From contig NZ_NWUC01000003.1 in NCBI RefSeq assembly GCF_002750855.1, positions 310,001 to 374,000 on the forward strand: a DNA stretch of 64,000 nucleotides, written 5' to 3'. The DNA comes from Neopararhizobium haloflavum. GTDB lineage: Bacteria; Pseudomonadota; Alphaproteobacteria; Rhizobiales; Rhizobiaceae. Both the position numbers and the translations under genes were made by a program. Positions 1 to 64,000 of the stretch are shown here, one piece after another (position 1 is the first letter of the stretch; every line of letters starts with the position of its first letter). The notes beneath the pieces are model-generated. The model saw only the letters and a program-made list of their open reading frames with translations, ran no database searches and was not told the DNA's origin.

Positions 1-929
1 CGCCATTCGCCGCCCTCCAGCATCGCCGTCTTGTGGTGTTCGGCGATGGGCTGCTCGCAGCCTTCGCAGATGTATTCCGCCGTCTCCGGCTTGCCCTTCT
101 GCCAGCGCAGCCGGTCGAACTTCAGCCACTGCATTGCCCCGCAATGCGCGCACGGCACGAAGTACCGCCGCTGGTCGCTCGCCTCGTATTCGCGCTCGAT
201 CCGGCTCAGCCCCCGGATCGTCGGGGTCGAGACCAGCAGCACCTTGCGCCGATGCGCGAAGGTCAGCGACCGGGCTTCGGCCAGCGTGACCGGATCGCCT
301 TCCTCGTCAGCGGACGCCGGATAGGCGTCGACCTCGTCGAGAAAGATGTAGCGCGCCGGGGTCGAGCGCAGGCCGACGGCCGAGTTGGCCCCGGTCATGA
401 TCAGGATCCCGCCCGCGAATTCCTTGGACAGCATGGTGTTGCCTGCGTCGCGGGACCGCGCGGGCTTCACCCGCTCGCGCAGCTCAGGGCTTTCGTCGAT
501 CAGCGGGTAGATGCGCTGGCGCGAGTTGCGTTTCGCCAGTTCCACGGTCGGCTGGACGGCCAGCATTGGCCCCGGCGCCTGGTGGATGGCGAACCCGATC
601 CAGTTGTTCCCCGCCTCGGTCGCGCCGACCTGCGCCGCCTTCATGAACACGATCCGTTGCGCCGGATCGCCGGGCGAGAGCCGATCCATGATCTCGCGCA
701 TGTAGGGCGTGCGCATCGTGCGGTATCGCCCCGGCTCGGCCGAGGCGCGGCCCGAGAGCATCCGGTGCCGGTCCGCCCATTCCGAGACGGTCAGGTCCGG
801 GTCGGGCCGCAGCCCGCTGCCCCAGGCGCGCAGGATCTCGCCCGCGCCGTCGAAGTCCGTCAGGCCATCGCCGCTCTCACCGGAAGTCGGGCCGGACCTC
901 GGCGAGTTCGTCGAGGTGGGCGCGTACAT
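1..929 (-). CDS. Phage terminase large subunit (GpA-like), 3' end beyond window
   Basis: This is the ATPase/nuclease motor that packages phage DNA into proheads. The reading frame has no stop down to position 1, so only the N-terminal 309 residues or so are visible. It shows a Walker A-like KAAQVGATE (about residue 80), a Walker B FLDEVD (about residue 175), and a zinc-ribbon pattern CAHC...CEGC near the left edge, all as in GpA-type large terminases. The chosen start (ATG at 927-929, MYAPTSTN) lies inside the end of the small-subunit gene, a 53-bp overlap. No later ATG comes before the conserved region, so the start is moderately sure. It is the last visible gene of the leftward phage operon, and its presence argues for a phage-derived element rather than a pure conjugative one. 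Confidence 0.85.
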   Translation of the reverse strand, partial: MYAPTSTNSPRSGPTSGESGDGLTDFDGAGEILRAWGSGLRPDPDLTVSEWADRHRMLSGRASAEPGRYRTMRTPYMREIMDRLSPGDPAQRIVFMKAAQVGATEAGNNWIGFAIHQAPGPMLAVQPTVELAKRNSRQRIYPLIDESPELRERVKPARSRDAGNTMLSKEFAGGILIMTGANSAVGLRSTPARYIFLDEVDAYPASADEEGDPVTLAEARSLTFAHRRKVLLVSTPTIRGLSRIEREYEASDQRRYFVPCAHCGAMQWLKFDRLRWQKGKPETAEYICEGCEQPIAEHHKTAMLEGGEW

Positions 930-1437
930 GTTTTTCCAGGACCTTCTGCATCGCGGCAGGCTCGACGCCCAGATCGGCCGCCATCAGCGCCGCCGCGCGC
1001 GCAGGCCAGTTCACCCATGAATCCCTTTCCTCCCGCGCCAGCCGGAACACCAGCGTGAGCGCGCGGGCCCGCTCGACCAGTTCCCCCTTCAGCCTCTGGA
1101 GCCGGATGCGCCGCTCCTGCGCCTTCAGAACCTCGTTGGCGGTCTTGGCCTGCAGGAAGGTCGTGCCACCGCCCACTGGCGGGACGGCCAGTCCCTGTTC
1201 GCGGAGCGTGTCGCCAACTGCAGCGACCGCCGCCTCGGGGACCGGCTTCAGCTTTGGCGCGGGCGCCTTCCTCGTCTTGGACGGGTCAGTCGTCTCGGCA
1301 CGCCGGGCGTCGCTGGCGGCCGCATTGATGCTGCCGTCGGGATTGAGAACCAGCCGCTCGGCGGTCTTTGCCTTCTGGATTGCGCCTCGCGACAGCCCGA
1401 CGTGCGCGGCGTACTGGCGCTCGCTCATGCCCTGCAT
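877..1437 (-). CDS. Terminase small subunit / DNA-packaging protein
   Basis: A 186-residue protein immediately upstream of and overlapping the large terminase. The N-terminus (MSERQYAAHVGLSRGAIQKA) reads as a helix-turn-helix, the DNA-recognition part of small terminases that mark pac or cos sites. The middle is Ala/Pro/Lys-rich and the C-terminal half is charged helix, probably for oligomerisation. Either the first ATG (1437) or the ATG three codons later (MSERQ, 1428) could be used; neither has a strong ribosome site. The call rests on HTH plus position; the family match was not searched. Confidence 0.7.
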   Translation of the reverse strand: MQGMSERQYAAHVGLSRGAIQKAKTAERLVLNPDGSINAAASDARRAETTDPSKTRKAPAPKLKPVPEAAVAAVGDTLREQGLAVPPVGGGTTFLQAKTANEVLKAQERRIRLQRLKGELVERARALTLVFRLAREERDSWVNWPARAAALMAADLGVEPAAMQKVLEKHVRAHLDELAEVRPDFR

Positions 1438-1462
1438 TAACGGCCCAGATTATCATTTAGAA

Positions 1463-1648
1463 TCATTTGCTTATCAAATTTGCAGGCGTCGCGACCGGAG
1501 CGAACGTCCCCATCTTCAGGTTTTGCGCCAGCATCGTGTGCAGCCCGAAGACTGGGAAGATGAGGATCTGCGTCACGACCGCGACGCCGTAGCCGACAAT
1601 CACGTTGGCGACGGACTCGACCAGAGACATGAGGCGTGACTGCTTCAT
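1463..1648 (-). CDS. DUF7220-type small membrane protein, possibly C-terminally altered
   Basis: A 61-residue protein with a hydrophobic stretch (SVANVIVGYGVAVVTQILIF) that fits one membrane segment plus an amphipathic start, as I recall for DUF7220 phage proteins found beside terminase and methylase genes. Its start overlaps the stop of the upstream methyltransferase (ATGA), so it is translationally coupled. The tail after QNLKMG (TFAPVATPANLISK) does not look like the arginine-rich second half I associate with this family, and the DNA just beyond it (about 1440-1490) is unusually AT-rich. This suggests a small deletion or junction. Function unknown. Confidence 0.6.
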   Translation of the reverse strand: MKQSRLMSLVESVANVIVGYGVAVVTQILIFPVFGLHTMLAQNLKMGTFAPVATPANLISK

Positions 1649-3021
1649 GCGGCGGACTTGCGCATTCGCGCGGGTTCGGGGGCTGCGTCCTTTGCCGAGG
1701 CATCGGCCGGGGCTTCGGCATCGTCGCCCAGCCGCTCGGTCCTCACCTGCGCGAAGGTCCGACCGTCACCGTCGAGGATCGCGTCGCGGCCGGTCTCGGC
1801 CTGCCAGCGCTCCACGGCGACATCGACGTAAGCCGGGCTGATTTCCATCGCGAAGACGCGGCGGCCGTTGGCTTCGCCCGCTATGATTTGCGAGCCGGAG
1901 CCAGAGAATGGCTCGTAGCAAAGCCCACCGCGCGCAACATGCTGGCGCATCGGGATGCCGAAGGCGTCGAGCGGTTTCGGCGTCGGGTGGTCGGGCCGGT
2001 CATCCTTGGCGAAACTCGGCAGCGCCCATGTCGAGGGCAGCGTTTCCTCGGCCACCTTCGGCGGGCGGTTCGTTCGGCGCCAACCCATGAAGCAGGGTTC
2101 GTGCTTCCAGAGGTAGTGCGATCGGGTCAGGACCCCCCGGTCCTTCACCCAGATGATCTGCTGATGGACGAAGGCGCCCGCCTTTTCCCAGCAGGCTTCC
2201 AGCATCGCCTGTCGGCGGGAGGCGTGCCAGCAATACCAGGCCGCATCCTCGGTGATCGCCTCGGCGACTGCCGCGGCGATGAAGCTGTCGTAAAGCTCGG
2301 CCCCCTGCGAACTGTCGTCCCACGTCGTGCCGTAGGACGCCGACCAGTCCTTATTCCGCGTCGGATGGTTCGAACCATCGTAGTCGACGAGGTATGGCGG
2401 GTCGGTCGCGAACAGGATAGCCCGCTCGCTATTCATCAAACGGCGCACATCGGCCGCGCTTGTGCTGTCACCACACAGCAGACGATGGTCGCCGAGGATC
2501 CAGAGATCGCCCGTCCGTGAGGCCGGATTGCGCGGCGGCTCCGGGATAGTCACCGGCGGCAGGGAGCCCCCGGCGCCCTCTTCTTCACTTTCGTCTTCCG
2601 CAACGTAGGCCAGCAGCTTGTCCAACTCGCCGTCGGAGAACCCGACCAGCGACAGGTCGAAATCCTCTGCCAGCAGGTCGTTCAGTTCCGCCGAAAGCAG
2701 GGTCTCGTCCCAGGTGCCAAGCTCCGTCAGCTTGTTATCCGCGATGCGGTACGCCCGGCGCTGCGCGTGGGTAAGGTGCCCGAGCACGATCACCGGCGCC
2801 TCGGTCAGCCCGAGCTGCTCAGCCGCCAGCACGCGGCCGTGACCCGCGATCAACTCGCCGTCCTCGCCGACGAGGCAAGGCACAGTCCAGCCGAACTCGG
2901 CCATGCTCGCAGCGATCTTCGCGACCTGGTCGGCCCCGTGCACCTTTGCGTTCTTCGCATAGGGCTGCAGGCGCGCAAGCGCCCAGGTCTCGATCCGCTC
3001 GGGTGCGAAGGCGAGGGTCAT
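1645..3021 (-). CDS. ParB-domain DNA methyltransferase (N6-adenine or N4-cytosine)
   Basis: A 458-residue phage methyltransferase. The N-terminal third is a ParB/Srx-like nuclease domain (VGEDGELIAGHGRVLAA, about residues 50-66). The C-terminal part is a DNA methylase with the catalytic DPPY (FATDPPYLVDYDG) before the SAM-binding FSGSG motif, the order of beta-class enzymes. The track-length reading could start at 3066, but ATG 3021 (MTLAFAPERIE) is preceded by AGGAACAGC and fits the family's usual start. Such orphan methylases usually protect phage DNA from host restriction or alter regulation. It is coupled to the downstream membrane protein by a 4-bp overlap. No matching endonuclease is adjacent. 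Confidence 0.88.
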   Translation of the reverse strand: MTLAFAPERIETWALARLQPYAKNAKVHGADQVAKIAASMAEFGWTVPCLVGEDGELIAGHGRVLAAEQLGLTEAPVIVLGHLTHAQRRAYRIADNKLTELGTWDETLLSAELNDLLAEDFDLSLVGFSDGELDKLLAYVAEDESEEEGAGGSLPPVTIPEPPRNPASRTGDLWILGDHRLLCGDSTSAADVRRLMNSERAILFATDPPYLVDYDGSNHPTRNKDWSASYGTTWDDSSQGAELYDSFIAAAVAEAITEDAAWYCWHASRRQAMLEACWEKAGAFVHQQIIWVKDRGVLTRSHYLWKHEPCFMGWRRTNRPPKVAEETLPSTWALPSFAKDDRPDHPTPKPLDAFGIPMRQHVARGGLCYEPFSGSGSQIIAGEANGRRVFAMEISPAYVDVAVERWQAETGRDAILDGDGRTFAQVRTERLGDDAEAPADASAKDAAPEPARMRKSAA

Positions 3022-3204
3022 GCTGTTCCTATCGACGATCGGTTTCTTACGGAGGTTGGGGCTCACGACCGGAGTAAAATCCGGCGAGACAACTTGGCTT
3101 CATGGTCGATGAGAATTCTCGCCCGTCTTTCCCAAGACAATTGCATGTCACCCGCGCGCCGCAGTAGTCGTATCCGCAAAATGCGAACCACAAGGAAAGC
3201 CAGC

Positions 3205-3651
3205 ATGACGTTGAAGGTCTATCTCTCCGGCGAGATTCACACAGATTGGCGCGACCAGATCATCGAAGGCGCAAGCGATCTCGATGTCAGCTTTGAGGGT
3301 CCGGTAACCGATCACGCTGCCAGCGATGATTGTGGTGTCCAGATTCTGGGACAGGAAGACAAAAAATTCTGGCATGACCACAAGGGTGCCCAAATCAATG
3401 CAATACGCACCCGGCGCGGGATCAGCCAGGCTGACGTGGTGGTGGTCCGTTTCGGCGAGAAATACCGACAATGGAATGCCGCATTCGATGCAGGTATTGC
3501 ATCCGCATTGGGAAAATCTCTCATTGTGCTGCACGGGCCTGAGCATCAGCATGCTCTGAAGGAGATTGATGCTGCAGCCCTTGCTGTTGCGGAACGTCCC
3601 GAACAGGTGGTCCAGGTCCTGCGTTATGTTCTGACCGGCACGCTGCCCTAG
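3205..3651 (+). CDS. YtoQ family protein
   Basis: A 148-residue protein that reads end to end as the YtoQ family: MTLKVYLSGEIHTDWRD at the start, GPVTDHAASDDCG in the middle, and SQADVVVVRFGEKYRQWN followed by GIASALGKSLIVLHG. The layout (YLSGEI near the N-terminus, then an acidic D-x-V segment) resembles the nucleoside 2-deoxyribosyltransferase-like Rossmannoid fold, so a nucleotide-related role is an inference; no activity is established to my knowledge. Start ATG 3205 has AAGGAAAG just upstream. It is transcribed against the surrounding phage genes and is flanked by non-coding DNA on both sides, as expected for a cargo ('moron') gene. Confidence 0.8.
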   Translation: MTLKVYLSGEIHTDWRDQIIEGASDLDVSFEGPVTDHAASDDCGVQILGQEDKKFWHDHKGAQINAIRTRRGISQADVVVVRFGEKYRQWNAAFDAGIASALGKSLIVLHGPEHQHALKEIDAAALAVAERPEQVVQVLRYVLTGTLP

Positions 3652-4049
3652 TATTTCATTCCCTTGGCTAAGATGGTTTCCAACGGGATTCCGGTCTCCA
3701 GGAATCCGCCCCGGCATCCGCCCGGCAAGCCACTGTTACTTAATACGTATTCGCACCACTAAAGTGGATCGGACTCCGGTGGCTTCCCAAAAATCTGGCC
3801 CTGTCGCTGGCGATGTTCCGCGCTTCGCCCGCCAGCATACAATTGTCGCCAGGAAGGACCCGCGAAATCCAAAACCTGGCCGTTAACGCAGTCGGTCCGG
3901 AGCGGGTATTCGCTTATCAACGACCGGTCGCAAGCCGTCGCCATCGTCCGTGCGCGCTTCTCCTCAGCCTATCGAGTTCATACCGCAATCGATCCGGATT
4001 TGTCCGGCCAGGAAATGTCCGGCGGACATTTGGATGCAAGACCGCCATG
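3652..4049. other. Non-coding stretch of about 400 bases
   Basis: No gene with a start codon, ribosome site and recognisable product is seen on either strand. A plus-strand frame is open to a stop at 4060-4062 and has protein-like composition, but it has no convincing start or family resemblance. Confidence 0.4.
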
Positions 4050-4175
4050 TCAGGCGAAGTAGACCCATGCCGCCAACGCGTTCATCACGCAGGCGGCCAA
4101 CATTTGCGGTGTCGTCGGCCGGTAGAACGCCAGTCCGGCCGAGGCGAGGGCAAGTGCCGAGAGCGCGACAGTCAT
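4050..4175 (-). CDS. 41-residue hydrophobic protein coupled to the thermonuclease
   Basis: A short frame (start MTVALSALALASAGLAFYRP, end AAWVYFA) whose ATG overlaps the TGA of the nuclease gene (ATGA, 4172-4175), the same coupling seen elsewhere in this operon. Two hydrophobic stretches separated by a YRPTTPQ turn suggest a tiny membrane protein, perhaps holin-like or an immunity/spanning peptide. No family is recognised. Support is the overlap, the composition and the absence of a competing gene. Confidence 0.5.
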   Translation of the reverse strand: MTVALSALALASAGLAFYRPTTPQMLAACVMNALAAWVYFA

Positions 4176-4609
4176 CGTCCGCACCAGACATTCCCCTGAT
4201 TGGGCCAAGGTTGCGCCAATTGCTCGGAGATCAACACTTCGCCTGCATAGCGCCCATCGGCAAGCTCAATGGTCACGAGCGCGCGTCCGTAGGATCCCTC
4301 ATCGCCGCTCCAGTTGATCGTGTAGCTGTCGCCCATCAGCTCTCGCAACCGGTCGCGCGACTGGACAGCCATCTGTGCTTCTGCATCGCATTCCGCGTGG
4401 CCAGGCATTTCCGGCGTGTCGATGCTGTCATAGCGCCACTTCACGCCGTTCTCCCATCCCGTGTCGCCGTCCACGATGCAGGTGAGCATGCGTGCCGCAC
4501 GATCGCCTCCTTCACAAACCGGCAGTGGGGCCGCCGACGTGACAGGCGCAAGCATGAGCGTGAATACCAGCGCGCAAGCGAGCCTGATGGATTCCCGTAA
4601 CATCATCAT
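4172..4609 (-). CDS. Thermonuclease (SNase-like) family protein
   Basis: A 145-residue secreted nuclease of the staphylococcal nuclease fold. Residues 1-27 form a signal peptide (hydrophobic ACALVFTLMLAP, then SAAPL). The mature part carries ILTCIVDGDT-type features (CIVDGDTGW), the conserved YDSIDTPEMPGHAEC, and a C-terminal YGRALVTIEL segment with AEVLISEQLA-like helix, all landmarks of the family. Three ATG codons in a row begin the frame; GGGGGCAAGA lies just upstream. It would act outside the cytoplasm on DNA or RNA. A phage operon carrying an exported nuclease is common in alphaproteobacterial prophages, but its purpose is unclear. Confidence 0.8.
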   Translation of the reverse strand: MMMLRESIRLACALVFTLMLAPVTSAAPLPVCEGGDRAARMLTCIVDGDTGWENGVKWRYDSIDTPEMPGHAECDAEAQMAVQSRDRLRELMGDSYTINWSGDEGSYGRALVTIELADGRYAGEVLISEQLAQPWPNQGNVWCGR

Positions 4610-4678
4610 TCTTGCCCCCTTCTTGCGTTGCAGACCATCGCGAAATCCCGATTGGTCGTCAACGGTATGACTGGCGCC

Positions 4679-5128
4679 TCAGGCACGTGGGCAACTGGCG
4701 ATGTCCCGCATGCGATCGATGACATAGCGGCGCGAGCGGTTCGGCGGCACGGGTTGTCGATTGAGCCTCATGGCGATGAGGCAAAGCGCATAGTGCCAGT
4801 GTTCATGGGCGGCGGATCGCTGCAACCCGACCGCCCAGCAGATCGTTTTCCACGACGCCCCGTGCACCCGCATCCAGACGATCTTGCCGTCGATCGCTTC
4901 GAGACCGACCGTCCAGGTGAGCGTTTCGTCCATACGGGCGATTGCCGCTGGATGGGGCGGCGGCCGCTTCATCGGTTCGGCTTCGCGGCCGACCAGATCG
5001 GAGAACTCCACCATGATCTCCGGCCAGGTATTGAAGAAGCCGCGAATGCGTTCGCCTGGCAGCCGCTTCAGCACGTCGGCAGCTTCAATGAGACGTTCCT
5101 CGACCAGCTTGGGTGTCCAGTCACTCAT
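4679..5128 (-). CDS. DUF6362 family phage protein
   Basis: A 149-residue protein with the N-terminus MSDWTPKLVEERLIEAADVL and a conserved core of WPEIMVEFSDLVGRE, DETLTWTVGLEAIDGKIVWM and ASWKTICWAVGLQRSAAHEH. The last piece looks like a helix-turn-helix recognition region. I recognise it as DUF6362, seen in the replication/packaging operons of alphaproteobacterial prophages. The start at 5128 was chosen because the MSDWTPKL start is characteristic and lies 8 bp inside the end of the upstream gene. A longer in-frame reading to 5299 has no conserved content. Molecular role unknown, perhaps DNA binding. Confidence 0.72.
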   Translation of the reverse strand: MSDWTPKLVEERLIEAADVLKRLPGERIRGFFNTWPEIMVEFSDLVGREAEPMKRPPPHPAAIARMDETLTWTVGLEAIDGKIVWMRVHGASWKTICWAVGLQRSAAHEHWHYALCLIAMRLNRQPVPPNRSRRYVIDRMRDIASCPRA

Positions 5129-5321
5129 TGCGCACCGCCTTTGTCTGAGGACGCGCGCCATAGAGCTTTTCGCCGAGTTGACGGATGAGTTCGCGCTCGG
5201 GCCAGTTGAGCCGCTCATCGTCGACTGCGACGGCAAGCAAGCCCTGTTCACGCCAGCCGTCCCGCTTGACTTCCTCTGGCGAGCGTCGCTCCCCGCCATA
5301 ACCTTTCTGGTGCCACCTCAT
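5121..5321 (-). CDS. Hypothetical 66-residue phage protein
   Basis: A small charged protein (start MRWHQKGYGGERRSPEEVKR, end PQTKAVRNE) with a near-perfect ribosome binding site, AAGGAGGTGACGCG, before ATG 5321. It overlaps both neighbours by a few bases, in keeping with tight operon packing. No family is recognised. The middle reads ERLNWPERELIRQLGEKLYG, a plausible helix pair. Confidence 0.6.
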   Translation of the reverse strand: MRWHQKGYGGERRSPEEVKRDGWREQGLLAVAVDDERLNWPERELIRQLGEKLYGARPQTKAVRNE

Positions 5322-5575
5322 CGCGTCACCTCCTTCAGGACCGCGACGTACCCGGCGACATCCACGAGTGAGTCATGATGTCCGGGATCATGCGCCAGCC
5401 GAGCAAGCTTCAAATCGACGAGGCAGAGCGCCACCTCAGCCGGCGTCACCGGACGACGAAGGGTGATCGACCAACGCTTCGCAACCATGTCCATCGAGAC
5501 TGACGGATCGCCATATGTGCGTCGGCGCTCGATGACGACGTTCGCGGCTTCTCGCAGCATCGTTTCGCCATTCAT
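5318..5575 (-). CDS. DUF6378 domain protein
   Basis: An 85-residue protein with the pattern REAANVVIERRRTYGDP...MVAKRWSITL...VALCLVDLKLARL...HHDSLVDVAGYVAVL. This is the DUF6378 layout, distantly like MazG/dATP-pyrophosphohydrolase helices (acidic residues, the RxxTYGDP motif and the DSLVDVAGY helix). A nucleotide-pool role in phage replication is an inference. It overlaps the start of the next gene and the end of the preceding one by 4 bp each. Confidence 0.75.
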   Translation of the reverse strand: MNGETMLREAANVVIERRRTYGDPSVSMDMVAKRWSITLRRPVTPAEVALCLVDLKLARLAHDPGHHDSLVDVAGYVAVLKEVTR

Positions 5576-6108
5576 CGCACACCTCCATCTGTCTCAATCG
5601 CCCAAAGCAGGATGGCGATGGCATCGGCCTCGTTGTCATCGACGGGCGAGAAGCCGCGGGCGCGCATGGAGGCGATCATCGCAGCCTTGTCGGCGTTGCC
5701 CTTGCCGGCGGCATGACGTTTGATCGTACCGACCGGTACACCCTCGTATGGAACGCCGTGGAGTTCCGCCCACCCGGTGAGCGTTGCCATCAGTCCGCCA
5801 TAGACGTGAGCGGCATCGGTGCCAGCATGACGGCGAACTTCCTCGAACCAGACGGCCGCGATCGGTCCGGACAGCCGCTCGATCTCGGCCAGCCAGTTCG
5901 TGAAGCGGAGATACCGCATACCGCCGCCATCGAAACGCCTTGGCCGGAACGAAACAGTTCCAGAGGCGATCAGCCCATCTGCGTCACGCAGAGCCCAACC
6001 GGTAAGAGTACCGAGGTCGAGAGCGAGGATGGGGCGGTGGCTCCGCGCCACATTGGGCTGCGGGGGGATTGCCCTGTGGCTCGCGATCATCAGAGTAGGA
6101 TCAGCCAT
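5572..6108 (-). CDS. RuvC-like Holliday junction resolvase family protein
   Basis: A 178-residue RNase H-fold nuclease of the RuvC type. Acidic catalytic positions can be followed: ILALDLGTLTGWAL (first Asp, about residue 30), AAVWFEEVRRHAGTDA (Glu, about residue 85) and DNEADAIAILLWA (paired Asp near the C-terminus). It would cut branched DNA during phage replication or recombination, so that concatemers can be resolved before packaging. Start ATG 6108 has GGAGACCACTC upstream. It lies in the same leftward operon as the Prim-Pol gene. Confidence 0.82.
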   Translation of the reverse strand: MADPTLMIASHRAIPPQPNVARSHRPILALDLGTLTGWALRDADGLIASGTVSFRPRRFDGGGMRYLRFTNWLAEIERLSGPIAAVWFEEVRRHAGTDAAHVYGGLMATLTGWAELHGVPYEGVPVGTIKRHAAGKGNADKAAMIASMRARGFSPVDDNEADAIAILLWAIETDGGVR

Positions 6109-6253
6109 GAGTGGTCTCCTTCTTGGGTTGGCTGCTCGGGTGGAAGACGACGGTGGCCTGGTGCTTGGCGGTACGGGGCTGCCGTCGTCTGATTTTTGGC
6201 GGCGTCGATCGAACGCGGGAAACGGTGGTGGTGAGATTAGAACGGCAGTTCAT
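6101..6253 (-). CDS. Possible 50-residue basic protein
   Basis: The frame from ATG 6253 (MNCRSNLTTTVSRVRSTPPK) to a stop overlapping the start of the RuvC-like gene fills what would otherwise be a 128-base gap in a tightly packed operon. GGGAGAACGGCG precedes the ATG. It is rich in Arg, Lys, Thr and Pro with no recognisable motif, so it may be a DNA- or RNA-binding peptide or spurious. Confidence 0.35.
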   Translation of the reverse strand: MNCRSNLTTTVSRVRSTPPKIRRRQPRTAKHQATVVFHPSSQPKKETTHG

Positions 6254-6800
6254 CGCCGTTCTCCCACCACCATGAGTCTGCGGTGATGGTGCGAGTCGGA
6301 ACGACCTTTGCGCCGGGCCATTCATCCTTGATCGCTATCACGGTTGGCACGGCGTCTATCAGTCTTGCGATCTCCGACAGCAGGTAGACCCGCACGCTGC
6401 GATCCTGCGGATCGACGGCGGCAGCCACATCCTCGTCCTTGACGATCGCCGCCACGGTTCCATCGCCGAGCGCCACCTCCCACACGCCGGGATGGATCGG
6501 TTCGGCGCCGAGCCGATCGGCTTCACCGTCGAGATAGCGCCATGCATTGACCATGCGGTCGATCTCATGAAGCGCGTCCTGGTCGCGCCCCTCGCGCAGC
6601 GCCATGGCGAGTTTGCGGTGCTGCGAATAGAAGCGTTTGGACAGTTCGTCGGGGACGAGCGACGGCAGCCGGCAGGCGCCCCATTTGCGTTCCATCTCGC
6701 GGGCCAGAGCGTCGAGCTTGTGCAGCGCGGCCATCATGTCGACGACGATCTGGGATCTGCTTCGGGTCGTCAGCTGAGCGGTGTCGAAGTCAAAGCCCAT
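6237..6800 (-). CDS. Hypothetical phage protein, 187 residues
   Basis: Not recognised. The first half is helical (MMAALHKLDALAREMERKWG..., then HRKLAMALREGRDQDALHEI) and the second half contains a compact beta-rich segment (GVWEVALGDGTVAAIVKDED, then VPTVIAIKDEWPGAKVVPT). The family may belong to the replication module, since it directly follows the Prim-Pol gene. Its start codon lies 23 bases from the first arm of a repeat array (6823-7020), so its transcription or translation is likely controlled there. Confidence 0.6.
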   Translation of the reverse strand: MGFDFDTAQLTTRSRSQIVVDMMAALHKLDALAREMERKWGACRLPSLVPDELSKRFYSQHRKLAMALREGRDQDALHEIDRMVNAWRYLDGEADRLGAEPIHPGVWEVALGDGTVAAIVKDEDVAAAVDPQDRSVRVYLLSEIARLIDAVPTVIAIKDEWPGAKVVPTRTITADSWWWENGDELPF

Positions 6801-6822
6801 GTCGAACCCTCACCTCGAGCCG

Positions 6823-7020
6823 TTTGTCACCATTTGGCCTTGCGTGCGCGAGAGAGATAAACCTGTCGCCAAAGTCCGAAGGACCGGAAGCTTTGTCTGT
6901 GTCTCTGTGCGCGAGGCCAAATGGTGACAAAAACCCGTCGCGAATGGTGACAGCTGCCGTTTGTAGCTGTCGCGAATGGTGACATCCGGCCGTTCCGGCA
7001 GGGTGTCGCGAATGGTGACG
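6823..7020. repeat. Array of AATGGTGAC repeats with an 18-bp inverted repeat
   Basis: Five copies of a common core sit between two leftward genes. An 18-bp perfect inverted pair (AGGCCAAATGGTGACAAA) occupies 6823-6840 and 6914-6931. Three direct copies of GTCGCGAATGGTGAC follow at 6937, 6969 and 7005. With the base before it, each direct copy is nearly palindromic: TGTCGC at one end and GGTGAC(A) at the other. The cores are spaced 23, 32 and 36 bases apart. Their position at the 3' end of the primase-helicase gene suggests an iteron-type origin or a cluster of operators; the sequence does not decide between them. Confidence 0.75.
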
Positions 7021-7025
7021 ACTGA

Positions 7026-9482
7026 TCATTGGTCTCTCCCAAAAATCTGGTTGGCGACATCCCGCAGCCCCTGCCTGCGCCGCGTCTCGTCGACGGCACG
7101 ATTTGCAAAGAGATCGTGGACGCGGGGATTAATTGCCCATCTGAGGGTGACGGAGTTCTTCGGTGGGGCGATCGGCTCGACCCAGCCAAGACTTTCCATC
7201 TGCTCCATCACGCGCTGAATTTGCTGGCGGGTCATGGCACGCATGACCCGTGAGCCGCGCTGGCAGTCGCGGACGGTCATCACGTCGGGGCGGTTTGTGA
7301 GGATGTAGCTGGCTGTGCTTTGAAGCTCGTCCTGGTCGTCCGACATGCCGATAATACCGCTGTAGAACGATGCCGCATGGGGCAGCAGGAATTGATGCAG
7401 GAAGGCAGCCACCCGCTCAGCCGTGCCGACTGACACCTCCGGCGGGATCACCCCGCAATTGATGTTGAGAATTGCGTGCCAGATCACTGAGAGCCGGGCG
7501 AAGATGCCGTCATACTTGCCGACATGCGAGGCGAGCTTGCGATTGATGCCCTCGATGTCCATCAGGGCAAGATGCCGTTCTTCCAGCTCCTCGCGGATGC
7601 GCAGCGCATCGTCGGAGAAGTAAAGCGTGAGGCATTCGGCATCGGCGCGACTGGCACCAAAGGACGCGGTGCCGGAGATGCTGATCGCGTTCAGTTTCTC
7701 AACCAGAGTCTCGTAATGATCGGTCACACCGGGAAGAGGTGCATCCTTGCCGACCGATGCGCGCTTAAGGACGACCGGCAGCAAGCGCTGCAGCAGCCCG
7801 TCATCGACCGTTTCCCTCGCAACAGTAGCGATCGCTTCCGGCTGGATGCCGCCGAGGATCGAGACCGACAGATTGTCGATCATCGTGACGCCGCGCGTGA
7901 CGCGGTCGACGACATATTGGCCACCATTGAAGGATTGCAGCCAGAAGGCTCGGTCCTTCGCCGCACCCCGTCCACCGCTGTTGTACTTGTCCATCGCGCC
8001 GAACCAGCCGGAGAGCTCGTCCTGGACGAGCAACACGCCGTCCGGGCTGTCGGCCAGCACGATCTGGGCGGCCTCGATGGTGGTGTCCTCGATGCGCAGG
8101 CGTTTGTGTTCCGGCGGTTCTTCTTCCTTGCGATCGTCCTTCGTCAGGCTGTCATAGCGGTCTTTATTGGCGAGATAGCTGCGCACCAACCGGCCATCAA
8201 GACGGGTGATCGGACGCACAGCCTGGTTGATGATCGGGCTCTTCTTGGTGCTGGGCGTTCCGATCAGCGCGGTCCAGAGCCGGGCGTTTTCGTACCAGTG
8301 ACCGTGCCGCTTGACCTTGATCCGAACGCGATCGGGGATCGCCGCCGCACAAACGGCAAGTGCGGCCATGGCAAGCCCGGCCGGATCGGCGCCCATCTGC
8401 TCGGCCTGACCAAAGGCGAACGCCTCGATCTGGCGCGGCAGTATGCCGGTCGGTAGCGGCGGCGGCGCGAGTTTCGCCCAGAGGTCGACAGGATCATCAA
8501 TATGGGCTGGCGTCGCGATTACCGCGGTACCGTCGTTGGCGGCGCGTCCCGCACTCTTCGCCTTCGCCGCCGTCGCAACCTTGCTGTCCCATTGCCGCAT
8601 GGCGTACGCCCATTTGGCCTTGAAGGCGGTAAGCCCGCGCCCTTCGGCTTCCAGCGTGTTTGCACCATCCTGCGGGCGCACTTTGCGCTCATAGACAGCG
8701 TAGCTCTCGAGCATCTTCCGCTCGATCTCGCACTCCGAGGGCGGGATCGGGCATTCGCGATACCAGTCGACAATTGCTGCCCAGACGATGTCGCGCATAT
8801 AGGCATCACGCCCGTCGACGATGTGGCCCCAGGCATCGGTTATCTGTTCCGACGGCGACGATTCCGTGGTTGCGCGCGTCGCAGCCGGCATCGGTTTTTC
8901 CGAGGCGCCGACCCTCTCCAACAGCCATTCTGGCGCGTCGGCCAGTTCGGTCTCGAAGGGCGAGAACAGCCATCGGTACGGCTTGCCACTTTGATGAAGC
9001 GATGGTGGCGCGACGACGAAGCCGCCCTCGGCCCGCACATCGATGCCGGCGATGGTTTTCTGTGTATTCCTGATGGCGAGATGAGCAGGATAACGGAAGT
9101 AGATGTGCTGTCCTCCACCGCCGGTTCTGGCCCGCCAGGTTTCCAGATCGCAGCCGAGCTCGTTGTCGGCAATCCAGCTGTCCCAGGTCAAAGAGCCGGA
9201 GGCGCTGCCCTTTTCATCAAGGTCGATGACCAGAAGCTTGCAGCCATTGCCGAGCGAGGCCGCGCCGGTCAAAAATCCCATGCGGTAGTTTCTGAGGTGT
9301 TCCCCCTGATTGCCGTACCAGCGGTCATGGACGGCTTGCGGAATGCCGCTCTGGAATTCGCGCCATTTGCCGAGTGGGATCTTCTCCTGGTTTTCGGCAG
9401 GTATCACCGCCAGATTAAGCGAGCGATAGCTGTTCGCCCATTTCGCCGCGCTTGCAAAATCATCCGGGGGATCTATCGCCAT
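7026..9482 (-). CDS. Bifunctional primase-polymerase / DUF3987 primase-helicase
   Basis: An 818-residue replication protein. The N-terminal 210 residues form a Prim-Pol domain: catalytic acidic pair in LLVIDLDEKGSAS (about residue 82) and the RTGGGGQHIYF motif (about residue 122). From about residue 370 comes a DUF3987 (YfjI-type) ATPase: Walker A-like LIGTPSTKKSP and Walker B-like LLVQDELSGWFG. Such proteins prime and unwind DNA for phages and satellites. The frame is open to 9833, but ATG 9482 (MAIDPPDDFASA) has GAGGACG nine bases upstream and marks the start of the conserved domain. The repeat array just downstream may be its target. Confidence 0.85.
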   Translation of the reverse strand: MAIDPPDDFASAAKWANSYRSLNLAVIPAENQEKIPLGKWREFQSGIPQAVHDRWYGNQGEHLRNYRMGFLTGAASLGNGCKLLVIDLDEKGSASGSLTWDSWIADNELGCDLETWRARTGGGGQHIYFRYPAHLAIRNTQKTIAGIDVRAEGGFVVAPPSLHQSGKPYRWLFSPFETELADAPEWLLERVGASEKPMPAATRATTESSPSEQITDAWGHIVDGRDAYMRDIVWAAIVDWYRECPIPPSECEIERKMLESYAVYERKVRPQDGANTLEAEGRGLTAFKAKWAYAMRQWDSKVATAAKAKSAGRAANDGTAVIATPAHIDDPVDLWAKLAPPPLPTGILPRQIEAFAFGQAEQMGADPAGLAMAALAVCAAAIPDRVRIKVKRHGHWYENARLWTALIGTPSTKKSPIINQAVRPITRLDGRLVRSYLANKDRYDSLTKDDRKEEEPPEHKRLRIEDTTIEAAQIVLADSPDGVLLVQDELSGWFGAMDKYNSGGRGAAKDRAFWLQSFNGGQYVVDRVTRGVTMIDNLSVSILGGIQPEAIATVARETVDDGLLQRLLPVVLKRASVGKDAPLPGVTDHYETLVEKLNAISISGTASFGASRADAECLTLYFSDDALRIREELEERHLALMDIEGINRKLASHVGKYDGIFARLSVIWHAILNINCGVIPPEVSVGTAERVAAFLHQFLLPHAASFYSGIIGMSDDQDELQSTASYILTNRPDVMTVRDCQRGSRVMRAMTRQQIQRVMEQMESLGWVEPIAPPKNSVTLRWAINPRVHDLFANRAVDETRRRQGLRDVANQIFGRDQ

Positions 9483-9568
9483 CGCCCGCGTCCTCACGTC
9501 CAAGGCTAAAATCGAATGTTTGGCGCGCAGGGATCGGGAGGTTGTTCCCTCCCGATCCCCTTCGGTGT

Positions 9569-10210
9569 TCAGCCGAAGTCCGGCACCGAGGTACGGGACG
9601 TTTCCGGTTTCGGTGGCGTCATCTGAGTGGAACCGGTCATGGCGGGACGGCTCGAACTGCCAGAAGCCGGCATGGCCGCGCGGGGCCTCGGCGAGGCCCG
9701 GTGTTCTTCCAGCTCCGCGGGGCGATCCTTCCAGGCGACAATCTCGAACACTGGAACGGCGCGGTTGCCGTGCTTGGTCTTTTCCCTCACGAACTCGGTG
9801 AGGCGGACCACCGGCACCTCGCCGTTCTTCCACTCTTCAGTGGCGATCGCCGTGTCATAGACCGTCTCCAGCGCCGCCACGACGCCGATGGCGGTCGAGC
9901 AGAGCTCATGGCAGCCGAGGCCACCGGGGAGCTGCACGACAAGCTGAATACCCTGCTTGTGCTTCTCGGAAGGTCGGTCTGGCAGCGGATCACCAATTGC
10001 GACGAGGCGCTTGTCGGGACCTCTGTCGGTAAACTCGATCCAGCCAACCTTCAGGGTGGCGAAGTCGAACAGCGCCACGAAATCGTCGATCACCTCGAGA
10101 CCGCGTTCGGTGCCATCCCAGGTGGAGCGCTCGACGCCGCCGTCCTTGCCGTTGATGCGGATCGACGGCAGGAAATCGCCGCCTCCACCAATGCTCAGTC
10201 CAAAGCCCAT
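9569..10210 (-). CDS. Hypothetical phage protein next to Prim-Pol
   Basis: A 213-residue protein with start MGFGLSIGGGGDFLPSIRIN (ATG 10210, AAGGA eight bases upstream) and a well-structured first 150 residues: STWDGTERGLEVIDDFVALF, KVGWIEFTDRGPDKRLVAIG, GIQLVVQLPGGLGCHELCST. The last 50 residues are a Pro/Ser/Arg-rich tail that is probably disordered. The domain-plus-tail layout beside a primase recalls phage single-strand binding proteins, but no OB-fold motif is clear. The function stays open. Confidence 0.6.
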   Translation of the reverse strand: MGFGLSIGGGGDFLPSIRINGKDGGVERSTWDGTERGLEVIDDFVALFDFATLKVGWIEFTDRGPDKRLVAIGDPLPDRPSEKHKQGIQLVVQLPGGLGCHELCSTAIGVVAALETVYDTAIATEEWKNGEVPVVRLTEFVREKTKHGNRAVPVFEIVAWKDRPAELEEHRASPRPRAAMPASGSSSRPAMTGSTQMTPPKPETSRTSVPDFG

Positions 10211-10285
10211 ATCATCGTTCCTTTGCGTTGCGTGCATTGTGCCGGCATCAGGCCGCCGGCTGGCCGGTCCGGTCCGCCCGGACAG

Positions 10286-11029
10286 TCAGACGCCGAACAC
10301 ATCGAATGCGTGCTGTCTGGCGCGCGGATCGCTGAGGTAGAAGCTGTCGGTGTCGACGGTGACGAGACTCGCCAGCTCGTGGCTGTCGGCACTGATGGCG
10401 AGGAAGTTCTGCAGCGAATGCGCCATGCGCGTCAGTGCGGCGACGTGCGCCGCTGCGTTCTCCAGCCGGTAGAGCGCGTTCTTTTTCGCGGTCACGTAGG
10501 CGACGCCGCCACCCATATTGGCGCCGGCACCAAGATAGGAGGCGACCTGCCGGGCATGGCTGGTGCGAATCTGCGAGGCCAGTGCGTGTGCGGTCTTCAG
10601 ATCGACGATCAGGCCGTGCGCGTCATATTCGAGATCCGAGAAGCCGAGGACAGGAACGACGATGCCGTCCATCCGCCACTCTTTTCGTACCTGTATCCGA
10701 TCAGGCCTGCCCCAGGGCGAAAGAAGACGAATGCCTTGCTCGACCATGCCTGCGAGGCTGCCCTTTTCCTTGTCGAGGCGCGGGTCGGACGATAGTGCAG
10801 TCTTTTCCGTGAAAACGGCGTTGGCGATATCGGTAGCGGCACTGACGGCCTCGCCCATCAAACCGGCGATTACGCCCGCTTCGACGGCCGTGCCCCGATG
10901 TGCGGCCGCGCCAACCGGAGCCTTTAGCCCCAGCAGCCGCTCCATCACGTAAACGCCCGGTGCCGCAGCCCAAAGATTGAGCTGGCTGACAGAAATATGT
11001 GTGATGCCGTGACGCTCGAACGGATTCAT
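10286..11029 (-). CDS. PD-(D/E)XK nuclease family protein (RecB/Cas4-like)
   Basis: A 247-residue protein with the hallmarks of the RecB/Cas4 nuclease fold: ISVSQLNLWAAAPGVYVMER at the N-terminus (the SxSxLxxW entry helix), AAHRGTAVEAGV, then GFSDLEYDAHGLIVDLKTAH, which supplies the catalytic D...D-x-K. The final third has HARQVASYLGAGA, the QxxxY helix. It would act as a DNA exonuclease in phage recombination or replication. Its start overlaps the stop of the upstream gene (ATGA). Confidence 0.8.
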   Translation of the reverse strand: MNPFERHGITHISVSQLNLWAAAPGVYVMERLLGLKAPVGAAAHRGTAVEAGVIAGLMGEAVSAATDIANAVFTEKTALSSDPRLDKEKGSLAGMVEQGIRLLSPWGRPDRIQVRKEWRMDGIVVPVLGFSDLEYDAHGLIVDLKTAHALASQIRTSHARQVASYLGAGANMGGGVAYVTAKKNALYRLENAAAHVAALTRMAHSLQNFLAISADSHELASLVTVDTDSFYLSDPRARQHAFDVFGV

Positions 11030-11427
11030 GCCGCACCTTTGAATGCTGCTGGAACCGAGAGCCGCCGCTTACGGCACTTGACGGCGATGTAAGCCCATTC
11101 TCCGACGAGGCCGGTCCGCTGCTGGACAAGGTGGACGACACCATCCTCGGCCAGCGAGAGCGCTCGGCCGGCAAGAGTGGAAAGCCGCCTGCGGGCAATG
11201 TCGGTATGGACCTTGGCACTCTTCGTCCGGTCGTGGCTCAGATGACCTCGGTAGTAGACGACGAAGTCGCCAGGCGCGGCCGCCGCGACCCAGGCGCAAA
11301 ATTCCACTTCACTCATCATACCGGATGACGGCCGATCGAAGTCTGGAACGCCGACTGCCATGTCGTTGAATGAGTACCGCTGCGGAATCGGTGTGCTTGT
11401 TGTGGGACTGACGGCTGATGCGTGCAT
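11026..11427 (-). CDS. Hypothetical phage protein, 133 residues
   Basis: Not assigned to a function. The conserved-looking core (MSEVEFCAWVAAAAPGDFVVYYRGHL, residues 38-63, then LAEDGVVHLVQQRTGLVGEWAYIAVK) is of a kind I associate with small proteins of alphaproteobacterial prophage replication operons. The start is uncertain: 11427 is used here, but the ATG pair at 11319/11316 just before SEVEFCAWV would remove a non-conserved N-terminus; neither has a good ribosome site. It is coupled to the nuclease gene by a 4-bp overlap. Confidence 0.6.
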   Translation of the reverse strand: MHASAVSPTTSTPIPQRYSFNDMAVGVPDFDRPSSGMMSEVEFCAWVAAAAPGDFVVYYRGHLSHDRTKSAKVHTDIARRRLSTLAGRALSLAEDGVVHLVQQRTGLVGEWAYIAVKCRKRRLSVPAAFKGAA

Positions 11428-11463
11428 GGAGATCGATCCTGGGGTCTGGGGGCTGCAGGTTAT

Positions 11464-12006
11464 CTACCGAGGGGAGAGCTCGTTCTTCTCATCGGGGGCG
11501 AGGCCGGCCGCGAGAAACTGCATGCGCAGGTCATGCATCCGGCGATAGAAGGTGGCGGGCGAGAGGGCGCTCTTTCTTTGAGCGGCCGCCACGCTGCCGG
11601 TCTCGGCAAGAAGATCAATGAGGTGCGCAAGTGCCGGCGGCAACCGAGCCATGGCATCTCGGATGTCGACGCGAAGGTCCTGATCTGGAGCCGATGGATC
11701 GGCAATTGCGTACTCAGCGCCATCGAGCGGTTCGAGGACGGGAGCGCGATGCGTTCGACGCGCCAGATCGGCTGCCGCATGCCGCGCAATCAGTGCGATG
11801 AAGGTTGGCCAGGACGATTTGGTGTCGTCGAACCGTCTTGCCTTGCCCATGACGACCAAGACGATGGTCTGTCGCAGATCATCCCTGTCCGCCTCGGGCA
11901 TGGAAAGTGTTCTGACAAGTCGTTGCGCCTGAAAGGCGGCCGTGCGCAGGGCCGCATCGAGTTGCGGTCCGTTCATCTGTTGGTCAGTTGGCTGTTGACG
12001 GATCAT
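11464..12006 (-). CDS. Sigma-70-like (ECF-type) regulator of the phage operon
   Basis: A 180-residue protein resembling a small sigma factor. Residues 15-85 look like region 2 (VRTLSMPEADRDDLRQTIVLVV, then SSWPTFIALIARHAAADLAR). Residues 118-165 look like region 4 (AMARLPPALAHLIDLLAE, then QRKSALSPATFYRRMHDLR, a helix-turn-helix). It is the first gene of the long leftward operon, divergent from the ImmA/repressor genes, so it may drive late or replication transcription. It could also be a degenerate DNA-binding relative; the core-binding residues cannot be judged by eye. Confidence 0.65.
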   Translation of the reverse strand: MIRQQPTDQQMNGPQLDAALRTAAFQAQRLVRTLSMPEADRDDLRQTIVLVVMGKARRFDDTKSSWPTFIALIARHAAADLARRTHRAPVLEPLDGAEYAIADPSAPDQDLRVDIRDAMARLPPALAHLIDLLAETGSVAAAQRKSALSPATFYRRMHDLRMQFLAAGLAPDEKNELSPR

Positions 12007-12139
12007 GTCGGTGTCCGGCCTCGTCGCGTTGCGTTTCGATGGCCAAAGAAGACCACGAGACGACTGCCAGCGATGAGGACGAATGGGGTGTAAAGGGGCG
12101 TTCTTGAATGCCGCCGTTTTATTCTACCAATTCAGATCA

Positions 12140-12156
12140 ATGACTTAACCAGTCAT
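12140..12156. promoter_or_regulatory. Dyad ATGACT-N5-AGTCAT, possible operator
   Basis: Perfect 6-bp arms (ATGACT at 12140-12145, AGTCAT at 12151-12156) in the 285-base divergent intergenic region between the sigma-like gene and the ImmA/Xre pair. A dyad here is what a phage-type repressor would need, but there is only one copy. Confidence 0.35.
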
Positions 12157-12242
12157 CGCCAACGGCTTCGGAGATCGCTGGCTCTTCACATTAGGATTTA
12201 TTCCCCAGCGTGTGACAGCGCGACTCGACTCGGGAAAGTTGA

Positions 12243-12257
12243 GAACATAATGTGAAC
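12243..12257 (+). promoter_or_regulatory. LexA (SOS) box GAAC-N7-GAAC
   Basis: The sequence GAACATAATGTGAAC matches exactly the alphaproteobacterial LexA operator (GTTC-N7-GTTC read on the other strand). It lies 35 bases upstream of the ImmA/IrrE start codon. This suggests that DNA damage controls the divergent promoter region, as for prophage induction. The match is to a short consensus, so chance is not excluded. Confidence 0.6.
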
Positions 12258-12291
12258 ATAACTGTTAACTGAACGCGCAACAGGAGGCGTC

Positions 12292-13017
12292 ATGACCATC
12301 GCCGTTCACTATCCCGAAGACCCCACGACAGGCGCGCCACGGATGACGTCCGCGCCGGCGATCTGGATGGTCGCCGCGCAGGTGCGTCGGCAGCTCGTTG
12401 GTGGCACCCCGAACGCGATCAATGCCGAGTTGCTGATGGATGCCATCGACGGCGTGGCGATCAACGGCTACCGGTTTGACGTCGTTTGGGATAGCGATCA
12501 TCCCGTTCATGACGATGCCGGCCAGCCCGTTTTCGGGGTGTGTGAAACAGATCACGACACTCCGGGCCAAGCCTATGTCTCGGTCAACGGTCCCCTGCTT
12601 GCTGGCCGACCCGATCTTCTGGTCAGCACCGCGGCCCACGAACTCGGCCATGTCATTTTCGACGTACCGGCTGGCTATCGACGCTACCGCGCCGTGACGT
12701 CCTCGGCGGGTGCATTGCTGGCAAACGAGCGCGTCTCGGAATGGCGCGCCAATGAATTCATGGGGGCGCTGCTTGCGCCCGCGTTTCAGTTGCATCGCGA
12801 ACTGCTACGGTTGGCGCAGTCGGAGAGATTGCGACTAGTCCGCGCCCCCAATCATGGCCGGCCCGGTTGTCCCGTCGTTTGTGTTGGCGACCGGCCGGAT
12901 GCCTTTGCGGGGGTGGTTGCAGCGCTCGCCGAGCGCTTCAATGTTTCCGACAGCTTCGTTGATGTGCGGCTGCGGCGCTACGGCCTCGTGGCCGACCAAC
13001 AGGGAGCCAGGTCATGA
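12292..13017 (+). CDS. ImmA/IrrE family metallo-endopeptidase
   Basis: A 241-residue protein with the zinc-protease signature STAAHELGHVIFD (HExxH, about residues 117-122) and the downstream RVSEWRANEFMGALLAP helix that supplies the third zinc ligand, as in ImmA/IrrE. In ICEBs1 and related elements such a protease cleaves the neighbouring phage-type repressor to induce the element. A cognate Xre gene follows here with ATGA overlap, so the same pair is likely. The N-terminal 90 residues are unlike classical short ImmA and may sense a signal. Ribosome site CAGGAGGCGTC precedes the ATG. Confidence 0.88.
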   Translation: MTIAVHYPEDPTTGAPRMTSAPAIWMVAAQVRRQLVGGTPNAINAELLMDAIDGVAINGYRFDVVWDSDHPVHDDAGQPVFGVCETDHDTPGQAYVSVNGPLLAGRPDLLVSTAAHELGHVIFDVPAGYRRYRAVTSSAGALLANERVSEWRANEFMGALLAPAFQLHRELLRLAQSERLRLVRAPNHGRPGCPVVCVGDRPDAFAGVVAALAERFNVSDSFVDVRLRRYGLVADQQGARS

Positions 13018-13292
13018 GCTTCGGATCCATCGTCAGGAGCCGCCGCAATGATCTGGCGATCGGGCTCAACGACTTCGCTGAGCGGATCGGCGTGTCGCCG
13101 GCGTACTGGTCGCGGATTGAACGTGATCGCGAGAAGCCCCCGCGCGACGAACTGATTGAACGCACGGCTGCAATTCTCGGGGTGCGTCTTGACGAGTTGT
13201 TCATCGAGGCAGAGCGCCTGCCGCCTGACATGCAACGCGATATTGGCAGCGTCGTCCAGGTCTACAGGCGCATGCGCGCCGTCCATCGCTAA
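13014..13292 (+). CDS. Xre/C1-type helix-turn-helix regulator
   Basis: A 92-residue DNA-binding protein: SIVRSRRNDLAIGLNDFAER (helices 1-2), then IGVSPAYWSRIERDREKPPR (recognition helix, typical of Xre), ending in a short helix. It is presumably the repressor cleaved by the ImmA/IrrE protease just upstream, with which it is co-translated. Targets could be the divergent promoter at 12007-12291 or the repeat array at 6823-7020; neither is demonstrated. Confidence 0.9.
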   Translation: MSFGSIVRSRRNDLAIGLNDFAERIGVSPAYWSRIERDREKPPRDELIERTAAILGVRLDELFIEAERLPPDMQRDIGSVVQVYRRMRAVHR

Positions 13293-13306
13293 CCGGGGAA
13301 TGCGTC

Positions 13307-13984
13307 ATGGCGATACTCACCAAGCCGTTCTACGATCTCGATGAAGTCTGCACGCAATGGGGTCTTAACGAGCGAGACCTGACGGCGTTCGTGCTTTCCG
13401 GGGATCTGACCCTATCAGCCACGGTAGCGGGGCTGCGTGTCGTCTACGGCTATTTTGAGTGTATCGACGTCGATGAGGTGATCCGAATTCCGGAAGGACG
13501 CCGGGTCATCATTGGTACGGCCAATCTCGAACGTGATGACGCATGGACTGTGTTGCGCAAGGGGAACCATGGCATTACTCAACTCCAGGCTCCCGACGAC
13601 AAGTTCATCGAGATCGACAACCATGCCTCGGGAGGCGTGCACGTGGTTGACCGCGACGATCTCGTGGTGCGCCGCGAGGAGATGGAACGGTTCGCAGCCG
13701 TTCATCTGGCCGGCGCAGCGGCGCGAGAAGAGTATGCTCCCCGCCGCGGTGCGCCCCAGAAATACGATTGGGACCGGTTCTGGACGGAGGTCTGCCGCCG
13801 GGTTCACGAAGAAGGTGTGCCGGCAACGCAAGGCGAGTTTGTTCGCCTGATGCTCGACTGGTTTGGCAAGAATGACATGGCTGAGCCGGATCAAAGCACG
13901 GTCAAGAAGAAGCTGAGCCCGCTTTGGCGGCAGATCGCTCCGCGCGAGATCGAGGCGCCGATCGTCCGGAGCAAGCGCGCTTGA
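13307..13984 (+). CDS. Hypothetical phage regulatory-region protein
   Basis: A 225-residue protein, 14 bases after the Xre gene and in the same operon. The N-terminus (KPFYDLDEVCTQWGLNERDL) reads like a small helix-turn-helix of the MerR/excisionase fold. The C-terminal 80 residues (APRRGAPQKYDWDRFWTEVC, then GEFVRLMLDWFGKNDM, then VKKKLSPLWRQ) are a motif I associate with phage-island proteins that follow repressor genes. A DNA-binding accessory role is an inference. Confidence 0.6.
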   Translation: MAILTKPFYDLDEVCTQWGLNERDLTAFVLSGDLTLSATVAGLRVVYGYFECIDVDEVIRIPEGRRVIIGTANLERDDAWTVLRKGNHGITQLQAPDDKFIEIDNHASGGVHVVDRDDLVVRREEMERFAAVHLAGAAAREEYAPRRGAPQKYDWDRFWTEVCRRVHEEGVPATQGEFVRLMLDWFGKNDMAEPDQSTVKKKLSPLWRQIAPREIEAPIVRSKRA

Positions 13985-14058
13985 GATTCATGCCATGTGA
14001 GAGGAGATCAGTTGGCGACCGGTAAATGACAGGCGAACGACACAATGCTGGAGCCTTC

Positions 14059-14253
14059 ATGAACCCACTCCATCCCAACCATATGACGCCTGCCGAACGT
14101 CGTGCTCAGATCTGCGCGATTCTCGCCCTTGGGCTGATCCGGCTGCGCCTGCGACAGCGCGATGAATTCTCCAGTGAACGTGGAGACATTTGCCTACACT
14201 ACCGGCCCGATCCATGCCGTCATGCAACCGCAATGGAGCGGAAAGTTACATGA
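14059..14253 (+). CDS. Small conserved protein upstream of DUF2924
   Basis: A 64-residue protein starting MNPLHPNHMTPAERRAQICA and continuing ILALGLIRLRLRQRDEFS. The same small protein is, in my recollection, regularly placed before DUF2924 and a serine recombinase in alphaproteobacterial elements. The start at 14059 keeps that N-terminus; an ATG at 14026 exists but adds no conserved residues. The stop overlaps the next ATG (ATGA). Confidence 0.7.
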   Translation: MNPLHPNHMTPAERRAQICAILALGLIRLRLRQRDEFSSERGDICLHYRPDPCRHATAMERKVT

Positions 14254-14702
14254 CGAACCATGATCCCATCCCCGCGCGTCTTACGGCGCTGAAGACGACG
14301 CCGACGCTCGAACTAAAGGCGCAGTGGCGCGATCTCTTCGACAGCGAGCCGCCGGCGTTCAATCGCCGCTATCTGGAGAGCAGGCTGGCCTACCGGATCC
14401 AAGAGCTGGCCTATGGCGGGCTGAAGCCCGAGACAATCCGACGGCTGGAACGGATGGGAGAGGAACTCGATGGCGGCGATCGCAAAAAGAGCCGCATCCG
14501 CGCCGACCTGAAGCCCATCACCGGCACGCGACTCATCCGCGAATGGCAGGGCGTCGAGCACGTCGCCACGGTAACGGCCGACGGTTTCGAATGGGAGGGG
14601 CGTCCCTACAGATCGCTCTCTGCCATTGCCCGCGCGATTACCGGTACGCGGTGGAACGGGTGGTTGTTCTTCGGTCTCAAAAACCACCGGAGGAGCGTAT
14701 GA
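14250..14702 (+). CDS. DUF2924 family protein
   Basis: A 150-residue protein with typical DUF2924 features: LKAQWRDLFDSEPPAFNRRY and LESRLAYRIQELAYGGL in the first half, then GTRLIREWQGVEHVATV, FEWEGRPYRSLSAIARAITG and TRWNGWLFFGL. It is nearly always found directly before a large serine recombinase, as here (ATGA overlap with the next gene), so a recombination-directionality or accessory DNA-binding role is plausible but unproven. Confidence 0.88.
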   Translation: MTNHDPIPARLTALKTTPTLELKAQWRDLFDSEPPAFNRRYLESRLAYRIQELAYGGLKPETIRRLERMGEELDGGDRKKSRIRADLKPITGTRLIREWQGVEHVATVTADGFEWEGRPYRSLSAIARAITGTRWNGWLFFGLKNHRRSV

Positions 14703-16024
14703 CCAAGCCGCCGGAGACATCGAAAATCGTGCGGAAACTCCGCTGTGCGGTCTACACCCGCAAATCCTCCGAGGAAGGTCTGAGCCAGGAGTTCAATTCG
14801 CTCCACGCGCAACGCGAAGCCTGCGAGGCGTACATTGCCAGCCAACGTTCCGAGGGCTGGGTGCTCGTTCGCGATCAGTATGATGACGGCGGCATCTCCG
14901 GCGGTACGCTGGAACGGCCCGCGCTGCAGCGGCTACTCTGCGACGTAGAGGACGGTCTGGTCGATGTGGTCGTGGTCTACAAGATCGATCGGCTATCGCG
15001 CTCGCTGATGGATTTCGCCAAGCTGGTGGACGTCTTCGACAGGAACGGCGTTACCTTCGTGTCGGTGACCCAGTCCTTCAACACTACGACGTCGATGGGG
15101 CGACTGACCCTGAACGTCCTCCTGTCCTTCGCGCAGTTCGAACGGGAGGTGACGGCCGAGCGCATTCGCGACAAGGTCCGCGCAAGCCGAATGAAGGGCA
15201 TGTGGATGGGTGGGTGGACGCCGCTCGGCTATGACGTGACGGACAGGAAGCTGGTCCTCAACGAGTCCGAGGCGGATCATGTCCGCTTCATCTTCAACCG
15301 CTTCATCGAGATCGGCTCCGCCACCGCCATGCTGAAGGAGCTGAGCGCTCGTGGCATCACCACCAAGACCGGCAACGTAATCACCAAGGGATATCTTTAC
15401 CGGATCCTAAATAACCGGGTCTATATCGGCGAGGCGGTGCACAAGGGCGAGAGTTTTGCCGGCGAGCACGCAGCGATCGTTGATCGTGCCACATGGGACA
15501 AGGTCCACATCATCCTGTCAGAGAGCCCAAGGAAGCGCGCCGCGCGCACCCGGGCTGGGACGCCGGCGCTGCTCAAAGGGCTGCTTTATGGTCCGGACGG
15601 CGCTGTTTTCTCGCCGACCCATACGCGCAAGGGCGGCAAGCTTTATCGGTATTATGTTAGCCAGACCGTGCTTAAGCACGGCGCTGGATCATGTCCGATC
15701 GGCCGCGTGCCTGCGGGAGATATCGAAGCGGCAGTCATCGATCAGCTCCGCACCGTGTTACGCCAACCCGAGATCATCGTCGGCACGTCGAAGACGGCAC
15801 AGGCACGCGATAGCGATGTCACTGAAGCCGATGCGCGGACGGCGCTACAGCAACTCGATCCGCTGTGGGACGAGCTGTTTCCGCCCGAGCAGACGCGTAT
15901 CGTCACGCTGCTAGTCGAGCGGGTCGACATCGGTAGGGAAGGATTCGATATCCGCCTCAGGATCGATGGCCTCGCCGGGCTAGCACGCGAGATGATGGCC
16001 GGTGAGATTGAGCGCGCGGCATGA
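14699..16024 (+). CDS. Large serine recombinase (site-specific integrase)
   Basis: A 441-residue serine recombinase. The N-terminal resolvase domain has CAVYTRKSSEEGL with the catalytic serine (about residues 18-26), VVVVYKIDRLSRSLMD, and the E-helix FAQFEREVTAERIRDKVRAS. The central recombinase domain follows (MWMGGWTPLGYDV, then ITKGYLYRILNNRVYIGEAV) and then a short C-terminal part without an obvious Cys-rich zinc ribbon. It would integrate and excise the element. The frame opens earlier, but ATG 14699 overlaps the DUF2924 stop and begins the conserved domain. A decayed partial copy lies at 16965-17345. Confidence 0.9.
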   Translation: MTKPPETSKIVRKLRCAVYTRKSSEEGLSQEFNSLHAQREACEAYIASQRSEGWVLVRDQYDDGGISGGTLERPALQRLLCDVEDGLVDVVVVYKIDRLSRSLMDFAKLVDVFDRNGVTFVSVTQSFNTTTSMGRLTLNVLLSFAQFEREVTAERIRDKVRASRMKGMWMGGWTPLGYDVTDRKLVLNESEADHVRFIFNRFIEIGSATAMLKELSARGITTKTGNVITKGYLYRILNNRVYIGEAVHKGESFAGEHAAIVDRATWDKVHIILSESPRKRAARTRAGTPALLKGLLYGPDGAVFSPTHTRKGGKLYRYYVSQTVLKHGAGSCPIGRVPAGDIEAAVIDQLRTVLRQPEIIVGTSKTAQARDSDVTEADARTALQQLDPLWDELFPPEQTRIVTLLVERVDIGREGFDIRLRIDGLAGLAREMMAGEIERAA

Positions 16025-16413
16025 CCTGCGCGACGCCAGTTCCCGAGACGGTAACGGTCCACGTTGCCTTCCGCGTCGTGAAGCGTGGCGGGCGCAAGGA
16101 GATGCGACTTCCCGATGGCGCCGCGCAGCCACGACGGACCGACGATGCGCTGGTCAAGGCGCTGGCGCGCGCCTTCCGCTGGAAGCGGATGCTGGAGTCG
16201 GGCGAGTTTTCCACCATCAAGGAACTGGCCGAGCACGAACGGCTGGCGTTCTCCTATATGACCCGCGTCCTGCGCCTGACGCTGCTTGCACCCGACATCG
16301 TGGAGGCAATCCTGGATGGTCGGCAGGCGCTTGAGATAACGCTGGCGAAAGTGACCAGTCCGTTTCCGGTGGAGTGGAAGAGACAGCATCACTGGCATTC
16401 AGAGGCGAAGTAA
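16021..16413 (+). CDS. Recombinase-associated small protein
   Basis: A 130-residue protein that starts within the recombinase stop codon (ATGA). It has a helix-turn-helix-like core: ALARAFRWKRMLESGEFSTI, then KELAEHERLAFSYMTRVLRL and TLLAPDIVEAILDGRQ. Such proteins routinely follow this recombinase type in alphaproteobacterial elements and probably bind DNA near att sites. A degenerate copy of the same gene is at 17343-17753. Confidence 0.75.
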   Translation: MTCATPVPETVTVHVAFRVVKRGGRKEMRLPDGAAQPRRTDDALVKALARAFRWKRMLESGEFSTIKELAEHERLAFSYMTRVLRLTLLAPDIVEAILDGRQALEITLAKVTSPFPVEWKRQHHWHSEAK

Positions 16414-16548
16414 ACACCAGTATCCGAACAACCCGCGTCGGAAGAGCACAGCTCTTTAGCGAATACGTTCACATACCCATAACCATGCATCTTCACCACC
16501 TGTTTCAACTGACGCGTGATACTGGTCGAACCTTAACGACGACAAAGG

Positions 16549-16938
16549 ATGATGATGCGACATTCGCTTTGGGGGGCGCCGAAACAATGGGGTCGTTTGA
16601 ACGACAGTCGCGAGCGGCGCACGCAAGACCTAAAGCGACGGTTCCAAGCTGTCAGCGCGCGGATTGAGCGCCCTGCGCAAATGCGGTGGCTGGCAAAGCA
16701 AGTCGGCATTGTCGCTATGATAGCCGTCAGCTCCTTTACCCTGACCTACATCGTTCTGGAGAGGAGCTCGTGGCCGCTTGGCATAACACTAAGGCACATC
16801 GCGTCGGCTCCGAACTGTGACGCTGCGCGCAACTTTGGTCTCGCGCCGTCGAGCCGGGGGCAGCCTGGCTACTACGATCGACATGACAGAGACGACGACG
16901 GGATCGCATGCGAGCCGTGGCCGCCCCACGATCAGTGA
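16549..16938 (+). CDS. Excalibur calcium-binding domain protein
   Basis: A 129-residue protein with one membrane segment (residues 50-70, QVGIVAMIAVSSFTLTYIVL) and a C-terminal excalibur motif, YYDRHDRDDDGIACE, preceded by NCDAARNFG. This D-x-D-x-D-G-x-x-C-E pattern is an extracytoplasmic calcium-binding domain often linked to surface nucleases. Three ATGs occur in a row at the start; the third has the best spacing to AAAGG. It lies between the intact and decayed recombinase modules and may be cargo. Confidence 0.75.
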   Translation: MMMRHSLWGAPKQWGRLNDSRERRTQDLKRRFQAVSARIERPAQMRWLAKQVGIVAMIAVSSFTLTYIVLERSSWPLGITLRHIASAPNCDAARNFGLAPSSRGQPGYYDRHDRDDDGIACEPWPPHDQ

Positions 16939-16964
16939 CATCTCTTCCTCGGGACGCATCCTCA

Positions 16965-17345
16965 AGGTCCCGGAACCGCGCCGCCCGCACACGCGCCGAC
17001 CCGTCCGCGATGCTGAAGGGGCTGCTTTAGGGTCCGAACGGCGCCTTTTTCTCACCGACCCACACCCGCAAGGGGCGGCAAGCTTTATCGGTACGAGGTC
17101 AGCCAAACTATTCTCAAACACGGCGCAGGATCATGCCCGGTCGGCCGCATGCCTGCGGGAGATTTCGAAGCGGCGGTCATCGATCAGCTCCGCTTCGTGT
17201 TCCGCCAGCCCGAGATTATCGTCGGCACGTGGAAGGCGGCGCGTCTTCATGCCGATGGCATCAGCGAAGCTGACGCTCACGCTGCCTTGCGGACGCTTGA
17301 TCCACTGTGGGGCCGAATTGCCCCTCCGGAGCAGCAGGCCGCATG
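16965..17345 (+). pseudogene. Decayed copy of the serine recombinase C-terminal part
   Basis: The DNA closely repeats the intact recombinase from its ARTRAGTPALLKGLL region to its end. The aligned reading has a Tyr codon turned into TAG (17028-17030) and an extra G in the AGGGGCGG run (about 17071), which shifts the frame, so it cannot make a protein. After the shift a frame from 17149 matches the intact IGRVPAGDIEAAVIDQLR segment again. It lies in the same order and orientation as the live copy, followed by a decayed copy of the partner gene. Confidence 0.85.
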
Positions 17346-17753
17346 ACCCGCAGCACGCCGATTCTGTACACTGTGACGTTGCACATCCCGTTTTGCATCA
17401 TGAGGCACGGCGGACGAAAGGAGATACAGCTTTCCGAGAGTGCCGCGCAATCGCGGCGGACCTAACACGCCTTGGTCACGGCGCTGGCACGCGCGTTCTG
17501 CTGAAAGCGGATGCTGGAGTCCAGAGAGTTCGCAACCATCTCAGAACTGGCCGTGCGCGAAGGCATCGCACCCTCCTACACGACGCGCGTTCTACAACTG
17601 ACCCTCATTGCTCCCGACATCGTCGAGGCGAACTTGGGAGGGGAGCAGGGGCCCGAGCTGACATTGGCGCGGGTGCTCGAGCCGTTCCCGCTGGAGTGGG
17701 AACACCAGGCGATGCACTTCGGCTCAGCGCCGTCTTCGCACCAACGCGCGTGA
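17343..17753 (+). pseudogene. Decayed copy of the recombinase-associated small protein
   Basis: Reads as the partner protein at 16021-16413 (GGRKEIQLSESAAQSRRT, then KRMLESREFATISELAVREG and VEANLGGEQGPELTLARVLE) but is broken by TAA at 17463-17465 and by TGA at 17502-17504, where the intact copy has a Trp codon. A frame from 17511 onward is still open, so the decay may be fairly recent. Confidence 0.85.
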
Positions 17754-17813
17754 CGAAATACTTTCATGCGTTGTCGCTTAGGCCTTGAAAGCTCTTTTCT
17801 GAGGAGGTCGTCC

Positions 17814-19934
17814 ATGAAAAGCTGCATAGACGTGGCTGCGTCCCGGTACGGGCGTAGGGCGAGCAAAATTGATTGGCCGGTTGAGTTCATGGAAAGCCTT
17901 CTGCAAGGTCGCCTTCGTAATACCTACCTCGGTGCCTCGAAGGGGATAATCCCCTTGTACGAGGCGGTGGTCAACTCGATCCAAGCGATCGAGGACGATG
18001 CCGCCGCAGGTGCGGGGTCCGTCCGATCACACAACATCACGGTCAAGGTGATCCGATCACCGCAGAGCTCGCTTCAAATTGAAGGGCGAGGCGGTGCGCG
18101 CGAAAAGATTATGGGGTTCGAGGTCACGGACGACGGCATCGGCTTCACGGACGATAACTGGAAGTCCTTTCAAACGCTGGACAGTTTGTGGAAGGTTCAG
18201 CGAGGCTGCCGCGGTATCGGGCGCTTGATGTGGCTGAAGGCATTCAAACGCGTGCGGGTCGACTCAGTGTTCACGGAAGACGACGAGCTCAAGTGCCGAC
18301 GGTTTCGCTTCGATGTCGCGCACGGTGTGAAGCCGGAAGGGGACGTTGGGGCTGCTTCCGGTCCCAAGCGGACCGTACTTTGGCTTGAAGGCTTCGAACC
18401 CCGCTTTGCCGAGCAGGCACCGAAAACAGCACGGATGATCGCCGTGGGTCTCCTAGAGCATTGCCTTTGGTACTTCGTCCGAGAGCAGGGCACGCCTGAG
18501 ATTTTAGTCGAGGACGGGACCGATCGCCTGGTTTTGGATGAACTGTATGATGAGCACATGCACTCCGCCGCTCACGCGGAACCAATCGAAATCAAAGGCG
18601 AGCGTTTCGAGATCACGCACGTAAAGTTTCGCGCTGCCGTCAACAAAACTCACGGGTTAAACTACTGCGCAGCAGGGAGACTCGTGAAAGAAGAGGCTAT
18701 CCAAGGGAAGATCCGCGGGCTGGCCGGGGCCGTGACGGACGATCGAGGACAGTTCACCTATGCCGCGTACCTTACGAGCCCCTTCCTGGACGATCGCGTC
18801 GTTGAGCAGCGAATAGGCTTCAACATTGAGGACGAGGTGGACGGAATGTTTGCCGCCACTGACATTTCTTTCGGGGACATCCGAGAAGCGGTCCTACCAC
18901 GCGTTCAGGAGTTCCTTTCAGATGCGCTCCAGCAGAACATTGCGGCCGGCAAAGAGCGGGTGGCGACGTTCGTCGCTAAGAAGGCGCCCCGATACCGCCC
19001 CATCCTTGCGCATATACCCTCCGACGAACTGGTCGTTGACGCTAACATCTCGGACGCCAACCTGGACGCCTTGCTGCACAAGCACCTGTTCCGAGTGGAG
19101 CAGAACCTTCTAAGGGAAGGGCACAAGGTGCTGTCGCCTGGCGACGATGAAACTGAGGAGGCATACGAGAAGCGCCTTGACGACTACTTGCAGAAGGTAT
19201 CGGACCTGAAGCAGTCCGACTTGGCAAACTATGTCACGCACAGGCGCGTGATCATTGACCTCTTAGCGAAGGCCATCGAACGGGACGCATCGGGTCGATA
19301 CGTCCGCGAGGACGTTATCCATGAACTAATTGTGCCGATGCGCGTCACGTCGGACGACCTTGCGTTTCGCCGCCAGAGCCTTTGGCTTCTCGATGAACGG
19401 CTCGCGTTTCACGACTTCCTCGCATCAGACAAGCCCATTGCGACCATGCCGATAACCGAGAGCGCTTGCGGCAAGGAGCCTGACATTGCCTCCCTGCGCA
19501 CGTTCGACAACCCGCTTCTCGTATCGGACAAGGTGACCGGACCAGCCGCATCGCTCACGGTCGTGGAGATCAAGCGGCCAATGCGCAGCGGCTTCAAGGC
19601 GGGAGAGTCCGAAGAGCACGATCCGATCCTGCAGGCGTTGGGCTACCTAAGGCGGTTACGGGAGGGCGCGAAGGCGAAGAACGGCCGACCGATTCCGAAT
19701 GCCGACAAGATTCCGGGGTTCGTCTACGTGGTTGCGGACCTGTCCGATCATCTCAGGCGTTGCTGTGAACTCCACCATCTCAAGATCACGGCCGACGGTA
19801 TGGGCTACTTCGGCTACCACCCGAGCTCCTTTTACAATGCCTATATTCAAGTGATCTCATTCGACGGACTGGTGGCGTCAGCTACCGAGCGCAATCGAGC
19901 TTTCTTCGACCGCTTGGGACTGCCAAGCGTCTAG
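17814..19934 (+). CDS. GHKL-type ATPase with C-terminal PD-(D/E)XK nuclease motif
   Basis: A 706-residue protein that starts the defence cassette. GHKL ATPase motifs are clear: the N box YEAVVNSIQAIED (about residues 45-57), the G1 box VTDDGIGFTDDNW (about 103), and the G2 box GCRGIGRLMWLKAF (about 128). The region from about 400 to 520 is helical. Near the C-terminus comes EPDIASL (about 557) followed by LTVVEIKRPMR (about 585), the spacing and residues of a PD-(D/E)XK nuclease. An excellent ribosome site, GAGGAGGT, precedes ATG 17814. It is convergent with the three other cassette genes, and its ATPase-nuclease layout fits the ATPase component of Hma-like systems. Confidence 0.8.
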   Translation: MKSCIDVAASRYGRRASKIDWPVEFMESLLQGRLRNTYLGASKGIIPLYEAVVNSIQAIEDDAAAGAGSVRSHNITVKVIRSPQSSLQIEGRGGAREKIMGFEVTDDGIGFTDDNWKSFQTLDSLWKVQRGCRGIGRLMWLKAFKRVRVDSVFTEDDELKCRRFRFDVAHGVKPEGDVGAASGPKRTVLWLEGFEPRFAEQAPKTARMIAVGLLEHCLWYFVREQGTPEILVEDGTDRLVLDELYDEHMHSAAHAEPIEIKGERFEITHVKFRAAVNKTHGLNYCAAGRLVKEEAIQGKIRGLAGAVTDDRGQFTYAAYLTSPFLDDRVVEQRIGFNIEDEVDGMFAATDISFGDIREAVLPRVQEFLSDALQQNIAAGKERVATFVAKKAPRYRPILAHIPSDELVVDANISDANLDALLHKHLFRVEQNLLREGHKVLSPGDDETEEAYEKRLDDYLQKVSDLKQSDLANYVTHRRVIIDLLAKAIERDASGRYVREDVIHELIVPMRVTSDDLAFRRQSLWLLDERLAFHDFLASDKPIATMPITESACGKEPDIASLRTFDNPLLVSDKVTGPAASLTVVEIKRPMRSGFKAGESEEHDPILQALGYLRRLREGAKAKNGRPIPNADKIPGFVYVVADLSDHLRRCCELHHLKITADGMGYFGYHPSSFYNAYIQVISFDGLVASATERNRAFFDRLGLPSV

Positions 19935-20053
19935 CGACTAGCGCTTTCGTTTTGGAGGGTCCATGCGCAGCTATTGCATCGCGCTGGGTTCACGTACCGT
20001 CACATTGGCGCGTAACAGTTCGGCTTGTCGTCCGCTTCAGTCTTCGATCGTAG

Positions 20054-22586
<2,533 letters not shown>

Positions 22587-22594
<8 letters not shown>

Positions 22595-24242
22595 CGTCGC
22601 CGTCGTCCACCGAGACGTCGCCCAACAGATCGCTCGCCACTTCCATGGGGCGGACGATCTTCTCGACGAAGGCGATCTCGTCTTCCGACAGGCCGTAGTG
22701 GGCATACAGAGCTTCGTCGGTCCACGTCCGAGTCCAGTCTTGAACTGGCACGAAGGAATAGACGTAACGGGTCACGTGCTGAGAGGACTTGTGTAGCAGG
22801 ATTAGGAAGCGCGTAAGGCGGCACGAAAGGTAGGAAAGCGCGCTTTCCGCCTGCTCCTTGGTGTCGAACGGGCCAATGCAAAGGTAGGTCTCGGAAGAGA
22901 TAGAGTCCGGCTTTCCGATAAACGGCGTGCTGATGATCCGGTGTGGATAGGTGTCCCTATTCCCCGTACCGGGTGCTGCATAACCCACGAAGAGCTTCCA
23001 TGCGCCGATTAGGCCAAGACCTGTAGTGATTGCACTTCGTGGCGTGTAGCCGATGCCACCATTCTGGTGGACCATCAAATCATCAGCAGACTGCTTCTTC
23101 TCTTTGCCTTTGAACTTGGTCTCAAGTCCGAACGGCTTTCGGGAGCTAACGAGCCTCCCAAAGCGCTGAGCTTCTGGCAATGACAAGACCTTGTCCTGCC
23201 CAGTTTCTCGCGAAACGACTTTGCGAAGAATGGAAACGCCTTCATTGTAACGAATAAAGATCTCGGCGCCTTCTTCGAGCAAGGGCCGCGTGGCCTCTGA
23301 AACCGGCCAATCCTTGAAATGCGTGGCGACCCAGCAAGGGCCGCGGTTGTCCTTGTCCCACAGGAAATAGCAGACACCGCCTTTCAGGCCCACGCCCGGG
23401 AATACGTCCGCAGCGCTCAGGAAGTCATCAATCGAGCGAAGGCGATCATCCTTCAGCATCGACTCGCGAAAGTCGTCGAGACCTTTGCCTCCGGAAAACC
23501 AGCGGGATGGGATAACCATGGTCAGGTAGCGTGGTTCGAGGTTCTTCGCCTGCTCGACGAACTTCTGGTAAATCGGGGCGGCGCTGGTTCCGTGCCCACC
23601 ATCGTCCAGCTGATACGGTGGATTTCCGATGATCACGTCGAAGTGCATGTCGCCTCCAAAGAGCTCGGCAACCCGAGTCTTGATGTTGTCGGTATGAATG
23701 AATGCATAGGCGTGGGTCTCGAGTCCCTCGCCGCGGTCGAGCGATGCCTGGCTGGCGCCGCAGAACTTGCACTTTCCGTCCGTCCAAGTGTGCTCGGAGC
23801 GCTCGAACCAGATGTTTCCAGCGTCACTATTGAAGCGCCTAGTCACGGAGTGCGCGCCATTGGCATGCTTCGAGCAATAGACGCTGCGTCGCGCCAGCAT
23901 GGCGGTCAGTTGGGTAATGCCGATGCCGAACACCTGCTGCGACAGGATATGGTCAACGCGTTCCCGAAGGTCCGGGATTTCGTCAGCCAGCCCCGCGGTG
24001 AGGCGGACGGCGATTTCGCGAAGGAACACGCCAGACTTGGCGAAGGGGTCCAGAAACTTCACATTCCGGTCGGCCCAGATGTTCGCGCCGTCGTGCCCTG
24101 CCGCCCAAGCCTCCGCAAGTGTATCAAGCATCCGGTTCGCGAACTCGGGTGGCGTGAAGACCTCGTCGTTCGACAGGTTCGCGATGCAGGTCAGCACGTC
24201 GGGATTGCGCCCACGCAGGGCAAAGCCAGCCCGCACGCTCAT
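22587..24242 (-). CDS. Eco57I-type N6-adenine DNA methylase
   Basis: A 551-residue methyltransferase with the catalytic [15 protein letters not shown] (about residues 195-209) and an N-terminal [16 protein letters not shown] entry helix. Motif I is altered to [16 protein letters not shown] (DPFAKSG in place of the usual D/EPxxGxG). Between motif I and NPPY lies a zinc-like insertion, YCSKHANG...CKFCGAS (C-x2-H...C-x2-C). The C-terminal third (about residues 320-520) would be target recognition. It starts within the stop of the upstream methylase-like gene (ATGA) and overlaps the helicase gene by 8 bases, so all three are co-translated. Confidence 0.82.
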
Positions 24243-24892
24243 GCAGCCTCCATCGGCGTGCCACCGCAGCCAGCGGCGAGGTCGCGGACCGTCATCGGCG
24301 GGTAGGTCCTGATTGGGGTGAAGAGCTCATGCTTGCCGAGATGCGCGAACAACGATCCTTCCGCGCTGAACCTTGATGAGCCAGTAAGGACGTCTAGGCG
24401 GAAGTCGCGCCGCTGGAACTTGCCCCTGCCGATATAGCCCCATTCGGCGAATGTGATCGGCTCACTGTCATGCCTTCGCATCGTGACCGCGTCACCATGG
24501 AGGAGATTGCACGACAGCACGAAGGATGCGGCGCGATACAAGTCGTCCGATGTATCCAAACCGAGATAGTCCGAAAATATCTCGATCAGGTTTGCCCGGC
24601 ACTCAGCGAGGTTGTCTTCGAGCAGTTCAATGCCGTAGATGCACATTAAGCCTAGAAGCGCATAATGCCTCTTCTCGAAATCAGATTTCCCGAATTTGAT
24701 TTCGACGGCGGCAAGCTTTCGCTGCAGAACTCGAACCAGAAAATTGCCACTCCCGCAGGCCGGTTCGAGAAAACGTGAGTCAATTCTGTCCGTCTCTTCC
24801 TTGACAAGGTCGAGCATGGCATCGACCAGCCATGGCGGCGTGAACACTTCGCCATGGTCGGCAACTCGTTTCTTTGATCTTATCAGGCTCAT
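24239..24892 (-). CDS. Short N6-DNA-methylase-like protein (motif I present, NPPY absent)
   Basis: A 217-residue protein beginning [20 protein letters not shown], then [20 protein letters not shown], and a textbook SAM-binding motif [13 protein letters not shown] (about residue 45). The middle has [20 protein letters not shown]. No NPPY or DPPY motif is visible, so it cannot methylate by itself as far as can be seen. It may be a separate SAM-binding or regulatory subunit, or the N-terminal remnant of a larger methylase. It is first in the leftward cassette, coupled to the full methylase by ATGA. Confidence 0.7.
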
Positions 24893-25431
24893 GTTCTAAT
24901 GATGGCAGCTTGGCTCGACCCGGTAAACATGAGATGAGCGCCTCGCGATATGTTTGCGGCCTATGCGGTCGAGAAGCGTGCAGATCGGAGGACCGCGCGG
25001 GTAGAGATACTCCCCGTATTGCTATCTCCCAGACCCGGCAGGTTGCCAAGCGTTCCTCATCGCGTCCACTTCGAGCGGGGTTTGCCCTAGTTCACCACGC
25101 CGGGCGTCACGGCGAGCGCAGACTGCTTTGCCTGCCTGACGACTTTGGCTTCCTTTGCTCCGACCCAAAGTTCGATTTCTGTTCCATCACGCCGAACGCC
25201 ACCGGCGTCGAAGTGTTCAGGGCGACCTCGGAAGAACATCGCAATACCAGTGCCTTGAAAGCTATTCACCAAATCGGCGCAGTCATGAGGTCCGGAGAAT
25301 ATCGGCCTTGAGAGAACGCTTCCGGGCCACCGCGCACCGGGGCCAGTGCTCAGCCCCTCCCGCATAACCCTAGAAAACAACGGAAAAATCCGGCCGCAGC
25401 TGAATCGGGAGAACGCTTTAGCGAAGGCAAG
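24893..25431. other. Non-coding right end of the mobile region
   Basis: 540 bases with no convincing gene between the defence cassette and tRNA-Ser. The only protein-like reading is on the minus strand at 25087-25275 (listed separately). Because the mobile genes stop here and the tRNA 3' end faces this stretch, the element boundary or an old attachment site probably lies inside it. Confidence 0.45.
25087..25275 (-). CDS. Doubtful small protein or gene remnant
   Basis: A minus-strand frame ends in TAG at 25087-25089 and reads GTGIAMFFRGRPEHFDAGGV, then RRDGTEIELWVGAKEAKVVR, which looks protein-like. It has no good ATG at its beginning; TTG or GTG at about 25275 (then VNSFQGTG) is possible, otherwise it is a 3' fragment of a longer gene cut by the insertion. 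No family recognised. Confidence 0.25.
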   Translation of the reverse strand, partial: DLVNSFQGTGIAMFFRGRPEHFDAGGVRRDGTEIELWVGAKEAKVVRQAKQSALAVTPGVVN

Positions 25432-25521
25432 TGGCGGAGAGAGAGGGATTCGAACCCTCGAGACGGTTTCCCGCCTACACGCGTTCCAGGCGTGCGCCTT
25501 CGACCACTCGGCCACCTCTCC
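25432..25521 (-). tRNA. tRNA-Ser (anticodon GGA)
   Basis: Read on the minus strand it folds as a class II tRNA: acceptor GGAGAGG with TCTCTCC (one G-T pair), D arm GCCGAGTGGTCGAAGGC, anticodon arm ACGCCTGGAACGCGT with GGA, a long variable arm, T arm GAGGG-TTCGAAT-CCCTC, discriminator G, and an encoded CCA. It decodes UCC/UCU. Its 3' end faces the mobile region, the usual polarity for elements that integrate at tRNA genes. Confidence 0.95.
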
Positions 25522-25775
25522 GTCGGCACGGGCTGAAGGGCCCGGCGAGTCGGGCGGCACTATAGTCATGGCGGGCGGGCAGGCAAGAGGGGTCATGCGG
25601 ATTGTCCGGTGCTCGGACGCCTGAACGTTGGGGACGACGCGCCCCGTGACGGGCGCTGAGAGTTTTTTCGGCTTTCTTCGAGCCGTGCGGCGGCGCTAAA
25701 CCTTTGCTGCGAAGCGCGGCGAGACGCTTCCTGCTTCGGCGTGCCGCCGGGGCCAATTGAAAGACCGTCGGGGGC

Positions 25776-26102
25776 ATGATGCGACTTCTTTTCCGGTTCC
25801 TCAGCCTGATCGCGCTCGTCGTCGCGGTGATCGCGGGCGTCATCGACGCGATCCAGTCGGTTGCGGCGGACCGGCTCGTCCTCACCCCGCTCCGGGCTGC
25901 CTGGAGCGATGTCAGCCCGGCGACGCTGGCCGCGCTGGAAGACTGGGTGCTCGCGCATTTGCCGGCGGCGTTCTGGGATCCGGGCCTCAGGCTGATTCTG
26001 GGGCAACCGGCGACGGCGGTATTGCTGGCGCTCGCCTTCCTGCTCTATCTCCTCGGCCATCGCCGGCGCCAGCGGGCAAGCCGCTTCTCCTGGCGCCGAT
26101 AG
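25776..26102 (+). CDS. Two-helix membrane protein, function unknown
   Basis: A 108-residue protein with membrane segments at residues 5-26 ([20 protein letters not shown]) and about 77-93 ([15 protein letters not shown]), a conserved-looking middle [20 protein letters not shown], and a basic C-terminus [11 protein letters not shown]. This arrangement is common in an uncharacterised Rhizobiales family next to msrA. Start is one of two adjacent ATGs. Confidence 0.7.
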
Positions 26103-26151
26103 TTCCTATATTCAGGGTCATGTCCATTCGCCGCGCGAGGGAGAACCGACG

Positions 26152-26811
26152 ATGTTCCTGATCGACATGTTCAACAAGAAGACGACGATGCCCGACCGCG
26201 CCAGCGCGCTCAAGGGCCGGGAAACGCCGATCGAGACGGCGACGACCCATTTCGTCAACGGCCACGCGCTGCACCCGCCCTACCCTGACGGCCTCAAACA
26301 GGCGATGTTCGCCATGGGATGTTTCTGGGGCGTGGAACGGCTCTTCTGGCAATTGCCGGGGGTCCATGTCACGGCGGCCGGCTATGCCGGCGGCTTCACA
26401 CCGAACCCGACCTACCACGAGACCGTGACGGGCCAGACCGGTCACGCGGAAGTGGTGCTCGTCGTCTACGATCCGAAGGTGATCGGCTACGACCATCTGC
26501 TCAAGGTCTTCTGGGAGGAACACGATCCGACCCAGGGCATGCGGCAGGGCAACGACATCGGCACGACCTATCGTTCGGCGATCTACACGTTCGACGATGC
26601 CCAGCAGGAAGCGGCGGAGGCGTCCCGGCGCCGCTATCAGGCCGCTCTGGAAGCGGCCGGACGCTCCGGGCGGATCACGACCGAGATCGCGCCGGCCAGC
26701 GCTTTCTACTTCGCCGAGGAATACCATCAGCAGTATCTCGCCAAGAATCCAGGTGGCTATTGCGGATTGCGCGGAACCGGCGTCGCCTGCGCGGGTGAGG
26801 CGGCGATCTGA
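26152..26811 (+). CDS. msrA: Peptide-methionine (S)-S-oxide reductase
   Basis: A 219-residue enzyme that reduces methionine-S-sulfoxide in proteins using thioredoxin. The catalytic cysteine is in [13 protein letters not shown] (about residue 58), followed by the family block [17 protein letters not shown] and the substrate-pocket EVVLVVYDP, then [14 protein letters not shown] and [11 protein letters not shown]. The resolving cysteine is in [13 protein letters not shown] at the C-terminus. Length fits the E. coli type. Single gene with GGGAGAACCGACG before its ATG. Confidence 0.95.
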
Positions 26812-26995
26812 CCCGCCCGCGCCTGTGGCGCAAAGTTGTCTGACTGGTCAAATTTTCGCGTGATCTTTCAAAATCGGCATGCAAGGATGCCGCACCGGCG
26901 GTCGGCAACGGCCTCCGACGCAATTGCCGTGACGGCCGGCCAACGGCCGCGGGGTGGGACCGAAACCAACGCAACAACAACCACAGGGTGAACAC

Positions 26996-27991
26996 ATGAA
27001 GCGCACGCTCATCAGTCTTTTTGCGCTCGCCGCCATGTCGACGACGGCATTGGCACAGGACGAGATTTCGCCGGCCATCATCTATGACCTCGGCGGCAAG
27101 TTCGATAAATCCTTCAACGAGGCCGCCTATACGGGCGCGCAGCGCTTCTCCGAGGAAACCGGAATCGAATATCGCGAATTCGAGATTCAGAACGACGCCC
27201 AGCGCGAGCAGGCGCTGCGCCGCTTCATCCGCGACGGCAACAACCCGATCGTCATGGCCGGCTTCAACTGGGCTGCCGCGCTTGAAAAGATCGCCGCGGA
27301 AAACCCGGACACCGATTTCGCCATCATCGACGCGGTCGTCGACCTGCCGAATGTGCGTTCGGTGGTCTTCAAGGAAGAGGAAGGCTCCTACCTCGTCGGC
27401 ATGCTGGCGGCGCTGAAGTCTGAATCGGGCACCGTCGGGTTTGTCGGCGGGATGGATGTCCCGTTGATCCGCAAATTCGCCTGCGGCTATGTCGGCGGCG
27501 TCAAGGCGGCCAATGCCGATGCGACGGTCATCGAAGCGATGACGGGCACGACGCCGGAGGCCTGGAACGATCCGGTGCGCGGCGGTGAGATCACCCGCTC
27601 GCAGATCAGCCAGGGCGCCGATGTGGTCTATCACGCGGCCGGCGGCACCGGCGTCGGCGTCTTGCAGGCGGCAGCGGACGAAGGCGTCTTCGGGATCGGC
27701 GTCGATTCCAACCAGAACGCGCTGCATCCCGGAAGCGTCCTGACTTCGATGGTCAAGCGCGTCGACGTCGCGGTCGAAGAAGCCTTCACCGATGCGATGA
27801 ACGGCGAATTCGACTATGGCGTCACCTCGCTCGGACTTGCCGAAGACGGTGTCGCCTACGCCGTGGACGAGAACAACGAGGAACTCATCACCGACGAGAT
27901 GCAGGCAGCCGTGGAAGAAGCCAAGGCAGCGATCATCGCCGGCGAGATCGAAGTGCACGACTACATGTCGGATGACAGCTGCCCCTATTGA
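26996..27991 (+). CDS. BMP-family ABC transporter substrate-binding protein (nucleoside uptake)
   Basis: A 331-residue periplasmic binding protein. Residues 1-20 are a signal peptide (RTLISLFALAAMSTTALAQ). The mature start IIYDLGGKFDKSFNEAAYTG is the BmpA/Med signature, with later GSYLVGMLAAL and GIGVDSNQNALHPGSVLTSM. Members bind purine nucleosides. Its ATPase and permeases begin 890 bases further on, separated by two opposite-strand genes, and the following deaminase/phosphorylase genes support nucleoside uptake. Start ATG 26996 (an earlier ATG at 26954 has no signal sequence). A strong terminator follows. Confidence 0.9.
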   Translation: MKRTLISLFALAAMSTTALAQDEISPAIIYDLGGKFDKSFNEAAYTGAQRFSEETGIEYREFEIQNDAQREQALRRFIRDGNNPIVMAGFNWAAALEKIAAENPDTDFAIIDAVVDLPNVRSVVFKEEEGSYLVGMLAALKSESGTVGFVGGMDVPLIRKFACGYVGGVKAANADATVIEAMTGTTPEAWNDPVRGGEITRSQISQGADVVYHAAGGTGVGVLQAAADEGVFGIGVDSNQNALHPGSVLTSMVKRVDVAVEEAFTDAMNGEFDYGVTSLGLAEDGVAYAVDENNEELITDEMQAAVEEAKAAIIAGEIEVHDYMSDDSCPY

Positions 27992-28015
27992 GGGCGGCAA
28001 TCCGCAAGGAATGCG

Positions 28016-28045
28016 AAAAAGGGGCCCTCGGCCCCTTTTTCTTTT
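28016..28045 (+). terminator. Rho-independent terminator after the BMP gene
   Basis: AAAAAGGGGCC, loop CTC, then GGCCCCTTTTTCTTTT: a GC-rich stem flanked by A and T runs, 25 bases after the stop. It separates the binding protein mRNA from the opposite-strand slyX, and the A/T symmetry would let it act on both strands. Confidence 0.85.
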
Positions 28046-28068
28046 GCGGACCGGTTCAGAGAAGAAGC

Positions 28069-28278
28069 TCAGTAATGCGGCGGCCGGGTCACAGCGGGCG
28101 CCTCGATGCTCGCCTCCTCAAGCGACAGGAAACGCTCGGTCAGCCGGTCGAGCTTGGCCCTCAGTTGCTCGGTCACCTTCCACTGTTCGGCAAGCTGGTC
28201 GGACAATTCCTCGATCGTCAGCGCCTGATGCGCCGCGCGCTCTTCCAGCGCTATCAACCGCTCTTCTGTCGTCGTCAA
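28069..28278 (-). CDS. SlyX family protein
   Basis: A 69-residue coiled-coil protein: EERLIALEERAAHQALTIEE, then LSDQLAEQWKVTEQLRAKLD, and the C-terminal PPHY ending typical of SlyX. Its function is unknown in most bacteria. The start overlaps the stop of the thioesterase gene by 4 bases, so the two form an operon. Confidence 0.9.
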   Translation of the reverse strand: MTTTEERLIALEERAAHQALTIEELSDQLAEQWKVTEQLRAKLDRLTERFLSLEEASIEAPAVTRPPHY

Positions 28279-28709
28279 AGCGCGATCTCCTGAAGTTTCG
28301 AGCGCCAGATGCCGTCGAGAGGACGCGGGCGGCGGCTGACGCGGTCGACATACACATGCACGAAACGGCCTTGCGCAGCGGCCCGTTCCTCCGTCGCACG
28401 GAAAAGCGCGATGCGATAGCTGACGGACGACGTCCCAATCCGCTCGGTGGCAATTCCCGCCGTCACCTGATCAGGAAACGCCATCTCCGCGAAATAGTGG
28501 CACCCGGTCTCGACCACCAGTCCCACCGTCTCTCCCGCCTTGACATCCAGAAGGCCGGCCTCGATCAGCCAGCCGTTGATGGCCGTATCGAACAGCTGGT
28601 AATGCACGACGTTGTTCATATGGCCATACTGGTCATTGTCGGCCCAGCGGGTCTGCATCGGCCTGAAGCATCTGAACGCATTTCGCTTGTAAGGCTCGGG
28701 ACGGGGCAT
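28275..28709 (-). CDS. Acyl-CoA thioesterase, hot-dog fold
   Basis: A 144-residue member of the 4-hydroxybenzoyl-CoA thioesterase/YbgC group. The signature TRWADNDQYGHMNNVVHYQL (about residues 20-39) has the catalytic aspartate, and VETGCHYFAEMAFPDQVTAG and SVSYRIALFR continue the hot-dog sheet. It would hydrolyse short- or medium-chain acyl-CoA. Co-transcribed with slyX. Confidence 0.88.
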   Translation of the reverse strand: MPRPEPYKRNAFRCFRPMQTRWADNDQYGHMNNVVHYQLFDTAINGWLIEAGLLDVKAGETVGLVVETGCHYFAEMAFPDQVTAGIATERIGTSSVSYRIALFRATEERAAAQGRFVHVYVDRVSRRPRPLDGIWRSKLQEIAL

Positions 28710-28881
28710 CGCTCACCGGATCGTGACTTGAAACTCGGCGGCCGCCGAATGAGAGGCGGCCCGCATGGCTTCGGGAAACTGGACTTTCTGGGAAGAACTG
28801 TCGAGAGTGGAAAACCGATTGTTGCGCTGAAGCTTCGGCTGCGCGAGATTGGCGCAATTCCGACGATCAAAGCGGTTTGGC

Positions 28882-30414
28882 ATGAATGAATTAGCTATCG
28901 AGTTGCGCGGCATCAACAAGAGCTTCGGCCCGGTGCAGGCAAACCGCGACATCAGTCTCAAGGTGCGCAAAGGCACGATCCACGGGATCATCGGCGAGAA
29001 CGGCGCCGGCAAGTCGACGCTGATGTCGATCCTCTACGGCTTCTACCAGGCCGACAGCGGTGAGATCGTGGTGGACGGCAAGCCTGTGCACATCGTCGAT
29101 CCGAACGGCGCGATCGCGGCCGGTATCGGGATGGTCCATCAGCACTTCATGCTGGTCGACAATTTCACGGTTCTTGAGAACGTGATGCTGGGCGCCGAAG
29201 ACAGCCAGATCCTGAACAAGGGCATCGCCCGTGCGCGCGAAGAACTGAAACGCCTGGAACGCGATTATGCGCTCGAAGTCGACCCGGATGCGGTGATCGA
29301 GGAGATCCCCGTCGGGCTGCAGCAGCGCGTGGAAATCCTCAAGGCGCTTTATCGCGGCGCCGACATCCTGATCCTGGACGAGCCGACAGGGGTCCTGACC
29401 CCGCCGGAGGCCGACCACCTGTTCCGTATCCTCGAACAGTTGAAGACGCAGGGAAAGACGATCATCTTCATCACGCACAAGCTGCGCGAGATCATGGCGA
29501 TCACCGACGAGGTCTCGGTGATGCGTCAGGGCGAGATCGTCGGCACACGCCACACCTCGGAGACATCGGTGGAAGAACTGGCGAGCCTCATGGTTGGCCG
29601 GCGGGTTCTTCTGCAGGTGGAGAAGGACGCGGCCACACCCGGCGACGTCAAGCTTTCTGTGCGCAACCTGACGGCCAAGGATTCGCGCGGCGTGACAGTG
29701 GTCGACGACGTCTCCCTCGATGTGCGGGCAGGAGAAATCGTCGGCATTGCAGGCGTGGCCGGCAACGGTCAGTCGCAGCTCCTCGAAACCATCGCCGGCA
29801 TTCGCACCGCGGTTTCGGGCGAGGTCATGCTGAACGGCCGGCCGGTGGACATTTCCGGCAAGGCAGATCCCGGCGAGCTTCGCACACGCGGCCTTGCCCA
29901 CGTCCCCGAGGATCGCCACCACATGGGGCTGATCCTGGAATTCGAGGAATGCGAGAGCGCCATTCTCGGCTATCACGGTCAGAAGCAATACCTGAACGGT
30001 TCATTCCTCGATGCCGCGGCGATCCGTGCCGACGCGGAAGAAAAGATCCGCAAATACGATATCCGCCCGGCCAATGCCCGGTTGAAGACCGCCAACTTTT
30101 CCGGCGGCAACCAGCAGAAGATCGTGCTCGCCCGCGAGATGGAACAGGACCCGGACGTCCTCATCATCGGCCAGCCGACGCGCGGCGTCGATGTCGGAGC
30201 GATCGAATTCATCCACAAGCGCATCATCGAGATGCGCGACGCGGGCAAGGCCGTGCTGCTGGTCTCGGTGGAGCTCGACGAGATCCGTGCGCTTTCCGAT
30301 CGCATCCTGGTGATGTTCGCGGGGCGCATCGTCGGTGAACGCGATGGCGATGCGGCAGAAGGCGAACTTGGCCTGCTGATGGCCGGCGTTGAAGAGAAGG
30401 AGGCGGCGGAGTAA
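28882..30414 (+). CDS. Nucleoside ABC transporter ATP-binding protein
   Basis: A 510-residue tandem ATPase of the type that pairs with BMP binding proteins and RbsC/LivH-fold permeases. First half: Walker A GENGAGKSTLMSIL, signature IPVGLQQRVEILKALYRG, Walker B ILILDEPTGVLTPPEA. Second half: a Walker A-like GVAGNGQSQLLETIAG, signature FSGGNQQKIVLAREM, and the degenerate Walker B LIIGQPTRGVDVG. The second half is usual for sugar/nucleoside importers (weak hydrolysis site). Start ATG 28882 was chosen over 28849 because the conserved N-terminus follows. Followed without real gaps by the permeases. Confidence 0.93.
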   Translation: MNELAIELRGINKSFGPVQANRDISLKVRKGTIHGIIGENGAGKSTLMSILYGFYQADSGEIVVDGKPVHIVDPNGAIAAGIGMVHQHFMLVDNFTVLENVMLGAEDSQILNKGIARAREELKRLERDYALEVDPDAVIEEIPVGLQQRVEILKALYRGADILILDEPTGVLTPPEADHLFRILEQLKTQGKTIIFITHKLREIMAITDEVSVMRQGEIVGTRHTSETSVEELASLMVGRRVLLQVEKDAATPGDVKLSVRNLTAKDSRGVTVVDDVSLDVRAGEIVGIAGVAGNGQSQLLETIAGIRTAVSGEVMLNGRPVDISGKADPGELRTRGLAHVPEDRHHMGLILEFEECESAILGYHGQKQYLNGSFLDAAAIRADAEEKIRKYDIRPANARLKTANFSGGNQQKIVLAREMEQDPDVLIIGQPTRGVDVGAIEFIHKRIIEMRDAGKAVLLVSVELDEIRALSDRILVMFAGRIVGERDGDAAEGELGLLMAGVEEKEAAE

Positions 30415-30417
30415 GGC

Positions 30418-31551
30418 ATGGCGACTCCCTACGCGAAACTGCCCGGCTGGGTGGATTACGGACTGATCCCTCTCTTGAATCTCGTCGTTGCCTTCGCCGT
30501 TGCGGGGCTCGTCGTCCTGCTGGTCGGCGAAAGCCCGTTTCGCGCGGCCTATCTGCTGCTCGACGGCGCCTTCGGCTATGGCGAGGGCATCGGCTTCACA
30601 CTCTACTACGCAACGACCTTCATCTTCACCGGCCTTGCCGTCGCCGTCGCGTTCCATTGCCGGCTGTTCAATATCGGCGGCGAGGGCCAGGCCTATGTCG
30701 GCGGCATCGGGGTGGCGCTCGTCTGTCTCACCTTCGACAACATCCTGCCCTGGTACCTGACATTCGTTCTGGCCACGATCGGCGCGGCGATCTGCGGCGC
30801 CGCCTGGGCGTTCATCCCTGCCTATTTCCGGGCGACGCGCGGCAGCCACATCGTCATCACGACGATCATGTTCAACTTCATCGCCTCCAGCCTGATGATC
30901 TACCTTCTGGTCGAGGTGCTGAAGCCGGCCGGGCAGATGTCGCCGCAGACCCGGACGTTTGCAGAGGGCGGGCAGTTGCCGAAGCTCGACTGGCTGCTCG
31001 CCATATTCGGACTCGACATCGGCGGCGCTCCGTTCAACTTCTCGTTCCTGCTGGCGATCGCCGCGTCGATCTTCGTGTGGGTGCTGATCTGGCGCACCAA
31101 GCTCGGATACGAGATACGCACCATGGGCTTTTCGGAAAAGGCGGCACGCTATGCCGGCATCAATGAGGTCCGGATCATCGTCATTGCGATGCTGATTTCA
31201 GGGGCCCTCGCCGGCATGATGGCCCTCAATCCGATCATGGGCGAGCAGGCGCGCATGCAGCTCGACTTCGTAGCTGGCGCCGGCTTCGTCGGCATCGCGG
31301 TCGCGCTCATGGGACGCTCACATCCTGCCGGCATCATCCCGGCGGCCATCCTTTTCGGCATGCTCTACCAGGGCGGCGCGGAGATATCCTTCGAGATGCC
31401 GCAGATTTCGCGCGACATGATCGTCATCATCCAGGGGCTGGTGATCCTTTTCGCCGGCGCTCTCGAAAACATGTTCCGCCCGGCGCTCTCCCGCTTCTTC
31501 GGTGCGCGCGCCATGCGAACCAAACCGGTCCGCGTTGGGAGTGCCGGCTGA
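30418..31551 (+). CDS. Nucleoside ABC transporter permease (first subunit)
   Basis: A 377-residue membrane protein of the branched-chain/ribose permease fold with about eight to nine hydrophobic segments. Family landmarks: FTGLAVAVAFHCRLFNIGGE near residue 65 (FNIGGEGQ), ITTIMFNFIA, and VAGAGFVGIAVALMGRSHP near residue 285. It begins 4 bases after the ATPase stop. Its stop shares one base with the next start (TGATG). Confidence 0.92.
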   Translation: MATPYAKLPGWVDYGLIPLLNLVVAFAVAGLVVLLVGESPFRAAYLLLDGAFGYGEGIGFTLYYATTFIFTGLAVAVAFHCRLFNIGGEGQAYVGGIGVALVCLTFDNILPWYLTFVLATIGAAICGAAWAFIPAYFRATRGSHIVITTIMFNFIASSLMIYLLVEVLKPAGQMSPQTRTFAEGGQLPKLDWLLAIFGLDIGGAPFNFSFLLAIAASIFVWVLIWRTKLGYEIRTMGFSEKAARYAGINEVRIIVIAMLISGALAGMMALNPIMGEQARMQLDFVAGAGFVGIAVALMGRSHPAGIIPAAILFGMLYQGGAEISFEMPQISRDMIVIIQGLVILFAGALENMFRPALSRFFGARAMRTKPVRVGSAG

Positions 31552-32513
31552 TGGACATGCTGCTGTTGACGCTGGAATCCACCCTGCGGCTGTCGGTTCC
31601 GCTGCTCCTTGCCGCGTTGGCAGGGCTCTTTTCCGAACGCTCGGGCATCTTCGACATCGGCCTTGAAGGCAAGATGCTGGGCGCGGCGTTCGCCGGCGGC
31701 GCGGCGGCGGCCACCTTCTCGTCGGCCCTGATGGGCCTGCTCGCCGCACTTGTCGTGTCGGTGGCATTGTCTCTCGTTCACGGCTTCGCCTCGATCACGC
31801 AGAGGGGCAATCAGATCGTATCGGGCGTCGCCATCAACTTCATCGCCATGGGAACGACCGTCATCCTCGGCCAGGCATGGTTTCAGCAGGGAGGGCGTAC
31901 ACCGGCACTTTCATCTGCCGGCCGCCTCAACACGGTGGAATTGCCGTTTGCGCAGGCCGTGGCGGACGTCCCGGTTCTGGGCCCGATCTATTCCGACCTG
32001 CTCTCCGGCCATCCGCTCTTGATGTATTTCGCCTTCGCGATGGTGCCGATCTCCTGGTGGGTGCTCTACCGTACAAGGTTCGGCCTGCGTCTGAGGGCGG
32101 TCGGCGAGAATCCGGGAGCCGTGGATACCGCCGGCATCTCGGTGACCTGGCTGCGCTACCGCGCGGTCATCTGCTGCGGGATCCTTTGCGGCTTCGCCGG
32201 CGCCTATCTCTCCATGGCGCTGACGGCGGGCTTCGTGAAAAACATGACGGCCGGCAAGGGCTACATCGCGCTCGCCGCGCTGATCTTCGCCAAGTGGCGG
32301 CCAGTGCCGGTGATGTATGCCTGCCTGCTTTTCGGCTTCCTCGATGCTGTCGGGATCCGCATGCAGGGACGGCCGCTGCCGCTCATCGGTGAAGTGCCCG
32401 TGCAACTGATCCAGGCCCTGCCCTATATCCTGACAGTGATCCTTCTGGCAGGTTTCATCGGCAAGGCCGTTCCGCCGAAGGCCGGCGGCGTGCCCTATGT
32501 GAAAGAGCGTTGA
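31551..32513 (+). CDS. Nucleoside ABC transporter permease (second subunit)
   Basis: A 320-residue membrane protein of the same fold: ALAGLFSERSGIFDIGLEGK (FDIGLEGKML) near residue 25, TQRGNQIVSGVAINFIAMG, and RAVGENPGAVDTAGISVTWL in the cytoplasmic loop. It forms the heteromeric pore with the preceding permease. The cytidine deaminase gene starts 3 bases after it, which ties transport to nucleoside breakdown. Confidence 0.92.
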   Translation: MDMLLLTLESTLRLSVPLLLAALAGLFSERSGIFDIGLEGKMLGAAFAGGAAAATFSSALMGLLAALVVSVALSLVHGFASITQRGNQIVSGVAINFIAMGTTVILGQAWFQQGGRTPALSSAGRLNTVELPFAQAVADVPVLGPIYSDLLSGHPLLMYFAFAMVPISWWVLYRTRFGLRLRAVGENPGAVDTAGISVTWLRYRAVICCGILCGFAGAYLSMALTAGFVKNMTAGKGYIALAALIFAKWRPVPVMYACLLFGFLDAVGIRMQGRPLPLIGEVPVQLIQALPYILTVILLAGFIGKAVPPKAGGVPYVKER

Positions 32514-32516
32514 TCC

Positions 32517-32909
32517 ATGGCCGATGACCTGTTCAAGACGGCGCGCGAGGCCATGGGCCGCGCGCACGCGCCCTATTCGAAATTTCCCGTCGGGGCCGCC
32601 ATTCGCGCCGATGACGGAAAGGTCTATGCCGGCGCGAATATCGAGGTGATTTCCTTTCCGGAAGGCTGGTGCGCGGAGACGACCGCCATCGGCCACATGG
32701 TCATGGCAGGCGGCAGGCGCATTGAGGAAGTGGCCGTCATTGCCGAGAAGATGGCGCGATGCACCCCTTGCGGCGGGTGCCGCCAGCGGCTCGCCGAGTT
32801 CGGCACGCCTGACACCAGGATTCACCTTTGCGACGCGAGCGGGATCGTCGAGACGGTGACGCTGGCCGAACTCCTGCCGCTGGCCTTCGACAGCGAGGCG
32901 CTGAAATGA
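32517..32909 (+). CDS. cdd: Cytidine deaminase
   Basis: A 130-residue zinc enzyme converting (deoxy)cytidine to (deoxy)uridine. The zinc and proton-transfer residues lie in CAETTAIGHMVMAGG (about residue 51; Cys-Ala-Glu) and CTPCGGCRQRLAEF (about residue 83, the other two zinc cysteines). PYSKFPVGAAIRADDGK is the N-terminal family block. It is the homotetrameric short form. Its stop overlaps the punA start (ATGA). Confidence 0.94.
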   Translation: MADDLFKTAREAMGRAHAPYSKFPVGAAIRADDGKVYAGANIEVISFPEGWCAETTAIGHMVMAGGRRIEEVAVIAEKMARCTPCGGCRQRLAEFGTPDTRIHLCDASGIVETVTLAELLPLAFDSEALK

Positions 32910-33706
32910 AATACGCGGCCGAGATCCTCAACGAGAAGCTCGATGGGCTGAAACCTGAAACCGCGATCGTGCTCGGCTCGGGGCTCGGCGGTCTGGTGGA
33001 CAGCCTGGAGGACGCGGTCTCGGTCCCCTATCAGACGATCGCCGGGTTTCCCGGAAGCGGTGTCTCCGGCCATGCCGGCAAGCTTGTCGGGGGTCGGCTG
33101 GCCGGCCGCCCCATCGTCATGCTCGCCGGACGGGTCCACTACTATGAAAAGGGCGAGGCGGCGGCGATGCGTCCGGTGCTGGAGACGGTTCAGGCACTGG
33201 GGGTTGCCAACCTGATCCTGACCAACGCGGCCGGCTCGGTGCGCGAGGACATGCCGCCCGGCTCGGTGATGCGAATAACCGACCACATCAACTATTCCGG
33301 CATGAACCCGCTGATCGGCGAGGAAAGCGACGCCGGTTTCGTCGGCATGACGAGCGCCTATGATGCCGCGCTCGGCAAGAAGATGAACGAAGCGGCCGGA
33401 CGTGCCGGGGTTGAACTGCACGAGGGCGTCTACATGTGGTTCTCGGGACCGAGTTTCGAGACGCCGGCGGAAATCCGGATGGCCCGCACGCTTGGTGCCG
33501 ATGCGGTCGGCATGTCGACGGTGCCCGAGGTCATCATGGCGCGGTTTCTCGGCCTGAAGGTGGCCGCGGCCTCGGTCATCACCAATCTCGGCGCCGGCAT
33601 GACCGGCAGCGAACTCAGCCACCAGGAAACCAAGGACATGGCCCCCATCGGCGGCGAGCGTCTGGCCCGGGTGCTAACGGATATGATGCGAAACGGAGAT
33701 GCCTGA
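32906..33706 (+). CDS. punA: Purine nucleoside phosphorylase
   Basis: A 266-residue trimeric-type phosphorylase that splits inosine/guanosine and their deoxy forms into base and (deoxy)ribose-1-phosphate. Motifs: IVLGSGLGGLVDSLED (phosphate loop), GFPGSGVSGHAGKLV, ANLILTNAAGSV, and SGPSFETPAEIRM with the catalytic region ALGADAVGMSTVPE-like TLGADAVGMSTVPEVIMARF. The start at ATG 32906 overlaps the cdd stop; the earlier in-frame codons belong to cdd DNA. An E-x-N substrate pair cannot be checked fully by eye. Confidence 0.92.
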   Translation: MKYAAEILNEKLDGLKPETAIVLGSGLGGLVDSLEDAVSVPYQTIAGFPGSGVSGHAGKLVGGRLAGRPIVMLAGRVHYYEKGEAAAMRPVLETVQALGVANLILTNAAGSVREDMPPGSVMRITDHINYSGMNPLIGEESDAGFVGMTSAYDAALGKKMNEAAGRAGVELHEGVYMWFSGPSFETPAEIRMARTLGADAVGMSTVPEVIMARFLGLKVAAASVITNLGAGMTGSELSHQETKDMAPIGGERLARVLTDMMRNGDA

Positions 33707-33707
33707 C

Positions 33708-34481
33708 ATGGCCGATGAGTTGAAGGTGACGGCGGCCAAGGCGCTCTCTCTTCTGGACCTGACCGACCTGACCGACACATGCGACTCCGCGGCGATCGCC
33801 AAGCTTTGCGCCGATGCGCGCGGGTCGGATGGCGCGGTCGCGGCAATTTGCATATGGCCACGCTTCGTCGCGGAAGCCCGCTCGATCCTCGGATCGGACA
33901 GCGAAGTGAAGATCGCCACGGTGGTCAACTTCCCATCGGGCGACATGGCCGTCTCGGATGTGATCGCGCAGACGGTCCAGGCAATCGCCGACGGTGCCGA
34001 CGAGATCGATCTGGTCATCCCTTATCGCGCCCTGCTCGCCGGCGAGGAAGAGCCGGTGAAGGCTATGGTCGGCGCAATCCGCAGTGTGTGCACCGATCGG
34101 ATCCTGCTCAAGGCCATTCTGGAAACGGGCGAACTTCGCGACCGGGCCCTCATCCGCAATGCCGCGCATTTGGCGATCTCGGCCGAAGCAGACTTCATCA
34201 AGACGTCGACCGGAAAGGTGCCTGTCAACGCGACGCTCGAATCGGCCGACATCATGCTGACCGCGATCCGCGAAAGCGGCCGGGACGTCGGCTTCAAGGC
34301 GGCCGGCGGCGTGCGCACAGTCGAGGACGCGGCGGCCTATCTCGATCTTGCCGAAACTGTCATGGGTCGCGGCTGGCCGACGCCGTCGACCTTCCGGTTC
34401 GGAGCGTCGGGGCTGCTCGACGATATCCGGGCAAAGCTCCACGACACCTCGCCCGCCACCCCGTCGGAGAGCGCCTATTGA
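33708..34481 (+). CDS. deoC: Deoxyribose-phosphate aldolase
   Basis: A 257-residue TIM-barrel class I aldolase cleaving 2-deoxyribose-5-phosphate to acetaldehyde and glyceraldehyde-3-phosphate. The Schiff-base lysine is in [11 protein letters not shown] (about residue 168) and the second lysine in [13 protein letters not shown] (about residue 197); KAILETGEL is the neighbouring strand. ATG 33708 has GGAG at a 9-base spacing, better than the ATG at 33699 that sits directly on the GGAG. Confidence 0.93.
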
Positions 34482-34483
34482 GC

Positions 34484-35797
34484 ATGCTGCCGCAGGAATT
34501 GATCCGGAAGAAGCGCGACGGTGGCCGTCTCGACGCAGGCGATATCGCCGATTTCATCAAGGGCATCACGGACGAGACGATCTCGGAGGGCCAGATCGCC
34601 GCTTTCGCCATGGCGGTCTTCTTCCAGGGCCTTCAGTCCGAAGAGGCGGTGGCCCTGACGCTCGCCATGCGCGATTCGGGCGATGTGCTCGAGTGGCCGG
34701 GCCTTGACCGACCGGTCACCGACAAGCATTCGACGGGCGGTGTGGGCGACAATGTCTCGCTGATGCTGGCGCCGATCGTGGCAGCCTGCGGCGGCGCCGT
34801 GCCGATGATCTCGGGCCGGGGCCTCGGCCATACCGGCGGCACGCTCGACAAGATGGAATCGATCCCCGGCTACAGCGTGATGCCGGACAATGCGCTTTTC
34901 AGGCGAACGGTCGAAGAGGTGGGCTGCGCCATTATCGGTCAGACCGGGGCCCTCGCACCGGCCGACAAGCGCTTCTACGGCATCCGGGACGTTACGGCCA
35001 CGGTGGAATCGATCCCGCTGATCACCGCCTCCATTCTTTCCAAGAAGCTCGCCGCCGGGCTCGGCTCGCTGGTGCTGGACGTCAAATGCGGCAACGGGGC
35101 ATTCATGGACGATCCAGCCAAGGCCGAGGCATTGGCACGATCGCTCGTCACGGTGGCGAACGGTGCCGGGCTGCCGACGCATGCCCTGATAACCGCCATG
35201 GACCAGCCGCTCGCATCGGCGGCAGGCAATGCGGTGGAAGTGCGCAACGCTGTAGACTTCCTCAGCGGACGCCACCGCGATGCGCGGCTGGAAGCTGTCA
35301 CCATGGCGCTTGCCGCCGAGATGCTCCTGCTGTCGGGCTGTGCTGGCGACCGGCAGGACGCGGACCGGCGCGCCCAAGAGGCTCTTACAAGCGGCAGGGC
35401 GGCGGAAATCTTCGGCAAGATGGTCGCCGCCCTCGGCGGACCGGGCGACTTCGTCGAGCGCGCCGAAACGCATCTTCCCGCCGCGCCAATCGTCCGGGAC
35501 GTCGTGGTCAAGACGGCCGGAACGGTTGAGGCAGTCGACACGCGCGGCATCGGGGTCGCGGTGATCGTCCTTGGTGGCGGACGGCGCCGCGCGGCCGACA
35601 GGATCGATCCGAGCGTCGGGATCAGCGGCCTTGCCGCGATCGGCTCCTCATTGGAAAGGGGCGACGCCATCGCCCGCATTCATGCGCGCGACGAGAGCGC
35701 AGCGGACGCGGCCGAAAAGGCCGTCAGGGACGCCTACCGTTTCGGCGATCGGCCGACGCCCTTCGACGCCGTGATCCGCAGGATCGATGGGATATAG
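34484..35797 (+). CDS. deoA: Thymidine phosphorylase
   Basis: A 437-residue enzyme phosphorolysing thymidine and deoxyuridine. The signature [17 protein letters not shown] (about residue 81) and [20 protein letters not shown] are characteristic, as is [20 protein letters not shown]. The three-domain length fits. The ATG at 34484 is used, but a TTG at 34478 overlapping the deoC stop has better spacing to CGGAGA and would add two residues. Last gene of the plus-strand nucleoside operon. Confidence 0.92.
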
Positions 35798-35823
35798 ACC
35801 ATTCCGCTCGAGCGGAAGCGGTC
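35797..35823. terminator. Palindrome between convergent deoA and the aspartic protease gene
   Basis: A 16-bp perfect palindrome (TTCCGCTCGAGCGGAA, 35802-35817) bounded by GACC and GGTC. It sits right between two convergent stops, so it could terminate transcription from both sides, although the trailing T run is weak. Confidence 0.5.
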
Positions 35824-35830
35824 TCATCAC

Positions 35831-36436
35831 TCAGTCCATCATCAAGAGTTCGCCGTTTTCGACGCGATAGGTTTCAAGACGGCTCATGAAGCTCATGCCG
35901 ACGAGCGTTATGGCGAGGTTGGCGTCCTCGAGCACGAAGGCCTCGACATCCTCCACGCGGATCGGCCCGATCTCCATGCGGTCGAGCGTGACACGGGCGG
36001 CCCGCGTCTCGCCATTGGCCGTGCTGACGCCGAAGGTGAAGGCATCGCCGGCCGGCGCCACACCAAGCTTGCGGGCCGTCGACATGTTCATCGCGACATA
36101 GGTCGCGCCGGTGTCGACCAGTCCTTCGACGGTGCGCCCGTTGATGCGGAACTGGCCATTGAAATGCCCCTGGGCATCGGGCGCAATGCGCATGGAGCGT
36201 CCGCCGGCATAGCTTGCGCGGTATGCCGGCTGTGCATCCGCCTCCAGCCGCGCCTGCGCCTGTTGCGCCGCCGTTGCGGCGTCCGCCGCTTCCGTTTGGC
36301 GCCGGGCCTCCAGCGTCTCCTGCATGCGGGACGCATAGTGCGGCAACGCAGCCAGGAGGCTTGCGCCGAGCACCGTGCAAACGACCAGTCGGATCATGTC
36401 AGCCACCGCCCTTTCCCAAGACGGCAAGCTCATCAT
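35831..36436 (-). CDS. Clan AA (retropepsin-like) aspartic protease, TIGR02281 type
   Basis: A 201-residue protein: N-terminal membrane anchor (about residues 14-31, MIRLVVCTVLGASLLAAL), an Ala/Gln/Glu-rich linker, then a retropepsin-like domain with the active-site VEGLVDTGATYVAM (DTGA, about residue 107) and the C-terminal ITLVGMSFMSRLETYRV. Exact start may be ATG 36397 (MIRLV). It faces the periplasm. TIGR02281 proteins are common in alphaproteobacteria but of unknown substrate. Confidence 0.85.
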   Translation of the reverse strand: MMSLPSWERAVADMIRLVVCTVLGASLLAALPHYASRMQETLEARRQTEAADAATAAQQAQARLEADAQPAYRASYAGGRSMRIAPDAQGHFNGQFRINGRTVEGLVDTGATYVAMNMSTARKLGVAPAGDAFTFGVSTANGETRAARVTLDRMEIGPIRVEDVEAFVLEDANLAITLVGMSFMSRLETYRVENGELLMMD

Positions 36437-36507
36437 GCGATCGCTAAGAAGCCCCTAATGCGGCCGGTTCGATCGGGCCGGCGGTTAACGCGGCCCTAAC
36501 GCACGCT

Positions 36508-37137
36508 CTATTTCGTGCCGTACATCCGGTCGCCGGCATCGCCGAGGCCGGGAACGATATAGCCCTTTTCGTTCAACCGCTCATCGACGGCGGCCGTGTA
36601 GATCGGGACATCCGGGTGCGCGTCACGGAAATTGCGGATGCCTTCCGGCGCCGCCAGCAGGCAGAGAAAGCGGATATTGCGCGCGCCCCGCTCCTTCAGC
36701 TTCTCGATGGACGCGATGGAGGAGTTTCCGGTCGCCAGCATCGGGTCGACGACGATCACCAACCGGTTGGACACGTCCTCCGGCGCCTTGAAGTAATACT
36801 CGATCGCCTCCAGCGTCTCATGGTCCCGGTAGACGCCGATATGGGCGACGCGCGCCGAGGGCACGAGATCGAGCATGCCTTCCAGAAGGCCGTTGCCGGC
36901 GCGCAGTATGGAGGCGAAGACGAGTTTCTTGCCCTCCAGCCTGGGCGCCTGCATTTCCATCAACGGCGTCTCGATCGTCTCCATCGTGAGTTCGAGATCG
37001 CGCGTCACCTCGTAGCAGAGCAATGTCGAGATTTCGCGGAGCAGGCGTCTGAAGCTGGCTGTCGACGTGTCCTTCTGGCGCATGATCGACAGTTTGTGCT
37101 GAACCAGGGGGTGGTCGATGATCGTGACGCCGTCCAT
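36508..37137 (-). CDS. upp: Uracil phosphoribosyltransferase
   Basis: A 209-residue salvage enzyme making UMP from uracil and PRPP. The PRPP-binding block is [19 protein letters not shown] (about residue 130), the N-terminal [20 protein letters not shown] and [20 protein letters not shown] are family marks, and the C-terminus [18 protein letters not shown] closes the active site. ATG 37137 has AGAGGT seven bases upstream; the longer frame to 37206 lacks a signal. Downstream of add and deoB on the same strand, it recovers the uracil freed by phosphorolysis. Confidence 0.95.
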
Positions 37138-37224
37138 GAATGACCTCTGTCTTTGTTGTTGTGCCTGCCTTGCCTCCTTAAGCCACAGAAGGCGGCAGCG
37201 CGACAAGGCGCGAGCAAGACGATT

Positions 37225-38193
37225 TCAGATCCGCGTCACGAGCGTCCTGCGCGTCTCCTCGTCGACGAAGGCGGCCTCGATCGCGGTGCGTGTCACGGCG
37301 CGCAGCGCATCGTCGTTCAGGCCGAAGTGCCGCGATGCGGTCTCGTACTCTCGGGCGAGCGAGGTATGGAAGAACGGCGGATCGTCGGAATTGAGCGTCA
37401 GCCGCACGCCGGCTTGAGCGAGCGCCGTGAAAGGATGGCTTTCGAAATCGGGAAAGACCTTCAGCGCGATGTTGGAGCCGGGGCAGACCTCAAGCACCGT
37501 GCCGGCCTTGGCGAGACGATCGACCAAAGCGCGATCCTCGATGGCGCGCACACCGTGGCCGATGCGCGCGGGGCGTATGTGATTGAGCGCATCGCGCACG
37601 CTGTCGGCACCGCAAAGTTCGCCGGCGTGGATGGTGATGGCGAGGCCGCCGTCGCGGGCAATGTCGAAGGCGTCGGCGAAATCGGCAACGCGGCCGGATC
37701 GCTCATCGCCCGCCATGCCGAAGCCGGTGACGAGGCGATGCGGCCTTGTGGCGGCAAAGCGTGCCGCGCCTGCGACGGCGTTAGCGCCGAAATGACGGAC
37801 ACCGACGACGATCATGCGGCTTTCGATGCCATATGCTGCCCGCGCCCGTTCCATGCCCGCGCCGAGGCCGTCGAGATAGGCCTCGGGCGCCAGCCCGGCC
37901 GAGCGGGCATGGTCGGGCGAAACGAAGATCTCGCTGTAGATCGCGCCGGCCTCGGCCAGTTCGCGCAGATAGGTCTCGGCGAGCAGCGCATAATCCTCCT
38001 CGCAGCGAAACAGCCCGGCAGCTGCATCATAGGCGGCGAGGAAGCTGGTGAAATCGTCCCAGACGTATCGATCGTCGCGAATGAAGGGGCTGATGTCGAC
38101 ACCGTACTTATCCGCTTGAGCACGGGCGAGCGACGGTACGATTGCCCCTTCGATGTGGCAATGAAGCTCGGCCTTCGCGATGGCCGCCGTCAC
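37225..38193 (-). CDS. add: Adenosine deaminase
   Basis: A 322-residue amidohydrolase-fold enzyme converting adenosine to inosine. Zinc-binding and catalytic motifs: [16 protein letters not shown] (HxH, about residue 9), [15 protein letters not shown] (about residue 185), [12 protein letters not shown], and [11 protein letters not shown] (about residue 270). Its start overlaps the deoB stop (ATGA), so deoB-add-upp are one transcript unit feeding punA on the opposite strand. Confidence 0.92.
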
Positions 38194-39410
38194 AGGAACG
38201 ACCGCCCGTGCTTGCCGCGCGGCAGCCTGAGGTGGGCGGCGATGCTTTCACCGATGTCAGCGAACGTGTCGCGAACGCCGATGGAACGGGCGAAGACGCC
38301 GGGCCCATAGGCCAGCACCGGGACCCGCTCGCGGGTGTGGTCGCTGCCGCGCCACGTCGGGTCGCAGCCATGATCGGCGGTGATCAGCACGACATCGCCG
38401 GGCTTCAGCTTCTCGTCGATCTCAGGCAGGCGGGCGTCGAAGGCTTCCAGCGCGGCGGCGTAGCCCGGCACATCGCGGCGATGGCCGTAGAGCATGTCGA
38501 AATCGACGAAATTGGTGAAGACGATATCGCCGTCCTGCGCATCGTCGATCGCTTCCAGCGTCTTGTCGAAAAGCGCCATGTTGCCGGACGCCTTGCGCAG
38601 GTCGGTGACGCCCTGATGGGCGAAGATGTCACCGATCTTGCCGACCGCCAGGACGCCACGACCCGCCTCCTTTGCCCGGTCGAGCAATGTCGGCTCGGGC
38701 GGCAGCACGGAATAATCGCGACGATTGCCGGTGCGCTCGAAATTGTCCGAGCGGGTGCCGACGAACGGTCGGGCGATGACGCGGCCGATATTGAGCGGAT
38801 CGACGATCGCGCGCACCGTCTCGCAGAGCGCATAGAGCCGGTCGAGCCCGAAATGCGTTTCGTGGGCGGCGATCTGGAAGACGCTGTCGGACGAGGTGTA
38901 GCAGATCGGCTTTCCCGTTCGCACGTGCTCCTCACCGAAGGCTTCGATGATCGCGGTGCCCGATGCGTGGCAATTGCCGAGAATGCCCGGAATGTCGCCC
39001 TTCTCGCAAATCTCGGCGACGAGCTCGGCGGAGAAGGCCTCGCCTTCCTGCGGGAAATAGCCCCAGTCGAAGTCGACCGGCACACCGGCGATTTCCCAGT
39101 GGCCGGAGGGGGTGTCCTTGCCGCGCGAAACCTCGCTGGCCGCGCCATAGATCGCTTTCGGCCGGTCGCGCGTCTTCAGGCTCTCGGGCGTCGACCCGCG
39201 GGCAAGGCGCATGGCGTGTCCGAGGCCGAGCGCGGTGAGGTTGGGCAGTTCAAGCGGCCCTTCGCGAAGGCCCGCCCGGTCGCCGGCGCCGAAGGCACAG
39301 AACTCGGCGATGTGACCGAGCGTGTCGGCCCCCTCGTCACCGAAGGCCGGCGCGTCGGGCGCACCGCCAATGCCGACGGAATCAAGAACGAACAGGAACG
39401 CGCGTGCCAT
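38190..39410 (-). CDS. deoB: Phosphopentomutase
   Basis: A 406-residue alkaline-phosphatase-superfamily enzyme that interconverts (deoxy)ribose-1- and -5-phosphate, the step between the phosphorylases and DeoC. The N-terminus [20 protein letters not shown] with [11 protein letters not shown], and the C-terminal [20 protein letters not shown], supply the two-metal centre. Length fits the bacterial family. Confidence 0.95.
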
Positions 39411-39464
39411 GGTGCAATGCCTCTCAAGCCTCGAAACCGAGGAAGAAAGACTCTTAAGCGAAGG

Positions 39465-40043
39465 TCAGCACCCATCGCAAGGCAGGTCCGATCCGAGGCG
39501 CGGACGCAAGTGGTAAGTCTTGCCCATGTCGATGGCGGTCATCGTCTTGCCGGTGATCGGAAACGAGGTGATCATGTCGTGGCGATAGGCGATCTCGCTG
39601 CGCACGTAGAAGGCGCCGGCGATGCGCAGACTGTCCGGTATCTCCACCTCGTCGCCATTCTCATAGGCGCGGCGCCCGCCCTCGTTGTCGGGCATCCACG
39701 ACCAATCGATGGTCGCTTCGCCGTCCTCGTCGACGGCGATGCCGGTCAGCTTCAACTGGATCGGATCGACGTCATAGGGCGCCATGATGGACTGGGCGAC
39801 ATTGACCATCGGCGGAAGGTCGGACTTTTCCAGCGTGCTGCGCTGGGTGATCAGGTCGCCGACGGTGCTGGTGGCGCGGGCGAGCTTCTTGTTGACCGAC
39901 ATGGCGACCGACATTTCCACCGCGCCGATGTAGAGCACGATCATGACCGGTGCGATGAAGGCGAACTCGATGGCGCCAACGCCGCGCCGGTCGCGCCATA
40001 AGCGCGAAAGAATGCCGCCTGGAGTTTTTCGTGTCTCGCGCAT
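39465..40043 (-). CDS. TadE/TadG-like pilus assembly protein
   Basis: A 192-residue pseudopilin-like protein with the TadE domain near its N-terminus: RRGVGAIEFAFIAPVMIVLY, a single hydrophobic helix with the invariant EF pair (about residue 25). The rest is extracytoplasmic. The start ATG 40043 lies 5 bases after the stop of the upstream tadE-like gene. It ends in a Cys-containing tail. It probably acts with the Tad/Flp machinery, the bulk of which is not in this window. Confidence 0.82.
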   Translation of the reverse strand: MRETRKTPGGILSRLWRDRRGVGAIEFAFIAPVMIVLYIGAVEMSVAMSVNKKLARATSTVGDLITQRSTLEKSDLPPMVNVAQSIMAPYDVDPIQLKLTGIAVDEDGEATIDWSWMPDNEGGRRAYENGDEVEIPDSLRIAGAFYVRSEIAYRHDMITSFPITGKTMTAIDMGKTYHLRPRLGSDLPCDGC

Positions 40044-40047
40044 CCGC

Positions 40048-40686
40048 TCAGCTCCCCGCCGCCGCGACCGCATTGCCGTATTCCTCGTTCTGGAAAGCGG
40101 CGGTGCCGACGATGAGATAGTCGGTCGGCATCGACCCATCGGCCGGGCGGATGTTGGTGATGTGAGGGCGGATCAGGTCGGTGATGATCTGCCAGCGGTA
40201 ATAGGCGCGCACCATGTTGATCTTGCCCGAGCCGAGCGGGGCGAAGTCGAACTCGGTGCGGTCGAGATCGCCATAGGGGCGATCGCCGACGCGCGGAATG
40301 GCGACCGGGATCTGCGAGAAATTCTGAAAGCCGCGCACGTCGAGATAAAGCCGGTCTTCCGAACAATCCAGCATGATCTCTATCTCGGCGCAGAAAGCAT
40401 CGCGGAAGGCGGCTTCGTCCATGTAGGACGACCTTGCCGGATCGTCGAAGGTGATCTGCCCGGTGCGCAGCTGGCGGCCGAGCGTGTCGACGGCGTTGTC
40501 GAGCACCTGCTCGGCGGCATAGGCGACACAGGATTCGATGATGGCGAAAAGCAGCAGGAAGAACGGGATCGCCAGCATGGCGAACTCGATCGCCGCGACA
40601 CCGTCCTGCGAGCGGCGAAACCGGGCGACGAGATCGGCCGGCGATCGCGCCCGCGCCGAACGGCCCTTGCCCATGGTGGCGTTCAT
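40048..40686 (-). CDS. TadE-like pilus assembly protein
   Basis: A 212-residue protein with a basic cytoplasmic start, the TadE segment DGVAAIEFAMLAIPFFLLLF (about residues 28-47), and a long periplasmic part with paired cysteines (FCAEIEIMLDCSED). It is the first of two TadE-family proteins in tandem; both would form pseudopilins of the Flp pilus. Confidence 0.85.
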   Translation of the reverse strand: MNATMGKGRSARARSPADLVARFRRSQDGVAAIEFAMLAIPFFLLLFAIIESCVAYAAEQVLDNAVDTLGRQLRTGQITFDDPARSSYMDEAAFRDAFCAEIEIMLDCSEDRLYLDVRGFQNFSQIPVAIPRVGDRPYGDLDRTEFDFAPLGSGKINMVRAYYRWQIITDLIRPHITNIRPADGSMPTDYLIVGTAAFQNEEYGNAVAAAGS

Positions 40687-40822
40687 CTGATCAAACCCCG
40701 CAGCCTTGCTTCATGCAGGCCGCAGAATAGGAAAAACGCCTTTACAATCCGTAATGGCAATGGCTCGCATTGCACCGATTGTCATTTTCGAACGGTGCGG
40801 CGGCGAGTGCCGGTTCGAAGCG

Positions 40823-41227
40823 CTAGTTGACCGGCGCGTTGCGCACGGTGGATTCGCAGCCGGGCGAACAGGTCAGCATCGTGGGATCGGTGTTGCGGTA
40901 GACGCGCAGCGTATCGGCATTGTCGCGCGAGACGACGACCCGCTCGTCGACCAGCGCGTTGCCGGCGCCGTCGATGATGACGAGATTGGTCGCACCGAAT
41001 GAACGGCCGGTCAGGACGATGGTCTGCGGATCGCTGACGGTGACGTCGGCAATCTCGGGATTGCCGATGATGACCTTGCTGACCGAGCGGTCGAGTTTCA
41101 GGATGCGCGCGTGATCCATCATGACGCGGATGTCGCTGTCGGCCGCAGCGGGCGCGGCGCCGCAAAGCAACGCGGCGAAAGCGAGCGATGCCGCATATCT
41201 CAGCGCGCAACTTGCCAGATGGACCAT
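40823..41227 (-). CDS. Pilus assembly protein N-terminal domain protein (CpaC/RcpA-like)
   Basis: A 134-residue protein: signal peptide (SCALRYAASLAFAALLCGAA) followed by the domain found at the N-terminus of Tad secretins, IRVMMDHARILKLDRSVSKV, then IGNPEIADVTVSDPQTIVLT and GATNLVIIDGAGNALVDERV. The secretin channel domain itself is absent, so this is a stand-alone periplasmic domain. ATG 41227 has AAGGGG at a fair spacing; the longer frame to 41326 has none. Confidence 0.85.
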   Translation of the reverse strand: MVHLASCALRYAASLAFAALLCGAAPAAADSDIRVMMDHARILKLDRSVSKVIIGNPEIADVTVSDPQTIVLTGRSFGATNLVIIDGAGNALVDERVVVSRDNADTLRVYRNTDPTMLTCSPGCESTVRNAPVN

Positions 41228-41385
41228 GTCTTCACCCCTTCGCCATTCGCACGGCGCGCGCGAATTGAGGCTGCGTGCCGCTTGAACGACCATCGCGCAG
41301 AATGGTGAATGAAGGCTTAAGGCCATCTCCGCCCGGCCGGCTCCGCCATTGCGTCATCGATCTCTCAATCTGTAAGCAATCAATT

Positions 41386-41409
41386 CCATTTTGTTTAACC
41401 ACAAAACGG
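41386..41409. promoter_or_regulatory. Dyad CCATTTTGT-N6-ACAAAACGG in the pilin promoter region
   Basis: Arms match in 8 of 9 positions around TTAACC, in the AT-rich DNA between the divergent CpaC-like and flp genes. It could be a regulator site for the pilin gene or a terminator; single copy. Confidence 0.35.
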
Positions 41410-41554
41410 GACAGCCCCGCACAATACTTCGGTAACCCTGTTTATTAAGCTGTTTTCAAGCGCCCTCGCCTAAATATGGCGCCATCCGATCGACGCATGA
41501 CAAGACGTCGGCGGCAGGTGCTGAACATCAGTGTTGGAGCAAGGAGCTAAGGAC

Positions 41555-41746
41555 ATGAAGACTCTTTTTGCACGGTTCATGAAGGACGAATCCGGTGCGA
41601 CGGCCATTGAATACGGCCTGATCGCCGCGCTTATTTCGGTTGCGATCATTGGTGGCGCGACGACTCTGGGTGGAAGCTTGAATACCCAGTTTGAAAATAT
41701 CTCGTCGTTCCTCAGTCAGGAGAAGGCGGCTGGCACGGAGCAATGA
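41555..41746 (+). CDS. Flp family type IVb pilin
   Basis: A 63-residue major pilin precursor. MKTLFARFMKDESG is the leader; prepilin peptidase would cut after the Gly before ATAIEYGLIAALISVAIIGG, the conserved Flp helix with Glu at position 5 of the mature part. A Ser/Gln/Glu-rich C-terminus completes it. The ribosome site AAGGAG is strong. A stem-loop directly follows, and cpaA comes after that. Confidence 0.95.
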   Translation: MKTLFARFMKDESGATAIEYGLIAALISVAIIGGATTLGGSLNTQFENISSFLSQEKAAGTEQ

Positions 41747-41754
41747 AGCTATAG

Positions 41755-41778
41755 GGGTCGCCCATTGTTGGGCGACCC
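41755..41778 (+). terminator. Strong stem-loop between flp and cpaA
   Basis: A perfect 10-bp stem, GGGTCGCCCA and TGGGCGACCC, around a TTGT loop, 8 bases after the pilin stop. No long T run follows, so it probably stabilises the pilin mRNA and reduces read-through into the low-level cpaA gene rather than stopping all transcription. Confidence 0.7.
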
Positions 41779-41799
41779 ACCCCTTTGGAGAGTGAATGT

Positions 41800-42321
41800 T
41801 TGTTTGCGGCAACTGTACTCACTATCTTCCCCCTTTGCATGGCCTATGCCGCGCTGTCGGACATGTTCACGATGACGATCCCCAACCGGGTGTCGCTCAT
41901 CCTGATCGCCGCCTTCGCCGGGCTGGCGCTGGCGACCGGGATGGCAGGTTCGGTGATGGCGATGCATGGCGCGGCGGCGGCGCTGGTCTTTCTCGTCTGC
42001 TTCGGCCTTTTCGCGGCCGGCGTGATGGGCGGCGGCGATGCGAAGCTCTTGACCGCCGCTTCGCTCTGGTTCGGGCTGAGCGCCGACCTTCTTTCCTTTC
42101 TGTTGACGACCAGCGTTCTCGGCGGGCTCTTGACGATTCTCATACTGTCGCTTCGCACCGACCGGGTGCAGTATCTGGCGACCCGCTTCGATTTCACCCA
42201 CCGCATCGCCACCCAGCAAAAGGGCATCCCCTACGGGATCGCCATCGGCATCGCCGGGCTGCTCTCCTACCCCGAGACCCCGATGATGCAGCAGCTGATC
42301 ACCGACCTCGCCGCGCGCTGA
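41800..42321 (+). CDS. cpaA: Prepilin peptidase CpaA (A24 family)
   Basis: A 173-residue membrane aspartic peptidase that processes Flp pilin. The two catalytic aspartates are in YAALSDMFTMTIPNRVSLIL (about residue 22) and GVMGGGDAKLLTAAS (about residue 80), with four to five hydrophobic segments. No ATG is available: the frame opens at TTG 41785, but TTG 41800 lies 9 bases after GGAG and gives the usual short N-terminus FAATVLTIFPLCMAY. The start is therefore probably a rare TTG. Confidence 0.88.
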   Translation: MFAATVLTIFPLCMAYAALSDMFTMTIPNRVSLILIAAFAGLALATGMAGSVMAMHGAAAALVFLVCFGLFAAGVMGGGDAKLLTAASLWFGLSADLLSFLLTTSVLGGLLTILILSLRTDRVQYLATRFDFTHRIATQQKGIPYGIAIGIAGLLSYPETPMMQQLITDLAAR

Positions 42322-42404
42322 GACCGGGCGGCTCGCTCTTGAGCCTGGCGGGCGGAATGCTGCCTTTCTCATAGCAATCGTTCTACGCGTGGAGCCTTGG
42401 TCTT

Positions 42405-42545
42405 GCCCTTCGCTATGGCTGCGGGCGTTCGTCACTGAAATCGCGGTGCGATTTTAGATTTGCGGTCATCGCATGTCGGCCCTTCGCTATGGCTCCGGGC
42501 GTTCGTCACTGAAATTGGGGTGTGATTTTAGATTTGCAGTCATCG
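42405..42545 (+). repeat. Tandem pair of 67-base repeats
   Basis: Units 42405-42471 and 42479-42545 start with GCCCTTCGCTATGGCT and share GGGCGTTCGTCACTGAAAT and ATTTTAGATTTGC; only a handful of internal bases differ. They are separated by 7 bases and their function is unknown. Confidence 0.85.
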
Positions 42546-42548
42546 TTC

Positions 42549-42734
42549 CTCACCCCCTCACCAGCGATTTCCAAGGACTTGGTCTTCGCCCAAGCCCAGG
42601 AAATCGCGTCCTCTCCCACAAAGGGGAGAGGTTGGGTGCTGCGCTCTCCTCGTGTTACCTCTCCCCTTGTGGGAGAGGTTGCAAAATCAGCGCTTGGCGC
42701 AAGCCAAGTGCTAGATTTTGCTGGTGAGGGGGCC
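42549..42734. repeat. Large inverted repeat of about 85-base arms
   Basis: The outer ends CCCCCTCACCAGC (42553-42565) and its complement GCTGGTGAGGGGG (42720-42732), and the inner ends CCTCTCCCACAAAGGGGAGAGG (42610-42631) and its counterpart (42657-42678), show two copies of one element facing each other. Each copy itself contains smaller stem-loops, as in alphaproteobacterial intergenic palindromic elements. Confidence 0.8.
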
Positions 42735-43261
42735 GCGATGCCGCGGCTTCGCCCGTTCGGGTCCCGCACACGCCTTCTGCCCGGCACGGCCTTGGCCGCC
42801 CGGTGGGTGCAACAGGCAATCTGGATACGGAGCGCGAAGACCGTGCCGTGATGCAGATTGGATGGAGATGGCGCGGGTTTCGCGCTCCGTTCAGCGTTCT
42901 GCGAGGGGTCTCCCCCTCTCCGGGCAGGTCGAAGCTCTCTGCGTCGACCCGGGTTCATGGCGGGTGTCGGCCCGCGAAAACCCGAGCGACTTGCATGAGC
43001 ACGCAGTCAAAGCCGGTCATAGTGCCGGCGGGAGCCCTTTTTTGCCCGGCTCCGGGCCGCAGCCACGTTAGCTGTAACCGGAAGCGCCGGTCCTTTCCCG
43101 CATCCGAACGTCTCGCGAATACTTCCAGCCGGAAAGGACGGGGTGAGTATGCCACGAGTTCGAGGGGCGGGGAAAAGGAGGGATGAATACAGGCGGCGCG
43201 TCTTCCCCCATCGGCTCGGGTGGTTCTGCCGAAGAAGCCTTGCTGCGGGGCGCTTGACGGT

Positions 43262-43294
43262 ATGGATTCCTGTGACAAGCACAGGAATGACGGA
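43262..43294. repeat. Short palindromic intergenic repeat
   Basis: ATTCCTGTG-ACAAG-CACAGGAAT forms a 9-bp stem. The same short sequence, TGGATTCCTGTGACnAGCACAGGAATGACGG, is one I remember as a recurring intergenic repeat in Rhizobiales genomes. Confidence 0.6.
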
Positions 43295-43326
43295 GATGGT
43301 GGGGCGGTGATGGGCTGATCGAGCGC

Positions 43327-43704
43327 TCAGGTGCGGCCGGGCCGTTGGCCGGGTCCGAGGAGACCGCCAAGGCTGACTAAGATCCAGCCAGCGATCATCC
43401 CCATGCCGCCAGCCGGCGCGGCCATTGGGAAGACACCGGTTCCCACGCGGCTTCTGAGAACGAGGTCCGCGGCAAAAAGCAGAGTTCCAGCGGCAAGGAG
43501 CAGCCCGGATGGGAAGGCGAGGCGGAGGCGATCGCTAAGCGCACCGAGCGCCAGCAGCGCGGGCGCATGGGCAAGGCACATGGCCGCGGCGGATGCCATG
43601 AGACGTGCGTCGCTGCCATGCGAGGCCGCCGCTGCGAGCGCAACGCCCGCCGCGCCAAGGAGACCGGCAAGGACGGCGATGATGCGCAATTGGCTGGATG
43701 TCAT
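43327..43704 (-). CDS. DUF423 (YgdD-like) membrane protein
   Basis: A 125-residue protein with four hydrophobic helices: RIIAVLAGLLGAAGVALAAA, MASAAAMCLAHAPALLALGA, SGLLLAAGTLLFAADLVLRS and PAGGMGMIAGWILVSLGGLL. The GxxxGxxG patterns, and the G-x-A-A-H-type start (AASHGSDARLM), are typical of DUF423. Function unknown. ATG 43704 has GGAGAC upstream. Confidence 0.85.
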   Translation of the reverse strand: MTSSQLRIIAVLAGLLGAAGVALAAAASHGSDARLMASAAAMCLAHAPALLALGALSDRLRLAFPSGLLLAAGTLLFAADLVLRSRVGTGVFPMAAPAGGMGMIAGWILVSLGGLLGPGQRPGRT

Positions 43705-43779
43705 GAAGCGAGGTCTCCTGAGCGTTGCATGACATGGCGCCCTTGGGGCGTTGCCGGGTACCACGCCATGGCGCAGACA

Positions 43780-44919
43780 TCAGCCGCTGGCCGGCAGGTC
43801 AAGCAGTTTCCTCAGCGCGGCCGGACGGTAGGGTTCCCAGGATGGATCGTCGGCCGGCCCCGCGAGCCGCTTCAGCGTCGTGTCGGAAAGGGCCTGTCTG
43901 TCCGACGGCCCCTGGCGCGGGGCGCGCCGGTAGACCTGGCCGAGCCAATTCCGCTTCGTGCGGCCCGTCAGCGGGGCGAAGGGATCGGTTGCGGCGCGAA
44001 AGCCGCCGAGCCGCTCGGCATCGAAGCGCAGGCCCATCCGCTCGGCGCCGTCGATGACCCACAAGAGGGCCGCATGCGACAACCCGGAGACATCGCTACC
44101 GCCACCGACCGCGCCGTGATCGCCGGGGAACCAGAGCTGCTGGTAGTGGCCGTGATGGCCGGAGGCGGCGTTGAGTTCGTCCAGATTGTCCCAAAGCGCC
44201 GGCTCGAAGCTGCGCCTGTCCTCGTCGATCGCGACGGCATGACGGGCCGCCTCGACGATCGAGGACAATTGCGTATCGTGAAACTGATAGCGCCGCGCCG
44301 TGTTGACGATCATCTCGAAAAGGGTGTGGCGTGGCACGCCGAGCGCCCCGACCGTGTCCCAGACCCCGACATAGCGTATGGAAAAGAGCGGCCGATCGGC
44401 CGCATTGCCCGGATCGCCGCGATCCTCGCGAAAGCTGCGCTCGGCGCTCTTCATCACCGTCTCGGGCGAATGGCGCAGCCTGAACTGCTGCGCCTCGGGG
44501 TCGTCGGGATGGATCGCATGGTTCTTGTAGAATGCGAAGGCGGCGGCGATCTGGCTGGCGCGCGCCTTGGGAATGATGCCGCATTTGCGGATGAGGCCGG
44601 CGAGCGAGCGGGCGGTGAACGCGCCGCGCGAAAACCCGAAGATGAAGATCTCGTCGCCCGGACGCCAGTTGAAGGCAAGAAAACGATAAGCCTCGGCGAT
44701 CTTGTCGAAAAGGCCCCAGCCGAAGGCGCCGGCCAGTGCCGTCTCTATCGTGCGGTTGACCAGATAGGTGGTGCCGACCCCCTCTGAATAGAACGCGAGC
44801 TGCGTCGTGCCCGTCTCGTCGGCTGGAAGCACCGATTGCGCCGCCAGCACCACATTTGTGGGCTGCTCGGCCGAAAGCCGGTTCCAGGTGCCGTCGCAGA
44901 AGATGGCGATGCGCTTCAT
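43780..44919 (-). CDS. DUF2235 (Tle1-like) alpha/beta hydrolase
   Basis: A 379-residue protein beginning MKRIAIFCDGTWNRLSAEQP, the entry strand of DUF2235, with the nucleophile motif IFIFGFSRGAFTARSLAG (GxSxG, about residue 95) and further DTVGALGVPRH and FPGDHGAVGGGSD that carry the other catalytic residues. Tle1 proteins are phospholipase effectors of type VI secretion, but no VgrG, immunity or T6SS gene lies nearby, so a general cytoplasmic hydrolase role is equally likely. Confidence 0.85.
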   Translation of the reverse strand: MKRIAIFCDGTWNRLSAEQPTNVVLAAQSVLPADETGTTQLAFYSEGVGTTYLVNRTIETALAGAFGWGLFDKIAEAYRFLAFNWRPGDEIFIFGFSRGAFTARSLAGLIRKCGIIPKARASQIAAAFAFYKNHAIHPDDPEAQQFRLRHSPETVMKSAERSFREDRGDPGNAADRPLFSIRYVGVWDTVGALGVPRHTLFEMIVNTARRYQFHDTQLSSIVEAARHAVAIDEDRRSFEPALWDNLDELNAASGHHGHYQQLWFPGDHGAVGGGSDVSGLSHAALLWVIDGAERMGLRFDAERLGGFRAATDPFAPLTGRTKRNWLGQVYRRAPRQGPSDRQALSDTTLKRLAGPADDPSWEPYRPAALRKLLDLPASG

Positions 44920-45044
44920 GCCCGTGTCCCGCCAGACATGCCGCCCCCACTGAAGTCGCATTGTGCGCCGAGGGCGGGGCAAGGGCAATGGGGCAGGATC
45001 GGGGGGTAAAGCTAAAGGCGACCCGGCGCCAGACTATCGGACGG

Positions 45045-45087
45045 ATTTAAACAGAAACCATCCGGCCGCTTCCAGCAGCCGGATGGT
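45045..45087 (-). terminator. Terminator after nrdJ
   Basis: Read on the minus strand: CCATCCGGC, an 11-base loop, GCCGGATGG and then TTTCTGTTT. It lies 45 bases after the nrdJ stop and is the natural end of that transcript. Confidence 0.8.
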
Positions 45088-45131
45088 GTTGTGACCCCTA
45101 TGCCGTGGCGCGTAAAGGCGCCGTCAACGGT

Positions 45132-48956
<3,825 letters not shown>

Positions 48957-49484
48957 TGCCGTCGTCCTTGTGCGTTGTGCCTGCCTAAAAATGGTCCGCC
49001 GCAGGCACGAATTGTGCTCTCCCGGCGGCGCATTGTCATGGCGCAGCCGGCCCTCGAATATCGGTCGTGATTGGAATCGTTATCCCGTCAAACCGTATGT
49101 TGTGTCGATGGTCGCTGGCAACACTAAATATAGTGTTAAACCCCGCTTTCCACCAGCCCTTGCCGTATGAAACGGCTACCCCCGTCAAGCCATGGGAAAA
49201 CCACCATCCGAACGCACGACAAGCGCGCCGCCGGAACGGGTTTGAACGCTTTACTGAATTGATTTTTCGCCGGTTTCACATCCCGGCCGACCGCTCGTCG
49301 CGGCCTGTCGATCAATAGACGCCGACTCGCCGATCCGGTCAAGGGGTGGTCTCTGTCAGATTTGTGAATACCAGATGTTGTGGGCGGGAAGGGTGGATAA
49401 TGGGGATAGAGCAATGGCCTGTCGATTAGGGCTTGCCAGTGATTCAACTGCAAGAATTTGCCCGCAGGAATTCACAGCCCGCCC
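48957..49484. other. Promoter region of nrdJ and intergenic DNA
   Basis: Besides the NrdR boxes, nothing gene-like is seen. The remaining bases between 49140 and 49484 have no recognisable feature. No B12-riboswitch box was recognised in the 160-base leader of nrdJ. Confidence 0.5.
49090..49136 (-). promoter_or_regulatory. Tandem NrdR boxes upstream of nrdJ
   Basis: The box at 49121-49136 (ACACTAAATATAGTGT) is a near-perfect NrdR operator (ACACwATATAtwGTGT-like palindrome). A weaker one, AAACCGTATGTTGTGT, is at 49090-49105, exactly 31 bases away, the known spacing of about three helical turns. Together they indicate repression of nrdJ by NrdR when (d)ATP is plentiful. Confidence 0.85.
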
Positions 49485-50150
49485 TTATTGCTCGAATACG
49501 AGCCCGTCGGCGTCGGCGCCGAGTTCTTCAAGCTGCGCCTTGATGTCGTCCACCATCGCATCGGGACCGCAAACATAGAACCGCTGGTCGAAATCCTTGA
49601 CGTGCTTGGCGAGAAAGGCACGGTCGACCTTGCCGTGCTCCAGCCCCTCGACGTCTTCCTTCGTGGTGGTGAACACGCAGGCGAGCCCGCGCATCGATTC
49701 GAATTCGGACCGCAGGATGATGTCGCGCTCCCGCTGGTTGGAGAAAATCAGCGTGTGGCCGTCGAGCGCGCCCTTCTTCTCAAGGTCGCGCAGGATGGCG
49801 ATGAACGGCGTGACGCCGGCCCCTCCCGCGATGAAGACGCCGGGCCCCTTGTAGGTGATCGTGCCCCACGCATCGTCGAGGATGAGGCGATCGCCGGCCT
49901 GAAGCTTACCTATCTGATCGGTGACGCCGTCATGGCCGGGATAGATCTTGATGGTGAATTCGAGATCGTCCCAATCGGGCAGGGCGGTGAAGGTGAACGG
50001 CCGCTTCTCCTCCCGCCAGCCATCCTTGTCCACGCTGACCTCCGTCGCCTGGCCGGGCTGGAACGTGAAGCCGTCCGGCTTTTCGACCCGCAGGCGCTTG
50101 ACGTTGTGCGTGACGTCCTGGGTTTCCAGGATGCTGACGGTGGTGGGCAT
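49485..50150 (-). CDS. FAD-binding ferredoxin/flavodoxin reductase-type protein
   Basis: A 221-residue flavin reductase: RPFTFTALPDWDDLEFTIKI (RxFT FAD motif, about residue 50), PGVFIAGGAGVTPFIAILRD (GxGVTP, NAD(P)H pocket), and YVCGPDAMVDDIKAQLEELG at the C-terminus. ATG 50150 (MPTTVSILETQDV) has GGAAGGAAG upstream; the longer frame lacks one. It would pass electrons from NAD(P)H to a flavodoxin or ferredoxin-type partner. No partner is adjacent. Confidence 0.85.
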   Translation of the reverse strand: MPTTVSILETQDVTHNVKRLRVEKPDGFTFQPGQATEVSVDKDGWREEKRPFTFTALPDWDDLEFTIKIYPGHDGVTDQIGKLQAGDRLILDDAWGTITYKGPGVFIAGGAGVTPFIAILRDLEKKGALDGHTLIFSNQRERDIILRSEFESMRGLACVFTTTKEDVEGLEHGKVDRAFLAKHVKDFDQRFYVCGPDAMVDDIKAQLEELGADADGLVFEQ

Positions 50151-50364
50151 GGTCGCTTCCTTCCATAACGTGCAGGCGACAGCGTGACGGCTGCCCTTGG
50201 ACCAATCACCTGGTTCAACAGTCTGCCAAATCCACCCCCCGCGCGTCGTTTTCGGCCGTTGGCCCGGCATGCGGGCGGCGATGCCCGCTGTCATCGCTCT
50301 GTCATGCGAAAGCGCCATCACGATCAGGTAATTCAGACAATGATCCCAATGGAGGGCTCTCGAC

Positions 50365-52551
50365 ATGACATCGAAACTGACGGCCGGAATGCTGGCAGCG
50401 ACCCTGGTCGGCTGCAGCGTCGCGCAGGCGCAATCCAGCCAAACCTTCAATCGCATCGCTTCCTTTCCCGTTGCCGAAAACAAGACGGAGAACGCCGGCG
50501 ACCCCACCTCCTCGGAGATCATCACTGCCAGCGACGACGGAATGACGATCATCTATTCCGACAGCCCCGGCGGCGGCATCGGCCTGATCGATATTTCCGA
50601 TCCGCGCATGCCGAAGCCCGCCGGATATGTTGCCATGGAGGCGGGCGAGCCGACGGCGGTGTCATTCGTTGCCGGAAAAGTGTTGGCAGGGGTCAACACG
50701 TCCAAAAGCTTTACCGAGCCATCAGGGCATCTTGCCGTGATCGATGTGGAAAGCCGCAGGATCGAGGCGACGTGCGATCTCGGCGGCCAGCCCGACTCGA
50801 CCGCCGTCTCGCCCGACGGCTCGCTTGTTGCCATCGCCATCGAGAACGAGCGTGACGAAGACCTGAACGACGGCGAAATTCCCCAGGAGCCGGCGGGATA
50901 CGTCGCGATTCTGCCGCTCCGGCAGGGAATGCCGGATTGCGACGCGCTGATGCGGGTCGACCTGACCGGTCTGTCTGACGTTGCGCCTGAGGATCCCGAG
51001 CCTGAATTCGTCGACTTCAATGAAGCGAATGAACTGGCCGTCACCTTGCAGGAGAACAACCATATCGTCGTCATCAACGGCGAGGATGGGGCGATATTGG
51101 CAGATTTCTCCGCCGGAACGGTGAGCCTTGACGGCGTCGACACGGCCGAGGACGGCAAGTTGACTTTCGCCGACAGTCAAACCGACATCCCGCGCGAGCC
51201 CGACGCCTTGCAGTGGCTCGATACGGATCGTTTCGCCATCGCCAACGAAGGCGACTACAAGGGCGGATCGCGCAGCTTCACGATCATGAGCGATGCCGGT
51301 GAGGTGCTATTCGAATCCGGCAACGGCTTCGAGTACGAACTGATCCGCGCCGGCCACTATCCCGAAGGGCGTTCGGACGCCAAGGGCATCGAGCCCGAGG
51401 GCATGGAGGTCGCGGCGTTTGGCGACAGCCAGTACATCTTCGTCATGTCGGAACGCGGCTCCGCCGTCGGCGTTTACCGCGTCACCGATGGCGATCCGCA
51501 GTTCGTGCAGCTGTTGCCATCGGGCGTTGGACCGGAATCGGCGGTCGCGATCCCCGCTCGCAACCTTCTCGTCACCGCAAACGAGGAAGACTTCGTCGAG
51601 GATGGCGGCGCGCGGTCCCACGTCATGATCTTCGAACTGGGTGAGGGTGATGCCGCCTATCCGACGATCACTTCGTCGACAAACGCGGACGGCGCGCCGC
51701 TTGGCTGGGGCGCGATGTCCGGCCTGACCGCAGACCCCGCCAACCCCGGTCAGCTCTTCGCCGTCAACGACTCCTTCTACTCCGCACAGCCGACGATCTT
51801 CACGATCGACGCGGCAGTCACCCCCGCCGCGATCACCGGCGCGATCCGCGTGACGCGCGACGGGGAGCCGGCGGAGAACATGGACATGGAAGGCATCGTG
51901 GCCGATGGCGAGGGTGGTTTCTGGGTCGCCAATGAAGGCGACGCCGAAGCTGGCATTCCGCATGCGCTCTACCATGTCGATGCCAAGGGAGCGATCCAGC
52001 GCGAAGTGACGATGCCCGAAGCGCTGCTCAAGGGCGCGACGCGTTCCGGCGCGGAAGGCATCACGATGATTGACGGCGTGCTCTGGGTCGCCATTCAGCG
52101 CGAATGGGGCGATGATCCCGACGGGATGGTCAAGCTGCTGTCCTATGATCCGCAGAGCGAGACGTGGGGCGCGGTGCACTACCCGCTCGAGACACCGGGT
52201 GAGGCGGGCTGGGTTGGCCTTTCGGAGATCACGCATTCGGGCGATCACATCTATATCGTCGAGCGTGACAACCAGATCGGCGCGGCTGCCAGATTGAAGA
52301 AACTGTACCGCGTTGCGGTCAGCGACATGCAGGCAGCCGAGATCGGTGGCGAACTGCCGGTTGTCGAAAAGGAAGAGGTCCACGACTTCCTCCCGGACCT
52401 TGCAGGCTTCAACGGCTATGTCGTCGACAAGGTCGAGGGCTTTGCCGTCGATGCCGCAGGGGAAGGCTATGTCATCACCGACAATGACGGTGTCGAAGAG
52501 TCCTCCGGTGAGACGTTCTTCTGGTCGATCGGCAAGATGCAGCAAATGTAG
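50365..52551 (+). CDS. Secreted phytase-like / choice-of-anchor I esterase-like protein
   Basis: A 728-residue exported protein. The N-terminus SKLTAGMLAATLVGCSVAQA is a signal sequence; LVGC resembles a lipobox, but AQA/Q is also a possible peptidase I site. Residues 30-420 form a beta-propeller-like repeat domain (GLIDISDPRMPKPAGYVAME, then LAVIDVESRRIEATCDLGGQ, and GIEPEGMEVA). From about residue 440 comes the phytase-like esterase domain (SGLTADPANPGQLFAVNDSF, DMEGIVADGEGGFWVANEGD and VEGFAVDAAGEGYVITDNDG). It likely hydrolyses extracellular phosphate esters, but the substrate is unknown. Confidence 0.82.
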   Translation: MTSKLTAGMLAATLVGCSVAQAQSSQTFNRIASFPVAENKTENAGDPTSSEIITASDDGMTIIYSDSPGGGIGLIDISDPRMPKPAGYVAMEAGEPTAVSFVAGKVLAGVNTSKSFTEPSGHLAVIDVESRRIEATCDLGGQPDSTAVSPDGSLVAIAIENERDEDLNDGEIPQEPAGYVAILPLRQGMPDCDALMRVDLTGLSDVAPEDPEPEFVDFNEANELAVTLQENNHIVVINGEDGAILADFSAGTVSLDGVDTAEDGKLTFADSQTDIPREPDALQWLDTDRFAIANEGDYKGGSRSFTIMSDAGEVLFESGNGFEYELIRAGHYPEGRSDAKGIEPEGMEVAAFGDSQYIFVMSERGSAVGVYRVTDGDPQFVQLLPSGVGPESAVAIPARNLLVTANEEDFVEDGGARSHVMIFELGEGDAAYPTITSSTNADGAPLGWGAMSGLTADPANPGQLFAVNDSFYSAQPTIFTIDAAVTPAAITGAIRVTRDGEPAENMDMEGIVADGEGGFWVANEGDAEAGIPHALYHVDAKGAIQREVTMPEALLKGATRSGAEGITMIDGVLWVAIQREWGDDPDGMVKLLSYDPQSETWGAVHYPLETPGEAGWVGLSEITHSGDHIYIVERDNQIGAAARLKKLYRVAVSDMQAAEIGGELPVVEKEEVHDFLPDLAGFNGYVVDKVEGFAVDAAGEGYVITDNDGVEESSGETFFWSIGKMQQM

Positions 52552-52577
52552 GCGAGGTGGAGCAAACCTTGGACAGG

Positions 52578-52600
52578 AAGGCCGGGCTCATCCCGGCCTT
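52578..52600. terminator. Hairpin between convergent esterase and EF-G-like genes
   Basis: AAGGCCGGG-CTCAT-CCCGGCCTT, 27 bases after the esterase stop and just beyond the end of the opposite gene. A bidirectional terminator is likely. Confidence 0.75.
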
Positions 52601-52621
52601 CCCTACGCCTGATATCAAGGT

Positions 52622-54571
52622 TCAGGCGTGTTCGGCGCGGGCGGCCACGACACGGTCCGCCTCGCGGCCGTAGACTTCTTCGAGATGATCGAATCGGCTC
52701 TCGAACCAGCCGACACCCTGGGTCGCCGATCGCAGCGACTGCGCCAGTTCCTCCAGCGTCGCAGCCGGGAGCTGGGCCCGAAATACGTCCCATCCGCGCG
52801 ATTGTGGGTCGCGGTCAAAGCCGAGCACCCTGCCGCGCAGTGTGCCGGCAAGCGCGACAAGCGCGCCGCTGAAGACGGAGGGCGCATGAATCGTGATCTC
52901 GTGGATCGGCTGCAGCAGCGCCGGCGTGCCCTCCGAAAGCGCCTGCGTCACGGCGGCTCGGCCGGCGGCGCGGAAGGCGAAATCGGAACTGTCGACCGCG
53001 TGGTGCTGACCGTCGGTCAGCGTGACGGCGACATCGATCACGGGGAAGCCGAGCGGGCCGCGCGACAGGGCATCGCGCGCGCCTGCTTCGACGGACGGGA
53101 TGTAATTGCGCGGCACGGCGCCGCCCTTGACGGTCTCCTCGAAGGTGAACCCCGCTCCCCGAGCATTTGGCCTGACCGAGATGCGCACGTCGGCGAACTG
53201 GCCCGAGCCGCCGGTCTGTTTCTTGTGGCGGTAGTGGACGGTGGCAGGCTGCGTCATCGTCTCGCGCCAGATACCGTCGGGCGGTCCATCGGTGGCGTTG
53301 ACGCCGAACTCGTCGGCGAGAGCGGCGATGACGCGGCGAAGATGCATCGGTCCTTGAACCCGCAACAAGGCGGCGCCGCTCGCCTCGTCCTGGGAAACGG
53401 CACAGCCCGGATCGTCCTCGGCGATGCGTGCCAGCGCAAGAGACAGCTTGGCGTCGTCTCGGGCGTTCTCGCAGGTTATCCGGCGTGCGAACATGGGCAT
53501 CGGCGAAAGCGCGAAGGCCGGTGCGTAGGTGCTCTGCGTGGCCAAGAGGAGGCGCGGGGCGGCGAGATGATCCGACTTGAGCGCAACCGCGACGCCGCCC
53601 ACCGGAAGCGGAGGCGTCACCTTCTTGTCCAGGCCGATGTCGACAAGGGCGCCGATCCCGCCGCCGCCGAGTTGGCTGCCTGCCGCGATTCCCTCGCCAA
53701 GCGCGCGAATGAACGTCGCCTTGCCGATATGGCGGCGATGCTGGGCGTGAAAGGACACGCCGAGCGGCGCGACCTTGCCGGCCGACGCTGTTTGCGCAAG
53801 TCTTGCGCGCAGGACATCCGGTCCCGGCGTTTCGTGCCGCAGTGCCTTGAAAAGCCGGATGACACCCGCGCCACGAAGCGCCGAACCGATCAGGACCGGA
53901 GTCGCGCGGTTTTCACCCAGAACTTTCGCGCAGAGGGAATAAAGCCCGCCGATAGCCGGTGTGCGATCCTCGATGATCTCTTCGAGCAGGCCATCATCGA
54001 ATTCCGACAAATGCTCCAGCATCTCGGTCCGGGCCTCTTGCTCGCGGGCAAGAGCGCTGTCCGGCACCTCCACGAGGGTGGACGGGCCGCCTTCTCGATA
54101 ACGCCATGCCCGTTCCGAAACGAGGTCGACCGAGCCGACGATCCGCCCGTCCTCGCGCAGCGGCATCTGACGCAGCACGAGCGGGTGGCCAGAATAGGCC
54201 TGCAATGCTGCAACGATGTCGCGCAGCCGGCCGCGTGCCTCGTCGATGCGATTGACGAAGACCAGACATGGGGTGCCGGCCACTTCGAACGCCCTGAGAA
54301 ATGGCGCCGCCAGAACGGCCGCGTCCGGATCGGGCGGTACGACGACAAGGGCCGCGTCGCAGGCAAGGAGCGCCGCGCGTGCATCGGGAAGGGCTTCGAT
54401 ATCGCCGGGGCAGTCAATGGCGCACCAGGCATCGTCCATGAAGCCGAGCGTGGTGAGGGCGAAGCCATTTCGCGTCTCGGCGCGCTGGCCGGCCCCGTCG
54501 ATCGCGGCGAGCCGCGCGACAAGCGTTGTCTTTCCGGCCCCGACCGGCCCGAGAACTGCGAAGCACCGCAT
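52622..54571 (-). CDS. EF-G-like translation GTPase paralogue
   Basis: A 649-residue elongation factor G-like protein. G1 GPVGAGKTTLVARL (about residue 8) is intact, but G3 reads AIDCPGDIEAL where EF-G has DTPGH, and G4 is VNRID instead of NKxD. Domains III to V follow (HYRHKKQTGGSGQFADVRIS, TLTDGQHHAVDSSDFAFRAA, ALLQPIHEITIHAPSVFSGA). It is shorter than true EF-G (about 700). The missing His and other changes suggest a second EF-G form (FusB/EF-G2-like) with a specialised role. ATG 54571 was chosen since the longer frame lacks a signal. Confidence 0.8.
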   Translation of the reverse strand: MRCFAVLGPVGAGKTTLVARLAAIDGAGQRAETRNGFALTTLGFMDDAWCAIDCPGDIEALPDARAALLACDAALVVVPPDPDAAVLAAPFLRAFEVAGTPCLVFVNRIDEARGRLRDIVAALQAYSGHPLVLRQMPLREDGRIVGSVDLVSERAWRYREGGPSTLVEVPDSALAREQEARTEMLEHLSEFDDGLLEEIIEDRTPAIGGLYSLCAKVLGENRATPVLIGSALRGAGVIRLFKALRHETPGPDVLRARLAQTASAGKVAPLGVSFHAQHRRHIGKATFIRALGEGIAAGSQLGGGGIGALVDIGLDKKVTPPLPVGGVAVALKSDHLAAPRLLLATQSTYAPAFALSPMPMFARRITCENARDDAKLSLALARIAEDDPGCAVSQDEASGAALLRVQGPMHLRRVIAALADEFGVNATDGPPDGIWRETMTQPATVHYRHKKQTGGSGQFADVRISVRPNARGAGFTFEETVKGGAVPRNYIPSVEAGARDALSRGPLGFPVIDVAVTLTDGQHHAVDSSDFAFRAAGRAAVTQALSEGTPALLQPIHEITIHAPSVFSGALVALAGTLRGRVLGFDRDPQSRGWDVFRAQLPAATLEELAQSLRSATQGVGWFESRFDHLEEVYGREADRVVAARAEHA

Positions 54572-54720
54572 GGCCCGTTCCTTTCCGCCAGCAGAAAGCC
54601 GAGCGCAGGTCATCGCGCACCGGCGCACCGCTTGGGTGACAGAATGTCGCAGAACTTGGCCGCCGTCGACTCCGGCTCTTCAGGCAGGGTTCGCGGCGAT
54701 GCGCCGTCGCAGCCGGCGGA

Positions 54721-55218
54721 TCAGCCCTTGTGGTCCTTCGCGATCGGCTCGACGTAGGAAAAGCCAAGATCCCATGGGAAATAGATCCAGGTGTCCTGGC
54801 TCACCTCGGTGACGAAACTGTCGACGAGCGGACGGCCCTTTGGTTTGGCATAGACGGTGGCGAAGTGCGCCTTGGGCAACATGGCCCGCACGATGGCTGC
54901 CGTCTTGCCCGTATCGGTCAGGTCGTCGACGATCAGGATGTCCTCGCCGTCATGCTCGAGCAGATCTTCGTTGACCCGCTTGAGCACCTCCATTTCGCCC
55001 TGGCTCGTGTAGTCATGATAGGAGGCGACGCAGACGGTCTCGATCAGCCGGATGCCGAGTTCGCGGGCGATGATGGCGGCCGGCACCAGACCGCCGCGGG
55101 TGATGCAGACGATCGCCTTCCATTTCGATCCGTTGTCGGACAGGCGCCAGGCAAGGGCGCGCGCATCGCGGTGGAATTGATCCCAGGATACGGGGAAGGC
55201 TTTGTCGGGCAGGGACAT
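54721..55218 (-). CDS. gpt: Xanthine (xanthine-guanine) phosphoribosyltransferase
   Basis: A 165-residue purine salvage enzyme. The PRPP-binding motif is [20 protein letters not shown] (about residue 93), with [20 protein letters not shown] near residue 42 and the C-terminal [19 protein letters not shown], the pyrophosphate-side loop of the Gpt type. It adds xanthine/guanine recovery to the salvage set of this locus. Confidence 0.92.
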
Positions 55219-55296
55219 CGATGGGCTCTCCGGCTTTTCTGGCGTTGCAGGCGCTTAACCGGATAGTCGCCGGCGTGCAAGGCAAAGCGGGTAGCC

Positions 55297-56037
55297 TCAC
55301 CGGGCCGCGATCGCCGCGATCATGGCCTCGACATCGCTCTTCGCCGCCGCGATGGCGCCCTCATCGCGGCTGCGCATGACGATCTCGGTGGAGAATTTGC
55401 GCCCGTCGAAGCGTGGATACGACCCGATCACGACATCACGGTGGTTCTTCTGGATTTCGCCGAGCGGCCCGCCGATGTCGCCCTCGCCATGCGGGCAGAC
55501 GACGCTGTCGGAATGAAGCCGTGCGCCCGTTTTCAGGGTGCCGATGACCTGATTGACCATGGCCTGGAAGACCGACGGAACGCCGGCCATGACATGGACA
55601 TTGCCGATGATGAAGCCGGGCGCCTTGGAGACAGGATTGTCGATGTGAACCGCGCCGACCGGCATACGGGCCATGCGCTTGCGTGCCTCGGTGAACTCCA
55701 TGTCGCGGCCCGCATAGTGATCCCCAAGCAATTTCATGGCCTTGGCGTCGTGTTCGCAGGCAACGCCGAAAGCGGTAGCCACCGCATCCGCGGTGATGTC
55801 GTCATGGGTCGGACCGATGCCGCCGGAGGTGAAGACATAGGTGTAGCGCGCGCGCAGCGCATTCAGCGCCTCGACGATCGCGGTCTCGTCATCCGCGACG
55901 ATCCGCACCTCCAGAAGGTCGATGCCGGCGGCGGTCAGCATCTCGGCCAGGAAACCGATGTTGCGATCCTTGGTGCGGCCGGACAGCAGCTCGTCGCCGA
56001 TGGCGAGCATGCCCGCGGTTACCTGTTGCTCCGTCAT
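55297..56037 (-). CDS. CinA-type molybdopterin-binding domain protein
   Basis: A 246-residue protein with the MoaB/MogA-like domain of Cin[41 protein letters not shown] (about residue 65) and [20 protein letters not shown]. The separate CinA C-terminal deamidase domain is absent. The function of such short forms is not settled (pterin binding or nicotinamide-nucleotide repair). Confidence 0.85.
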
Positions 56038-56181
56038 TGCCGCTTTCCGATCTCATGGCGCCGGGATTGTGAACAATGCGTAGAGCATCCGTTCTCTTTC
56101 CCTGAACGCCGAAACGCCTATCTGTGCGGGCATAGATTGCAAAGGTCGGTTGGCAATTCAAGCAACACGGAGAAATCGCTG

Positions 56182-56781
56182 ATGGCAAAGATACTGGTGC
56201 TTTACTATTCGAGCTGGGGACACATCGAAACGATGGCGAAAGCCGTCGCCGAGGGTGCGCGGGGCGCCGGCGCCGAGGTGACCATCAAGCGCGTTCCCGA
56301 ACTCGTGCCCGATGAGGTGGCCAGGAACGCCCACTACAAGCTCGACCAGGACGCGCCGGTCGCCAAACCTGAAGAATTGGCGGACTATGACGCGGTGATC
56401 TTCGGCACGCCGACCCGCTACGGCAACATGGCCTCGCAGATGAAGAACTTTCTGGACCAGACCGGCGCCCTGTGGGCGGAAGACAAGCTGGTCGGCAAGG
56501 TCGGCTCTGTGTTCACCTCGACGGCGACCCAGCACGGCGGCCAGGAGACGACGATCACCAGCTTCCATTCGGTTCTGCTGCATCTCGGCCTGGTGATCGT
56601 CGGTTTGCCCTATGCGTTCAAGGGTCAGATGGGTGTCGACGAGATGAAAGGTGGCTCGCCCTACGGTGCCAGCACCATTGCGGGCGGGGACGGATCGCGC
56701 CAGCCTTCGGCCGTCGAACTGGAGGGGGCGCGCTATCAGGGTGACCACGTCGCCAAGGTCGCCGCGAAATTGGCGGCCTGA
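56182..56781 (+). CDS. wrbA: NAD(P)H:quinone oxidoreductase WrbA
   Basis: A 199-residue flavoprotein that reduces quinones by two electrons to avoid semiquinone damage. FMN-binding motifs: [20 protein letters not shown] (about residue 6), [20 protein letters not shown] (about 78), and [17 protein letters not shown] (about 110). ATG 56182 has CGGAGAAATC upstream. The long frame back to 55441 is only an open reading of the opposite gene. Confidence 0.95.
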
Positions 56782-56850
56782 CCTTTTCGCCCGTCAGGCC
56801 GACCGAAAGTCCGGTTGGCTTGGCGGCGTGATCGGGGCATCCTTGCGGCG

Positions 56851-57273
56851 ATGGTTGTGTCGCTGCTCCAGTCAAGCCGGCAACGGCCCCGCATTGCGGC
56901 GGGGCTTTTTGCTTTGCTGCTCCTGATCGGGGCTGGCCAGAACGCCGTCGCGGCGCCGCGATGCGCGGGAACGTTGACGCTCGACCAGCGCATTGCCGTG
57001 ATCGAGCAGCAAAGCGCGATCGGCCGCGCCCGCTATCGCTTCACCATCGAGCAAGGCAAGGGATCGTCCTCCCGGCTCTTTCTGATCATCCGCTCGACCG
57101 TCGGATACGAGGCGGCGGCCCTTCTTTATCTCAACGGCTGTGAAGCACCGCTCGACCCTGTCGTGCTCGACCCGGAGGAGACGGCGCAGAAACATTTCGG
57201 CATGCCGCTGGCCGCGCTTTTCGCCGAGGAAAGCGAGGTCATGCGCGAGGGAGCGCCGCCCGAAAATGCCTGA
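56851..57273 (+). CDS. Secreted hypothetical protein
   Basis: A 140-residue protein, ATG 56851, with a signal peptide (IAAGLFALLLLIGAGQNAVA) and a small mature domain with two cysteines (RCAGTLTLDQRIAVIEQQSA, then LFLIIRSTVGYEAAALLYLN and GCEAPL). No family recognised. It runs toward the VWA gene on the other strand. Confidence 0.6.
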   Translation: MVVSLLQSSRQRPRIAAGLFALLLLIGAGQNAVAAPRCAGTLTLDQRIAVIEQQSAIGRARYRFTIEQGKGSSSRLFLIIRSTVGYEAAALLYLNGCEAPLDPVVLDPEETAQKHFGMPLAALFAEESEVMREGAPPENA

Positions 57274-57291
57274 AGCGTCAGCGCGCAACCT

Positions 57292-58491
57292 CTATCGAGC
57301 GACCCGAACCATGAGGTCCGCTGCCTTCGTGCCGATCTCGTTGAAGGCCGAGATGAGTTCGGACGCGTTGGCGGCTTCAAAATAGTTTTCCGCCTTCCCG
57401 GCGCAGGCGCGGAGCAGGGACTGGCCCTTGGGGGGTGCCTCGAAGGCCACGCTGTAGATGACGACGCCATCCTCGCGCGCGCCCTCGCAGGTGCGCAGCG
57501 TCGCCTCATCCTCTCCGTCAAGATTGTTCTCGCCATCCGTCATGAAAAGGATCGCGCGGGCCGGTTCCTGTCCGTTGCGTTCGCGGTGGGCGAATATCTC
57601 CTGGTCCCGCATCAGGGCATTGTATGCCTTCGCGAAGGCTTCGGACGAGCCGGTATTGCCGCCGGCGTTCAGGCGCGAGACAAACCCGACGGTGCGCTGC
57701 GTGCCCCAGTGCATCGGTTCCATGGCCTTGAAGTCTTCCGCATAGGAGATCGCGCCGGTCCGTACGAACATCTGTTCCGGATCGGCTTCGGTCAATTGCA
57801 CGCCGAGATTGGCGACCGCCTGCTTCAAGGTCACCATGCGTGTCGGAACGCTGCGCGCGGCGCAGAAGCCCGCATTCTGGACGGTGACGAAGTCGCCGTC
57901 CCAACTGCTCCCGAAATAGATGACCAGCATTTCAGACAGGTTCAGATGACCCAATTGGTCGCGATGCAGGGTGCACTGAGCCATGGAGCCGGACTGGTCG
58001 AGCGCCAGCGCAAGCGACAACGCGCTGCTGGTCTCGCTGGCGCTCACCGATGAGCGGGCGATCGAATAGTCGAGGCCGCCATTGCCGAGATGCCAGAATG
58101 TGGTGGCCACACGCCCGGATGCGGTGAGGCGCACCTCCACGTTTTTTGCGCCGCCTTCCTCATCGACCATGATTTCGACCTTTGGCGGCGCCGCATCGAT
58201 GGTGTCCTGTGCAATGTCGGGGCTCTGCGAGATCTGGGCAAGAAAGTAGGTCTTGGCGAGTTGGCGCGCTTCCTTGCGTTCGATCTCACCGCGCGCGAGC
58301 TGCGAGGCGGCGGCCAGCGTTGCCGCGTCGGCCGCATCCGTTGCGTGGCTCTTCGCCGTCAGCGCACGCGAATAGTCGACGGCAAGCGTGGCGCAGGCGA
58401 GCAGCAATGGGACCGCAAGAGCGAAGTGGACCGCGAAATTCCCGCCGCGTGCGCCGGCGAATGCCTTGATCATTTGAAAGCAACGATTCAT
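57292..58491 (-). CDS. TadG-like pilus assembly protein with VWA domain
   Basis: A 399-residue protein. N-terminal TadG segment ARGGNFAVHFALAVPLLLAC (about residues 14-33). A von Willebrand A domain with the metal site ALALDQSGSMAQ (DxSxS, about residue 165), and later TDGENNLDGED in which Asp/Thr complete it. It is of the TadG type that surface-anchors Flp pili in alphaproteobacteria, but stands 16 kb from the flp genes here. Confidence 0.85.
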   Translation of the reverse strand: MNRCFQMIKAFAGARGGNFAVHFALAVPLLLACATLAVDYSRALTAKSHATDAADAATLAAASQLARGEIERKEARQLAKTYFLAQISQSPDIAQDTIDAAPPKVEIMVDEEGGAKNVEVRLTASGRVATTFWHLGNGGLDYSIARSSVSASETSSALSLALALDQSGSMAQCTLHRDQLGHLNLSEMLVIYFGSSWDGDFVTVQNAGFCAARSVPTRMVTLKQAVANLGVQLTEADPEQMFVRTGAISYAEDFKAMEPMHWGTQRTVGFVSRLNAGGNTGSSEAFAKAYNALMRDQEIFAHRERNGQEPARAILFMTDGENNLDGEDEATLRTCEGAREDGVVIYSVAFEAPPKGQSLLRACAGKAENYFEAANASELISAFNEIGTKAADLMVRVAR

Positions 58492-58725
58492 TCGGCTTGC
58501 CCGTTGAACGGGCGCACACTTAAAGATTGTGCTTTAAGCAATCGTTTCGTTACTCGGTGATTTTGGACGAAAGCGTCGAAGACTTGCCGCTATCGATCGA
58601 ATGAAGGTGCGTGGCACGTTGTCGGCATTGCAGCCGCCGAGGGAAGCAGTGCCGGCCGTCGCAGCGCCAGATGCACAGCAGAGAGCGCTGGGCGTTCCAA
58701 GGGATGCCCAGCGCAAAATACCCGG

Positions 58726-59286
58726 TCAGTGACCGGAGTGATCGTCGGACTGAGCGTCGCCGCCGTCCATTTCGCCGTGGTCGTGTTCCATGCCATGCCC
58801 ACCATCCGGCGCAGGGGCGCCGACCGGGCCTGCGGCGAACTCGACTTCGACCGATCCGCCCTGCTCGAATTCCAGCGTGACGGGGACCATGTCGCCTTCC
58901 GCGATCGGCTGCTTGAGCCCGATCAGCATGATGTGCAGGCCACCTGGGGCAAGATCGACGGTTTCGCCAGCCGGAATTTCGACGCCGTCGGCCAGCTTGC
59001 GCATCTTCATGACGCCTCCGTCGATCTCCATCGTATGGATTTCGACCCGTTCGGCCACCGGCGATGAACCGCCGACGAGACGGTCGGTCGTTGCGCCGCC
59101 ATTGTCCAGCGTCAGATAGCCACCCCCGATGGTCGCCGATGGCGGAGTTGCGCGCGTCCATGGGTGGCCGATGGCGATGTCGCCAACGGTGTAGTCATGC
59201 GCGTTGGCCGGAAGGGCAACGATAAGGGACGTGGCAGTGATGGCGCAGGCAGCGACGGCCGCGCGGATGAGCGAAAAAACGTGCAT
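58726..59286 (-). CDS. Copper chaperone PCu(A)C
   Basis: A 186-residue periplasmic copper chaperone with signal peptide (LIRAAVAACAITATSLIVAL, ending at NAHDY). The metal motif is H-x-M...M...H-x-M: EIHTMEIDGGVMKM (about residue 84) and GGLHIMLIGLKQ (about 116). The C-terminus is His/Asp/Met-rich (GHGMEHDHGEMDGGD, then DDHSGH), likely an extra copper sink. ATG 59286 has GGAGAT upstream. Such proteins deliver Cu(I) to cytochrome oxidase. Confidence 0.9.
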   Translation of the reverse strand: MHVFSLIRAAVAACAITATSLIVALPANAHDYTVGDIAIGHPWTRATPPSATIGGGYLTLDNGGATTDRLVGGSSPVAERVEIHTMEIDGGVMKMRKLADGVEIPAGETVDLAPGGLHIMLIGLKQPIAEGDMVPVTLEFEQGGSVEVEFAAGPVGAPAPDGGHGMEHDHGEMDGGDAQSDDHSGH

Positions 59287-59353
59287 GATGAAAATCTCCG
59301 TTTGCATGCAGAAAGCTCGCCGGACCTCGGTGTCGTGGTCCGGTGTTCAGGTG

Positions 59354-59752
59354 TCATGCAACGAAGAAGGGAGGCGCGCGCGCTTCGGCGTGCAGGATGG
59401 GCGAAGGGGGTGGATCTCGCGTCGAATGCGTCCAGAAGACCCGTAAGGCCGGGTCCTGATGAACATGCGTGTAGACAAGCGATTGCGGCGCCAGCGCATG
59501 GGCAATGCCCCCGGCTGACTGACAGAGGAGGGCGCAGCAATCGTGGGTGAGATCCTTGAGCGGATGATCCTGCTTGCGATCGCTGGTGCCAAACTTCGAG
59601 CAGATGATTTCGGCCAGCTCGTCGCCGGAGGCGGCCATGGCCGTGCGGGCGTGCAGGGACACCGCGCCCTGGAACGCCATGAGATAGGCCAGAAGGACGA
59701 TGAAGATCGCCTGCCGTGCCCGCTTCTCGAGATGGTTCCAGTCGGTCCGCAT
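59354..59752 (-). CDS. DUF2946 family protein
   Basis: A 132-residue membrane-anchored protein: RQAIFIVLLAYLMAFQGAVS at residues 14-33, and a CxxxxC part (THDCCALLCQSAGG) with His residues around it. DUF2946 often lies beside copper chaperone genes, as it does here (67 bases upstream of PCu(A)C), so copper binding is an inference. The tail is Pro/Ala-rich. Confidence 0.78.
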   Translation of the reverse strand: MRTDWNHLEKRARQAIFIVLLAYLMAFQGAVSLHARTAMAASGDELAEIICSKFGTSDRKQDHPLKDLTHDCCALLCQSAGGIAHALAPQSLVYTHVHQDPALRVFWTHSTRDPPPSPILHAEARAPPFFVA

Positions 59753-59852
59753 CGCCTCCTATCCCTCAGCCGCTCTATGATGTCACTGCGGCGAATTGGC
59801 TAGTCATCGGCTTTGCCGCTGCCAAAGGCAAGCGGCGAGGGGCGTGCCGCTC

Positions 59853-60014
59853 CTACCGGTCAGGCAGAACGAGCGTGACCGCAACACCAAGGACTATGGC
59901 GATGATGATCCCGAGGCCAATGTCGTTGAAGACGATGAGGCCGAGGGCAAGGCCGATGGCCGATGCGAAGACGGGTTTCGACATCCTTGGTCTGCTCTGA
60001 CGGTCGAGCTTCAT
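59853..60014 (-). CDS. 53-residue membrane protein
   Basis: Starts MKLDRQSRPRMSKPVFASAI and has one or two hydrophobic helices (GLALGLIVFNDIGLGIIIAI, then VLGVAVTLVL). It begins 5 bases after the YgjV-like stop and is probably in the same operon. Not recognised. Confidence 0.55.
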   Translation of the reverse strand: MKLDRQSRPRMSKPVFASAIGLALGLIVFNDIGLGIIIAIVLGVAVTLVLPDR

Positions 60015-60019
60015 AAGGC

Positions 60020-60517
60020 TCAGGCCGGCTTTTCGCGGGCGAGCCGCACGATGGTCACGACATTGGTGGCAAGGACAAGGGTCTCCGCCGCCAGCGCACC
60101 CATCGAACCGGCAAGGAAATTCGTTATGGCCCAGCAGGTTGCGGCCGCGGCGAGCCCGAGCCGCATCGGAATCCCCCTCAGCATGAACATGGCGTAAGTG
60201 CCGATGAGACCGGCCGTCAACGGGAAGATGTCGATCGGGCTGGACCATGTCAGGGCCGCCACGGCGGCGGTCAGGACGAGGATGGCCCCAGTGGCCGTTC
60301 TGCTCCCAGGGAACCGACGCGCAAGCACGATCCGCAGAATGATGACGGCCGATATGGCGGAGGCGACGAAGGCTCCGAACGCTGCGAACTGGACCGCAAA
60401 GGCGACGTTGGCCGCGATCAGGATGGTCAGCAAGCGGTCATCGTCCTTGCTGGCAAAGGCCGCGATGCAAAGAAGAAGCGCGATGAGGCCGACGAGTTCG
60501 CCGATGGTCTGATGCAA
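60020..60517 (-). CDS. YgjV family inner membrane protein
   Basis: A protein of about 165 residues with at least six hydrophobic segments (ELVGLIALLLCIAAFASKDD, NVAFAVQFAAFGAFVASAIS, AAAATCWAITNFLAGSMGAL and others), the layout of E. coli YgjV. No ATG precedes the conserved start closely; TTG 60517 (then HQTIGELVG) is used here. ATG 60616 further upstream would add 33 residues of low conservation. The function is unknown. Confidence 0.65.
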   Translation of the reverse strand: MHQTIGELVGLIALLLCIAAFASKDDDRLLTILIAANVAFAVQFAAFGAFVASAISAVIILRIVLARRFPGSRTATGAILVLTAAVAALTWSSPIDIFPLTAGLIGTYAMFMLRGIPMRLGLAAAATCWAITNFLAGSMGALAAETLVLATNVVTIVRLAREKPA

Positions 60518-60670
60518 GGGCCGGGTCCAGTTCAGGTGATCGGATGGATACCCGCCTAAAGATCGCCGAGGCAGGGGACAAGATGCGATCGCCGCCAGAT
60601 GCAAGACGTTCGGCATCGGCGGGCGGGGGTTTCCTCGGCGGCAGCGGCGAGATATTGAGTTTGCGGACGG

Positions 60671-60755
60671 GCGGGCGTGGTGGAATGGTAGACACACAGG
60701 ACTTAAAATCCTGAGGCCGCAGGCCGTGCGGGTTCGAGTCCCGCCGCCCGTACCA
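60671..60755 (+). tRNA. tRNA-Leu (anticodon TAA)
   Basis: Class II cloverleaf: acceptor GCGGGCG with CGCCCGT (one G-T pair), anticodon stem CAGGA-CTTAAAA-TCCTG with TAA, variable arm AGGCCGCAGGCCGT, T arm GCGGG-TTCGAGT-CCCGC, then A and encoded CCA. Decodes UUA. Confidence 0.95.
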
Positions 60756-60906
60756 TGTCTTGGCGCTGCATCGGACGCTTGCGACCACGCGATTGCCAAC
60801 CCGGACAAATGATGACACAGAAAAATGGTGGCTGCGGCCGCTTTTCTTCGTTCGCTTCGCGCTGCCACGATGGCGCGGCTCCAGCCCATCTCGACGGATT
60901 TCTGCC

Positions 60907-62121
60907 ATGGCCGGACTGATCACGCTCGCTCTGTCTTATGTCCTCTCGCAGTTCTACCGATCGTTCCTGGCTGTGATGACGCCGACGCTGGCCGACGAAC
61001 TCGGCATGACCAACGCCCAGTTCTCGCTGGCCTCGGGCATCTGGTTCGTTGCCTTCGCAGCCATGCAGTTCATCGTCGGCATGTCGCTCGACCGGTTCGG
61101 CCCGCGTCGCACGGCCTCGATCCTCCTGGCATTCGGCGGCGGGGGCGGGGCGCTGCTTTTTGCTGTCGCCTGGAGGCCAGAGATCATTGTCCTCGCCATG
61201 GCCCTGATCGGCATTGGCTGCTCTCCGCTGCTGATGGCCTCGCTGTTCATTTTCGCGCGTACCTATTCGCCGCTGAGGTTTGCTGCGCTCGCCTCCTGGT
61301 TCATTGCGTTCGGCAACGCCGGCAACGTGCTGGGCGCAGCGCCACTGGCGGCCTCGGTCGATGCATTTGGCTGGCGCGGATCGATGTTCGGACTGGCACT
61401 GGCCAGCCTCGTGGTCGCCGCGGGCATCTTCTTTCTCGTTCGTGATCCCGAACAGCTGGAGGACGGGGCAGGCGCGACGGGGCTTGCCGGCTACATCGAG
61501 CTTTTGAAGATGCCGGTTCTCTGGGCGATCATCCCGTTGACCGCGGTGAACTACGCTCCGGCGGCGACGATCCGCGGGCTGTGGGCCGGCCCCTATCTCG
61601 CCGACGTCTTCGGGGCCAACGCACTGGCGATCGGCAACGTCACCTTCTTCATGGCGATCGCCATGGTTGTCGGCAGCTTCGCCTATGGCCCGCTCGACAC
61701 ATTCTTCAGGACGCGAAAATGGGTGGCTTTCGGCGGCAGCCTCTTCAGCCTGGCAGCCCTCATGATGCTCTGGCTCGTACCGATGCCGCTATTTGCGATG
61801 GCGGTGGCGGCGCTCCTGGTCATCGGGCTGTTCGGAATGGGCTACGGGGTCCTGATGGCGCATGCCCGCGCGTTCTTCCCGGCCCACCTGACAGGGCGTG
61901 GCGTGACCTTGATGAACTTCTTTTCGATCGGCGGCGCCGGCGTCATCCAGTTCATCACCGGGCCGGTGTTTCTTGCCGGAAGCGTGCCGTCGGACCCGAC
62001 AGCGGGCTATTCGACGCTGTTCGGATTTTACGCGCTGCTGCTTGCCATCGGCTTGGCCGTCTATCTGTTCTCCAGGGACGCACGACCGGCGCCGCCCGGT
62101 GAGGCGACGGCGCGCAGGTAG
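60907..62121 (+). CDS. MFS transporter
   Basis: A 404-residue major facilitator with about 12 hydrophobic segments. The loop 2-3 signature is GMSLDRFGPRRTASILLAFG (about residue 60) and the second-half copy is less clear. GTP/DRFGPRR and YSPLRFAALASWFIAFGNAG are typical of the NarK/OFA-type or sugar/organic acid carriers; substrate not predicted. ATG 60907 is the best start; the frame opens at 60760 after tRNA-Leu with no signal. Its last 61 bases overlap the opposite gene. Confidence 0.85.
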   Translation: MAGLITLALSYVLSQFYRSFLAVMTPTLADELGMTNAQFSLASGIWFVAFAAMQFIVGMSLDRFGPRRTASILLAFGGGGGALLFAVAWRPEIIVLAMALIGIGCSPLLMASLFIFARTYSPLRFAALASWFIAFGNAGNVLGAAPLAASVDAFGWRGSMFGLALASLVVAAGIFFLVRDPEQLEDGAGATGLAGYIELLKMPVLWAIIPLTAVNYAPAATIRGLWAGPYLADVFGANALAIGNVTFFMAIAMVVGSFAYGPLDTFFRTRKWVAFGGSLFSLAALMMLWLVPMPLFAMAVAALLVIGLFGMGYGVLMAHARAFFPAHLTGRGVTLMNFFSIGGAGVIQFITGPVFLAGSVPSDPTAGYSTLFGFYALLLAIGLAVYLFSRDARPAPPGEATARR

Positions 62122-63080
62122 TCGACGATCGCGCGCGCCAGAGAGTCTGTCGTCTCCGGGGAAAGCGCATCGCCTGCGATGACGTGATTCGACGCATCGC
62201 CATTCTCGCCAACGAGCAATGTCTGCGTGGCAGCGCCCCAGCGCGCAGCGACCGCCTCGGTCCTGTCGGGCCGTACGATCCTGTCCTCGGAAGAATAGAC
62301 GAAAAGGGCGGGGATCTGGATGTTGTGGATCTCGGCGTCGTTGGCCAGTTCGACGAGGGCGGCCATCGGGAGCAATGCGCGCGTGGGATAGTCGCTCGTC
62401 CAGAACCGGGCGTGAAGATCGTTGCGCGGGGTGAAACCGCGCCGGGGCCCGGTCAGCCACTCCGCGATATGTCCGCCCCATGGCTGGGTGAGAATGAACG
62501 AGCCGGGCGCCTGGACGCCGAAATTCGGCGAGATGAGCACCGCGCCGACGACATCGGCCATCAACGCCGGCTGGGCCGCGCCCCATGTGACGAGCGAGGC
62601 GCCGGTCGATGTGCCAACGAGAACCACGCGGTCACCCAATCGGCGTCCGATTTCAACGGCTTCAGCCAGGTCGTTGATCCATTGGTTGACACTTGCTTCG
62701 CCCAGCGCATCGCCGGATCGTCCGTGGCCGGCCAGCCGGGTGAAGAAGAGGTTCGCATCCAACCCCGCGGCGACCTGGTCGGGCAGGGGGCGCAGTTCGC
62801 CCGGCGATGCGGAAAAGCCGTGAACGTAGACGATGGAAAGTGCCGTGCGCGCTTTCGTGGCCGGGTCGGCCCAGACGATCTGTTTCTGCAAGCCCGCGCG
62901 CAGATCTGCAAATTGCCCCTCACGGCGCTGCAGGTAGGTTTCGACATCCGGTCCGATCGTGGCCGGGTCGAAACGGATGGTCGTATCGGTTTCGATGCGC
63001 GGACCCATGATGATGATCGCAGCGACTGCGATGGCGGCGATCACAAGCACCCGTCGGGCGATGCGCCAGCGCCGCGCCAT
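62061..63080 (-). CDS. Alpha/beta hydrolase (membrane-anchored)
   Basis: A 339-residue protein with an N-terminal helix (RRVLVIAAIAVAAIIIMGPR), then an alpha/beta hydrolase: oxyanion-side ALSIVYVHGFSASPGEL (about residue 80), nucleophile VVLVGTSTGASLVTWG (GxSxG, about residue 155), and acid/His region FVYSSEDRIVRPDRTEA with SNHVIAGD. Resembles serine aminopeptidase/lipase type. It ends inside the MFS gene (61-base convergent overlap). Confidence 0.85.
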   Translation of the reverse strand: MARRWRIARRVLVIAAIAVAAIIIMGPRIETDTTIRFDPATIGPDVETYLQRREGQFADLRAGLQKQIVWADPATKARTALSIVYVHGFSASPGELRPLPDQVAAGLDANLFFTRLAGHGRSGDALGEASVNQWINDLAEAVEIGRRLGDRVVLVGTSTGASLVTWGAAQPALMADVVGAVLISPNFGVQAPGSFILTQPWGGHIAEWLTGPRRGFTPRNDLHARFWTSDYPTRALLPMAALVELANDAEIHNIQIPALFVYSSEDRIVRPDRTEAVAARWGAATQTLLVGENGDASNHVIAGDALSPETTDSLARAIVDYLRAVASPGGAGRASLENR

Positions 63081-63113
63081 CAGCGGATGGAGCCCGGAGC
63101 CCGCACCTCGGCC

Positions 63114-64000
63114 TCAGCCGCCCGTAACGCTCATATGGCGCGATACGGCAGGTCGGTTGTGCCGGCGATCGATGATGAAATCATGGCCCTTCGGCTTGCG
63201 CCCGATCGCCTCGTCTATGGCATTGGAGACCAGTTCGTTGCCTTCCGAGGCGCGCAGCGGCGCGCGCAGATCGGCCGCGTCGTCCTGGCCGAGGCACATG
63301 TAGAGCGTGCCCGTGCAGGTCAGGCGAACACGATTGCAGCTTTCGCAGAAATTATGGGTCATCGGCGTGATGAAGCCGAGACGTCCGCCCGTTTCGGATA
63401 TTTCGACATAGCGTGCCGGTCCGCCAGTCTTGTAGGGAATGTCGACGAGCGTGAACTGCTTCGCAAGTTCAGCCCGCAGCAGCGAGAGCGGCATGTATCG
63501 GTCGGTTCGGTCTTCCTCGATCTCGCCCATGGGCATCGTCTCGATCACCGTCATGTCCATCCCGCGCCCGTGGGCCCAGCGAATCATCTCGGGGATTTCG
63601 TGATCGTTGAAACCCTTGAGCGCGACGGCGTTGATCTTGACGTGAATGCCCGCGGCCTGCGCGGCCTCGATGCCCTGCATGACGCGGGCAAGATCGCCCC
63701 AGCGGGTAATCTCGCGAAACTTGGCGGGATCGAGCGTATCCAGTGAAACGTTGATGCGTCTGACGCCGCAGGCGGCGAGTTCCTCGGCAAAGCGCGGCAG
63801 CTGCGAGCCATTGGTCGTCAGCGTCAGTTCGTCCAGCGCACCGGTCTCAAGATGTCGGGAGAGATCGCGGATGAGCTGCATGATGTTCTTGCGAACCAGC
63901 GGCTCCCCGCCCGTCAGCCGCAGCTTGCGCACGCCTTTTTCGATGAAGGCGGTGCACAGCCGGTCAAGCTCCTCCAGCGTAAGAAGGTCCTTTTTCGGCA
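63114..64000 (-). CDS. moaA: GTP 3',8-cyclase MoaA, 5' end beyond window
   Basis: Radical SAM enzyme of molybdenum cofactor synthesis, about 295 residues visible. [13 protein letters not shown] (near the visible N-terminus), [20 protein letters not shown] and [20 protein letters not shown] are MoaA marks. The second Fe-S site [19 protein letters not shown] is complete, and the protein ends in the conserved GG. The first cluster (CxxxCxxC) would lie right of the window. Confidence 0.93.

Follow-up and report, generated by a model that had tools for sequence, protein, structure and literature searches.

Within the 64,000-nucleotide stretch of Neopararhizobium haloflavum DNA analysed here (termed the window), four genes lie between a serine recombinase and a tRNA-Ser gene, in the following setting:

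880..12006, minus strand: prophage genes (small terminase, ParB-methylase, RuvC-like, primase-helicase)
14324..16024, plus strand: serine recombinase / phage integrase, likely start 14699
16021..16413, plus strand: recombinase follow-on gene
16969..17708, plus strand: partial second copy, in which a broken recombinase end is accompanied by a further copy of the follow-on gene
17889..19934, plus strand: GHKL ATPase-nuclease, a separate gene, its start chosen by conservation
20054..22594, minus strand: HEL (R subunit), 846 aa
22587..24242, minus strand: MT2 (M2 subunit), 551 aa
24239..24892, minus strand: MT1 (M1 subunit), 217 aa
25432..25521, minus strand: tRNA-Ser (GGA), with the island on the tRNA 3' side

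The prophage extends upstream past the window edge, where head and tail genes are found. A first-pass annotation of this DNA had described a GHKL gene on the plus strand and three minus-strand genes, including an Eco57I methylase and a helicase, in a defence-type location; the open reading frames are as it described them, and the serine recombinase and tRNA-Ser(GGA) do flank the genes. All four genes are genuine. The three minus-strand genes (termed here the trio) form a single restriction-modification (R-M) operon, in which MT1 and MT2 overlap by 4 bp (ATGA) and MT2 and HEL by 8 bp (ATGCATAA); the earlier proposal of a restriction-like operon holds for them, including its additional methylase-like subunit. 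When a 25-base query from the tRNA-Ser 3' end was run against the whole of the organism's own genome with up to 3 mismatches, no att repeat flanking the island was found, the matches being the tRNA-Ser itself and two places with 2 mismatches, both on other contigs. A promoter and terminator scan gave chance-level results only. Most likely, the modules at this locus are carried side by side, at the prophage end, in an island at tRNA-Ser.

The conservation figures given below cover the closest part of the trio's family, namely the 80 top-ranking relatives out of at least 585 (termed here the best 80). Alignments were built from full-length rows only (63 of 65 for MT1, 62 of 75 for MT2 and 80 of 81 for HEL), with the window's sequence added to each. 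HEL, which matches the Pfam families ResIII and MUG113, consists of an N-terminal GIY-YIG nuclease domain followed by an SF2 translocase, and its GKT, DEYH and SGTPF motifs are present in 81 of 81 rows from the best 80 and the window. (MUG113 and T5orf172, the family named in the first-pass annotation, are both GIY-YIG families.) MT2 matches Eco57I (3.7e-36), and MT1 matches N6_Mtase (3.2e-5, above the cut-off for that family) and yields an AlphaFold2 model with a mean pLDDT of 80.5. PDB sequence searches with HEL or MT2 returned no matches at E values up to 0.1, and an MT1 profile found weak methylase matches, the best being BseCI (E 0.0038).

The trio is widespread: the best 80 carry 18 phylum labels across 79 loci (one further locus, L002, lies outside the 79), though many of these loci come from metagenome bins, for which a label may be mistaken. 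Among the 66 of the best 80 with at least 2.4 kb of upstream sequence, 65 have a match to MT2 and 64 a match to MT1. The association of the three genes is not due to chance, because the pairs keep their strand and order wherever they were measured (MT1-MT2 in 64 and MT2-HEL in 74 of the best 80).

These features point to a published family. Plasmid pDrdVI of Deinococcus wulumuqiensis 479 has the identical gene order, and its proteins are 78% (HEL), 71% (MT2) and 71% (MT1) identical to those of the window over residues 1-843, 2-538 and 1-206, respectively. M1-2.DrdVI, whose methyltransferase genes were cloned in E. coli, is listed as a type IIG, 6mA enzyme with the site GCAGCC (PMC6430315), and DrdVI has been published as a "split methylase/RM" that produces m6A at GCAGCC; m6A activity is also reported, in the available text, for M1-M2.MaeIV, another named family member. 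The window shares with DrdVI its three genes (separate M1 and M2 genes plus a GIY-YIG/translocase R gene), their order, the division of motifs between M1 and M2, and the class of its target recognition domain (TRD); it differs in host, in its prophage/tRNA-Ser setting beside an ATPase gene, and in that its site and activity are predicted. Most likely, therefore, the trio is a member of a widespread, known, three-gene kind of R-M system related to DrdVI. The extra methylase-like gene, which had been named as one reason why the locus might be a distinct variant, is the M1 subunit of this published family.

A second point of comparison is with the Type ISP enzymes (LlaGI, LlaBIII), which, in the available text of PMC3874165, are single polypeptides with an Mrr-like nuclease and the order nuclease-translocase-MTase-TRD. 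That order is seen in fused relatives of the trio; all six of the fused plasmid loci that were opened encode a HEL-MT2 fusion with a separate, upstream MT1-like gene. Type ISP enzymes translocate with ATP and cleave at two sites lying head to head; of the elements needed for this, the SF2 motifs are present in HEL. The window trio differs from Type ISP in consisting of three genes, in its extra half-methyltransferase, and in its GIY-YIG (MUG113) rather than Mrr-like nuclease. Because it has a single TRD region, its site is probably asymmetric, as in Type ISP. Cleavage by HEL is counted here as inferred, because the activity published for the family is methylation, and restriction by its members was not found in the cited literature.

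It is possible that the trio is a decaying, non-working prophage remnant, as might be suggested by the broken recombinase copy nearby and by the fact that, of four genomes in its genus, only the one from which the window comes has MT1. This is very improbable, however, given that the three frames are open, that every conserved motif is present, and that a locus from a different family (L004) encodes proteins 96-97% identical to these with their motifs intact.

The two methyltransferase paralogues divide the expected motifs between them. MT1, a half-methyltransferase conserved at 61-97%, keeps a glycine-type SAM motif I and lacks NPPY in 64 of 64 rows from the best 80 and the window. MT2 carries motif IV (NPPY; NPP in 63 of 63 rows), has a variable C-terminal target recognition region at about residues 300-535, and in every one of the same 63 rows has a lysine (KSG) in place of the motif-I glycine. 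The same lysine occurs in 14 of 14 further plasmid relatives, among which 13 MT1-like genes all lack NPPY. Controls from the Eco57I family (29 loci, 5 of them without a resolvable motif I) were scored with a pattern allowing any residue at this place, such that G, K and A counted equally; 24 of the 24 resolved controls have glycine. (MT2 of one relative, L025, is in two pieces.) This description of how the motifs are divided between M1 and M2 comes from the present analysis rather than from the cited papers.

Because MT1 has a SAM motif without NPPY, and MT2 has NPP with a lysine in motif I, the sequences suggest that the methylation site is composite between the two proteins. Alternatively, MT2 might be a methyltransferase complete in itself, with MT1 in a regulatory or structural role, such as that of a SAM sensor that toggles the system between modification and restriction. 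MT2 does have motif X-, I- and IV-like elements of its own, its motif-I lysine may still permit SAM binding, and a conserved MT1 that has a SAM motif and no catalytic loop would suit such a sensor; the invariance of that lysine, and its absence from all resolved controls, suggest instead an altered handling of SAM, and M1 and M2 were carried together in the published DrdVI-family clones. On balance the alternative is somewhat doubtful, while deserving serious consideration.

Among the best 80, HEL is at least 90% identical in 19 pairs of loci (some loci belonging to more than one pair), and in 14 of these 19 the TRDs are at most 40% identical: TRDs have been swapped among systems that are nearly identical elsewhere. 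The TRD of the window belongs to a class common to 17 of 62 loci from the best 80 and is 66% identical to that of DrdVI; this membership leads to the prediction that the window system recognises GCAGCC, an identity of 66% being insufficient to fix a recognition site. Mapped onto the HEL tree of the best 80, host phylum changes 27 times, as against a minimum of 17 and a mean of 47.8 for shuffled labels; the tree is thus partly clustered by phylum, so that vertical descent does not by itself explain it, nor does random transfer. Duplication of the HEL start, considered separately as a general source of operon inserts, was rejected, exact repeats occurring in 2 of 9 cases.

Taken further, these patterns allow a conjecture, to which we give slightly less than even credence: that methyltransferases of the DrdVI type are obligate heterodimers sharing a single composite active site, in which a catalytically mute MT1 binds SAM and presents it to an MT2 (bearing NPPY and the TRD) that has lost canonical SAM binding through its invariant lysine; that modification, and possibly a SAM-gated restriction, would depend upon the pair; and that the MT2 TRD would be exchanged freely while, from phylum to phylum, the MT1-HEL chassis stays almost constant.

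The fourth gene is of a different kind. The window ATPase by itself has no Pfam matches; HATPase_c is matched by 8 of 10 aligned members of its family, a set that includes the window (E up to 1, best 2.1e-6). The GHKL boxes and the E-D-ExK residues of a C-terminal PD-(D/E)xK-type motif (E474, D532, E560xK562, with Q582) are present in the window, and all 10 aligned members share both the boxes and the E-D-ExK residues without exception. The first-pass annotation's call of an ATPase-nuclease fusion stands. At residue level this agrees with paraMORC3, which combines GHKL with a C-terminal RE-fold domain bearing E-D-ExK (PMC2292703) and in which an S5 domain follows the GHKL domain. It also resembles VcSduA, a stand-alone anti-phage protein and GHKL-type Shedu (type I-D; PMC12137116, in the text available), in being one stand-alone gene and, going by published residue positions only, in the similar places of its ATPase glutamate (E25, versus E27 in VcSduA) and nuclease lysine (K562, versus K557). 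SduA_C (DUF4263) was undetected in the 10 aligned members at E up to 1, and in 3 of 30 genomes an ATPase homologue is overlapped by a sub-threshold match to it (12.4-15 bits, E 0.05-0.6). Against PDB sequences the ATPase had no matches at E up to 1, and its profile had one, at chance level. The window ATPase fits a paraMORC3, VcSduA-like protein.

The first-pass annotation had proposed one four-gene cassette, and had suggested checking co-occurrence across neighbourhoods; the ATPase was found in none of the best 80 trio loci, 47 of which extend at least 4 kb downstream. It comes and goes even within one serine-recombinase island lineage, three elements having it and three lacking it, and the trio occurs without it in L073, in L126 and in L004, the sister of the window in HEL and MT2 DNA trees. 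Conversely, of 29 further genomes that have an ATPase homologue, HEL was found in one, where it sits on a different contig. The ATPase is therefore optional cargo and not a fixed component of the trio.

Nevertheless, the GHKL ATPase-nuclease could be a functional accessory to the trio, for example in DNA looping or as a second nuclease. Such an accessory role has been put forward for the MORC/paraMORC proteins of R-M operons, where GHKL proteins are reported alongside SFII helicases (PMC2292703). The convergent layout is kept, at about 87% DNA identity, in L118 (ATPase, HEL and MT2) and L117 (ATPase and HEL only), judged up to contig ends beyond which MT1 would lie; and in 3 of 6 plasmid neighbourhoods that were opened, out of 59 matched records, R-M genes lie within 6 kb of the ATPase, one relative (51% identical) being inside a Type I operon. 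The adjacency to HEL in L117 and L118 and these three neighbourhoods leave room for cooperation. Against a four-gene system stand, besides the distribution above, the opposite strands of ATPase and trio, which share no operon; we regard it as improbable.

The same genes had been likened to Hma, or to a variant of it, and here the likeness goes no further than the words helicase, methylase and ATPase. HmaB, the Hma methylase, is an m5C enzyme (PMC8565338); the methylase here is a split, Eco57I-type one, and the ATPase lies outside the operon and has no consistent association with the trio. In the PADLOC check that had been suggested, none of the four proteins matched a model bearing the Hma name at E values up to 0.001 (the library being assumed to hold Hma models), and no Hma or m5C methylase appears among the matches listed at E up to 10 (for MT1, 25 of 41 rows). 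Hma was accordingly rejected, and we give it almost no credence. MADS was also rejected, matches being limited to weak ones to methylase domains (MT1 scores 24 bits against MAD2, for which the cut-off is 720).

Hence the locus very probably holds two independent defence modules in one serine-recombinase/prophage island at tRNA-Ser: a DrdVI-family split R-M system and a stand-alone GHKL-nuclease. This reading rests directly on which genes are present and what family they belong to, on their conserved motifs, on the exchange of TRDs and on the ATPase not being tied to the trio. The mechanism that we infer, which includes the composite SAM site, the site sequence, translocation-driven cleavage and the function of the ATPase, would be as follows. 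MT1 and MT2 would together make up one adenine-N6 methyltransferase, to which MT2 would contribute the catalytic NPPY loop and the sole target recognition domain, and MT1, a paralogue with an intact SAM motif, would supply or stabilise SAM binding. The asymmetric site of this M complex, predicted to be GCAGCC, would be methylated on one strand. On unmethylated DNA, HEL would dock on the M complex and translocate, driven by ATP, and its GIY-YIG domain would then cut the DNA in Type ISP/Type III fashion. The GHKL-nuclease would act alone, as VcSduA does, with ATP-driven dimer closure controlling its C-terminal nuclease.

With this analysis a supposed new defence system proves to be a false lead, and both modules gain better names. 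More generally, the 'split methylase' family, so far described loosely, now offers an idea that can be tested, namely that two methyltransferase paralogues divide the labour between them. The analysis also describes one restriction chassis, present in many phyla and with exchangeable specificity, that is useful for predicting methylation sites from TRDs.

The four genes proposed by the first-pass annotation are real, in that each is an intact reading frame where that annotation had placed it (17814..24892), and its reading of them as defence genes is reasonable:

24239-24892, minus strand: MT1 (M1 subunit), N6_Mtase match above the curated cut-off (Pfam, 3.2e-5)
22587-24242, minus strand: MT2 (M2 subunit), Eco57I match (Pfam, 3.7e-36)
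20054-22594, minus strand: HEL (R subunit), ResIII and MUG113 matches (Pfam)
17889-19934, plus strand: GHKL protein (the ATPase), convergent with the minus-strand trio

Successive overlaps of 4 bases (MT1/MT2) and 8 bases (MT2/HEL) make joint translation of the three minus-strand genes probable. The proposed resemblance to Hma is not supported; instead, the locus most likely combines a new member of a published restriction-modification (R-M) family with a solo defence gene of a published kind.

The trio is a new member of the DrdVI R-M family, since it is also carried by plasmid pDrdVI of Deinococcus wulumuqiensis NEB 479 (HEL 78%, MT2 71% and MT1 71% identical to the window's proteins), to which M1-2.DrdVI is assigned--a Type IIG system recognizing GCAGCC with 6mA modification, whose methyltransferase genes were cloned in E. 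coli (PMC6430315). A HEL pattern scan of a species-genome collection yielded at least 585 confirmed relatives; the best 80 of these match nearly full length, with a best segment 82-97% identical, and the 79 named loci among them that were placed in a tree bear 18 phylum labels. Of these best 80 loci, 66 extend 2.4 kb or more upstream; MT2 is matched in 65 of them and MT1 in 64. The trio is rare in evenly drawn samples: counting the window's own genome, 2 of 398 genomes from the phylum and 2 of 21 sampled relatives have full-length HEL. MT1 has no match in three other genomes of the genus. A gut phage genome (L186, phage NatCom_35866, 10793-15249) encodes a 55% identical HEL relative preceded by a methyltransferase gene, so phages may be further carriers of DrdVI-type systems.

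All 81 aligned HEL rows retain GKT, DEYH and SGTPF, and in the GIY-YIG domain Y18, K32-x-G34, R38, D74 and E92 are invariant throughout. MT2 residues 1-290 are likewise conserved (66-96% identity to the window), whereas residues 300-535, which include the target recognition region (TRD), are variable and fall into two groups relative to the window: 17 of 62 loci at 62-97% and the remaining 45 at 29-47%. HEL identity reaches at least 90% in 19 locus pairs (which have loci in common and thus are not independent), and in 14 of these the TRDs are at most 40% identical; for example, HEL, MT1 and TRD are 95, 95 and 36% identical between loci L051 and L052, and 94, 92 and 30% between L021 and L028. 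This pattern of sequence divergence indicates that the TRD is swapped while MT1 and HEL remain. From the 66% identity between the TRDs of the window and DrdVI, the predicted site is GCAGCC or a near variant.

Some trio operons contain more than 250 bp of additional DNA, mostly genes: 10 of 64 loci have it between MT1 and MT2, and 9 of 74 between MT2 and HEL. The loci are L014, L024, L033, L034, L036, L043, L046, L057-L059, L066, L070, L077, L080 and L082. By eye, the inserted genes include DUF1016-, RhuM-, Fic-, KilA-N-, PIN- and ImmA-like, a kind of cargo met in Type I R-M operons. Two of nine inserts (L034 at about 3401 and L057 at about 2501) carry a copy of the first HEL codons, repeated exactly over 17 and 24 bases, respectively; arrival of the inserted gene may have duplicated the HEL start.

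In six opened Firmicutes plasmids (from Enterococcus, Pediococcus, Loigolactobacillus, Lactococcus, Paenisporosarcina and Lysinibacillus) a single fused gene joins HEL to MT2 and reads nuclease-translocase-methylase-TRD, and blastp finds an MT1-like gene upstream of the fusion in all six, weakly in Pediococcus and Loigolactobacillus (E about 1e-4 and 4e-5). The same domain order is given for Type ISP enzymes in PMC3874165, and their translocation mechanism is the best model for how the trio probably works; the trio nevertheless falls outside Type ISP because the nuclease and the number of chains differ. The fusion of Lactococcus lactis pCV56A (L110, 3518-7876) has about 160 additional N-terminal residues, and its nuclease may differ in kind from that of HEL, since its alignment to HEL starts only at residue 42, beyond Y18-R38 of the GIY-YIG motif.

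The defence genes lie at the end of a tailed prophage, between its integrase and tRNA-Ser: left of the recombinase are genes for a small terminase, a ParB-methylase, a RuvC-like protein and a primase; upstream of the window are those for a head protease, tape measure, tail proteins and endolysin; and a 100%-identical copy (47,832 bases) is present as an IMG/VR contig whose end coincides with the MT1 start codon. No att repeat was found. The ParB-like domain is fused to a DNA methyltransferase (1645-3066; phrog_498, phrog_620). Adjoining the ATPase, a broken second recombinase end and a second follow-on gene (16969-17708) suggest tandem integration of two related elements.

Neither Pfam nor PADLOC gives a match for the window's GHKL protein; HATPase_c is matched by 8 of 10 aligned family members (E up to 1; best 2.1e-6). 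Residues E474, D532, E560, K562 and Q582 are invariant in all ten, the first four fitting the E-D-ExK of paraMORC3, for which PMC2292703 describes a stand-alone subset. The same layout is seen in VcSduA, which, according to PMC12137116, alone protects against phages unless mutated by E27A or K557A. SduA_C has no match in the aligned members at E up to 1, and sub-threshold SduA_C matches overlap ATPase homologues in 3 of 30 genomes. Elsewhere, the window's genome encodes an SduA_C (Shedu) domain above the family cut-off (G000:C32:212046-212558) and a second, 31% identical GHKL-nuclease relative (G000:C10:764589-766523).

The claim that all four genes form one system most likely fails: the ATPase was found in none of 80 trio loci (the best 80 of at least 585 HEL relatives), 47 of which have at least 4 kb downstream, and the gene is probably separate from the trio and optional beside it. 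Islands that carry this recombinase family differ in this respect: the ATPase is present in the window, L117 and L118, and is missing from L004 and L073 (ordered tRNA-Ser, trio, recombinase) and from L126 (trio-recombinase). A HEL DNA tree pairs the window with L004, leaving L117 and L118 outside, and a four-row MT2 tree sets the window and L004 apart from L118; parsimony would favour loss of the ATPase from L004, with the trio retained, over two separate gains. Linkage of the ATPase to the trio, which is less likely than separate genes, draws on L118 and L117, which to their contig ends keep, respectively, ATPase, HEL and MT2, and ATPase and HEL; because they do so at about 87% DNA identity, the association is not recent. 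ATPase homologues occur in 26 of 397 genomes of the order (the window's own included); in line with separate genes, one of 29 other genomes with homologues has HEL, on another contig. Among 59 plasmid records with ATPase relatives, six neighbourhoods were opened, all lacking the DrdVI trio in the displayed stretch; the relative lies within a Type I operon (L098), at most 6 kb from R-M genes (L100, and L102, which has SIR2 as well), beside SAVED/ThiF/nucleotidyltransferase genes read as CBASS (L099), next to an Abi gene (L103), or near plasmid partition genes (L101).

Within the trio, methyltransferase motifs are divided between two subunits that are paralogous near motif I (35% over 60 residues, E 5e-5). 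A glycine-type SAM motif is present in all 64 MT1 rows, none of which has [DNS]PP[YFWH]; MT2 has NPP in all 63 (followed by Y in 62 and D in one) and a motif I of the form DPx[T/A]KSG, with lysine in place of a glycine, again in 63 of 63 (both sets include the window). This lysine is kept in all 14 further plasmid relatives of MT2 (L094, L095, L096, L097, L106, L107, L108, L109, L110, L111, L112, L113, L114, L115), whose 13 MT1-like genes all lack NPPY. In a control set of 29 Eco57I-family loci the position is glycine in all 24 proteins with a resolvable motif I, the other five falling outside that count. An AlphaFold2 model of MT1 (mean pLDDT 80.5, pTM 0.79) has strands alternating with helices across motifs I-II. 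The two subunits may thus form a complementary pair of half-methyltransferases, in which SAM binding would come from MT1 while MT2 would contribute the catalytic loop and TRD; nearly as likely, MT1 is a SAM sensor or scaffold.
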